Below, one piece after another: positions 1 through 36,293 of a stretch of 36,293 nt of DNA. The stretch covers positions 1 to 36,293 of the IMG/VR virus record IMGVR_UViG_3300034374_000327; one strand, given 5' to 3'. Within the stretch, counting starts at the first letter, position 1; every line of letters starts with the position of its first letter. The translations under genes and the position numbers were made by a program. This DNA is from a virus. A model generated the notes under the pieces. That model made no database searches and was not told the DNA's origin. It saw only the letters and a list, made by a program, of their open reading frames with translations.

Positions 1-1
1 A

Positions 2-637
2 CTTAGTTTAGTAGAAAGTTGGATAGTAGAGGACAAGGTACACGACAAATCTGTAAAATACGGAATGGATTTACCTTTAGGAACGTGGGTTGGAAGTGTT
101 AAGGTAAACAACGAGCAAATCTGGAATGAGTTTGTAAAGACAGGTAAGGTTAAAGGGTTTAGTATTGAGGGGTATTTCGCTGATAAGATGGAACGCCCAC
201 AGGAAAAAATAAACGACTTTAGTAGTGATGAACTATTAAAAGAAATAGACCAAGACGAAGCGGAGTATTTACTTAGCGAGATACGAGCCATCATAAAAAA
301 CGATAAGCGAGTAAAGGGTGGCAAAAAGATGGTTTTGGAAAGTTATACCGATTATCCAAGTGGTGTAAAGAACAACGCTAAAAGAGGTTTAGAATTAAAC
401 GAAAAAGTAAACAACAAATGCGCAACGCAAGTAGGCAAGGTAAGGGCGCAACAATTAGCACAAGGCAAACCTATTAGTTTAGAAACTATTAAGCGAATGT
501 ATTCCTATTTGTCAAGAGCAGAGGAATACTATGACGAAAGCGACACAACCGCTTGTGGAACTATTTCATATTTATTATGGGGTGGTAAGGCAGGATTACG
601 TTGGGCAAATAGTAAATTAAAAGAATTAGATGCGTAA
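2..637 (+). CDS. Prohead protease (XkdF-like) with C-terminal phage domain, 5'-truncated
   Basis: This is the C-terminal two thirds of the protein encoded intact at 29020-29976. The frame is open from base 2, so the ATG at 65 is internal and not a start. The retained part includes the probable catalytic serine in VKGFSIEGYF and the distal domain with YPSGVKNNAKRG and CGTISYLLWGGKAGLRWA; the catalytic histidine lies upstream of the window. Such proteases cleave scaffold and capsid protein during head maturation. The C-terminus (LKELDA) differs from copy B (LNKLNNK), exactly where copy B has an extra gene. Its stop overlaps the ATG of the next small gene at 630. Confidence 0.9.
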   Translation, partial: LSLVESWIVEDKVHDKSVKYGMDLPLGTWVGSVKVNNEQIWNEFVKTGKVKGFSIEGYFADKMERPQEKINDFSSDELLKEIDQDEAEYLLSEIRAIIKNDKRVKGGKKMVLESYTDYPSGVKNNAKRGLELNEKVNNKCATQVGKVRAQQLAQGKPISLETIKRMYSYLSRAEEYYDESDTTACGTISYLLWGGKAGLRWANSKLKELDA

Positions 638-755
638 GGTAGCGGTTAAAATAGAACGCAAAAGAGTAAAGCGTAAAGGCGTACACGCTAAAAGCAAAAC
701 AAGTCAATTAAAGTCAAGTAAGAACTATAAGAAACTAAATAGAGGACAGGGTTGA
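630..755 (+). CDS. Small very basic phage protein (41 aa)
   Basis: An ORF overlapping the protease stop encodes 41 residues beginning MRKVAVKIERKRVKRKG and ending KNYKKLNRGQG. About a third of the residues are Lys or Arg, and no acidic patch or membrane segment is visible. The same ORF, with one residue changed (GVHAK to GIHAK), follows the protease region in copy B at 30362-30487, which supports it as a real gene. I recall similar short HSKSK...SKNYKK proteins next to head genes in Bacteroidota phages, but I know no function. A DNA- or RNA-binding head component is possible. Its TGA overlaps the TTG start of the next gene. Confidence 0.75.
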   Translation: MRKVAVKIERKRVKRKGVHAKSKTSQLKSSKNYKKLNRGQG

Positions 756-964
756 AACGATTAAAAAGATTTTTTACACCAAGTAGAACAAGTCCAAAAG
801 GTGGGCGTAGAGCGTGTTTATGTGAGGACAATACCTATTCTATTAAATGTTGTGATGGTAGTTTAAGGGCGCAAGGCATAGGTAGTACAGTAAGTCCTAA
901 CTTTTTAGCACAAGAAAATAGTGATTTAATACTTCAGGAAAATAACGATAAAATTATAACATAA
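752..964 (+). CDS. Conserved small Cys-rich phage protein (70 aa)
   Basis: Seventy residues start with a basic stretch (MKRLKRFFTPSRTSPKGGRR). A compact CLCEDNTYSIKCCDGSLRAQGIG motif follows, with four cysteines within 13 residues, then an acidic, Asn-rich tail. The start is TTG, which overlaps the upstream TGA; no better ATG precedes the conserved motif. The protein is fully conserved in copy B at 30484-30696. The CLC...KCCDGSL motif is familiar from Bacteroidota phage and prophage head regions, but no activity is known to me. The cysteines could bind a metal or form disulfides. The stop overlaps the next ATG (TAATG). Confidence 0.8.
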   Translation: MKRLKRFFTPSRTSPKGGRRACLCEDNTYSIKCCDGSLRAQGIGSTVSPNFLAQENSDLILQENNDKIIT

Positions 965-1542
965 TGGCAAACCAAAAAATAAGCGAATTAACAGAAGTTG
1001 TATCTGTAACAAATGATGACGTTTTAGCTATTGTTAATGGTGGGCAAACAAAAAAAATTACTGTTTCTGATTTAGTAGCTTATAACCAATTAGGGTGGAA
1101 TAGATTTGACGATACGGTTTATACTTCATCTAATAAATTAAATTTAGCTGATGGGGTTAAAGTTACACTACCTAACAACGGAGGTAATAATGTAACGAGT
1201 GGCGATTATACTTTTTATGATACTGCAACTAATAAGTTTTTAGGAGTTAATACCAATGATGCTTATATACTAACTATTGTATTTAAGTCGTCTGCTGCAA
1301 ATTCAAATAATACACATTTAGAATTTTCTTTAGAGGGTAGCGGGGATATAGAGCGAGTTAATCAGTCTATGGCATATTACAAAGGAAACGATACAACACA
1401 AAATTTTCACAGTTTATTTCAATATTATACTGATGCTGATTTTGTTGCTAATGGTGTTACACCAAAAATAACCGCAGTAGGTGGTACTGCTTTAATTTGG
1501 GATGTTATTTTCTTTATACAAAGAACACAACGATATATTTAA
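964..1542 (+). CDS. Putative head decoration or fibre-type structural protein (192 aa)
   Basis: The N-terminus NQKISELTEV...DDVLAIVNGGQTKKIT is a short module found at the start of many phage structural and fibre proteins (KISELT...GG.TKKIT). The remaining 150 residues are Thr/Asn/Gly-rich beta-type sequence without a recognised enzyme motif. It lies between the Cys-rich small protein and the scaffold gene, which fits a capsid decoration or head fibre role, though that is inference. Copy B (30696-31274) is nearly identical in protein, while many codons differ silently. In copy B another gene separates it from the scaffold gene. Confidence 0.7.
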   Translation: MANQKISELTEVVSVTNDDVLAIVNGGQTKKITVSDLVAYNQLGWNRFDDTVYTSSNKLNLADGVKVTLPNNGGNNVTSGDYTFYDTATNKFLGVNTNDAYILTIVFKSSAANSNNTHLEFSLEGSGDIERVNQSMAYYKGNDTTQNFHSLFQYYTDADFVANGVTPKITAVGGTALIWDVIFFIQRTQRYI

Positions 1543-1548
1543 AAATGC

Positions 1549-1578
1549 AAAATTAATTTTTAACCATTATATATTAAT
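1549..1578 (+). promoter_or_regulatory. 30-nt AT-rich upstream element, scaffold gene (copy A)
   Basis: The element begins AAAATTAATTTTTAACC and ends TTATATATTAAT immediately before the ATG. Its length and ends match those before 3872, 21718 and 29020. It may be a late promoter, a leaderless start signal or a translation enhancer. Confidence 0.5.
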
Positions 1579-2190
1579 ATGAACACAAACGATATGATTA
1601 GTAAAATCAAAGAAGTTCTAAACCTTAGCGAAGAAGTTAAGTTAGAACAACAAGCGTTAGAAAACGGAACTGTTTTAGAGGCAGAAGCGTTTGAGGCAGG
1701 TAAGGAAATTTTTATTGTTACCGAAGATGAAAAAGTAGCTGTTCCTGTTGGCGAATACCAATTAGAGGACGGACGTATTTTAGTAGTAGCCGAAGAGGGG
1801 TTAATTGCAGAGATTAAAACCGAAGAAGCGGAAGAAGAAGAAACCGAAGAAGTAGAGGTTGAAGCTAAAGATGAAGAAAAAGAGGTTTACGCTACTAAAG
1901 AAGAACTTGCGGAGGTTAAATCAATGCTTGAAGAAATTAAAGCAATGTTAGAGCCAAAAGAGGATTTAAGCGCAGACGAATTAGGAAACCTTATGACCGA
2001 AGAACTTTGCAAACACGAAAAAGTAGAATTAAGCGAAGTACCAGAGGAAGTACAAGAAGAACTAAACCAACCTGCTGCTGAGCCAATTCAAGCTAACCCA
2101 GAAACAAAACAAAACCTATCTAAATTCAATATCTCACAAAACAGAAGAATGAGTACATTGGATAGAGTAATGACAAAATTTAATAATTAA
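1579..2190 (+). CDS. Head scaffold / capsid assembly protein
   Basis: This acidic 203-residue protein lies just before the major capsid gene, the usual place for a scaffold. It has a small N-terminal region with GEYQLEDGRILVVAEEGLI at residues 57-75. A run of Glu-rich sequence (about 78-105) follows, then a predicted helical or coiled segment (LAEVKSMLEEIKAMLEP). The C-terminus is basic (ISQNRRMSTLDRVMTKFNN), as expected for the capsid-binding tip of scaffolds. The protease upstream probably removes it during maturation. Copy B is at 31752-32360. The repeated GAAGAA codons are part of the acidic tract. Confidence 0.85.
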   Translation: MNTNDMISKIKEVLNLSEEVKLEQQALENGTVLEAEAFEAGKEIFIVTEDEKVAVPVGEYQLEDGRILVVAEEGLIAEIKTEEAEEEETEEVEVEAKDEEKEVYATKEELAEVKSMLEEIKAMLEPKEDLSADELGNLMTEELCKHEKVELSEVPEEVQEELNQPAAEPIQANPETKQNLSKFNISQNRRMSTLDRVMTKFNN

Positions 2191-2214
2191 TAAACAACTA
2201 AAAACTAAAATAAA

Positions 2215-3171
2215 ATGAGTGTAAACATTGTATCATCAAGCTATAGCGGGGAATTCAGCGGCAAATATGTAGCCGCAGCGTTGCTTTCCGCAGACACATT
2301 AGACAAAGGCGGTATTACTGTAATGCCTAATGTAAAATTTAAGTCAGTTCTTAAAAAAGCATCTACTGATAATATTGTTAGAGATGCTACTTGTGATTTT
2401 CAAACAGGACAAGGAACTTTAACACTAACTGAAAAAATCCTACAACCAGAGGAATTTCAAGTAAACCTTGACATTTGTAAGAAAGATTTGCATAGCGATT
2501 GGGAAGCTGCTCAAATGGGCTTTAGTGCTTTCGATAATCTACCTGCAAACTTTTCTGATTTTGTATTGGCTCACGTTGCTGCAAAAGTAGCAGACCGTAC
2601 AGAAAGAAACATTTGGACAGGCGATACTGATGCAGTTGGTGGTGGTCAGTTTGACGGTTTTTCTACATTGTTAGCTGAAGATGCTGATTTACCTGCTGCA
2701 AATGAAATTGCAGGAACAACTGTAGATGCTTCAAACGTTGTGGCGCAACTTGGTTTGATTGTAGATGCTATTCCTTCTGCTGTTTATGGTAAGGAAGATT
2801 TGCATATTTACGTTGCACAAAATATCTATCGTGCTTATGTTCGTGCTTTAGGTGGATTTGGTGCTTCAGGTGTTGGTGCTAATGGATATGACAACAAAGG
2901 AAACAACCAAGTACTTGGCGATTTATTCTTTGATGGAGTTAAGATTTTCCCAACCGCAGGTTTAGCTGACAATACTGCTATCGCTGCTGAAAAATCTAAC
3001 TTGTTTTTTGGCACAGGTTTACTCAATGATATGAATGAGGTGCGTGTGATTGACCAAGCCGAAATAGACGGAAGTATGAATGTAAGAGTAGTAATGCGAT
3101 TTACTGCAGGTGTACAGTATGCTCAAGTTGGGGATATTGTTACTTATGGTATCACAAACTCTGCTAACTAA
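2215..3171 (+). CDS. Major capsid protein
   Basis: A 318-residue protein directly after the scaffold gene. The size, position and layout fit an HK97-fold capsid protein: a flexible N-arm, then EKILQPEEFQVNLDICKKDLH and a conserved C-terminal part ending VRVVMRFTAGVQYAQVGDIVTYG. Related proteins are common in Bacteroidota siphophages. No cleavage site is evident. A strong hairpin terminator follows at 3195-3226. Copy B at 32397-33344 is three residues shorter, mainly at a GDTDAVGGGQFDG versus GDTGTSGQFDG loop. This is one of the more diverged pairs in the duplicated block, as expected for an exposed loop. Confidence 0.88.
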   Translation: MSVNIVSSSYSGEFSGKYVAAALLSADTLDKGGITVMPNVKFKSVLKKASTDNIVRDATCDFQTGQGTLTLTEKILQPEEFQVNLDICKKDLHSDWEAAQMGFSAFDNLPANFSDFVLAHVAAKVADRTERNIWTGDTDAVGGGQFDGFSTLLAEDADLPAANEIAGTTVDASNVVAQLGLIVDAIPSAVYGKEDLHIYVAQNIYRAYVRALGGFGASGVGANGYDNKGNNQVLGDLFFDGVKIFPTAGLADNTAIAAEKSNLFFGTGLLNDMNEVRVIDQAEIDGSMNVRVVMRFTAGVQYAQVGDIVTYGITNSAN

Positions 3172-3194
3172 AATTAATTAACTAACTAACGTAG

Positions 3195-3226
3195 AAAGGG
3201 GTGGGGAATTTGCCCTACCCTTTTTT
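3195..3226 (+). terminator. Rho-independent terminator after major capsid gene
   Basis: AAAGGGGTGGGG pairs with CCCTACCCTTTT across a six-base loop (AATTTG), followed by a run of T. The stem is kept in copy B although the loop differs, which supports a functional RNA hairpin. Confidence 0.85.
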
Positions 3227-3247
3227 ATTTAAAAACACTTTAAAAAT

Positions 3248-3775
3248 ATGGCTTGTTCATTAACTACAGGAAGAAAAGTACCTTGCAAAAGCGCAGTAGG
3301 TGGTATTAAAACTATTTACTTTGCTGATTTTGGTACTTTAGGCGAAGCAACTATCGCTGCAGGTGAAATTACTGCTTTAGCAGGTACGCCAGAATGGTTT
3401 CAATTTGATGTAAAAGGAAATTCATCTTTAGAAACCGCTATAAATTCTTCTCGTGAGAATGGTACTACTTTTTATGAAAGTACACTAAACTTAACTTTGA
3501 CTTTCCAAGACAAAGCGACACAAGAAGAACTAAAACTAATTGCACACGCAAGACCACACATTGCTATCGAGGACTATAACGGAAACTATTTTCTTATGGG
3601 CTTAGAACACGGAGCTGATGTAAATGGTGGAACTATCGTAACAGGTGCAGCTATGGGGGATTTAACAGGATATACAATTACAGCGGTTGCACAAGAAACT
3701 GCGCCACCTTATTTTGTAACACCTGCGGTTATTACTGATGATGCTTCTGCAACACAGATTGACCCAACTGCATAA
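3248..3775 (+). CDS. Putative tail tube (major tail) protein
   Basis: This 175-residue beta-rich protein has no signal peptide or enzyme motif. It sits shortly after the capsid gene as its own unit, with terminators on both sides, as expected for a protein made in large amounts. The segment LTLTFQDKATQEELKLIAHA and the ending MGDLTGYTITAVAQETAPPYFV resemble tail tube subunits (small beta barrels forming rings), but I base this on recall and context. The C-terminal 20 residues look like a flexible extension. Copy B is at 33422-33949. A head completion protein is the main alternative. Confidence 0.65.
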   Translation: MACSLTTGRKVPCKSAVGGIKTIYFADFGTLGEATIAAGEITALAGTPEWFQFDVKGNSSLETAINSSRENGTTFYESTLNLTLTFQDKATQEELKLIAHARPHIAIEDYNGNYFLMGLEHGADVNGGTIVTGAAMGDLTGYTITAVAQETAPPYFVTPAVITDDASATQIDPTA

Positions 3776-3794
3776 TAAATTAGGGTTTTAAATT

Positions 3795-3826
3795 AAAGGG
3801 TTATCTTTTTAGGTAGCCCTTTTTTT
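3795..3826 (+). terminator. Rho-independent terminator after tail tube gene
   Basis: AAAGGGTTA pairs with TAGCCCTTT (one G-T pair) around a T-rich loop, followed by seven T. The stem is identical at 33969-34000 in copy B. Confidence 0.8.
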
Positions 3827-3841
3827 ATATGCATACAATAC

Positions 3842-3871
3842 AAAATAATTTAGTTTTGTTTATATATTAAT
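3842..3871 (+). promoter_or_regulatory. 30-nt AT-rich upstream element, gene 3872 (copy A)
   Basis: Runs AAAATAATTTAG...GTTTATATATTAAT up to the ATG. It lies directly after a terminator, so a new transcript must start near here if the portal operon is to be expressed. This favours a promoter role. Confidence 0.55.
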
Positions 3872-4222
3872 ATGAAGCTAATAACTACAAGCGGTAATAA
3901 GACCTTTAAGATAATACCACGACAATATATTGAGGGTGCAATTACTGTAAATTTAACAAGTGAAAGCACAGGCGCAAATGTAAGTGTAACACCAACTGCA
4001 ACTACTGATAAAAACTATATGAGTTTTAATGCGGTTTTTGGAACACTAACGGAAGGCGATTTTTACATTTTAGAAGTTAAAAACGGAAGTGCAGTAATAT
4101 ACAAAGACAAAGTATTTTGCACAGACCAAACAATAAACCAAACTAACAACGATTACTACTCTATCAATAAAGATGAGTATGTACAAGAAGATAGTTTTGA
4201 TAACGATTACATTATATTATGA
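3872..4222 (+). CDS. Conserved structural-region protein (116 aa), function unknown
   Basis: A 116-residue protein of beta-sandwich type: N-terminal strands (NKTFKIIPRQYIEGAITVNL), then an ending rich in Asn and Asp (NNDYYSINKDEYVQEDSFDN). The YYSINKDEY motif is one I recall from Bacteroidota phages next to portal genes, without known function. It is the first gene after the terminator at 3795-3826, and its stop overlaps the portal ATG by four bases (ATGA), so the two are probably co-translated. Copy B (34046-34396) differs at one residue, N to D near position 52. A head-tail or neck component is possible. Confidence 0.7.
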   Translation: MKLITTSGNKTFKIIPRQYIEGAITVNLTSESTGANVSVTPTATTDKNYMSFNAVFGTLTEGDFYILEVKNGSAVIYKDKVFCTDQTINQTNNDYYSINKDEYVQEDSFDNDYIIL

Positions 4223-6039
4223 ATGATTTAAGAGTAGTTAATTTAAGCACCTATACAAGCCCAGAGATTGTAGAAAAATCAAATAAGGAGTGGGTGGCGT
4301 ATGGTACTGATAACAATTATTTTAGTTATCTAATAGACCGTTACAATGGTAGCCCTACAAATAACGCTATTATAAATGGTATTAGTGAGATGATATACGG
4401 AAAAGGTTTAAGTGCTTTAGACAGCAACAGAAAACCTGAAGCGTATGCTAAAATGATGACTTTATTTCACAAGGATTGTGTGCGTAAATTGTGCTATGAC
4501 CTTAAACTTATGGGTCAATGCTCGATGCAGGTTATATACTCAAAAGACCGCAAGACTGTGGCACAAGTAGAACATATCCCTGTTGAGAATTTAAGAGCCG
4601 AGAAATGCAACGAAAAGGGCGAGATAGAAGCGTATTACTACTCTGATGATTGGAGTAAAGTTAAGAACGTAAAGGACTGCACAAGAATACCTACTTTTGG
4701 TTACTCAAAAGAAGCTATTGAGATTGTGTATGTAAAGCCATACAGAGCAGGATATAAATACTATTCAAGTCCAGACTATCAAGGTGGATTACAATATGCA
4801 GAGTTAGAAGAAGAAATATCCAACTACCACTTAAACAACATACTTAACGGACTTGCACCGAGTATGCTTATCAACTTCAACAATGGTACGCCTAATGCAG
4901 AGGAACGCCAAATGTTAGAAAATAGAATATATCAAAAGTTTAGTGGAAGTAGTAACGCAGGTAAGTTTATTTTAGCGTTTAACGATAACCCAGAGAGTGC
5001 TGCAACGATTGAGCCAATACAATTAAGTGAAGCGCATAACCAATACCAATTCCTAAGTGATGAGAGTGGTAAAAAAATTATGGTAGCACATAGGGTTGTA
5101 AGTCCTATGTTATTAGGTATTAAAGACAGTAGCGGTTTAGGAAATAATGCAGACGAATTAAAGACCGCAAGTATTCTAATGGATAACACCGTTATTAGAC
5201 CTTTTCAGACACTTTTAATAGATGCCTTTGATAGTATATTAGCTTATAATAATATTAGCTTAAAACTATATTTTAAGACGTTACAACCTTTAGAGTTTAC
5301 AGACTTAGAAAACGTAGTAGACGAAGAAACACGAGAGGAAGAAACAGGCGTAAAACTTAGTCAAGAATTACCAGACGAATTAGGTAGCGATATTGCTGAT
5401 GCGTTAATAGACTTAGGACAAGACGAAGAAGAACTACTAAAAGAGTTTGAGGTAATAGACGAAAGAGAGGTAAACTATGACGAAGAAGAGGGTTTAGATG
5501 AGGTAATAACAGACCTTAACCAACCTAAAGACAAAAGTTTACTATCTAAAATATGGGAGTTTGTAAGTACAGGAAGTGCAAAACCTTATAGAGAGAGTGA
5601 GCAAGATGGTACAAGCAAACAAACAAAAGAAGAAGGGAACGAGTTTCTTGTAAGATATATGTATAGCCCTGCACGAACTAAAGCAACTTCAAGACAATTC
5701 TGTTCTAAAATGGTAAGTGCCAAAAAGGTATACCGTAAAGAGGACATTGTAGCTATGGAAAACAAAGCTGTAAATGCAGGATTTGGTAAGGGTGGTAGTG
5801 ACACTTATAGCATTTGGCTTTATAAAGGCGGTGCGAGATGCAGCCATAAATGGCTTCGTAAGACGTATGTACGCAAAGATGGTGCAAAAGGTTTAGGTAG
5901 TGAAATAAGTACAACAGAGGCAAGAAAACGAGGTTTTAAGCCAGAGGCAAACGCAAAAAAAGTACCTGTTGCACCAAAGGATATGAAGTATAAGGGTTAT
6001 ACAGCAGAGTATTGGAACAAAATGAAATTTAGAAACTAA
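4219..6039 (+). CDS. Portal protein with C-terminal Cys-containing extension
   Basis: Residues 1 to about 360 look like a phage portal: NNYFSYLIDRYNGSPTNNAI near the N-terminus, YGKGL, and VVSPMLLGIKDSSGLGNNAD near 295-315. The portal ring forms the DNA entry vertex and docks TerL. An acidic linker (about 360-460) leads to a distinct basic domain (about 472-606) with SPARTKATSRQFCSKM and KGGARCSHKWLRKTY; such domains are often fused to portal or MuF-type minor head proteins. The length (606) exceeds a typical portal because of this extension. The gene is far from TerL, unlike most siphophages. Copy B at 34393-36213 has the same length and about a dozen substitutions. Confidence 0.88.
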   Translation: MNDLRVVNLSTYTSPEIVEKSNKEWVAYGTDNNYFSYLIDRYNGSPTNNAIINGISEMIYGKGLSALDSNRKPEAYAKMMTLFHKDCVRKLCYDLKLMGQCSMQVIYSKDRKTVAQVEHIPVENLRAEKCNEKGEIEAYYYSDDWSKVKNVKDCTRIPTFGYSKEAIEIVYVKPYRAGYKYYSSPDYQGGLQYAELEEEISNYHLNNILNGLAPSMLINFNNGTPNAEERQMLENRIYQKFSGSSNAGKFILAFNDNPESAATIEPIQLSEAHNQYQFLSDESGKKIMVAHRVVSPMLLGIKDSSGLGNNADELKTASILMDNTVIRPFQTLLIDAFDSILAYNNISLKLYFKTLQPLEFTDLENVVDEETREEETGVKLSQELPDELGSDIADALIDLGQDEEELLKEFEVIDEREVNYDEEEGLDEVITDLNQPKDKSLLSKIWEFVSTGSAKPYRESEQDGTSKQTKEEGNEFLVRYMYSPARTKATSRQFCSKMVSAKKVYRKEDIVAMENKAVNAGFGKGGSDTYSIWLYKGGARCSHKWLRKTYVRKDGAKGLGSEISTTEARKRGFKPEANAKKVPVAPKDMKYKGYTAEYWNKMKFRN

Positions 6040-6540
6040 ATGGCAACAGCATTATTTATAAGCACAACAGACCTTAAAAAAAATTCTATTATTGATGGCA
6101 ACGTTGATATAGATAAAATGATACAGTTTGTTAAGGTAGCCCAACAAATAGATATTCAGAATTTGTTAGGTACGGATTTATACAACAAAATTAGCGCAGA
6201 TATAATTGCGGATAATTTAAGTGGCAATTATTTAACGTTGGTAAACACTTATGTACAACCTGCATTAATTTGGTTTGCTCAAATGAACTACATACCATTT
6301 GCAGCTTATACGATTACAAACAAATCTGTTCTTAAACACAGTTCAGAAACAGCACAGAACGTAGACAAAAACGAAGTAGATTATTTAGTATCTAAGGCAA
6401 GGGAATACGCTAACTATTATAGTACACGCTTAGTAGATTATTTGTGTTTTAACAATAACTTATTCCCAGAGTATTTAAGCAATACAAACGAGGATATAAG
6501 CCCTGATAGTGATACGACGTATCGAGGGTGGGTGCTTTAA
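6040..6540 (+). CDS. Head-tail connector (gp6-like, DUF6712-type)
   Basis: This helical protein of 166 residues follows the portal with no gap. Its central motif VAQQIDIQNLLGTDLYNKI and the long helical second half are typical of the connector proteins that sit below the portal in Bacteroidota phages (I recall DUF6712). It would form the ring between portal and tail terminator. The C-terminus (SDTTYRGWVL) is short and polar. The window end at 36214-36293 contains the first 26 codons of the same gene from copy B, identical in protein there. Confidence 0.75.
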   Translation: MATALFISTTDLKKNSIIDGNVDIDKMIQFVKVAQQIDIQNLLGTDLYNKISADIIADNLSGNYLTLVNTYVQPALIWFAQMNYIPFAAYTITNKSVLKHSSETAQNVDKNEVDYLVSKAREYANYYSTRLVDYLCFNNNLFPEYLSNTNEDISPDSDTTYRGWVL

Positions 6541-6549
6541 TTATATATT

Positions 6550-6684
6550 ATGCGATATAAAGTAAAACAAACAAACCTTAACAAACTAAAAAAATATATT
6601 GATGCCGATACCAAAACCAAAAGCGAACGAGAAGCAAAGCGATTTTATGATGAGGTGTGTAGCACAAATAAGCAAAGAGTATAA
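6550..6684 (+). CDS. Possible small basic ORF (44 aa), overlaps 6602-6736
   Basis: An ATG preceded by TTTAATTATATATT opens 44 codons (MRYKVKQTNLNKLKKYIDAD...), rich in Lys and Arg. It overlaps the better supported ORF at 6602-6736 in another frame for most of its second half. The upstream TATATATT resembles the end of the 30-nt late element, but the front half of that element is missing. It may be a real overlapping gene, or only a leader whose translation brings ribosomes to the next start. Confidence 0.35.
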   Translation: MRYKVKQTNLNKLKKYIDADTKTKSEREAKRFYDEVCSTNKQRV

Positions 6685-6736
6685 AAAAGACCAAGCCATA
6701 GCAATATGCTATCAAAAATGGAAAGATAATGAGTAA
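6602..6736 (+). CDS. Small conserved phage protein (44 aa, MPIPKP..F..C motif)
   Basis: The 44 residues begin MPIPKPKANEKQSDFMMRCV and contain AIAICYQKW near the end. This pattern (Pro/Lys start, DF..RC, then Q..AICY..W) recurs in phages, alone or at one end of a protease or head protein, so I trust this frame over the overlapping one at 6550. Function is unknown; a role in head assembly is suggested only by its usual neighbours. Its stop overlaps the ATG of the fibre gene at 6729 by eight bases. Confidence 0.7.
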   Translation: MPIPKPKANEKQSDFMMRCVAQISKEYKKDQAIAICYQKWKDNE

Positions 6737-7922
6737 CCCTAAATTAGCACTAATACCAAGCGGATATAAAAGCGGTAAAGTATATTCTATTTTGCCTAAT
6801 GATGCTACAGGAGATTTTGACTTTGATAGAGCAAGTGAGGGTACACGAGTACGCAAAGATGGACTAATTGAAGAGGTTACAAATGATGTACCGAGATTAG
6901 ATTGGTTAAATAGCAACTGTCCAAGCTTGAAACTTGAGCCACAACGAACAAACCTACAAGTGTATTCAGAAGAGTTTGATAATGGAGTTTGGGTAAAATC
7001 AAGAACAACAATAACCGCCAATGATACAATTTCGCCTAATGGGGAATTAACTGCCGACAAAATAACAGGCGATGGAACAGGAACTTCTTATGTTTATGAC
7101 GGCATATCTTTAACGAATGGCAATACATATACAATATCAATTTTCGTAAAACCTATTATAAATATTTCTTCTTTTGCTATTAACGTTTTTGGTGGTGTTG
7201 GAACTGCATATTTTGATTTAATCAATAAAACTATATATACACCAACAGGCGATTTTACAAGTGCTAAAATAGAAGATTATGGAAATGGTTGGTTGAGGTG
7301 TAGTGGAACTTTAACTTTGTCATCGGCAACAGGAAGTAAAAACATTGGTTATGGTTTAATTGATTTTAATGGCGACCAATACTATTTATGGGGTGCTCAA
7401 GTAGAACAAGGCGATTATGCCTCAAGCTATATAAAAACAGAAGCAAGTACAGTAACAAGATTAAAAGATGAAATTTTAGCTGAAGATAGTAATTTATTTG
7501 ATATTACAGAGGGTACTTTGTTTGTAGATGCAACACCATTTAAAAGTGGCGGTGGTATGGAAATACAATTAAGTGATGGTACTGCAAGTAATAGACATAC
7601 AATTCAATATCAAGGTACAGGAACAAGTGTTAGGGCTTTAACTGTTACAGGGGGAGGTACACCTGTATTTAGTGATTTTAACCCTTTAACATTTGATATA
7701 AGAAATAAATTAGCTATTACGTTTAAAAAAGATGAGTTTAAATTTTATGTCAATGGTAGTTTAGTACATACTGACTTACTTGGCGATGTACCAACAGGAT
7801 TGGATAAATTAACTTTTTCAAACCCTAATTTAACAGATAATTTTATGGAGGGTAAAATTCACGATACAAGAGTTTACGATAGAGTATTAACAGAAGCAGA
7901 AGCAATAGAATTAACAACTTAA
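6729..7922 (+). CDS. Receptor-binding / fibre protein with lectin-like domains
   Basis: A 397-residue protein. The N-terminal module has FDFDRASEGTRVRKDGLIEE (about 31-50). A carbohydrate-binding-type beta sandwich starts at LEPQRTNLQVYSEEF (about 69) and ends with WGAQVEQGDYASSYI (about 220). The last 150 residues look like a concanavalin/LamG lectin fold (FYVNGSLVHTD, HDTRVYDRVLTEAEAIEL). These modules are typical of phage proteins that bind host surface glycans. It is a shorter paralogue of the next gene. No trimerisation or cleavage motif is visible. A tail fibre or head spike are both possible. Confidence 0.75.
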   Translation: MSNPKLALIPSGYKSGKVYSILPNDATGDFDFDRASEGTRVRKDGLIEEVTNDVPRLDWLNSNCPSLKLEPQRTNLQVYSEEFDNGVWVKSRTTITANDTISPNGELTADKITGDGTGTSYVYDGISLTNGNTYTISIFVKPIINISSFAINVFGGVGTAYFDLINKTIYTPTGDFTSAKIEDYGNGWLRCSGTLTLSSATGSKNIGYGLIDFNGDQYYLWGAQVEQGDYASSYIKTEASTVTRLKDEILAEDSNLFDITEGTLFVDATPFKSGGGMEIQLSDGTASNRHTIQYQGTGTSVRALTVTGGGTPVFSDFNPLTFDIRNKLAITFKKDEFKFYVNGSLVHTDLLGDVPTGLDKLTFSNPNLTDNFMEGKIHDTRVYDRVLTEAEAIELTT

Positions 7923-7923
7923 T

Positions 7924-10332
7924 ATGGCACAAGAAATATATCATAGAAGCGAATGGGGAAACCCTAACGAACAATGGGGAAACGTTTACTTAAACGCTGA
8001 CTTAACAAATGAGTTATATAAAAGAGCAAGTGAGTACGAGAACTCGTGGGTAACAGACCAACTATTAAACGGAGTAGGCACAAAGCCGAGTATTATTCTA
8101 ACCCCTACTGCTTATGAAGATGGCGTATTGAATAGTGTTAAACCTGTTCAATCTTTAGGTAATGAGTTAATTACAAATGGTGATTTTTCAACCGATAGCG
8201 GTTGGAGTTATGGAAGTTCTTGGAGTATTGCTAATGGTAAGGCTACTGCAACAAATTCAACAACAGGGAGCATATATCAAGATATTTTAGATACGTCAAA
8301 AATATATAAAGCTACATTTGAAATAACAGAAATAACAAGTGGCAGTTTAAGAATTGGCATTGGTGTAAATTTTAGTGATTATTTTACTTCAACAGGTGTT
8401 TATACTTATTATGGGCAACCAACCACTGATGGTCTTTTAAGAATAAATCCATTAAGTGGAACAAACGCTTCAATAGACAATGTAAGTGTAAAAGAAGTAA
8501 TAGACGCAGACTTTGACTTTACAAGAGGGTCAAGTGCGACAAGAGTTAACGAATTAGGTTTAGTACAAGATGTACAGTTATTAAGCGGAGAATTAATACA
8601 GAACGGAGACTTTGAGCAGATAGGAAGTGAACTTGTTACAAATGGTGGGTTTGATAGTGATACTGATTGGACTAAACAAACAGGTTGGTCTATTAGTGGT
8701 GGAGTAGCTAATTATGATTTTACTTCGGATGCTAAATATATAAGACAAACTTTATTAAGTGGGGGTTTTGTATCAGGAAAAACTTATCGAATTAATTTTG
8801 AAATAACTTCAGGAACTGCCTATATGTACATAAATTCAAACGGTGGTAGTCTTATTAGTCTTAATACTTATAGCGTAGGTAGTTATTCATTATACACAAC
8901 TGCATCAGCTAATGGTAGTGATTTATTAATATATGGTAGAAATACAAGTGGTTCTGCTTTCTCAATAGACAACGTATCTGTTAAGGAAGTAGGGCAGAAT
9001 TGGTTATTTCAGAATGGTTGGAATATGGGAGATGGTGTTGCAGTTTATAGCGGTACTGTAAGTGCATATAGAACAATATACCAAGAAAATGTTTTAACTG
9101 TAAGTAGTAAATATAGATTAACATTTGATATTGTATCAATAGCATCAGGAAGTATTGAAAACATATCGCAAAGTAGTCCTACAAGTTATAGCACAGTAGG
9201 TACAAAAACAGAAGATTTTATTGCCACAAATACAGATTTATTTTTAAAGCCAACAACAGATGCGGATTTAACAATAGACAACATATCAGTAGTAGAAATA
9301 ACAGACGATACAGACTTGCCGAGAATAAATTATACTAACTTTGATTATGAGGATGGAGAAGTAGTACCTTATAGCGGAGAGGGTAGTCTTTTGCTTGAGC
9401 CACAGAGTACAAATCTTGTAACGTATTCAGAAGATTTTAGTCAGTGGAATGCTAATGAAGTAACAACACAAACAGGATTTTTAGCACCCGATGGAAGTAA
9501 TAATGCAATAAAAATAACTTCCACAGGCTCTCAATCTTATCTTGTTTTAAGTGGATTAAGTTTAACAGGAACAGATACAAGAACTATTTATGCAAGAACA
9601 GTTAGTGGTAGTGGTACTGTAAATTTATGTAGTTATGGTCAAAACACAAATAATAATTTTACTATAACACCACAATGGCAAAGATTTGAAGTGAATGGCA
9701 CTACAACTGCAACAGGAGAGCCAAATTTTTATGGAGTAGATTTTAGGTTTGCAGAAGCTAATCCTTTAACAGAAGTTATTATATGGGGCGCACAAGCAGA
9801 GGCACTATCATACGCTACATCCTACATACCAACAAACGGAAGTACTACCACTCGTTTAGCAGATGTCTGTAACAATAGTGGCAGTAGCGACTTAATAAAC
9901 TCAACAGAGGGTGTGCTATATGCGGAGATATCTTCTTTAATTGACAATAATGATGGCTCTAAATCAATATCTATTTCAAGTGGAGCTTATTCTAATAATA
10001 TAATTATACAATATTCTACAAACACAAATCAAATAGTATTTAAAACATCACCAAGTTATACAACGCCAATATATCAACCTTTTACTGTTTCAAATATAAC
10101 CGAAAGTTCAAAAATTGCTTTTAAATATAAACTTGATGATTGTTCCTTTTGGCATAATGGAGTGAAATTAGGTAGCGTAACATCTTTTACTCCTTTTTCA
10201 TTTGGAACATTAACAGTTTTAAATTTTGATAGAGGTGATGGAAATGAAAAATTTGAGGGCAAATGCAAATGCGTTGCAGTATTTAAAGAAGCATTGAGTG
10301 ATACAGAATTACAAAAATTAACAACTATATAA
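7924..10332 (+). CDS. Large receptor-binding / fibre protein with three tandem carbohydrate-binding-like repeats
   Basis: An 802-residue protein. After a short N-terminus come three related beta-sandwich units: about 79-192 (NELITNGDFSTDSGW to IDNVSVKEV), 233-356 (SELVTNGGFDSDTDW to IDNVSVKEV) and 359-459 (to IDNISVVEI). The first is followed by FDFTRGSSATRVNELGLVQD. Next comes a CBM unit from LEPQSTNLVTYSEDF (about 492) to WGAQAEALSYATSYI (about 621), then a lectin-like C-terminus ending FKEALSDTELQKLTTI. The repeats resemble CBM4/9-type modules. It probably mediates adsorption to capsule or surface polysaccharide. It shares its frame modules with 6729-7922, so the pair arose by duplication. 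Confidence 0.75.
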   Translation: MAQEIYHRSEWGNPNEQWGNVYLNADLTNELYKRASEYENSWVTDQLLNGVGTKPSIILTPTAYEDGVLNSVKPVQSLGNELITNGDFSTDSGWSYGSSWSIANGKATATNSTTGSIYQDILDTSKIYKATFEITEITSGSLRIGIGVNFSDYFTSTGVYTYYGQPTTDGLLRINPLSGTNASIDNVSVKEVIDADFDFTRGSSATRVNELGLVQDVQLLSGELIQNGDFEQIGSELVTNGGFDSDTDWTKQTGWSISGGVANYDFTSDAKYIRQTLLSGGFVSGKTYRINFEITSGTAYMYINSNGGSLISLNTYSVGSYSLYTTASANGSDLLIYGRNTSGSAFSIDNVSVKEVGQNWLFQNGWNMGDGVAVYSGTVSAYRTIYQENVLTVSSKYRLTFDIVSIASGSIENISQSSPTSYSTVGTKTEDFIATNTDLFLKPTTDADLTIDNISVVEITDDTDLPRINYTNFDYEDGEVVPYSGEGSLLLEPQSTNLVTYSEDFSQWNANEVTTQTGFLAPDGSNNAIKITSTGSQSYLVLSGLSLTGTDTRTIYARTVSGSGTVNLCSYGQNTNNNFTITPQWQRFEVNGTTTATGEPNFYGVDFRFAEANPLTEVIIWGAQAEALSYATSYIPTNGSTTTRLADVCNNSGSSDLINSTEGVLYAEISSLIDNNDGSKSISISSGAYSNNIIIQYSTNTNQIVFKTSPSYTTPIYQPFTVSNITESSKIAFKYKLDDCSFWHNGVKLGSVTSFTPFSFGTLTVLNFDRGDGNEKFEGKCKCVAVFKEALSDTELQKLTTI

Positions 10333-10333
10333 A

Positions 10334-10699
10334 ATGTACATAGGAAAATACGAATTTAAAGACCAAAAAACTGCTGAAGCTAAAATAAAAGCTTTAGGAG
10401 TAGAAACAGACGAAAATGGAAACGAGTACCCAACACACGGACACGCTATTGTAAAACTCGGACATATTGTTTTAGAGCAAGGAGAATATGACGAAGAGGG
10501 TAACGAAATTAAAGCACCTGTATTAAGCGACAAATACCACGTTGATGTAGCGTGGAAGTTACAAGATACTATTGACGAAGATGGCAATGTAATAAAAGCA
10601 GACCACCCTTATGGTTGGAAGTCGAGTGCGGTTGCTATTGCAGATGGTAACGGAGTGCATAGTTTTTATGGTGTAGACTATCAAAAATTCAAATTATGA
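10334..10699 (+). CDS. Conserved phage protein after fibre genes (121 aa)
   Basis: This 121-residue, mostly beta, acidic protein begins MYIGKYEFKDQKTAEAKIKA and ends YGWKSSAVAIADGNGVHSFYG, with two DE-G-N turns (VETDENGNEYP, EYDEEGNEIKAP). I recall similar small proteins after fibre genes in flavobacterial phages but know no function. Its position suggests a fibre-associated or assembly protein. The stop overlaps the ATG of the next small ORF (ATGA), linking it to the lysis cassette. Confidence 0.6.
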   Translation: MYIGKYEFKDQKTAEAKIKALGVETDENGNEYPTHGHAIVKLGHIVLEQGEYDEEGNEIKAPVLSDKYHVDVAWKLQDTIDEDGNVIKADHPYGWKSSAVAIADGNGVHSFYGVDYQKFKL

Positions 10700-10794
10700 T
10701 TAGAGGACTTAGATACATAGCGGATAAGTTAGAGCATTTTACATTTTGGTTAGTAGCTAAATGGAATAACTTTTTAAAGAAACTTATGTTATGA
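10696..10794 (+). CDS. Tiny ORF (32 aa) at the start of the lysis cassette
   Basis: Overlapping start and stop codons on both sides (ATGA upstream and downstream) make this 32-codon ORF credible. The product (MIRGLRYIADKLEHFTFWLV...) is amphipathic and basic with a short hydrophobic stretch, too short to be a sure membrane span. It could be a small membrane-active lysis helper or only a coupling ORF. Confidence 0.5.
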   Translation: MIRGLRYIADKLEHFTFWLVAKWNNFLKKLML

Positions 10795-10961
10795 GTGTAC
10801 AAGATTTAAGGTTAGCTTTTTTTAATGCTATCTCTTTAGGGATAAGTTTTACTGCTGTAGAGAATAGTCTAAAGATTATACTTTTATTAGCTTCTATTGT
10901 ATATACGTTTCAGAAGATATACGAAACACACAAGAAAAAGTCAAATGACAAAGAACTTTAA
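10791..10961 (+). CDS. Small membrane protein, holin candidate (56 aa)
   Basis: Fifty-six residues begin MSVQDLRLAFFNAISLGISF. A second hydrophobic stretch (SLKIILLLASIVYTF) and a basic, polar tail (KIYETHKKKSNDKEL) follow. One or two membrane spans followed by a charged cytoplasmic tail, directly before the peptidase gene and overlapping it by 17 bases, is the classic holin arrangement. No family could be named. The larger membrane protein at 11329 is the alternative holin. Confidence 0.6.
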   Translation: MSVQDLRLAFFNAISLGISFTAVENSLKIILLLASIVYTFQKIYETHKKKSNDKEL

Positions 10962-11325
10962 AAGACGTGAATTTGAGTGTAAGTGTGGGTGTGAAATGCC
11001 TTTAGAGGTTTACGAAAACGTAATAAAATTAACAGGGCAATTACAAACGCTTAGAGATTATTTAGGTAGACCTATAAAAATAAATAGTGCTTATAGATGT
11101 CCTAAACACAATGCTAAATGTAACGGAAGTTCACGAAGCCAACACTTATTAGGCAAAGCAGCAGATATTACAATTCAAAGTTTAAAACCTATTGAGGTGT
11201 TTGCTATTATAGAAGATTTAATAGATTTTGGTGTAATGCTACAAGGAGGTTTAGGTCTTTATGATACGTTTGTACATTACGATATACGCAAGACACGTGC
11301 TAGGTGGGACTATTCAAATAAATAA
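10945..11325 (+). CDS. Endolysin-type M15 peptidase (D-Ala-D-Ala carboxypeptidase fold)
   Basis: The sequence contains INSAYRCPKHNAKCNGSSRSQHLLGKAADI and, later, VHYDIR. These carry the zinc ligands of peptidase family M15: His67, Asp74 and His111 counted from the ATG at 10945. The enzyme would cut peptidoglycan cross-bridges at lysis. I chose this ATG because the upstream extension to 10897 lies inside the holin candidate and adds only a basic stretch unrelated to the fold; the resulting 126 residues match the compact M15_3 type. No signal peptide is present, so export would depend on a holin. A cysteine-rich N-terminus (FECKCGCEMP) is usual in this group. Confidence 0.88.
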   Translation: MTKNFKRREFECKCGCEMPLEVYENVIKLTGQLQTLRDYLGRPIKINSAYRCPKHNAKCNGSSRSQHLLGKAADITIQSLKPIEVFAIIEDLIDFGVMLQGGLGLYDTFVHYDIRKTRARWDYSNK

Positions 11326-11328
11326 ATT

Positions 11329-11811
11329 ATGCCTAAAAAAAGTTATAAAGAACGAAACGGAACAACTAGGGTTGGTGATGCTTTACGTTGGTTAGTAAAA
11401 CAAGGTAAAAACATAGCACCTAGTATATTAGATGCTGCAGGTAGCATAACAGGAATTGAAAGCCTAAAGGAATTAAGCAAACAAATAGAGGGTAGCACTC
11501 AACTAACAGAAGCGGATAAGGAACTTCTACTAGAAGAACTTAAATACGATATGTTAGAAATGCAGGAAACTACAAAGCGTTGGGTAAGCGACAACCAAAC
11601 AGATAGTTATTTAACACGTAATATAAGACCTTTAACGCTTGCCTTTTTAACTGCAACCCTATTTATTTACATTATATTAGATAGCTCCTTAGAGGGCTTT
11701 AAAATAGACACAAACTGGATAGACCTACTTTCTTCACTGTTATTATTGGTTTATGGTGGGTATTTCGGTATGCGTAGTGCTGAAAAGATTACTAAAAATT
11801 GGAAAAAATAA
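11329..11811 (+). CDS. Holin-like membrane protein (3TM-holin type)
   Basis: A 160-residue protein. Its N-terminal half is soluble and helical (about 20-90, with SKQIEGSTQLTEADKELLLE). The motif RWVSDNQTDSYLTRNIRPL then leads into two clear membrane segments: TLAFLTATLFIYIILD and IDLLSSLLLLVYGGYFGM. The Trp-x-x-Asp...R-x-x-RPL followed by spans is the pattern of the three-TM holin family first named in gene transfer agents. It starts three bases after the peptidase stop. A Bacteroidota promoter for the next gene begins just after its stop. Confidence 0.72.
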   Translation: MPKKSYKERNGTTRVGDALRWLVKQGKNIAPSILDAAGSITGIESLKELSKQIEGSTQLTEADKELLLEELKYDMLEMQETTKRWVSDNQTDSYLTRNIRPLTLAFLTATLFIYIILDSSLEGFKIDTNWIDLLSSLLLLVYGGYFGMRSAEKITKNWKK

Positions 11812-11815
11812 TAAC

Positions 11816-11844
11816 TTGTTAAAAACTTTATTTAATTAAATTTG
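11816..11844 (+). promoter_or_regulatory. Bacteroidota-type promoter upstream of GIY-YIG gene
   Basis: TTG at 11816-11818, an 18-base spacer and TAAATTTG at 11837-11844 match the -33/-7 consensus of Bacteroidota sigma factors. It lies at the switch from the lysis cassette to the early genes. Confidence 0.65.
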
Positions 11845-11896
11845 TTTTTGTGGTTTGATTTTGGGAGATTTGGACAATCTTAAAAGCAAAACATAT

Positions 11897-12397
11897 ATGA
11901 GGTATTTAGTTAAATATAAATTTTATGGTAAAGAAAAACATTTATATAAAAATTTTTCTAATGAATTAGAAAGAGATAGATATAAAAAATGGATAAAAAA
12001 CCAAAAAGGTTTTACTAATGTAAGGTTATATTTAAATAGAGGTAGTTTAGATGAAGGGGTAATTATACCTAAAAAGAAAACAGTAAAAGACAACCTACAT
12101 TACAAACTTGTTTCAAATAAATATCAATTAAAATTTAATTATTACGTTTATTGTCTTATACATAAAAACAAAATAGTATATATAGGGCAAACAACAAATG
12201 TGGTTGGTAGAATTAAACAACATATAAAAGAAAACCAAAAAGAGTTTGATAGTTGGAATGTTGTAAAAAAAGTGCCTTATGGTGCTACTGCTGATGAATT
12301 ATTAGACTACGAAAAATACTACATAAAATTGTTTAGTCCTAAATACAACATACAACACAATGCCAAAAAAGAAAACATTAAAATATTGGAAGAATAA
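11897..12397 (+). CDS. GIY-YIG nuclease, probably a homing endonuclease
   Basis: The C-terminal half has the GIY-YIG fold: the first motif degenerated to YYVYCLIHKNKIVYIGQ (about residues 80-96), then NVVGRIKQHI with the catalytic Arg, and a late Glu in DELLDYEKYYIKLF. The N-terminal 70 residues are basic (YKFYGKEKHLYKNF, KKWIKNQKGF) and probably contact DNA. The frame is open up to a TTG at 11855, but that start would sit about five bases from the likely transcript start, so I prefer the ATG at 11897. The gene is AT-richer than its neighbours and overlaps the next gene by 38 bases. Repair-type GIY-YIG function is an alternative. Confidence 0.75.
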   Translation: MRYLVKYKFYGKEKHLYKNFSNELERDRYKKWIKNQKGFTNVRLYLNRGSLDEGVIIPKKKTVKDNLHYKLVSNKYQLKFNYYVYCLIHKNKIVYIGQTTNVVGRIKQHIKENQKEFDSWNVVKKVPYGATADELLDYEKYYIKLFSPKYNIQHNAKKENIKILEE

Positions 12398-12761
12398 GAT
12401 TGATAAACCATTTCACGAGTATATAAGACGTAGAGATGTGGATAATAATACTGGTATGGGTAACTGTGTTAGTTGTGGTAAGTCTATACATTTTTCTGAA
12501 GGCGATGCTGGGCATCTAATAGGTAGACAGCATTTAATTACTCGTTATGACGAAAGAAACGTAAACCTTCAGTGCCGAAAATGTAACCGTTTTGAATATG
12601 GTCGGCAGCTGGAGTATTCTCTTAATATTGGTTTAGAATTAGCAGAGGAACTATTACAAAAGTCAAGAGGGGTACTAAAACTAACAGACCCAGAATGGCA
12701 AGAAATATTTGACGAATACAAGACTAAACTACAGGAACTAAAAGACAAACAAAACTTTTAG
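12360..12761 (+). CDS. NinG-like recombination nuclease
   Basis: A 133-residue protein with paired zinc-binding cysteines around a conserved core: CVSCGK, then GDAGHLIGRQHLITRYDERNVNLQCRKCNRFEYG. This is the pattern of the NinG (Rap) family of lambdoid phages, which process branched recombination intermediates. The start inside the 3' end of the GIY-YIG gene gives a basic leader (MPKKKTLKYWKNK) that fits the family length. It works logically with the exonuclease, SSB and putative annealing protein further along. A terminator-like hairpin follows 117 bases downstream. Confidence 0.85.
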   Translation: MPKKKTLKYWKNKIDKPFHEYIRRRDVDNNTGMGNCVSCGKSIHFSEGDAGHLIGRQHLITRYDERNVNLQCRKCNRFEYGRQLEYSLNIGLELAEELLQKSRGVLKLTDPEWQEIFDEYKTKLQELKDKQNF

Positions 12762-12833
12762 TTAATAAGTCCTAAAAACATTTAACACTTAATACACTAA
12801 TAAATAGTATATTTGAATGACCAACTAAATTTG

Positions 12834-12902
12834 TTTGTTATTGTTTTCTTTAATGCTGTTTTTAACAGACAATTAAGCCACCTATAAAAAGGTGGTTTTT
12901 TT
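12834..12902 (+). ncRNA. Putative small RNA in the longest intergenic region
   Basis: Region 12762-12990 holds no ORF. TATATTTG (12808-12815) and TAAATTTG (12826-12833) could each be a -7 promoter box, though neither has a well-spaced TTG. A small hairpin CTGTT-TTT-AACAG (12856-12868) follows, then a terminator hairpin. A transcript of about 70 bases with two stem-loops would result. It could equally be just the terminator of the NinG transcript. Confidence 0.4.
12878..12902 (+). terminator. Rho-independent terminator after NinG-like gene
   Basis: CCACCT (12878-12883) pairs with AGGTGG (12890-12895) across a six-base A-rich loop, then seven T. Clean six-pair stem with U-tract. Confidence 0.85.
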
Positions 12903-12929
12903 GTGTTCAGAAAAAAAAGTTGTTTAAAA

Positions 12930-12962
12930 TTTGTTTATATAAATTATTTTTTGTTAAATTTG
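12930..12962 (+). promoter_or_regulatory. Bacteroidota-type early promoter for the replication genes
   Basis: TTTG at 12930-12933, a 21-base spacer and TAAATTTG at 12955-12962. The leader ends AAACAATAACAAT just before the ATG at 12991. The same leader end occurs after the 16258 promoter, so the two units may be controlled together. Confidence 0.7.
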
Positions 12963-12990
12963 TGTTAGTATTAATTTAAACAATAACAAT

Positions 12991-13191
12991 ATGAATTTAT
13001 TAGAAAGATTACACCCTATTTATGAGGACAAATTAAGTAAGGCAAATTTAGAATACCCAAGTATGGTGGCTAAAATTTGTGAAGAATTAGAAGCGACAGA
13101 ATTTGTAACAGAATTAAAGTTCGGAACAATTATGGACTTAAGGTCTTTATGTGGTTGGCATAACAGTCCTTTTGATTACTTTACTGAATAG
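12991..13191 (+). CDS. Early protein of unknown function (66 aa)
   Basis: First gene behind a good promoter. The 66 residues (MNLLERLHPIYEDKLSKANLEYPSMVAKICEELEATEF...) look helical and acidic, with no cysteines for metal binding apart from two isolated ones. I do not recognise a family. Being first in the early operon, it might act on the host or regulate the switch, but that is a guess from position only. Confidence 0.6.
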   Translation: MNLLERLHPIYEDKLSKANLEYPSMVAKICEELEATEFVTELKFGTIMDLRSLCGWHNSPFDYFTE

Positions 13192-13204
13192 CTATTTATA
13201 AATT

Positions 13205-13345
13205 ATGACACATTACGAGGACGTTAAACGAGCAGCAACCCCAACGACAATAGACTACTTAAATGCAAGGATAGAAGCATTAGAAAGTAGAGTAGAATAC
13301 TTAGAAGCAATAATAGAAGTAGAATATTTAAACAAAGAACAATAA
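13205..13345 (+). CDS. Small coiled-coil early protein (46 aa)
   Basis: Forty-six residues. After MTHYEDVKRAATPTTIDYLN comes a heptad-like stretch, ARIEALESRVEYLEAIIE, predicted to form a short coiled coil. It fits between two early genes with gaps of 6-13 bases. Function unknown. Confidence 0.55.
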   Translation: MTHYEDVKRAATPTTIDYLNARIEALESRVEYLEAIIEVEYLNKEQ

Positions 13346-13351
13346 CTAAAA

Positions 13352-13762
13352 ATGAATAAACAAAAACTAACAGAGTTGTACAAAAAGTATAACCTAACTA
13401 AAGACGACTTTTTTAAACATCAACATTACACCATCATTACAAGACAGGGTATTGACAAGATACAAGCCCTTGAGCAGATGAGTGTAAACTACGAAGTAAT
13501 AAAATGTGAGCCAAACTTTGCAGTATTTAAAGCACTTGCACAAAAAGATGGTAAAAGCATAGAAACCTTTGGAAGTGCGCTAAAAGGCGAGGGCTACAAA
13601 GATGGAAACTGTAATACTTGGTATGTAGCAGAAATGGCAGAGAAACGAGCAATGAGCCGAGCAGTTCTGAAGCTAACAGGATTTTATGAACTTGGTGTAT
13701 TTGGCGAAGATGAAAGCGATAGTTTTAAAAAACCTAAAGTAGAATATAAAACCCTTAAATAA
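13352..13762 (+). CDS. Putative single-strand annealing or recombination accessory protein
   Basis: A 136-residue protein common in Bacteroidota phages as far as I recall. The N-terminal half has TIITRQGIDKIQALEQM. The second half carries WYVAEMAEKRAMSRAVLKLTGFYELG, which resembles the conserved helix of Rad52/ERF-type annealing proteins (AE.RA..RAL...G). It lies directly before an SSB-like gene, and the phage encodes a RecE-like exonuclease at 17032, so an annealing partner is expected. The match is by eye only; plain ssDNA binding is the alternative. Confidence 0.5.
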   Translation: MNKQKLTELYKKYNLTKDDFFKHQHYTIITRQGIDKIQALEQMSVNYEVIKCEPNFAVFKALAQKDGKSIETFGSALKGEGYKDGNCNTWYVAEMAEKRAMSRAVLKLTGFYELGVFGEDESDSFKKPKVEYKTLK

Positions 13763-13768
13763 ATAAAT

Positions 13769-14074
13769 ATGAGTGCATTAATTAATTTTAGTTTAAACGT
13801 AGCTAAGCTACCAAAAGAGAAGTTTATAGCAGGTAAAGATGGTGCGGTTTATGTAAATCTCACAATGTCAGTAAATGACGAAACACGATACGGAAATAAC
13901 GTTGGTGTTTATGTTAGTCAGACACAAGAGGAAAGAGAAGCGAAAAAACCAAAAACCTATTTATCAAATGGTCGAGTTGTATGGAACAACGGAACTATTG
14001 TAAACGCTGAAAAAGAAGTACAAGAAGCAGTACAAGAACACCCAAAAGAAGAAGCTGCTGATTTACCATTTTAA
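13769..14074 (+). CDS. ssb: Single-stranded DNA-binding protein
   Basis: The 101 residues include an OB-fold-like stretch (NVAKLPKEKFIAGKDGAVYV, LTMSVNDETRYGNNVGVYVS). They end in an acidic tail with the tip EEAADLPF, matching the ...D(D/E)xPF tip by which SSB recruits partner proteins. The protein is shorter than bacterial SSB (about 170), as usual for phage versions. It would coat ssDNA during replication and recombination next to the putative annealing protein. A terminator follows directly. Confidence 0.82.
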   Translation: MSALINFSLNVAKLPKEKFIAGKDGAVYVNLTMSVNDETRYGNNVGVYVSQTQEEREAKKPKTYLSNGRVVWNNGTIVNAEKEVQEAVQEHPKEEAADLPF

Positions 14075-14083
14075 TTTTTTTTT

Positions 14084-14113
14084 AAAAGAGGGGGTTTTTT
14101 AACCCCTTTTTTT
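14084..14113 (+). terminator. Rho-independent terminator after ssb
   Basis: GGGGTT and AACCCC form the stem around a T-rich loop, extended by A-T and G-T pairs, and followed by seven T. It separates the annealing protein/ssb unit from the helicase unit. No clear promoter is seen between it and 14148; TACCTTTA at 14115 is a weak -7 box. Confidence 0.75.
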
Positions 14114-14147
14114 ATACCTTTATAGAAAACAATAACTAACTAAAGAA

Positions 14148-15014
14148 ATGACAGAGGAAGAAACTACACAAAATATGCTAATGGAACTCATAAAAGAGGA
14201 GTGTACAATAAACACTACCGAAGTTATGGAGTACCCACCAACTGCATTGAGTTTAGGACAAAAAACAATAGATACTAAAAGTGGAGAATTAACGTTCCCT
14301 ATACCAATAGGAACTTATGGGAACTTTAGCTTTGTACAAGCACCACCTAAAACAAAGAAAACATTTTTTATATCATTATTAGCATCAGTATATTTAAGTG
14401 GTGGTAATAATTTCGGTGGTAAGATAAAAGGACATAGAGAGGGTAAGTGCTTAATACACTTTGATACAGAGCAAGGACATTGGCACTCTCAACGAGTATT
14501 TAAAAGAGTTGTAGATATGGCAAACGTTAAAGATGTAGGGTGCTACCAAACATTTGCATTAAGAACAATAAGCTATAAACAAAGACTACAATTTATAGAG
14601 TTTATACTTAAAGAAAATAAAGATAAAAACGGACTAGTAATAATTGATGGTATAGCGGACTTAGTAAGTGATGTAAACAACCTTGAGGAAAGTAATTTAT
14701 GTGTACAAAAAATAATGGAGTGGAGTGCTAAATTTAATTGTCATATTATTACAGTAATACATAGCAATTATGGAAGCGACAAGCCGACAGGTCATCTAGG
14801 TAGCTTCTTAGAAAAGAAAACAGAAACACAAATACAACTAGAAGCAAATACAGTAAACAAAGAATGGATAACAGTTAGTTGTAAACGTTCTAGGGGTTAT
14901 GCTTTTGAAACGTTTAGCTTTAGTATAAATCAATACGGATTACCTTTTGTAGTGGGCGAAATATACGACCCTCTAGAATATTTTGTAGTACCTAAAAAGA
15001 AATTATTAGAATGA
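14148..15014 (+). CDS. RecA-fold ATPase, RepA/AAA_25-like replicative helicase candidate
   Basis: A 288-residue protein with the order of a RecA-fold helicase ATPase. A Walker A position reads APPKTKKT (65-72). CLIHFDTEQGHWHSQRV follows, then Walker B LVIIDGIADL with Asp167, then an H-motif-like strand HIITVIHSNYG. The second glycine of the canonical Walker A (GKT) is replaced by Lys, but the final Lys-Thr remain; similar Walker A loops occur in Bacteroidota RepA/AAA_25 proteins. It probably unwinds DNA at the phage origin. The stop overlaps the next ATG. Confidence 0.72.
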   Translation: MTEEETTQNMLMELIKEECTINTTEVMEYPPTALSLGQKTIDTKSGELTFPIPIGTYGNFSFVQAPPKTKKTFFISLLASVYLSGGNNFGGKIKGHREGKCLIHFDTEQGHWHSQRVFKRVVDMANVKDVGCYQTFALRTISYKQRLQFIEFILKENKDKNGLVIIDGIADLVSDVNNLEESNLCVQKIMEWSAKFNCHIITVIHSNYGSDKPTGHLGSFLEKKTETQIQLEANTVNKEWITVSCKRSRGYAFETFSFSINQYGLPFVVGEIYDPLEYFVVPKKKLLE

Positions 15015-15505
15015 AAAAAAGCCTAGTAGAAGTAGCTTATCAACGTCATAAAGATTGGATACGAGTTGTTAAATCCTTTGGGTGTAATTCAAGCACCGCA
15101 GAAGATATTGTACAAGAAATGTATATCCAATTAATCCAAGACGTAGATAAGGGTTTAGACCTATGGCACAATGAAGATGTAAATATTTACTATTGTTGGA
15201 AGGTGCTAAGGGGTATATACTTAAACACCCACAAAAAAGAGGCAAGACAAATAAAGGAATATATTGAGGAAATAAACGAATTAAAACAAGCAGAGGATTT
15301 AGGAATAGATGAGATAGAATACGCTAAACGTAAAAATCAAATAGACGATATAATGAACGATATGTATTGGTACGATAGGAAAGTATTCGAGATTTGTGCA
15401 AGTGGCAAAAGCGTAGCAGGATTGAGCAGGGAAACAGGCATAAGCTATTATTCATTATACAACACTTATGTAAACGCAAAAAAACATATAAAGGATAAAT
15501 TATGA
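15011..15505 (+). CDS. Sigma-70-like factor or related HTH protein
   Basis: A 164-residue protein with two separated modules. Residues about 20-70 resemble sigma region 2 (STAEDIVQEMYIQLIQDVDKG, then YYCWKVLRGIYLN). Residues about 125-164 resemble the region 4 helix-turn-helix (ICASGKSVAGLSRETGISYYSLYNTYVNAKKHIKDKL). A charged linker joins them, as in ECF-type sigma factors. It could redirect host RNA polymerase to late phage genes; the repeated 30-nt element is a candidate target, which is inference. A DNA-binding protein that only looks like sigma is the alternative. It overlaps both neighbours by four bases or fewer. Confidence 0.68.
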   Translation: MKKSLVEVAYQRHKDWIRVVKSFGCNSSTAEDIVQEMYIQLIQDVDKGLDLWHNEDVNIYYCWKVLRGIYLNTHKKEARQIKEYIEEINELKQAEDLGIDEIEYAKRKNQIDDIMNDMYWYDRKVFEICASGKSVAGLSRETGISYYSLYNTYVNAKKHIKDKL

Positions 15506-15654
15506 GATTAGGGGATTTAGTATATTACTTTACTTATTACACAGGTATTCATTGGCTTGTAAAAAAGATTAGCAAAGCACTTGGCAAAGACTGTGGATGC
15601 GACAAAAGACGAGATGAGTGGAACGATATAGATTTAGACTTATGGAACAATTAG
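15502..15654 (+). CDS. Small conserved phage protein with CGC-x-KR motif (50 aa)
   Basis: The 50 residues start MRLGDLVYYFTYYTGIHWLV and contain KALGKDCGCDKRRDEWN. The pattern LGD..Y..YYTGI ... GKDCGCDKR recurs in small proteins of Bacteroidota phages and prophages; function unknown to me. The two cysteines might bind metal as a dimer. It overlaps the sigma-like gene by four bases and the next gene by 13. Confidence 0.7.
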   Translation: MRLGDLVYYFTYYTGIHWLVKKISKALGKDCGCDKRRDEWNDIDLDLWNN

Positions 15655-15836
15655 ACAAAGAGCATTGGGAACAATTTAAAGCAGAGGTAACAACGAAACT
15701 AACACAACCACAATACAAGCTATTATGTACGCTTCACGCAAAGTATTATAATCACACATATTACGAACCGTGCAGTTGCAGACCCAAAGAATTAAAACGA
15801 TGGATAGCTGATATTGACAGACTTTACAATAAATGA
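15642..15836 (+). CDS. Small early protein of unknown function (64 aa)
   Basis: The ATG at 15642 begins MEQLDKEHWEQFKAEVTTKL. A GTG at 15618 would extend it by eight residues inside the previous gene, so I take the ATG. Features are a helical N-terminus, CTLHAKYYNHTYYEPCSCRP in the middle with three cysteines and two histidines, and a helical end. The Cys/His content hints at a small metal site. I do not recognise a family. It overlaps the nuclease gene by four bases. Confidence 0.6.
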   Translation: MEQLDKEHWEQFKAEVTTKLTQPQYKLLCTLHAKYYNHTYYEPCSCRPKELKRWIADIDRLYNK

Positions 15837-16246
15837 TAAAAGACGTACACAAGTGGGAACAAGCAGTAATAACACTATTGAATTTAGATGGGTGGAACTT
15901 AAAACACACAGGCGAGGGGTTTGAGCATTACGACGCAATAGGCACGACACCAAAAGGCAAAGAATGTATAATAGAATTTAAGTTTAGAAAAAAATACTAC
16001 AAAGAAAAACTATTAGAGGTTTACAAGTACGATAAGTTAATAGAAACAGGTAAGATTGCATTGTACTTTGTAAACGACCCTAAAGGGAACTATATGTATT
16101 GGCTCAACAACCTAAAAGACCTAAAGAGCAAAGATATGTATTGTCCAGACACAACGCTATGGACAAAAAAGAAAGTATTAAAACCCTGTTATTTGTTAGA
16201 TGAAAGCCAAGCGTCAATAATTAATTTAAACGATTTTAAAAAATAA
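15833..16246 (+). CDS. Putative PD-(D/E)XK nuclease
   Basis: A 137-residue protein with a compact restriction-nuclease-type core: HYDAIGTTPKGKECIIEFKF, giving Asp34, Glu48 and Lys50 in the spacing D-x13-E-x-K on adjacent strands. Basic helices (RKKYYKEKLLEVYKYDKL) follow. The family includes Holliday junction resolvases, VRR-NUC-like nucleases and restriction enzymes, and I cannot choose between them. It is the last gene before the early promoter at 16258. A role in processing replication or recombination intermediates fits its neighbours. Confidence 0.65.
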   Translation: MIKDVHKWEQAVITLLNLDGWNLKHTGEGFEHYDAIGTTPKGKECIIEFKFRKKYYKEKLLEVYKYDKLIETGKIALYFVNDPKGNYMYWLNNLKDLKSKDMYCPDTTLWTKKKVLKPCYLLDESQASIINLNDFKK

Positions 16247-16257
16247 TTTGTTTATAA

Positions 16258-16288
16258 TTTGTTTATAATAAAAAAGTTTGTATATTTG
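16258..16288 (+). promoter_or_regulatory. Bacteroidota-type early promoter with tandem 11-bp repeat
   Basis: TTTG at 16258-16261, a 19-base spacer and TATATTTG at 16281-16288 form a canonical promoter. The -33 box lies in the second of two tandem TTTGTTTATAA repeats (16247-16257 and 16258-16268), so a regulator could bind there. The leader ends AAACAATAACAATT before the ATG at 16306. Confidence 0.78.
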
Positions 16289-16305
16289 TGTAAACAATAA
16301 CAATT

Positions 16306-16461
16306 ATGAAAACACAACTAACAGATTTAAAAAAAGAACTTAGACAGATACAAACTACACTTATACAACTAAAAACAAAAGGTAGTTTAACAGAACGCAT
16401 TAAGAAACGTTTAGAGAATAGAGAACTAATAATAAAAAGTATAATATTTAATATCCAATAA
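16306..16461 (+). CDS. Small helical early protein (51 aa)
   Basis: First gene behind the 16258 promoter. The product (MKTQLTDLKKELRQIQTTLI...) is basic with a long heptad-like helix (LKKELRQIQTTLIQLKTKG), so a small coiled coil is likely. Gene 16463 starts two bases after its stop. Function unknown. Confidence 0.6.
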   Translation: MKTQLTDLKKELRQIQTTLIQLKTKGSLTERIKKRLENRELIIKSIIFNIQ

Positions 16462-16462
16462 A

Positions 16463-16651
16463 ATGAAGAAAACTAAAACAGGGTTACATATCCAAACACG
16501 CAAAAACAGAATTGAGGTTTACACTCAAAAAGAATTAGAAAAACAAGAACAACAACAACAAGAAGCACGAGCATTTATTATCCGTATGGCTATATTGTTA
16601 TTTGCTTCTCTAACTTTTGTGTTAGGGTTTATTATTGGTGCAGCTTCATAA
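16463..16651 (+). CDS. Small single-span membrane protein (62 aa)
   Basis: A basic, Gln-rich N-terminal half (KTGLHIQTRKNRIEVYTQKE, then a run of Gln) is followed by one clear membrane segment near the C-terminus (IIRMAILLFASLTFVLGFII). With the charged part first and no signal peptide, it should sit in the inner membrane with its N-terminus in the cytoplasm. Being expressed early, it is not an obvious holin. It may act on the host envelope or exclude other phages, but this is only a guess. The TAATGG overlap couples it to the next gene. Confidence 0.6.
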   Translation: MKKTKTGLHIQTRKNRIEVYTQKELEKQEQQQQEARAFIIRMAILLFASLTFVLGFIIGAAS

Positions 16652-16926
16652 TGGACATACTACAAAAACAAGCATATCATTTATGGTTTAATTGGTTAGC
16701 CGATAAGATAATGGACTGGAAAGATGCCAAGCCATTAAACACCGACCTTAGAAATTGCGTAAAGGCAATGAACGAGATAGGAATGTTCACAAACGGACTG
16801 CAAACAGAGGTTGAGGTATTACATAAAAGGATTAGTCTTATTAGACAGCAAAAAAACGATATGATACAAAAACAAATAGAACAAATAGAAGAATTAGAAA
16901 ACAAATTAAAACAATACGAAATATGA
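16651..16926 (+). CDS. Coiled-coil early protein (91 aa)
   Basis: The N-terminal 45 residues include LWFNWLADKIMDWKDAKPLN. The rest (VEVLHKRISLIRQQKNDMIQ and onward to the end) shows the heptad pattern of a coiled coil. No known family recognised. It overlaps both neighbours by one to four bases, so it belongs to the 16258 operon. Confidence 0.65.
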   Translation: MDILQKQAYHLWFNWLADKIMDWKDAKPLNTDLRNCVKAMNEIGMFTNGLQTEVEVLHKRISLIRQQKNDMIQKQIEQIEELENKLKQYEI

Positions 16927-17045
16927 ATATTTGGGACGATTACATAGATGCACCAGACGAACTAAGCACCTGTAAAATGTGCGACACAGAAACCAACGGA
17001 CAAACATACTGTTCAGAAACTTGTAAAAATTATGACCTTGAATAA
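16923..17045 (+). CDS. Zinc-ribbon-like microprotein (40 aa)
   Basis: Forty residues with an acidic start (MNIWDDYIDAPDELS) and four cysteines spaced C-x2-C-x9-C-x3-C (CKMCDTETNGQTYCSETC), as in a small treble-clef or zinc-ribbon site. It overlaps the upstream gene by four bases and the exonuclease gene by 14, which supports translation. Such microproteins often bind nucleic acid or protein partners; the target is unknown. Confidence 0.6.
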   Translation: MNIWDDYIDAPDELSTCKMCDTETNGQTYCSETCKNYDLE

Positions 17046-17811
17046 AATAAGATTATTAGACGGAAAACAATACGACAAAGCAGAGTTGCTTAAACGTATG
17101 TTAGATGACAATTTTTACTATGGCGAACTAAATAGATTAGCCCTTAGTAGTAGTAGTCTTAAAACACTTCTATCAAGCCCTAAGACTTATAAGTTTAGTT
17201 TGGAGTATGGAAGTGCAGAAAGCCAAGCATTGCGTGATGGTTGGTTGTTTCACACCGCTATCCTTGAGCCAAACGTTTTCGAGGCACAAACCTTTATAGA
17301 CGTTCAAAGCAAGAACACAAAGAAGTTTAGAGAAGCGAAAGCAGAAAACCCAAGAGTGTTTACAGCTAAAGAACGAAGCGATGCAGAACGTTTAGCTGAT
17401 GCGTTTTTAAGAAACGAACACGCAAAGGAATTAATAAGAGATAGCGAGTTTGAAGTACCTGTAATAGGCGAGGTAATGGATATGCCATTTAGAGGTAAGG
17501 CAGATGTATTAGGCAAGGATAAAATAGTAGACCTTAAAACTACAACAGACATAAAAGGGTTTAGCTATTCAGCCAATAAATACGGATATGATGTACAATG
17601 CTATTTATATTGTAATTTGTTCGGTAAAAGCCACAAAGACTTTTATTTCTTAGCTTTAGACAAGGGTAGTTTAGATATTGGTATATTTAACTGTTCAGAA
17701 GAATTTTATTTCAGAGGCGAGGAAAAAGTAGAAAAAGCACTACACCTATATAATCAATTCTTTATAGAGGGTGCAGATTTAGATAACTATTGTTTAACAG
17801 GACAATTATAA
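17032..17811 (+). CDS. RecE-like PD-(D/E)XK exonuclease
   Basis: A 259-residue protein of the PDDEXK (exodeoxyribonuclease VIII-like, DUF3799) type. The N-terminus LALSSSSLKTLLSSPKTYKF is the usual opening (S.SSLK....P..Y). The catalytic core is FRGKADVLGKDKIVDLKTT with Asp158, Asp167 and Lys169, followed by NKYGYDVQCYLYCNLFG, which matches the QxxxY motif region. It would resect dsDNA ends to give ssDNA for annealing by a partner such as the 13352 product. RecB-family repair nuclease is the close alternative. Confidence 0.82.
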   Translation: MTLNKIRLLDGKQYDKAELLKRMLDDNFYYGELNRLALSSSSLKTLLSSPKTYKFSLEYGSAESQALRDGWLFHTAILEPNVFEAQTFIDVQSKNTKKFREAKAENPRVFTAKERSDAERLADAFLRNEHAKELIRDSEFEVPVIGEVMDMPFRGKADVLGKDKIVDLKTTTDIKGFSYSANKYGYDVQCYLYCNLFGKSHKDFYFLALDKGSLDIGIFNCSEEFYFRGEEKVEKALHLYNQFFIEGADLDNYCLTGQL

Positions 17812-17815
17812 AACT

Positions 17816-18295
17816 ATGAGTGTATTTAACAAAAACGAAGTTATTGCATATAACAAAGGTTATAGAGTAAATGATAATGGCGATTTAATAGGTTTAAGTG
17901 GTAAGAGTATCGGTAGCGTTTCAAATGGCTATCATAGATTTAAAATAAGACAGAAAGTTGGTTATGTAAATTGCTCAACACACAGACTTCAAGCATATCA
18001 AAAATATGGCGATGAGATATATAAAAAGGGTGTAGTGTGTAGACATTTAAACGGAAACCCTTTAGATAATTCAAAAGAAAATATTGTAATTGGCACACAG
18101 TCAGATAATATGATGGATAGAAAAAAAGAAGATAGATTAGCACACTCTAAATTAGCTACTTTACATTGGCAAAAACACAACCCAAATGTTGTAAAAAAGT
18201 ATTATGCAAAAGAAAAGTCATACAAGAAAACTATGGAACATTTTAACATAAGTAGCAAGGGAACATTACATTATATTTTAAATAAAGCACAATAA
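17816..18295 (+). CDS. HNH homing endonuclease
   Basis: A 159-residue protein. It has an N-terminal NUMOD4-like part (GYRVNDNGDLIGLSGKSIG) and a central HNH region with THRLQAYQKYG and VVCRHLNGNPLDNSKENIVIG. A helix with DNMMDRKK follows, then a C-terminal helix-turn-helix-like segment (YKKTMEHFNISSKGTLHYIL) that should bind DNA. This is the standard layout of free-standing phage homing endonucleases. It sits between two early genes without breaking either, so it is a freely inserted mobile gene. Confidence 0.82.
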   Translation: MSVFNKNEVIAYNKGYRVNDNGDLIGLSGKSIGSVSNGYHRFKIRQKVGYVNCSTHRLQAYQKYGDEIYKKGVVCRHLNGNPLDNSKENIVIGTQSDNMMDRKKEDRLAHSKLATLHWQKHNPNVVKKYYAKEKSYKKTMEHFNISSKGTLHYILNKAQ

Positions 18296-18306
18296 AAAAA
18301 ACAACT

Positions 18307-18477
18307 ATGAAATTTGATTTAAAGATTGAGTACTTAGGAAAAAAAGAAAACAAACACGAAACAGAAAAAGATATGTATCACTTGACGTTTAAGACTTATA
18401 ACGCACAAGTTACAGGCAAGTTTGAACGTAGCGAGATACGACACTTAATAGAAATGTTAGACAACGCAATAATATAA
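18307..18477 (+). CDS. Small early protein (56 aa), unknown
   Basis: Fifty-six residues beginning MKFDLKIEYLGKKENKHETE with a helical end (RSEIRHLIEMLDNAII). Beta-beta-helix-like pattern, no motif recognised. Its stop shares a base with the next ATG, so it is translated with the DUF3310 gene. Confidence 0.55.
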   Translation: MKFDLKIEYLGKKENKHETEKDMYHLTFKTYNAQVTGKFERSEIRHLIEMLDNAII

Positions 18478-18704
18478 TGAGAGCAACATACTTACATTAT
18501 GAGAATGGTAAGGGCTATGATGTTATAGACTTTATAAAAGACTACAACCTAAACTTCAACAGGGGTAACATAATTAAATACATTTGTAGAGCAGGTAAAA
18601 AAGAAAGTGAATTAAAAGACTTAGAAAAAGCTGCTGATTATTTAAGACGAGAAATTGAATACATAAGAAACGAACAGGAAAAATGGATAGAGAAGAACAA
18701 GTAA
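18477..18704 (+). CDS. DUF3310 family protein
   Basis: The 75 residues contain HYENGKGYDVIDFIKDYNLN, FNRGNIIKYICRAGKK and LKDLEKAADYLRREIEY. This is the full DUF3310 pattern, a small helical domain found in many phages and sometimes annotated as a nucleotide kinase, although no kinase loop is present. It may bind nucleotides or a host enzyme. The last 22 bases overlap the next gene. Confidence 0.85.
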   Translation: MRATYLHYENGKGYDVIDFIKDYNLNFNRGNIIKYICRAGKKESELKDLEKAADYLRREIEYIRNEQEKWIEKNK

Positions 18705-19054
18705 TAAGCGACAAACACTTAAATTACTTAAAGAGTGTATTAATAGCACAATTACTTTTGGAAGCAAACGATGAACTAAAAGGAAGTAAGGCGTTTAGGC
18801 AAAACATAAAATACCAAGTAGGTAAGACTAACAAACTATTAGAAGAAGTGTATCAAGAGGGTTTTAACACAGTATACCATAACAACCCAGAAATGTGTAT
18901 AAACGTCCTCAACAAAATAGATGGCTTAATACACAAAATAAAAACAGCTACTATTGACGAACTTATAATGATTGACGCTTTAGTAGATAGGTATTTTGAA
19001 AACAAAGAAGAGATAAACGAAACACAAACCGCAGAATTTACAAAGATAGAATAA
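18683..19054 (+). CDS. Helical early protein of unknown function (123 aa)
   Basis: An acidic, almost all-helical protein (LKSVLIAQLLLEANDELKGS near the start, then NVLNKIDGLIHKIKTATIDE, then an acidic tail NKEEINETQTAEFTKIE). No cysteine cluster or nucleotide loop. It overlaps both neighbours. It belongs to the same operon as the DUF3310 and DnaA-like genes but gives no hint of its role. Confidence 0.6.
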   Translation: MDREEQVISDKHLNYLKSVLIAQLLLEANDELKGSKAFRQNIKYQVGKTNKLLEEVYQEGFNTVYHNNPEMCINVLNKIDGLIHKIKTATIDELIMIDALVDRYFENKEEINETQTAEFTKIE

Positions 19055-19536
19055 TGACACTACAACAACTTAAAGAAGAACTAAACAAATACTATAAATT
19101 TGATATATCGGAACGCAATAGACAACGTGAGTACTCATACGCAAGAAAGGTGTATTGTAGATTAGCAAGAGAGTTAGGATATACGTTTCAAGCATTAGGT
19201 CAAGAAGTAGGACTAAAACACGATGCAGCGTTATACCACTACAAAGATTTTGATATAGTTAAGAAACACGATAAGAAAATATACAACCAAGTAATAAAAG
19301 ACAATAAGCTAAATATAATTAGGTCAGAGGACGTGATAAGCGAAGAAAAAGAAAGACTATTAGACAACGTCTTAGATACGATTAGCAAATGGAACGAACA
19401 AACAATAGAAAACTTTATAAACACAAGATTAAAGGTATACAACAAACTAATAGAAGCCACTAAACCACAAAAGAAAATAAAAGAAGTTAAAGGCGCTACA
19501 TTAAACAGACCTGTTAAAAACCCTGTACTATGCTGA
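19054..19536 (+). CDS. DnaA domain IV-like DNA-binding protein
   Basis: In residues about 20-70 the sequence RNRQREYSYARKVYCRLARE, GYTFQALGQEVGLKHDAALY and HYKDF follows the helix pattern of DnaA domain IV (R..ea..AR...y..re.....iG..fg.rdh.tv.ha). The position equivalent to the DnaA signature D-H-T/S reads HDAALYH here. The C-terminal 90 residues are helical and basic (KPQKKIKEVKG). No AAA+ domain is present. It may bind repeats at the phage origin or interfere with host initiation; a plain HTH protein is possible. Confidence 0.65.
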   Translation: MTLQQLKEELNKYYKFDISERNRQREYSYARKVYCRLARELGYTFQALGQEVGLKHDAALYHYKDFDIVKKHDKKIYNQVIKDNKLNIIRSEDVISEEKERLLDNVLDTISKWNEQTIENFINTRLKVYNKLIEATKPQKKIKEVKGATLNRPVKNPVLC

Positions 19537-20147
19537 TAACAAACGAAGACAATATGGAACTGATGGCAAGATATGAGGATAATTACTTTGACCTTGCTAT
19601 TGTAGACCCTCCGTATGGGATTGATATTAATGTAAATATGGGTAGACGTAAAGGGGACAAAAAAAGCGATTATCATAAATTTGCAGGTAAAGACAAATCA
19701 ATACCAAGTGAAAGTTATTTCAAGGAATTGTTTAGAGTTAGTAAAAATCAAATAATATGGGGAGGTAATTATATGACAGATTATTTATACCCAAGTCCTT
19801 GTTGGTTATTATGGGATAAAGGTTTTAGCGAAGATGTAACGTTTGCTCAATATGAATTAGCTTGGAGTAGCTTTAAAACAAGTGCAAAAAAATATGATTA
19901 TAATGCTGCTAAAAATAGAAACAGAATACACCCAACACAAAAACCAACCGCTTTATATGAATGGCTTTTAATGAATTACGCAAAAAAGGGGGATAAGATA
20001 TTAGATACACATTTAGGAAGTGGGTCAATAGCCATTGCTTGTCATAATTTAGGATATGATTTAACAGCTTGTGAATTGGATAAAGAGTATTACGATGCAG
20101 CAATGAAAAGAATAGAGCAACACAAAGCACAACAAAGGTTGTTCTAA
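19530..20147 (+). CDS. Orphan DNA methyltransferase (N6-adenine or N4-cytosine type)
   Basis: A 205-residue enzyme. Motif IV DPPYGID lies at 26-32. Next come IIWGGNYMTDYLYPSPCWLLW and HPTQKPTALYEWLL. The SAM-binding motif I LDTHLGSGSIAIACHNLGYD comes last (158-177). This motif order (IV before I) is that of beta-class methyltransferases. DPPY favours adenine N6. No restriction partner is adjacent, so it probably protects phage DNA from host restriction. The length is that of a bare catalytic domain with a minimal recognition domain. Confidence 0.88.
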   Translation: MLITNEDNMELMARYEDNYFDLAIVDPPYGIDINVNMGRRKGDKKSDYHKFAGKDKSIPSESYFKELFRVSKNQIIWGGNYMTDYLYPSPCWLLWDKGFSEDVTFAQYELAWSSFKTSAKKYDYNAAKNRNRIHPTQKPTALYEWLLMNYAKKGDKILDTHLGSGSIAIACHNLGYDLTACELDKEYYDAAMKRIEQHKAQQRLF

Positions 20148-20204
20148 AAAAATAATAGTTTGTTTATATATTAGTAAGTTCAGTAAACTAATTAAATACT
20201 GATT

Positions 20205-20477
20205 ATGGATAAAAGAAGATTTAATAAAGGTACTAAAGGCAATAAAGGTGGTAGACCAAGCAAAGCTGCCGAGCATAAACTAATAGAGCGGTTAGATGCT
20301 ATAATAGACAAAGACGAAGCATTGGCAAAGTTAGGCGAGTTGGTATCTAAAGGTGATATGAGGGCTTTACAACTATATTTAAGCTATCGTTATGGTAAAC
20401 CTAAAGAAAGTGTAGACATAAACAGTTCAGAGGGCTTAAACATCAATTTCAGAGATTTAATTAAATTCGTAGACTAA
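20205..20477 (+). CDS. terS: Putative small terminase subunit
   Basis: The 90-residue protein starts with a basic stretch (MDKRRFNKGTKGNKGGRPSK). Helices follow (HKLIERLDAIIDKDEALAKL, MRALQLYLSYRYGKP), and it ends shortly before TerL. The GGRPS motif and the LY..YRYGKP motif are common in Bacteroidota small terminases. It would recognise phage DNA and pass it to TerL. It is preceded by GTTTATATATTAGTA, a degraded copy of the 30-nt late element about 40 bases from the ATG. Confidence 0.72.
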   Translation: MDKRRFNKGTKGNKGGRPSKAAEHKLIERLDAIIDKDEALAKLGELVSKGDMRALQLYLSYRYGKPKESVDINSSEGLNINFRDLIKFVD

Positions 20478-20480
20478 CGA

Positions 20481-21689
20481 TTGATTAACGTACATAACAA
20501 ATACAAGACTATTGTTAGTGAACGTAGTAGGTATTATATTGTAAGCGGTGGACGTGGCTCTGGTAAGTCATTTTCAGTAAACGCACTATTGGTAATGCTA
20601 ACATACGAAGCAGGACACACAATACTATTTACACGATACACACTTACCTCTGCATACATATCCATCATACCAGAATTTATAGATAAGTTAGAATTGTTTG
20701 GGTTTACACAACACTTCCACATAACTAAGGACGAGATAATAAACAAACAGACAGGAAGTAAAATAATATTCAGAGGTATAAAAACTTCAAGTGGCGACCA
20801 AACCGCAAACCTAAAATCATTACAAGGTATTACAACGTGGGTGGTTGATGAAGCAGAGGAACTAACAGACGAGCAAAAGTTTGACACTATTGACTTATCG
20901 GTAAGACAACAAGGCAAACAAAACAGAGTTATCCTAATACTAAACCCAACTACAAAAGAGCATTTTATATACAAACGTTTCTTTGAAGATAGAGGGGTGC
21001 AGGAAGGAAGTAATATAACCAAAGGCAACACAACCTATATACACACCACATACTTAGACAACATAGACAACCTCTCAAAAAGCTACATTGAGCAAATAGA
21101 ACAAATGCGAGAACGTAGACCAGAGAAGTACAAACAACAAATGTTAGGTGCGTGGTTAAACAAAGCAGAGGGGGTTATATTTAATAATTGGACAATAGGC
21201 GAGTTTAAACGAAAGGGTGTATCGGTATGGGGACAGGATTACGGATTTGCAGCAGACCCAACAACACTAATAGAAACAAACATAGACACAAGCACAAAAA
21301 CAATATACCTTAGGGAATGCGTATACCTTCCAAGATTAACAACTTCACAAATAGCTGAACTTAACTTAAAACACGCAAGGGAGGGTTTAATAATAGGCGA
21401 TAGCGCAGAGCCACGTTTAATAAGCGAAATAAAAGCTAAGGGGTGCAACGTAAAACCATCAATTAAAGGTCAAGGTAGTGTAACGTACGGAATTAGTTTA
21501 CTACAAGACTATGATTTAGTAGTAAGTCCAGACAGTACAAACCTCATCAAAGAACTAAATAACTATCGTTGGTTGGAACGCAAATCAAACACACCAATAG
21601 ACAAATATAACCACTTAATAGATGCGGTTAGGTACGCAGTAGGTTATCAATTACAAAACCCTAATAGAGGTAAGTATATTGTTCACTAA
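20481..21689 (+). CDS. terL: Large terminase subunit (ATPase and nuclease)
   Basis: A 402-residue protein with both TerL activities. Walker A is GGRGSGKS (23-30) and Walker B is VVDEAEE (121-127, catalytic Glu after Asp). The RNase-H-like nuclease carries Asp253 (WGQDYGF), Asp307 (IIGDSAEP) and Asp381 (LIDAVRYAV). It packages DNA into the prohead through the portal. The start is TTG at 20481, three bases after the TerS stop; the next ATG lies beyond Walker A and cannot be right. It is of the PBSX/phage-3 type by length and motifs. The 3' end touches the 30-nt element of the next gene. Confidence 0.93.
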   Translation: MINVHNKYKTIVSERSRYYIVSGGRGSGKSFSVNALLVMLTYEAGHTILFTRYTLTSAYISIIPEFIDKLELFGFTQHFHITKDEIINKQTGSKIIFRGIKTSSGDQTANLKSLQGITTWVVDEAEELTDEQKFDTIDLSVRQQGKQNRVILILNPTTKEHFIYKRFFEDRGVQEGSNITKGNTTYIHTTYLDNIDNLSKSYIEQIEQMRERRPEKYKQQMLGAWLNKAEGVIFNNWTIGEFKRKGVSVWGQDYGFAADPTTLIETNIDTSTKTIYLRECVYLPRLTTSQIAELNLKHAREGLIIGDSAEPRLISEIKAKGCNVKPSIKGQGSVTYGISLLQDYDLVVSPDSTNLIKELNNYRWLERKSNTPIDKYNHLIDAVRYAVGYQLQNPNRGKYIVH

Positions 21690-21717
21690 AATTATTTAAA
21701 AACGTTTATATATTAAT
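21688..21717 (+). promoter_or_regulatory. 30-nt AT-rich upstream element, tail chaperone gene
   Basis: Begins AAAATTATTTAAAAACG and ends GTTTATATATTAAT before the ATG at 21718. Its first two bases are the end of the TerL stop codon. Confidence 0.55.
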
Positions 21718-22362
21718 ATGAATGTAAATTTAAGAATACCGACAACCCTAAACGAAATAACCTTAGGGCAATATCAAGAATATGCAAAGTTAGAGGGACT
21801 AAGCGAAACAGACCTACAACTAAAGACTGTTGAGATATTTTGTAACGTGCCACCAATAGTAGTGCGTAATATGAAAGCCACAGACATAGTAGAGATATGT
21901 AGTATCATTAGTGGTATGTTCGACACTAAGCACCAACTAATATCAATGTTTAAATTAAACGGTGTTGAGTATGGTTTTATACCATCGCTTGAGGATATGA
22001 GTTTTGGCGAGTATGTGGACTTAGATACCTTTATTGGCGATAACGATAATTTGCACAGAGCAGTAAATGTATTATACAGACCAATAGAACACAGACAGGG
22101 TAATAGATACACGATTAAAGAGTACGACCCTAACACAAGCGAAATAGCAAAAGATATGCCTTTAGATGCGGTCTTAGGTGCGGTTGTTTTTTTTTACAAT
22201 TTAGGCAAGGACTTATCGATAGCTATGCTGAATTGTTTGGACAAGAAGAACGAACAGACCTTAGCGGAGTATCTAACTTCACTTCCAAATGGGGGTGGTA
22301 CAACAGCATCTATGGACTATCTAACGGAGATATTACAAAATTTGAACATATCACTAAATTAG
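21718..22362 (+). CDS. Putative tail assembly chaperone, zero-frame product (214 aa)
   Basis: A 214-residue acidic helical protein. It opens VNLRIPTTLNEITLGQYQEY, with the folded part to about residue 155 and a 55-residue tail (NLGKDLSIAMLNCLDKKNEQ...). A run of nine T at codons 157-160 allows a -1 shift into a frame that stays open to 22448, giving a 243-residue product. A pair of overlapping products made by -1 shifting is the mark of siphophage tail chaperones (lambda gpG and gpGT), which load the tape measure. I see no direct family match, so the call rests mostly on this and on the tail genes that follow. Confidence 0.65.
   Translation: MNVNLRIPTTLNEITLGQYQEYAKLEGLSETDLQLKTVEIFCNVPPIVVRNMKATDIVEICSIISGMFDTKHQLISMFKLNGVEYGFIPSLEDMSFGEYVDLDTFIGDNDNLHRAVNVLYRPIEHRQGNRYTIKEYDPNTSEIAKDMPLDAVLGAVVFFYNLGKDLSIAMLNCLDKKNEQTLAEYLTSLPNGGGTTASMDYLTEILQNLNISLN
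22187..22195 (+). promoter_or_regulatory. Slippery site for programmed -1 frameshift (T9)
   Basis: Zero-frame codons read GTT TTT TTT TAC. The heptamer T TTT TTT at 22188-22194 suits a -1 slip of both tRNAs. The -1 frame is open from 22149 to 22448. No strong downstream hairpin is obvious by eye. Confidence 0.65.
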
Positions 22363-22448
22363 GTGTACACGAGTGTTTAACATTTCTAACGTACACTAAA
22401 GAAAAAAACGAATTAGAGGCAAGACAAATAAAAAGTAAATTCAAATGA
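22194..22448 (+). CDS. -1 frame extension of the tail chaperone (84 aa, T-part)
   Basis: This frame has no ATG before its conserved-looking part. After the slip it reads LQFRQGLIDSYAELFGQEER and ends LEARQIKSKFK, 84 residues in all, giving a 243-residue fusion with the first 159 codons of the gene at 21718. It overlaps the zero-frame tail for 169 bases, so this DNA is read in two frames. A TTG at 22233 is the only possible internal start and has no support. The segment SKWGWYNSIYGLSNGDITKF followed by helices fits the T domain of tail chaperones. The stop overlaps the next ATG. Confidence 0.65.
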   Translation, partial: LQFRQGLIDSYAELFGQEERTDLSGVSNFTSKWGWYNSIYGLSNGDITKFEHITKLGVHECLTFLTYTKEKNELEARQIKSKFK

Positions 22449-22915
22449 GCCAAACAGGAATAAGGGGATTTTACCTACTAACAGAAACTATAAAAGACCA
22501 ACTACTTGGCGATGTAAATGTAAACACCGTTACAACAGGCGACATATACGACATAGATTTAGCTAAGCAAAGTATATTCCCACTTAGTCATATTATCATA
22601 AACAACGTTACAACACAGGAACAGGTACTAACGTTTAACATTAGTATTTTGGCTATGGATATAGTAGACGAGAGTAAAGAAGCTACAACGGATATATTTA
22701 GAGGAAACAACAACGAGCAAGATATACTAAATACACAATTAGCTGTATTAAACAAATTAGTAATGGTGCTTAGAAAAGGCACACTATATACAGATCAATA
22801 CCAATTAGATGGCGATGCAACATTAGAGCCATTTTACGAGAGGTTTGATAATCGTTTAGCAGGTTGGAGTGCAACGTTTAATGTGTTTGTTAAGAACGAT
22901 ATTGATATATGTTAG
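22445..22915 (+). CDS. Putative tail terminator protein
   Basis: A 156-residue alpha/beta protein beginning MSQTGIRGFYLLTETIKDQL, with LSHIIINNVTTQEQVLTFNI and AGWSATFNVFVKNDIDIC near the end. Size, position before a gp10-like gene, and the strand-helix pattern fit tail terminator proteins (lambda gpU type), which cap the tube and join it to the head. The family assignment is from recall and context. It overlaps the chaperone extension and the next gene by four to seven bases. Confidence 0.5.
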   Translation: MSQTGIRGFYLLTETIKDQLLGDVNVNTVTTGDIYDIDLAKQSIFPLSHIIINNVTTQEQVLTFNISILAMDIVDESKEATTDIFRGNNNEQDILNTQLAVLNKLVMVLRKGTLYTDQYQLDGDATLEPFYERFDNRLAGWSATFNVFVKNDIDIC

Positions 22916-23415
22916 CAGATAAATATTTAAGAGACGAACTAAATAAGTTTGCTAAGTATGTTATACAACAAAGCCGAAGCAACTTAACTAAGGGCAAAAA
23001 GAACGCTTCTAAGGAACTTTATAATAGTTTGGGGTACGATATATCACAAAAAGGCGATACAACGTCTATGGCGTTTAAAATGGCTGATTATGGAACATAC
23101 CAAGACAGAGGGGTAAGCGGAACGGAAAAGAAATACAATACACCTTATTCCTATACAACTAAAATGCCACCAAGAAAAGCGTTTGATAAATGGATAGTTA
23201 GAAAGGGTATAGCACCGAGAGGCAAAGGCGGTAAGTTTTTAAGTAGACAAAGTTTACAATACTTAATAGCAAGAGCGGTGTATAAAAAAGGAATTAAACC
23301 AAGTCTATTTTTTACTAAGCCATTTGAAGCAGCTTTTAAGCGTTTGCCAGATGAATTAGTACAAGCATACTCAATAGGATTAGAGAAACAAATACAACTG
23401 AACATAAAGAAATGA
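22909..23415 (+). CDS. HK97 gp10-like tail completion / neck protein
   Basis: A basic 168-residue protein with the typical gp10 pattern: N-terminal helices (LNKFAKYVIQQSRSNLTKGK), then MADYGTYQDRGVSG, and a C-terminal FFTKPFEAAFKRLPDELV. This family sits at the head-tail junction or helps finish the tail. The start follows an ATG that overlaps the previous gene by seven bases. The KMPPRKAFDKWIVRKGI segment is a further conserved part. Confidence 0.75.
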   Translation: MLADKYLRDELNKFAKYVIQQSRSNLTKGKKNASKELYNSLGYDISQKGDTTSMAFKMADYGTYQDRGVSGTEKKYNTPYSYTTKMPPRKAFDKWIVRKGIAPRGKGGKFLSRQSLQYLIARAVYKKGIKPSLFFTKPFEAAFKRLPDELVQAYSIGLEKQIQLNIKK

Positions 23416-24521
23416 AAATAAACGCAAGAAGCCCATACTACATAAATATAAGTGCTACAAATTTAACACAGGTAGATATGGAACTATATGTATACACAGG
23501 AACGCAAACAACCGACAGAAGCAATTTGTTTCAATTATCATCGTTTGCTGTAAGCGAAAATGTAACGTTTGAAATAGGCGAGATAGTAAGAGATTATATA
23601 CTACAAACTTTTGATGGCGATTATTCAAGCGCAAATGTATGGGTGGATTACAGAACTAAGAACTATATACAAGGTAGCGCAGGAAGTTTCACAAGCTACA
23701 CACAATTAACAGGTTTTGATGGGTACGGATATTATGAAGACGAAGCAAACCCACAGAACGATAGTGGATTATTACAGTCAAATACTAAGATATTAAAGTT
23801 AGACGATGCACCTGCAACAATTCCTGTTGATACTACAAAGACAACACAAGTAACTTACGAATTAAACGGACAGCAAGTATACACAAAAGCGGTTACAAGT
23901 AGCACAGAAAGCGATGAGCAAATAGAATACGTTACAAATGGTATTAATGGCGCAGACGAATACGAAAACAGAGTAATACAAGATGGCGGTACATTTGAAA
24001 ATAGTGTTTGTTTGCAAGAGTTTGTAGATGACTTTACATTGTTTGACTTTGATACGATATACATAGACACTACTGATGGCGTTATTAAACTAACTGTAGA
24101 CAATATTGAAGAGTGCAAATACCAACCTTATAAAGTAACGTTTGTAAATAAGTTTGGCGCATTACAGGACTTGTGGTTTTTCAAAAGAACAAACGAGGTA
24201 CTAACAACTAAAAAGGAAGATTTTAAGCGTAATATTATTGTTAATGGTGCTTATGATACGAGTAGACACCAACAGAAAATATTAACTAAGAACGGTACAG
24301 AAAAACTAACGTTAAACACAGGATTTTATCCAGAGGTTTACAATGAGGTATTTAAGCAAATGCAATTAAGTGAAGATTGTTGGATAGAGATAGAAAACAA
24401 AACACTTCCTATAAACGTAGCAAGTAGCAGTTTGAATTATAAAACACACTTAAACGACAAGCTAATAAACTACACAATAGAAATAGATTTTGCGTTTGAC
24501 ACGATAAACAACATACGTTAA
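23412..24521 (+). CDS. Conserved tail protein (369 aa), distal-tail candidate
   Basis: A beta-rich, acidic protein starting MKINARSPYYINISATNLTQ. It has FEIGEIVRDYILQTFDGDYS near residue 60 and FGALQDLWFFKRTNEV near 255, and ends NYTIEIDFAFDTINNIR. Such proteins are standard between the neck and the tape measure in Bacteroidota siphophages, and I suspect a distal tail (Dit-like) or tail tip hub role. No catalytic motif. The next gene starts at its last base. Confidence 0.6.
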   Translation: MKINARSPYYINISATNLTQVDMELYVYTGTQTTDRSNLFQLSSFAVSENVTFEIGEIVRDYILQTFDGDYSSANVWVDYRTKNYIQGSAGSFTSYTQLTGFDGYGYYEDEANPQNDSGLLQSNTKILKLDDAPATIPVDTTKTTQVTYELNGQQVYTKAVTSSTESDEQIEYVTNGINGADEYENRVIQDGGTFENSVCLQEFVDDFTLFDFDTIYIDTTDGVIKLTVDNIEECKYQPYKVTFVNKFGALQDLWFFKRTNEVLTTKKEDFKRNIIVNGAYDTSRHQQKILTKNGTEKLTLNTGFYPEVYNEVFKQMQLSEDCWIEIENKTLPINVASSSLNYKTHLNDKLINYTIEIDFAFDTINNIR

Positions 24522-27103
24522 TGCAGATAATAGAACTTTACATAAAAGGTTATAAACGAATTAATGGCTCTTCTAAGAGTTTTGCTACAAATAAATTAAT
24601 AGACAGTCAAGCGGAATTTACTCAAACTGTTGAGGTAAACGATATTGTTACAAATTTAAGAACAAACGAGGTAGCAAAAATAACCGCTATTGATAGCGAC
24701 ACACAACTTAGTTTGTCTGATGATATTTTTGTAAGCCCTAACTATGATATATATAGAATTGAAAGCGACTATTTCAGAGCAGATTTGTTTGAAGATGAAA
24801 GCGTAGTTATTACTGATAGTTTACTAAACGTAAAGGACATTAAAAAAGTATTTACACCATTTAGCCAACAATTTAATCTTCCTGCATCTAAACTAAACAA
24901 CAAACTTTTTAGACATTACGAAAACTTTAATATAGAAAACACCTTTGATGCAAGATACAGGCAAGATGCTATAATAAAGCTAAACGGAATAGATTATCAA
25001 AAAGGCAAGATACAATTTAAAAGCGTATCATTAAAGGACAATAAGGCACACGCTTATAAAGTAGTGTTTTATGGCGATGCGGTAGAACTTAAAGAAGTTT
25101 TAGGCGATACAAAATTATCTGGTCTTAATTACCCAAGTTCATTAAATTTTGATTATACCGAACTTAATATAAAAGACCTTTTTACTAATACAGACAGTAA
25201 CATAATTAGCTTGTTTGGTAGCACAGATATTCTTGTGCCTAATATACACCATAGTAAAAATATGCGTTATACAACTACTGATGGCTATAAAGATGACATT
25301 ACAGATACTGAATTAAGTTGGGTTGATTTAAAACCTGCAATTAGGTGTAGAGCGATTATTGAAGCAATAAACAACACATTCCCACAAATAAATTTAACAG
25401 GGTTTTTCAATAGTACAAGTTTTAGTGATGTATATATGTGGCTTCATAAAAACGAGGGTTTTGTATCAAACGCAGAAGAAGGCGGAGGTAAAAGAATTTC
25501 AAGTAATAGATTTAGAAATATAGATGACAGTCCTAACAATTTTACGTTTAATGCTGGGTTAAGTAGTGGAGTAACGCAAGATGTAAGAACTTTGTTTTGG
25601 CAACCACCTGCATATGTTAATAGATTTAAAATAAAAGCATACGTAACAACTACAACACCGCAAGATTTTACTGTAAGGATAATTAATTCATTTAACAATT
25701 ACACTTATGTAACCCAAAGTTTTAGCAGTTCAAGTGGAACTATTTCAGTTGAAACTGATTTTATAGGTAGTAATCAAAACTATCCTTTTGACATTACTTT
25801 AGAAGTAGAAGCGGATAGCAATATAACGATGACACAAAGGTTAGAAATTACTAAAAGAATTTATCCGTTTGGAGGTATACAATGGACAGCAGTATATGAT
25901 GTTGATACTCCTAATGTACAAAATGATTTTATCATTAGTAAACAAATGCCAGAGATGAAAGTAATGGACTTTTTAAGTGGCTTGTTTAAGATGTTCAATT
26001 TAGTGGTGTTTAAGGACGGTAATGATATAAACGTACAGAGGGCAAGTTTTTATATGAACATAGGCAATAAGTACGATATTACTAAATATGTAGATATGTC
26101 CACCTCAACTGTAGAGAGGTTATTTCCATATAAGGAAATGGAGTTTAAATTTAACAGCAAAAAATCATTTTTAGTACAGTTTTCAGACGAGATACAAGGT
26201 ATTCCTTTTGCACAAGAAAGCTACCCAGAAGCAGGAATAGAGTTTGACGGAGGCGTTTACAAAGTAGAATTACCATTTGAAAAAATGATGTATGAACGTT
26301 TAAGCAATGAAGATACAGGCGCACAAACCTTAATAGGACAGGGCGCATTTTTAGATAAGAAATTTGAGCCAACAATAGGCGCACCATTATTGTTTTGTAT
26401 GGTAAGACAAGCCAATACGAATAACGAACTAACAATAGACGGAACTACACCTACTCATTATCGTAGACCTACAAATTTAACTTCATTTAATTGGGGTTAT
26501 AGTACAAGGTTGCAGCTTAATTTTGGATTAGAAGCTGATGAGTGGGAAGGCGAAATACCAAGCCAAAGCACAAACTTATTTCAAGAAGGTTATTTAGATT
26601 ACGTTGAAAGTGTGTTTAATAAAAAAGGTAAAATGTATAAAGTAGATGCTTATTTGCCTTTGAGTTTAATAACGAAATACAAGCTAAACGATAGGTTTAT
26701 AATAAACAACACTTCTTTTAGAATTAACAGTATAAAAACAAACCTACTAACAAATAAAACACAATTAGAGTTATACAACAAAGACGAGTATGCAAGTCAA
26801 ATACTTAACGGACAAGTAGCGTATTTAGACAGACCAACAGAATTACAAGCAACGTCTATTACTACAACTAAGATAGATATTTCTTTCAGAGGTAATGGCG
26901 ATGAAACAGATTTTGATATTTATTTAGATGGTGGTTTTTTTGGAAGTATCCCATCAATAGGCGCACCTGCTCTTTATAATTACACCGATTTAAAAGGTTT
27001 AGAAAGTGGAAGAACATACAATATAACGGTAAGAGCAAAATACAATGTAAGTGGAACAGATTTATTTTCATTTGATACAGGAATAACAGAAACAACGTTA
27101 TGA
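24521..27103 (+). CDS. Tail tip / baseplate protein with C-terminal FnIII-like domain
   Basis: The largest protein here (860 residues). The N-terminus IIELYIKGYKRINGSSKSFA is followed by SLLNVKDIKKVFTPFSQQFNLP (about 99-120), the pattern of a tail hub that opens with tube-like domains. The middle is beta-rich with no peptidase site. The last 90 residues (DRPTELQATSITTTKIDISF ... ESGRTYNITVRAKYNVSG) form a fibronectin type III-like domain, common in tail tips that touch the cell surface. It is probably the Tal-like central protein. It overlaps the next small ORF by four bases. Confidence 0.68.
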   Translation: MQIIELYIKGYKRINGSSKSFATNKLIDSQAEFTQTVEVNDIVTNLRTNEVAKITAIDSDTQLSLSDDIFVSPNYDIYRIESDYFRADLFEDESVVITDSLLNVKDIKKVFTPFSQQFNLPASKLNNKLFRHYENFNIENTFDARYRQDAIIKLNGIDYQKGKIQFKSVSLKDNKAHAYKVVFYGDAVELKEVLGDTKLSGLNYPSSLNFDYTELNIKDLFTNTDSNIISLFGSTDILVPNIHHSKNMRYTTTDGYKDDITDTELSWVDLKPAIRCRAIIEAINNTFPQINLTGFFNSTSFSDVYMWLHKNEGFVSNAEEGGGKRISSNRFRNIDDSPNNFTFNAGLSSGVTQDVRTLFWQPPAYVNRFKIKAYVTTTTPQDFTVRIINSFNNYTYVTQSFSSSSGTISVETDFIGSNQNYPFDITLEVEADSNITMTQRLEITKRIYPFGGIQWTAVYDVDTPNVQNDFIISKQMPEMKVMDFLSGLFKMFNLVVFKDGNDINVQRASFYMNIGNKYDITKYVDMSTSTVERLFPYKEMEFKFNSKKSFLVQFSDEIQGIPFAQESYPEAGIEFDGGVYKVELPFEKMMYERLSNEDTGAQTLIGQGAFLDKKFEPTIGAPLLFCMVRQANTNNELTIDGTTPTHYRRPTNLTSFNWGYSTRLQLNFGLEADEWEGEIPSQSTNLFQEGYLDYVESVFNKKGKMYKVDAYLPLSLITKYKLNDRFIINNTSFRINSIKTNLLTNKTQLELYNKDEYASQILNGQVAYLDRPTELQATSITTTKIDISFRGNGDETDFDIYLDGGFFGSIPSIGAPALYNYTDLKGLESGRTYNITVRAKYNVSGTDLFSFDTGITETTL

Positions 27104-27258
27104 TAAAACTAATATTAGACAGCTTAAAATACGTTAATGGCGAAACGGAAAATATCCGCATAGCACAGGGTAAATACAAACTACCTACAACATTAAAAGA
27201 GGGTTACAAAGCACTTAAACGAGAAATAAAATGGCAGAAGAAAGAACAATTAAGTTAA
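27100..27258 (+). CDS. Small ORF before the tape measure gene (52 aa)
   Basis: ATGA overlap with the tail tip gene opens 52 codons (MIKLILDSLKYVNGETENIR...), basic at the end (LKREIKWQKKEQLS). It runs 28 bases into the tape measure gene. The coupling at both ends suggests it is translated. Role unknown. Confidence 0.5.
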   Translation: MIKLILDSLKYVNGETENIRIAQGKYKLPTTLKEGYKALKREIKWQKKEQLS

Positions 27259-28985
27259 ACGTTGATACTAAAGATGCTGTAAAAGGTATTGAGGACGTAA
27301 ACTATGAACTAAACCAAGTAGATAAAAATTCAGACAAAGCTGAAAAAGGCGTAGGTGGTATAAGCAAAGGATTTAAGGGTTTAGGCACAGCAATAAAGGC
27401 AGCAGGTATTGGATTGGTTATTGCAGCTTTTGGAAAACTTGCAGAAGTATTTAATCAAAACCAAAAGGTTGCAGATGCGTTTAATACTGTTTTTGAAGCG
27501 GTAAGTATTGCGTTTAATGACTTTGTAAATTTCGTTGTTGATAATGGTGGAGCGGTTGTAGATTTTTTCAAGGCAATTTTTGAAAACCCATTAGAGAGTG
27601 TAAAACAATTAGGCGCAAGTATTAAAGCTAATATTGTTGAGAGGTTTGAAAGTTTTTTAGACACTTTAGGATATTTAGCAAGTGCGGTTAAGAAAGTATT
27701 TAGTGGCGATTTTGCAGGTGCTTTAGATGACGTTAAAAGTGCAGGAAAAGAGAGTTTAGACGTATTAACAGGCGTAAATGACACATTTGACAAGGGTACG
27801 GAGTTTGTAGAAAAAACAACAAAGGCAATAAAAAATTATACAACCGAAACTATAAAATCCGCAAAGGAAAATGTAAACTTAGCAAATGCAGCACAATTAG
27901 CAGCAGCACAACAGGGTTTACTTGTAGAAAAATACGACATACAAGCCGAGAAGTTAAGACAAATACGTGATGACGAAAGTAAAAGTATTGAGGAAAGGAA
28001 AAAAGCTAATGAAGATTTAGCTAAGGTTTTAGATGACCAAGAAAAAGCAATGCTACAACAAGCTGACGCGCAAATAAGGGCAGCACAAGCAGAAGTAGAA
28101 AAAAATAACTCAATTGAAAACCAAGTAGCACTAACAGAAGCATTAGCAAACAAACAGGGTGTATTAGCACAAATAGAGGGTTTTAGGTCTGAACAAAAAA
28201 CAAACGCTATTTCTTTAGACAAAGAAGAAGTAGATTTAATTAATGCTAAATTAGAAAGCGACAGCAAATTAAGTATTGAACGTAAACGATTTAATGCAGA
28301 GCAAATAGAAGATGAGGTTGCACGATTAGAAGCACTTAAACAAGTTGATTTATTAGAACAAGAACAGGAAGCAGCGAGATTACAAGCTATTGTAGACAAT
28401 GCAAATGCAGGAACACAAGCTAAGGTAGATGCACAAATAGTATTAGATGAATTTTTAGAGCAGTCAAGACAAAAAAATGCTGAAAGAGATAAAAATATTG
28501 ATGACCTAAATAAATTGCGTAGAGAACAAACAATAGCAGATGCTAAAAATACGTTTGACCAAGTCGCACAATTAGCAGGTAAGGATAGTAAAATAGGAAA
28601 AGCTATGGCGATAGCAAGTGCTACTATTAGCGGTGTGCAAGGTGTTCAGAACGCATATACAACCGCACAAAAATCGCCTATAACAGTATTGTTCCCTGCA
28701 TACCCTGTTGTTCAAGCTGCATTAGCAGCAGGTATAGCAGCGAAAAACATAGCTGCAATTAAAAGCGTAGACAGTAGCGGAAAAGGTGGGGGTGGTGCGC
28801 CAAGCACAACAACCGCAACTTCACAACCACCATCATTCAATATTGTAGGCGCAACAGAAACAAGCCAATTAGCTGATGCAGTTGCAGGACAAACCCAACA
28901 ACCTGTACAGGCGTATGTAGTAGCTAATGATGTTACAACCGCACAAAGTTTAGAAAATAATATTGTTGAGGGAGCGACCCTATAA
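27231..28985 (+). CDS. Tape measure protein
   Basis: The 584-residue protein has the usual features. The N-terminus KLNVDTKDAVKGIEDVNYEL leads to Gly-rich membrane-like helices (GLGTAIKAAGIGLVIAAFGK). Long Ala/Glu/Lys-rich coiled coils follow (about 200-450), then a hydrophobic segment near 465-505 (AMAIASATISGVQGVQNAYT...VVQAALAAGIAAKNIAAIKS), and a Gly/Ser/Thr-rich end. At about 0.15 nm per residue this implies a tail of roughly 90 nm, a short siphovirus tail. No peptidase or lysozyme motif. The 30-nt element of the protease gene follows. Confidence 0.88.
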   Translation: MAEERTIKLNVDTKDAVKGIEDVNYELNQVDKNSDKAEKGVGGISKGFKGLGTAIKAAGIGLVIAAFGKLAEVFNQNQKVADAFNTVFEAVSIAFNDFVNFVVDNGGAVVDFFKAIFENPLESVKQLGASIKANIVERFESFLDTLGYLASAVKKVFSGDFAGALDDVKSAGKESLDVLTGVNDTFDKGTEFVEKTTKAIKNYTTETIKSAKENVNLANAAQLAAAQQGLLVEKYDIQAEKLRQIRDDESKSIEERKKANEDLAKVLDDQEKAMLQQADAQIRAAQAEVEKNNSIENQVALTEALANKQGVLAQIEGFRSEQKTNAISLDKEEVDLINAKLESDSKLSIERKRFNAEQIEDEVARLEALKQVDLLEQEQEAARLQAIVDNANAGTQAKVDAQIVLDEFLEQSRQKNAERDKNIDDLNKLRREQTIADAKNTFDQVAQLAGKDSKIGKAMAIASATISGVQGVQNAYTTAQKSPITVLFPAYPVVQAALAAGIAAKNIAAIKSVDSSGKGGGGAPSTTTATSQPPSFNIVGATETSQLADAVAGQTQQPVQAYVVANDVTTAQSLENNIVEGATL

Positions 28986-28989
28986 ATAC

Positions 28990-29019
28990 AAAAAATAATA
29001 AAAACAGTTATATAATAAT
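28990..29019 (+). promoter_or_regulatory. 30-nt AT-rich upstream element, protease gene
   Basis: Begins AAAAAATAATAAAAACAG and ends TTATATAATAAT before the ATG at 29020. Same length and ending as the other copies with two changes in the final block. Confidence 0.5.
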
Positions 29020-29976
29020 ATGCGAATAGTAGAATTAATCTTAGACGAAGAACAAGAAATAGGTATTGAAGCTATTAGCGTAGTGGAAAACCCTGCAATA
29101 GAAGAGGATTTTATAGCTTTAAAATCACAAGAATTTAAACTTGCAGAGGTAGACAAAGAAAAGCGTATTTTAATGGGTGCGTTATTAATACCTAATAAGC
29201 CCATATACAGACGAAATGGCGAGGACGAATACTACATATATTTCTCAAAAGATACTGTATTAAAAGCATCGCAAATGTACCTTATGCAAGGTAAACAAAA
29301 TAACTCAACCTTAGAACACCAATACGAAATAAACGGACTTAGTTTAGTAGAAAGTTGGATAGTAGAGGACAAGGTACACGACAAATCTGTAAAATACGGA
29401 ATGGATTTACCTTTAGGAACGTGGGTTGGAAGTGTTAAAGTAAACAACGAGCAAATCTGGAATGAGTTTGTAAAGACAGGTAAGGTAAAAGGGTTTAGCA
29501 TAGAAGGTTATTTTGCTGATAAAATGGAACGCCCACAGGAAAAAATAAACGACTTTAGTAGTGATGAACTATTAAAAGAAATAGACCAATACGAAGCGGA
29601 GTATTTATTGAGTGAGATACGAGCCATCATAAAAAACGACAAGCGAGTAAAGGGTGGTAAGAAGATGGTGTTAGAAAGCTACTCGGATTATCCAAGTGGC
29701 GTAAAGAACAACGCAAAGAGAGGTTTAGAACTAAACGAAAAGGTAAACAACAAATGCGCTACACAAGTAGGCAAGGTAAGGGCGCAACAATTAGCGCAGG
29801 GTAAACCTATTAGCGTAGAAACTATAAAACGTATGTATTCCTATTTGTCAAGAGCAGAGGAATACTATGATGAAAGCGATACAACCGCTTGTGGTACAAT
29901 CTCTTATTTATTATGGGGTGGTAAGGCAGGATTACGTTGGGCTGAAAGTAAATTAAACAAACTAAATAATAAATAA
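29020..29976 (+). CDS. Prohead protease (XkdF-like serine protease) with C-terminal phage domain
   Basis: The complete 318-residue form. The protease part (1 to about 170) has VVENPAIEEDF at 22-32, His100 in STLEHQYEINGLSLVESW and Ser160 in KVKGFSIEGYFADKM, as expected for XkdF/S78-type prohead proteases. After a charged linker, residues 212-318 form a second domain with YPSGVKNNAKRGLELNEKV, CATQVGKVRAQQLAQGKPIS and CGTISYLLWGGKAGLRWA, which occurs in many phage head proteins and may bind DNA or capsid. The enzyme matures the prohead by cutting scaffold. Copy A at 2-637 is the truncated allele. Confidence 0.9.
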   Translation: MRIVELILDEEQEIGIEAISVVENPAIEEDFIALKSQEFKLAEVDKEKRILMGALLIPNKPIYRRNGEDEYYIYFSKDTVLKASQMYLMQGKQNNSTLEHQYEINGLSLVESWIVEDKVHDKSVKYGMDLPLGTWVGSVKVNNEQIWNEFVKTGKVKGFSIEGYFADKMERPQEKINDFSSDELLKEIDQYEAEYLLSEIRAIIKNDKRVKGGKKMVLESYSDYPSGVKNNAKRGLELNEKVNNKCATQVGKVRAQQLAQGKPISVETIKRMYSYLSRAEEYYDESDTTACGTISYLLWGGKAGLRWAESKLNKLNNK

Positions 29977-29977
29977 A

Positions 29978-30358
29978 ATGAGCAGAGAAAAAGCACTAAA
30001 ATTAATTAATGAGTATTTAGCAAAACAAGAGCCGATAAAAGTAGAATTGGCTTTAGATACTGAATTAAAAAACATTGAGCAAAAAGCACAGAGTATATTT
30101 AATGATGGTCGTAGAGATGCAGAACAAGAAGTTTTAAATGGTGCTGCTAAAATGGAACAAGCAAAGAAAAGTTTGCAAAAACTACAAAAAGACATAGATA
30201 ACGCTTATGCTGATGGCAAAAGAAAGGCAAAAGATATAGGAATTGATTTAGATAGTACAACTGTAGGAAAAAATTTTAAAAGAGCATTTTCTGACGTAGA
30301 GGATTATATTATATCATCACAAACAGCAATTACTAAGCTTAGAAAATTTAGAGTGTAA
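29978..30358 (+). CDS. Cassette gene 1, coiled-coil protein (126 aa), present only in copy B
   Basis: A helical, charged protein inserted between the protease and the small basic gene. The middle is a long coiled coil (AEQEVLNGAAKMEQAKKSLQ...). It shares a layout with the second cassette gene at 31296: KVELALDTELKNIEQKA near residue 22 (there KVELGVVQDFNKVASRL) and GIDLDSTTV followed by a D-x-E-D-helix near the end. Copy A lacks it entirely, so it is not needed for the head. It may be a minor head or injected protein, or a moron-like gene. Confidence 0.65.
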   Translation: MSREKALKLINEYLAKQEPIKVELALDTELKNIEQKAQSIFNDGRRDAEQEVLNGAAKMEQAKKSLQKLQKDIDNAYADGKRKAKDIGIDLDSTTVGKNFKRAFSDVEDYIISSQTAITKLRKFRV

Positions 30359-30361
30359 ATA

Positions 30362-30487
30362 ATGCGTAAGGTAGCGGTTAAAATAGAACGCAAAAGAGTA
30401 AAGCGTAAAGGCATACACGCTAAAAGCAAAACAAGTCAATTAAAGTCAAGTAAGAACTATAAGAAACTAAATAGGGGACAGGGTTGA
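30362..30487 (+). CDS. Small very basic phage protein (41 aa), copy B
   Basis: Same ORF as 630-755, with Val to Ile at one position (KGIHAKSK). In copy B it starts four bases after the cassette gene stop, while in copy A it overlaps the protease stop. Its conservation across the two strains, with silent changes elsewhere, supports it as a coding gene. Role unknown. Confidence 0.75.
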   Translation: MRKVAVKIERKRVKRKGIHAKSKTSQLKSSKNYKKLNRGQG

Positions 30488-30696
30488 AACGATTAAAAAG
30501 ATTTTTTACACCAAGTAGAACAAGTCCAAAAGGAGGACGTAGGGCTTGTTTATGTGAGGATAACACCTATTCTATAAAGTGTTGTGATGGTAGTTTAAGG
30601 GCGCAAGGGATAGGTAGTACAGTAAGTCCTAACTTTTTAGCACAAGAAAATAGTGATTTAATACTTCAAGAAAATAACGATAAAATTATAACATAA
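30484..30696 (+). CDS. Conserved small Cys-rich phage protein (70 aa), copy B
   Basis: Protein identical to that of 752-964, although the DNA differs at silent positions (for example GGTGGGCGT versus GGAGGACGT). This is direct evidence of purifying selection on the CLC...KCC protein. The TTG start and overlaps are the same. Confidence 0.82.
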   Translation: MKRLKRFFTPSRTSPKGGRRACLCEDNTYSIKCCDGSLRAQGIGSTVSPNFLAQENSDLILQENNDKIIT

Positions 30697-31274
30697 TGGC
30701 AAACCAAAAAATAAGCGAATTAACAGAAGTAACAACTGTTACAAATGATGATGTTTTAGCTATTGTTAATGGTGGGCAAACTAAAAAAATTACTGTTTCT
30801 GATTTAGTAGCTTATAACCAATTAGGGTGGAATAGATTTGACGATACGGTTTATACTTCTTCAAATAAACTAAGTTTAGCTGATGGGGTTAAAGTTACAC
30901 TACCTAACAACGGAGGTAATACTGTAACGAGTGGCGATTATACTTTTTATGATACTGCAACTAATAAGTTTTTAGGTGTTAATACCAATGATGCTTATGT
31001 GCTAACTATTGTATTTAAGTCGTCTGCTGCAAATTCAAATAATACACATTTAGAATTTTCTTTAGAGGGTAGCGGTGATATAGAGCGAGTTAATCAGTCT
31101 ATGGCATATTACAAAGGAAACGATACAACACAAAATTTTCACAGTTTATTTCAATATTATACTGATGCTGATTTTGTAGCTAATGGAGTAACACCAAAAA
31201 TAACCGCAATAGGTGGTACTGCTTTAATTTGGGATATAATATTTTTTATACAAAGAACACAAAGATATATTTAA
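30696..31274 (+). CDS. Putative decoration or fibre-type structural protein (192 aa), copy B
   Basis: Near-identical to the product of 964-1542, with differences such as EVVSVTND versus EVTTVTND and NNVTSG versus NTVTSG. It has the same KISELT...TKKIT opening module. Here it is followed by cassette gene 2 instead of the scaffold gene. Confidence 0.7.
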   Translation: MANQKISELTEVTTVTNDDVLAIVNGGQTKKITVSDLVAYNQLGWNRFDDTVYTSSNKLSLADGVKVTLPNNGGNTVTSGDYTFYDTATNKFLGVNTNDAYVLTIVFKSSAANSNNTHLEFSLEGSGDIERVNQSMAYYKGNDTTQNFHSLFQYYTDADFVANGVTPKITAIGGTALIWDIIFFIQRTQRYI

Positions 31275-31295
31275 ACAACTATAAATTAAAACAAA

Positions 31296-31715
31296 ATGAG
31301 AAATTTTAAAAACGCTTTAAAGCATATTAACAAAGAAGAATTATCTACTCAAAAGGTTGAGTTAGGGGTTGTTCAAGATTTTAATAAAGTGGCTTCAAGA
31401 TTAACAAGTGGTAGTAAAAACCTAAATTCAGCTGCACAAAAATTTGTTGATGATTTATCTGATTTTGGCAAATTAAGAAATAAACTTGACCAGTCTTTTG
31501 GAAGAGCGGAAGCGTTTGCAGACCAGATTGAAGAAGATGTTAAACTAATTCAAAAAATAGCTGACGAAATTGCAGAAAAATCAAAAGAACTTGGAGTACA
31601 GCCAAAAGAATTAGGTATTGATGTTAATGTTATAAAGGTTGTAGATGATATTGAAGATACGATTAGAACAATACGAAAAAACACTTCTGATGCAAAAAAA
31701 ATAATAAATATCTAA
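31296..31715 (+). CDS. Cassette gene 2, coiled-coil protein (139 aa), present only in copy B
   Basis: A helical, charged protein with TQKVELGVVQDFNKVASRLT at the start and a long coiled coil in the middle (KLRNKLDQSFGRAEAFADQI...EKSKELG). It ends with QPKELGIDVNVIKVVDDIED and a basic helix. KELGID...V.DIED resembles the end of cassette gene 1 (KDIGID...DVED), so the two may be distant paralogues. It is inserted cleanly before the late element of the scaffold gene. The flanks ATATTTAAA and ATATCTAAA are alike, a possible recombination microhomology. Confidence 0.65.
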   Translation: MRNFKNALKHINKEELSTQKVELGVVQDFNKVASRLTSGSKNLNSAAQKFVDDLSDFGKLRNKLDQSFGRAEAFADQIEEDVKLIQKIADEIAEKSKELGVQPKELGIDVNVIKVVDDIEDTIRTIRKNTSDAKKIINI

Positions 31716-31721
31716 AAATAC

Positions 31722-31751
31722 AAAATTAATTTTTAACCATTATATATTAAT
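31722..31751 (+). promoter_or_regulatory. 30-nt AT-rich upstream element, scaffold gene (copy B)
   Basis: Identical in all 30 bases to 1549-1578, although codons on both sides differ between the copies. It was kept after the cassette was gained or lost just upstream. Confidence 0.55.
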
Positions 31752-32360
31752 ATGAACACGAACGATATGATTAGTAAAATCAAAGAAGTTCTAAACTTAT
31801 CCGAAGAGGTTAAGTTGGAACAACAAGCGTTAGAAAACGGAACTGTTTTAGAGGCAGAAGCGTTTGAAGAGGGTAACGAAGTATTTATTGTTACTGAAGA
31901 TGAAAAAGTAGCTGTTCCTGTTGGTGAATACCAATTAGAGGACGGACGTATTTTAGTAGTAGCCGAAGAGGGGTTAATTGCAGAGATTAAAACCGAAGAA
32001 GCGGAAGAAGAAGAAACCGAAGAAGTAGAGGTTGAAGCTGCCGAAGAAGAAAAAGAGGTTTACGCTACTAAAGAAGAACTTGCTGAGGTTAAATCAATGC
32101 TTGAAGAAATTAAAGCAATGTTAGAGCCAAAAGAAGATTTAAGCGCAGATGAATTAGGAAACCTTGTAACAGAGGAACTTTGTAAACACGAAAAAGTGGA
32201 ACTAAGCGAAGTGCCAGAGGAAGTACAAGAGGAACTTAACCAACCTGCTGCAGAGCCAATTAAGGCAAACCCAGAAACAAAACAAAACCTATCTAAATTC
32301 AATATCTCACAAAACAGAAGAATGAGTACATTGGATAGAGTAATGGCAAAATTTAATTAA
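31752..32360 (+). CDS. Head scaffold / capsid assembly protein, copy B
   Basis: A 202-residue allele of 1579-2190. The acidic tract and basic C-terminus (SQNRRMSTLDRVMAKFN) are kept. Changes cluster in the variable parts (EAGKEIF to EEGNEVF, EAKDEEKE to EAAEEEKE). One residue shorter at the end. Confidence 0.85.
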   Translation: MNTNDMISKIKEVLNLSEEVKLEQQALENGTVLEAEAFEEGNEVFIVTEDEKVAVPVGEYQLEDGRILVVAEEGLIAEIKTEEAEEEETEEVEVEAAEEEKEVYATKEELAEVKSMLEEIKAMLEPKEDLSADELGNLVTEELCKHEKVELSEVPEEVQEELNQPAAEPIKANPETKQNLSKFNISQNRRMSTLDRVMAKFN

Positions 32361-32396
32361 TAAATAAACTAATAAACAACTAAAAACTAAAATAAA

Positions 32397-33344
32397 ATGA
32401 GTGTATCAATTACTTCAACTTATGCAGGTGAATTTAGTGGCAAGTATATCGCTGCTGCTTTGTTATCTGCTGACACATTAGACAAAGGCGGTATTACTGT
32501 AATGCCTAATGTAAAATTTAAGTCAGTACTTAAAAAGGCGTCTACTGATGCTATCGTAAAGGACGCTACTTGTGATTTTCAAACAGGACAGGGTACTTTA
32601 ACACTAACTGAAAAAATCCTACAACCAGAGGAATTTCAAGTAAACCTTGACATTTGTAAAAAAGATTTGCATAGCGATTGGGAAGCTGCTCAAATGGGAT
32701 ATTCTGCATTTGACAACCTACCTTCAAACTTTTCTGATTTTGTATTGGCTCACGTTGCTGCAAAAGTAGCAGACCGTACAGAAAGAAACATTTGGACAGG
32801 TGATACAGGAACTTCAGGTCAATTTGATGGGTTTTCTACTTTATTAGCTGCAGATGCTGATTTACCTGCTGCTAACGAAATTGCAGGAACAACTGTAGAT
32901 GCTTCAAACGTAGTTGCACAACTTGGTTTGATTGTAGATGCTATCCCTTCTGCTGTTTATGGTAAAGAAGATTTACATATTTACGTTGCACAAAACATCT
33001 ATCGTGCTTATGTTCGTGCTTTAGGTGGATTTGGTGCTGCAGGTGTTGGTGCTAACGGTTATGACAATAAAGGAAACAACCAAGTACTTGGTGATTTGTT
33101 CTTTGATGGTGTTAAGTTATTTCCAACTGCTGGACTTGCTGACAACACTGCTATTGCAGCTGAAAAGTCAAACTTGTTCTTCGGTACAGGATTGTTAAAC
33201 GACCTTAACGAGGTAAGAGTTATTGATATGGCTGAAACTGACGGAAGCCAAAACGTAAGAGTTGTAATGCGATTTACAAGTGGTGTACAATATGCTCAAG
33301 TAGGGGATATTGTTACTTATGGTATCACAAACTCTGCAAACTAA
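32397..33344 (+). CDS. Major capsid protein, copy B
   Basis: A 315-residue allele of 2215-3171. The conserved core EKILQPEEFQVNLDICKKDLH and the C-terminal strands are unchanged. Differences lie in the N-arm (VNIVSSSYSGEF versus VSITSTYAGEF), a shortened loop after IWTGDT, and near AEIDGSMN versus AETDGSQN. These positions are expected to be exposed on a capsid. Confidence 0.88.
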   Translation: MSVSITSTYAGEFSGKYIAAALLSADTLDKGGITVMPNVKFKSVLKKASTDAIVKDATCDFQTGQGTLTLTEKILQPEEFQVNLDICKKDLHSDWEAAQMGYSAFDNLPSNFSDFVLAHVAAKVADRTERNIWTGDTGTSGQFDGFSTLLAADADLPAANEIAGTTVDASNVVAQLGLIVDAIPSAVYGKEDLHIYVAQNIYRAYVRALGGFGAAGVGANGYDNKGNNQVLGDLFFDGVKLFPTAGLADNTAIAAEKSNLFFGTGLLNDLNEVRVIDMAETDGSQNVRVVMRFTSGVQYAQVGDIVTYGITNSAN

Positions 33345-33366
33345 TAATAATTAATTAATCAACGTG

Positions 33367-33400
33367 AAAAGGGGTGGGGAGATTTGCCCTACCCTTTTTT
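33367..33400 (+). terminator. Rho-independent terminator after major capsid gene, copy B
   Basis: AAAAGGGGTGGGG pairs with CCCTACCC and the T-run. The stem is as in copy A while the loop is AGATTTG instead of AATTTG. Confidence 0.85.
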
Positions 33401-33421
33401 ATTTAAAAACACTTTAAAAAT

Positions 33422-33949
33422 ATGGCTTGTTCATTAACTACAGGAAGAAAAGTACCTTGCAAATCGGCAGTAGGTGGTATTAAAACTATTTACTTTGCTG
33501 ATTATGGTACTTTAGGCGATGCTACTATTGTAGCAGGGGAAATTACTGCATTAGCAGGTACGCCTGATTGGTTTCAATTTGATGTTAAAGGTAATTCATC
33601 TTTAGAAACCGCTATAAATTCTTCTCGTGAAAATGGTACTACTTTTTATGAAAGTACACTTAACCTAACTTTGACCTTTCAAGACAAAGCGACACAAGAA
33701 GAACTAAAACTAATTGCACACGCAAGACCACACATTGCTATCGAGGACTATAACGGAAACTATTTCCTTATGGGATTAGAACACGGTGCTGATGTAAATG
33801 GTGGAACTATCGTAACAGGTGCAGCTATGGGGGATTTAACAGGATATACAATTACAGCGGTTGCACAAGAAACTGCACCGCCTTATTTTGTAACATCTAC
33901 TGTTATTACTGATGATGCTTCTGCAACACAAATAGACCCAACTGCATAA
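33422..33949 (+). CDS. Putative tail tube protein, copy B
   Basis: A 175-residue allele of 3248-3775 with about seven substitutions (DFGTLGEATIAAG versus DYGTLGDATIVAG, TPAVITDD versus TSTVITDD). The long middle from QFDVKGNSSLETAINSSREN to AVAQETAPPYFV is unchanged, pointing to a structural constraint. Confidence 0.65.
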   Translation: MACSLTTGRKVPCKSAVGGIKTIYFADYGTLGDATIVAGEITALAGTPDWFQFDVKGNSSLETAINSSRENGTTFYESTLNLTLTFQDKATQEELKLIAHARPHIAIEDYNGNYFLMGLEHGADVNGGTIVTGAAMGDLTGYTITAVAQETAPPYFVTSTVITDDASATQIDPTA

Positions 33950-33968
33950 TAAATTAGGGTTTTAAATT

Positions 33969-34000
33969 AAAGGGTTATCTTTTTAGGTAGCCCTTTTTTT
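33969..34000 (+). terminator. Rho-independent terminator after tail tube gene, copy B
   Basis: Same AAAGGGTTA...TAGCCCTTT stem and T-run as at 3795-3826. Confidence 0.8.
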
Positions 34001-34015
34001 ATACACATACAATAC

Positions 34016-34045
34016 AAAATAATTTAGTTTTGTTTATATATTAAT
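34016..34045 (+). promoter_or_regulatory. 30-nt AT-rich upstream element, gene 34046 (copy B)
   Basis: Identical to 3842-3871, directly after a terminator. Confidence 0.55.
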
Positions 34046-34396
34046 ATGAAGCTAATAACTACAAGTGGTAATAAAACCTTTAAGATAATACCAAGACAAT
34101 ATATTGAGGGTGCAATTACTGTAAATTTAACAAGTGAAAGCACAGGCGCAAATGTAAGTGTAACACCAACTGCAACTACTGATAAAAACTATATGAGTTT
34201 TGATGCGGTTTTTGGAACACTAACAGAGGGCGATTTTTACATATTAGAAGTTAAAAACGGAAGTGCAGTAATATACAAAGACAAAGTATTTTGCACCGAC
34301 CAAACAATAAACCAAACTAACAATGATTACTACTCTATTAATAAAGATGAGTATGTACAAGAGGATAGTTTTGATAATGATTATATTATATTATGA
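34046..34396 (+). CDS. Conserved structural-region protein (116 aa), copy B
   Basis: One residue differs from the product of 3872-4222 (SFNAVFG to SFDAVFG), while several codons differ silently. This is the most strongly conserved gene of this length in the block. It overlaps the portal start by four bases. Confidence 0.7.
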   Translation: MKLITTSGNKTFKIIPRQYIEGAITVNLTSESTGANVSVTPTATTDKNYMSFDAVFGTLTEGDFYILEVKNGSAVIYKDKVFCTDQTINQTNNDYYSINKDEYVQEDSFDNDYIIL

Positions 34397-36213
34397 ACGA
34401 TTTAAGAGTAGTTAATTTAAGTACATATACAAGCCCAGAGATTGTAGAAAAATCAAATAAGGAGTGGGTGGCGTATGGTACTGATAACAATTATTTTAGT
34501 TATCTAATAGACCGCTATAATGGTAGTCCTACAAACAATGCTATTATAAATGGTATTAGTGAAATGATTTACGGCAAAGGTTTAAGTGCTTTAGACAGCA
34601 ACAGAAAGCCAGAGGCGTATGCTAAAATGATGACTTTATTTCACAAGGATTGTGTGCGTAAATTGTGCTATGACCTTAAACTTATGGGGCAATGCTCGAT
34701 GCAGGTTATATACTCAAAAGACCGCAAGACTGTGGCACGAGTAGAACATATCCCTGTAGAGAATTTAAGAGCCGAAAAATGCAACGATAAGGGCGAAATA
34801 GAAGCGTATTACTACTCTGATGATTGGACTAAAGTAAAGAACGTAAAGGACTGCACAAGAATACCTGCTTTTGGTTACTCAAAAGAAGCTATTGAGATTG
34901 TGTATGTAAAGCCATACAGAGCAGGGTATAAATATTATTCAAGTCCTGATTATCAAGGTGGGTTGCAATATGCGGAGTTAGAGGAAGAAATATCTAACTA
35001 TCACTTAAATAACATACTTAATGGACTTGCACCAAGTATGCTTATCAACTTCAACAATGGCACACCGAACGCAGAGGAACGCCAAATGTTAGAAAATAGA
35101 ATATATCAAAAATTTAGCGGAAGTAGTAATGCTGGAAAATTTATACTCGCCTTTAATGACAACCCAGAAAGCGCAGCAACTATTGAGCCAATACAATTAA
35201 GCGACGCTCATAACCAATACCAATTCTTAAGTGATGAGAGTGGTAAAAAGATTATGGTAGCACACAGGGTTGTAAGTCCTATGTTATTAGGTATTAAAGA
35301 CAGTAGCGGTTTGGGGAACAATGCTGATGAATTAAAGACTGCAAGTATTCTAATGGATAACACCGTTATAAGACCATTTCAGACACTTTTAATAGATGCC
35401 TTTGATAGTATATTAGCTTATAATAATATTAGCTTAAAACTATATTTTAAGACGTTACAACCTTTAGAGTTTACGGACTTAGAAAACGTAGTAGACCAAG
35501 AAACACGAGAGGAAGAAACAGGTGTAAAACTTAGTCAAGAATTACCAGACGAATTAGGTAGCGATATTGCAGATGCTTTAATAGACTTAGGACAAGACGA
35601 AGAAGAACTACTAAAAGAGTTTGAGGTAATAGACGAAAGAGAGGTAAACTATGACGAAGAAGAGGGTTTAGATGAGGTAATAACAGACCTTAACCAACCT
35701 AAAGACAAAAGTTTACTATCTAAAATATGGGAGTTTGTAAGTACAGGAAGCGCAAAACCTTATAGAGAGAGTGAGCAAGACGGTACAAGTAAACAAACAA
35801 AAGAAGAAGGAAACGAGTTTTTAGTACGCTATATGTATAGCCCTGCACGAACTAAAGCAACTTCAAGACAATTTTGTTCTAAAATGGTAAGTGCTAAAAA
35901 GGTATATAGAAAAGAGGATATTGAAGCTATGGAAAACAAAGTAGTAAATGCAGGATTTGGTAAGGGTGGTAGTGATACTTATTCTATATGGCTTTACAAA
36001 GGTGGTGCAAGATGTAGCCATAAATGGCTAAGAAAGACTTATGTACGCAAAGAGGGTGCAAAGAGTTTAGGAACTGAAATAAGTACAACAGAGGCAAGAA
36101 AACGAGGTTTTAAACCAGAAGCGAATGCACAGAAAGTGCCTGTTGCACCAAAGGATATGAAATACAAAGGTTATACAGCAGAGTATTGGAACAAAATGAA
36201 ATTTAGAAACTAA
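34393..36213 (+). CDS. Portal protein with C-terminal Cys-containing extension, copy B
   Basis: A 606-residue allele of 4219-6039 with the same portal core, acidic linker and basic C-terminal domain (SPARTKATSRQFCSKM, GGARCSHKWLRK). Of the dozen or so substitutions, about half fall in the last 60 residues (for example DIVAMENKAV to DIEAMENKVV, KDGAKGLGSE to KEGAKSLGTE). The extension therefore varies more than the portal core. Both cysteines are kept. Confidence 0.88.
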   Translation: MNDLRVVNLSTYTSPEIVEKSNKEWVAYGTDNNYFSYLIDRYNGSPTNNAIINGISEMIYGKGLSALDSNRKPEAYAKMMTLFHKDCVRKLCYDLKLMGQCSMQVIYSKDRKTVARVEHIPVENLRAEKCNDKGEIEAYYYSDDWTKVKNVKDCTRIPAFGYSKEAIEIVYVKPYRAGYKYYSSPDYQGGLQYAELEEEISNYHLNNILNGLAPSMLINFNNGTPNAEERQMLENRIYQKFSGSSNAGKFILAFNDNPESAATIEPIQLSDAHNQYQFLSDESGKKIMVAHRVVSPMLLGIKDSSGLGNNADELKTASILMDNTVIRPFQTLLIDAFDSILAYNNISLKLYFKTLQPLEFTDLENVVDQETREEETGVKLSQELPDELGSDIADALIDLGQDEEELLKEFEVIDEREVNYDEEEGLDEVITDLNQPKDKSLLSKIWEFVSTGSAKPYRESEQDGTSKQTKEEGNEFLVRYMYSPARTKATSRQFCSKMVSAKKVYRKEDIEAMENKVVNAGFGKGGSDTYSIWLYKGGARCSHKWLRKTYVRKEGAKSLGTEISTTEARKRGFKPEANAQKVPVAPKDMKYKGYTAEYWNKMKFRN

Positions 36214-36293
36214 ATGGCAACAGCATTATTTATAAGCACAACAGACCTTAAAAAAAATTCTATTATTGATGGCAACGTTGATATAGATAAAAT
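36214..36293 (+). CDS. Head-tail connector, 3'-truncated by the window end (copy B)
   Basis: The first 26 codons of the 6040-6540 connector gene (MATALFISTTDLKKNSIIDG...). The DNA of the 80 bases present agrees with copy A. Confidence 0.85.
   Translation, partial: MATALFISTTDLKKNSIIDGNVDIDK

What the first reader, a model, noticed from the sequence alone, without database searches (positions are those of the whole stretch)
29978..31715. Two optional coiled-coil genes inserted in the head operon of one strain, possibly paralogues
Genes 29978-30358 and 31296-31715 are both missing from copy A while all flanking genes are kept. Both have KVEL near the start, a long coiled coil, and a KxxGID...D-x-E-D end. 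Two related cassettes at two sites in one late operon suggests a mobile or exchangeable family of accessory head proteins, perhaps ejected proteins or defence counters.
Basis: partly seen in the sequence, partly recalled or inferred. Interest (0 to 1): 0.55.

Follow-up and report, generated by a model that had tools for sequence, protein, structure and literature searches.

The report
Swappable cargo genes in phage heads
Two optional genes in this phage belong to a large family of small helical proteins that keep a fixed front tag and exchange the rest, probably so that different proteins can be loaded into the virus head, much as phage T4 does to disarm bacterial defences.

Summary
Genes 29978-30358 and 31296-31715 are absent from the other copy of the operon (about 1-6000), which comes from a second strain. 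They are distant homologues: body-only profile comparison gives 97.5% probability, E 7e-12. They belong to a family of which I collected 139 distinct sequences, at two slots of one head operon of uncultured phages. Each has a leader of about 24 residues ending in K-V-E-L, then a variable helical body, usually with a K-E-L-G motif. Leaders follow the phage backbone; bodies do not: where scaffolds are at least 90% identical, median leader identity is 95% (slot 1) and 85% (slot 2), body identity 26% and 22%. Near-identical bodies occur beside strongly diverged scaffolds, and bodies cross slots. In the window proteome the KVEL-type motif occurs only in these two proteins and the scaffold. My reading: internal head proteins with a capsid-targeting leader, cut off by the XkdF-type protease, working like T4 internal proteins but with no detected homology to them. 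Exchange is shown; packaging, cleavage, injection and anti-defence action are inferred.

The parts
29978..30358 (+). slot-1 cargo gene (126 aa)
   Evidence: ORF; 34 related loci; absent from copy A; predicted helices 3-86 and 95-123, pLDDT 89, pTM 0.59
29978..30049 (+). slot-1 leader, 24 codons, ending in KVEL (30038-30049)
   Evidence: near-invariant in 15 aligned slot-1 proteins whose bodies diverge
31296..31715 (+). slot-2 cargo gene (139 aa)
   Evidence: ORF; 11 related loci; absent from copy A; predicted helices 2-99 and 112-137, pLDDT 80, pTM 0.47
31296..31364 (+). slot-2 leader, 23 codons, ending in KVEL (31353-31364)
   Evidence: conserved in 11 aligned slot-2 proteins
29020..29976 (+). 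XkdF-type head maturation protease, upstream border of slot 1
   Evidence: PF14550 E 3.4e-14; phrog_24921 N-terminal half E 5e-50
30362..30484 (+). small basic protein (41 aa), downstream border of slot 1
   Evidence: kept in copy A at 630
30484..30696 (+). 70-aa protein (TTG start) between the slots
   Evidence: ORF and copy A counterpart at 752-964
30696..31274 (+). 192-aa protein, upstream border of slot 2
   Evidence: phrog_8270 E 5e-17, function unknown
31752..32360 (+). scaffold (202 aa), with KVELS at residues 148-152 and C-terminal STLDRVMAKFN
   Evidence: phrog_24921 C-terminal half E 2e-9; one protein with the protease in phage P12024L; motif
32397..33344 (+). major capsid protein (probable)
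   Evidence: phrog_1623 virion structural protein E 6e-4, phrog_11320 E 8e-40; position; 31% to P12024L_02
34393..36213 (+). portal protein
   Evidence: phrog_33693 E 9e-121
622..629 (.). empty slot 1 of strain A
   Evidence: alignment break
1543..1578 (.). empty slot 2 of strain A
   Evidence: alignment break

Best explanation
The two genes are members of one family of head-operon cargo cassettes. Shown: a short leader ending in KVEL, which ages with the phage backbone, is joined to one of many helical bodies that move between phages and between slots by recombination. Inferred: the leader takes the protein into the forming head by binding scaffold or capsid lining; the XkdF-type protease cuts at the KVEL junction, as it may cut the scaffold; the freed body stays in the head with the DNA and enters the host at infection, where different body types act on different host targets, most likely defences. 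That is how phage T4 internal proteins work.
For: Place: in the layouts nearly every cargo gene lies between protease and scaffold. Leader versus body: pairs with scaffold at least 90% identical have median leader identity 95% and body 26% (slot 1, 44 pairs, 36 with body under 35%), 85% and 22% (slot 2, 108 pairs, 99 under 35%); shuffled bodies have median 16%, 95th percentile 25%. Rank correlation with scaffold identity: leader 0.79 and 0.41 (0 of 500 permutations each); body 0.15 (0 of 500) and 0.04 (48 of 500). DNA: window slot 1 against L226 is 90% upstream, 93% in codons 1-25, not alignable in the rest, 88% downstream. Transfer: L207/L211 bodies dS 0.018 with scaffold dS 1.14; L201/L205 0.016 with 1.00. 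Crossing: window slot-1 body type in slot 2 of L039 (39%, E 5e-16); 10 of 64 body clusters hold both slots. Same body, other leader: L014/L122, L020/L042. Junction: the motif [KS][VIL][ED]L[AGSTN] occurs in 4 of 47 window ORFs, the two cargo proteins and the scaffold of each strain. Bodies are under purifying selection, median dN/dS 0.19 in 59 usable pairs, so they do something. T4 precedent: PMC9026906 and PMC12373910, passages.
Against: No protein, virion or cleavage data. Only 54 of 127 scaffolds have a KVEL-like motif beyond residue 60, and shuffled window proteomes hold 1.2 such motifs on average, up to 6, so the count alone is weak; its location is the point. The scaffold-mimicry idea is partial: the window's own two leaders score -1.8, and the scaffold N-terminus test was negative. 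Unlike T4 internal proteins, the bodies share one helical plan with a common K-E-L-G motif (109 of 139), which also fits an assembly role. Many relatives carry no cargo (71 of 110).
Confidence: 0.58

Rival explanations
1. Accessory scaffold or core proteins: the helical proteins help to build the head, are cleared or degraded, and are not delivered to the host (like T4 gp67 and gp68).
For: Scaffold-adjacent, helical, almost without cysteine like the scaffold; shared body plan with K-E-L-G motif; partial likeness of leaders to the scaffold's C-terminal helix.
Against: Absent from 71 of 110 relatives; bodies differ even where the rest of the head operon is nearly the same, which an assembly part that must fit the capsid would not be expected to do.
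Confidence: 0.22
2. Head surface or neck accessory proteins whose variety reflects contact with the outside.
For: Head operon position and high variety.
Against: Scaffold-like motif and leader; helical, cysteine-free plan; nearby beta-rich 149- and 192-aa genes are better candidates for surface proteins (by look of the sequence only).
Confidence: 0.08
3. Accessory genes that are merely lodged in the operon and act in the infected cell, with no link to the virion.
For: Optional and exchangeable; no consistent Pfam or PHROG family in 75 members; some copies lie outside the slots, for example after the portal in L039 and in L249 and L299.
Against: Leader tied to scaffold divergence; motif shared with the scaffold; most surveyed copies lie between protease and scaffold.
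Confidence: 0.1

Closest known systems
Phage T4 internal proteins (IPI/Ip1, Ip2, Ip3) with capsid targeting sequence
   Same: Small optional proteins; shared short N-terminal leader, otherwise divergent bodies; several per genome; head protease encoded by the phage (T4 facts from passages of PMC9026906 and PMC12373910)
   Different: No sequence match found; here the bodies keep one helical plan, the leader is slot-specific, the junction is KVEL, and genes sit between protease and scaffold; packaging and injection not shown
Ejection proteins with N-terminal propeptides in giant phages (SPN3US, phiKZ)
   Same: Propeptide removed by the prohead protease, e.g. after AVE in SPN3US gp47 (PMC5694885, passages)
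   Different: Most propeptides there are much longer, phages are far larger; no relationship tested
Cargo proteins of crassvirus phicrAss001
   Same: Protein cargo stored in the head of a phage of Bacteroides (PMC10172136, passages)
   Different: Large proteins (60-277 kDa) broadly conserved in the order; no leader-and-body exchange described in the passages seen
Nonlabens phages P12024L and P12024S (Inhavirus)
   Same: Nearest cultured relatives found: capsid protein 31%, portal 38%
   Different: In P12024L protease and scaffold are one 349-residue protein, so the slots do not exist; no cargo match in the phage collection

Membership tests
T4 internal proteins | Sequence homology to T4 IPs | tested here: not met
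   tblastn of both window proteins against 50,697 phage records at E 0.1: no match (that T4 is among the records was not checked); no PHROG for either below 0.03; none of the 60 PDB chains listed for the family profile is named as one (72 matches, 60 shown)
T4 internal proteins | Short conserved N-terminal leader with divergent bodies | tested here: met
T4 internal proteins | Leader removed by the head protease | not testable with these tools
   only the shared KVEL junction in cargo and scaffold
T4 internal proteins | Packaged in the head and injected | not testable with these tools
   needs virion proteomics
T4 internal proteins | Dispensable, presence varies between relatives | tested here: met
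   71 of 110 without either; strain A without either. Presence variation only; dispensability itself was not tested
Scaffold-derived targeting peptide | Leader resembles a scaffold terminus beyond composition | tested here: inconclusive
   24 leader classes against scaffold C-terminus: 1.67 against -1.27 (sd 0.59) shuffled, 0 of 2000, and 0 of 100 column permutations; reversed control 0.07, 28 of 2000. The window's two leaders do not score; scaffold N-terminus negative

The most novel reading that the evidence does not exclude
A head-delivered effector system of small phages, independent of T4: a modular 'address-KVEL-payload' design in which one protease site serves scaffold and cargo, and a pool of helical payload types circulates between phage lineages and between slots, each type kept by selection against a different host target. 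Even the address can change: some relatives carry a cysteine-rich N-terminal domain in front of the same junction (L265, L266, L269, L310).
Probability: 0.4. Interest if true: 0.8.

Novelty: new variant of a known kind. Interest (0 to 1): 0.62.

Why it matters
If right, leader-tagged, protease-released, exchangeable head cargo is not peculiar to T4 and giant phages but occurs in phages with genomes of about 30 kb, with a payload pool that could be mined for new defence inhibitors: 64 body clusters among 139 sequences at E<1e-6 and 30% identity. The leader is a simple sequence handle for finding such payloads and a candidate tag for loading proteins into small capsids. Six searches of the held papers (listings, with passages of four papers) showed no description of this family; the terms were few and the library is partial.

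Tried and rejected
Tape measure, lysin, competence and similar families suggested by weak Pfam/PHROG hits: rejected. For the two window proteins all Pfam scores are below the curated cut-offs. Over 75 members the hits scatter over 77 Pfam and 45 PHROG families, at most 2 and 3 members each; the best single one is DUF948, E 1.4e-6, in one member. PDB profile matches are designed bundles and viral or other coiled coils.

Tandem duplication within one phage: rejected as the likely reading; contig L123 joins copy B to sequence 100% identical to window 6120-9167.

Fold search of the slot-1 model in the viral library: best E 0.31, not significant; the named top hit, 'internal virion protein', is not used as evidence. 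The slot-2 model was not searched.

Fast point change of bodies under positive selection: not seen; median dN/dS 0.19 against 0.17 for scaffolds in 59 of 63 pairs with usable values.

Leader derived from the scaffold N-terminus: looked likely by eye, negative by score. The first version of the scaffold tests had a division error for residues absent from cargo and is not used.

Prophage relatives in GTDB genomes: 24 stretches matched a pattern, none confirmed, with the capsid protein. Cargo in the phage collection: none.

Counting caveats. Loci overlap between scans; segments were reduced to distinct scaffold genes (213; protease in view for 183; 170 with protease and a middle gene), so close strains still count separately. 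Cargo calling needed an ORF of at least 80 aa, a loose junction motif and a composition limit; 13 other unlabelled ORFs were set aside, of which L205 and L291 look like cargo; L205 was restored. Cargo in slots cut by contig ends was also missed in places (L023, L038, L216). Empty-slot counts are thus upper bounds. Junction frequencies are partly circular because the motif was used for selection. In one search, where it was not, 78 of 82 slot proteins had a junction by a loose pattern; L091, L127, L192 and L195 lacked it, and L111 was dropped as a beta-type protein, leaving 77. Pairs and leader classes are not independent. The output was cut.

Full report
What was checked. The window is a virus record of 36,293 bases. 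Its two ends overlap: 1-6119 matches 29337-36293 at 92-96% in three pieces. Contig L123 (IMGVR_UViG_3300022187_000238) is 99.9% identical to the end copy, runs on past the portal, and is 100% identical to window 6120-9167. So the record is most likely a genome unit of about 30.17 kb (strain B; 34393 minus 4219) preceded by about 6 kb of a second strain (strain A). Strain A has the flanking genes but neither of the two genes. L002, from the same contig as L123, and L003, from another, have both.

Are they related? By pairwise BLASTP only weakly (E 0.032; bodies 0.004). By profiles of 15 slot-1 and 11 slot-2 relatives, clearly (98.5%, E 1.5e-15). Because the leader could drive this, I repeated it with leaders removed: 97.5%, E 7.3e-12 over 73 columns. 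Twenty column-shuffled versions gave at most 0.3%, the reversed profile 12.3%. In single-linkage clustering of bodies by BLASTP at E<1e-4 the two window bodies stay in different clusters, so they are distant homologues, not recent duplicates.

The surroundings. The operon reads: XkdF-type protease (PF14550), slot 1, small basic protein, 70-aa protein, 192-aa protein, slot 2, scaffold, probable capsid protein, further proteins, portal. Protease and scaffold match the two halves of one PHROG (phrog_24921); in Nonlabens phage P12024L they are a single protein. The slots lie in a stretch that separates what is one gene there.

The survey. From 310 loci (one of them the window itself, one P12024L) and the window I obtained 213 distinct scaffold genes; 170 had protease and a middle gene in view: 72 with no cargo, 28 with one in slot 1 only, 37 with one in slot 2 only, 21 with one in each, and 12 with two genes in one slot. 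Some of those loci were fetched because they carry cargo. Counting only scaffold genes found through the protease and capsid scans: 71 of 110 carry neither, 8 slot 1 only, 26 slot 2 only (two of them with two genes) and 5 both.

Architecture. Each of 139 distinct cargo proteins (96-211 aa, median 124) has a leader ending in K-V/I-E-L, mostly followed by A, G or S, then a body; 109 of 139 bodies carry [KRQN][ED][LIV]G against 5.1 on average in shuffles (maximum 12), at a median 38 residues before the end. Around the window's relatives slot-1 leaders read much like MSREKALKRINEYLAKQEPQKVEL and slot-2 leaders like MSNYKRVLKHLNKEELSTQKVEL; other groups have other leaders. AlphaFold gives one long and one shorter helix for both window proteins (pLDDT 89 and 80, pTM 0.59 and 0.47).

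Leader and body have different histories. With scaffolds at least 90% identical, slot-1 pairs (44) have median leader identity 95% and body 26%; slot-2 pairs (108) 85% and 22%. Leader identity follows scaffold identity (rank correlation 0.79 and 0.41), body identity hardly does (0.15 and 0.04). The plainest case is window slot 1 against L226: 90% upstream, 93% in the first 25 codons, nothing alignable in the rest, 88% downstream. The opposite case is L207/L211, almost identical bodies (dS 0.018) beside scaffolds at dS 1.14. Bodies cross slots (10 of 64 clusters; the window slot-1 type in slot 2 of L039) and are found outside the slots (the window slot-2 type, 65%, after the portal in L039). 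Four loci have a cysteine-rich domain before the same junction (L265, L266, L269, L310). Bodies are under purifying selection (median dN/dS 0.19), which points to maintained, exchanged types.

The junction. In the window proteome (47 ORFs, 10,976 residues) the motif [KS][VIL][ED]L[AGSTN] is found in the two cargo proteins and in the scaffold of each strain and nowhere else; shuffled proteomes have 1.2 on average and up to 6, and those four ORFs hold 6% of the residues. As the two scaffolds are orthologues, this is three independent occurrences. Across relatives only 54 of 127 scaffolds had a KVEL-like motif. In seven loci (L167, L172, L173, L177, L179, L180, L181) scaffolds read E-V-E-L-S and most of the cargo reads H-E-V-E-L (L181 slot 2 has H-K-V-E-L), against K-V-E-L elsewhere; this fits a shared protease but could be common ancestry. 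A giant-phage prohead protease cuts after AVE (PMC5694885, passage), so a cut after KVE is plausible; a cut after KVEL is equally open. This is inference.

Scaffold mimicry. Scored against an 11-residue stretch of the scaffold C-terminus, 24 leader classes exceed every one of 2000 shuffles (1.67 against -1.27, sd 0.59) and 100 column-permuted profiles; the reversed control is weaker but not null (28 of 2000). The window's two leaders score only -1.8. Likeness to the scaffold N-terminus was not found. The idea stays open.

Composition. Cargo has 1 cysteine in 17,796 residues, against 0.8-1.3% in protease, capsid protein, portal and the 175-aa protein; scaffold 0.12%. The 149- and 192-aa proteins are also nearly free of it, so this is no hallmark.

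Mechanism and standing. Shown: homology, two slots, presence variation, separate histories of leader and body, body exchange. Inferred: loading, cutting, delivery, action on host targets. The T4 precedent was read in passages: leaders of 10-19 residues act as capsid targeting sequences and are removed by gp21, and Ip1-3, which share only the leader, are injected and each blocks a particular GmrSD enzyme (PMC9026906; PMC12373910). The present family works like these in outline, but no homology was found, so it is not filed as a member. Hosts are unknown; the nearest cultured relatives infect Persicivirga.

Noticed in passing
1 to about 6000 versus about 6000-36293: The record seems to join about 6 kb of one strain to a full genome unit (about 30.17 kb) of another; contig L123 supports strain B continuity past the join.
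   Followed up: yes
L265:1285-1857, L266:2352-2924, L269:2249-2908, L310:2006-2521: Cargo-like bodies behind a cysteine-rich N-terminal domain (MPCKKCKDG...) and a KVEL-type junction, placed upstream of the protease.
   Followed up: no
L249:3492-3920, 6738-7085, 7085-7408; L299:1541-1972, 4794-5141; L301:3501-3857: Cargo-like genes outside the two slots, downstream of the capsid gene: further sites may exist.
   Followed up: partly
30362-30484 and 30484-30696: A very basic 41-aa protein (no PHROG match) overlapping a 70-aa protein rich in Cys/Arg (no Pfam or PHROG match); both kept in strain A and in many relatives.
   Followed up: no
30696-31274 and counterparts such as L031:4794-5243: The gene before slot 2 is itself variable: a 192-aa protein here, a 149-aa beta-rich looking protein with similar start (MANQKIS / MADKKIT) or nothing in relatives.
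   Followed up: partly
29020-29976 and counterparts: The protease protein varies in length between relatives (about 300 to 535 aa where not cut by contig ends), so the upstream border of slot 1 is also variable.
   Followed up: no
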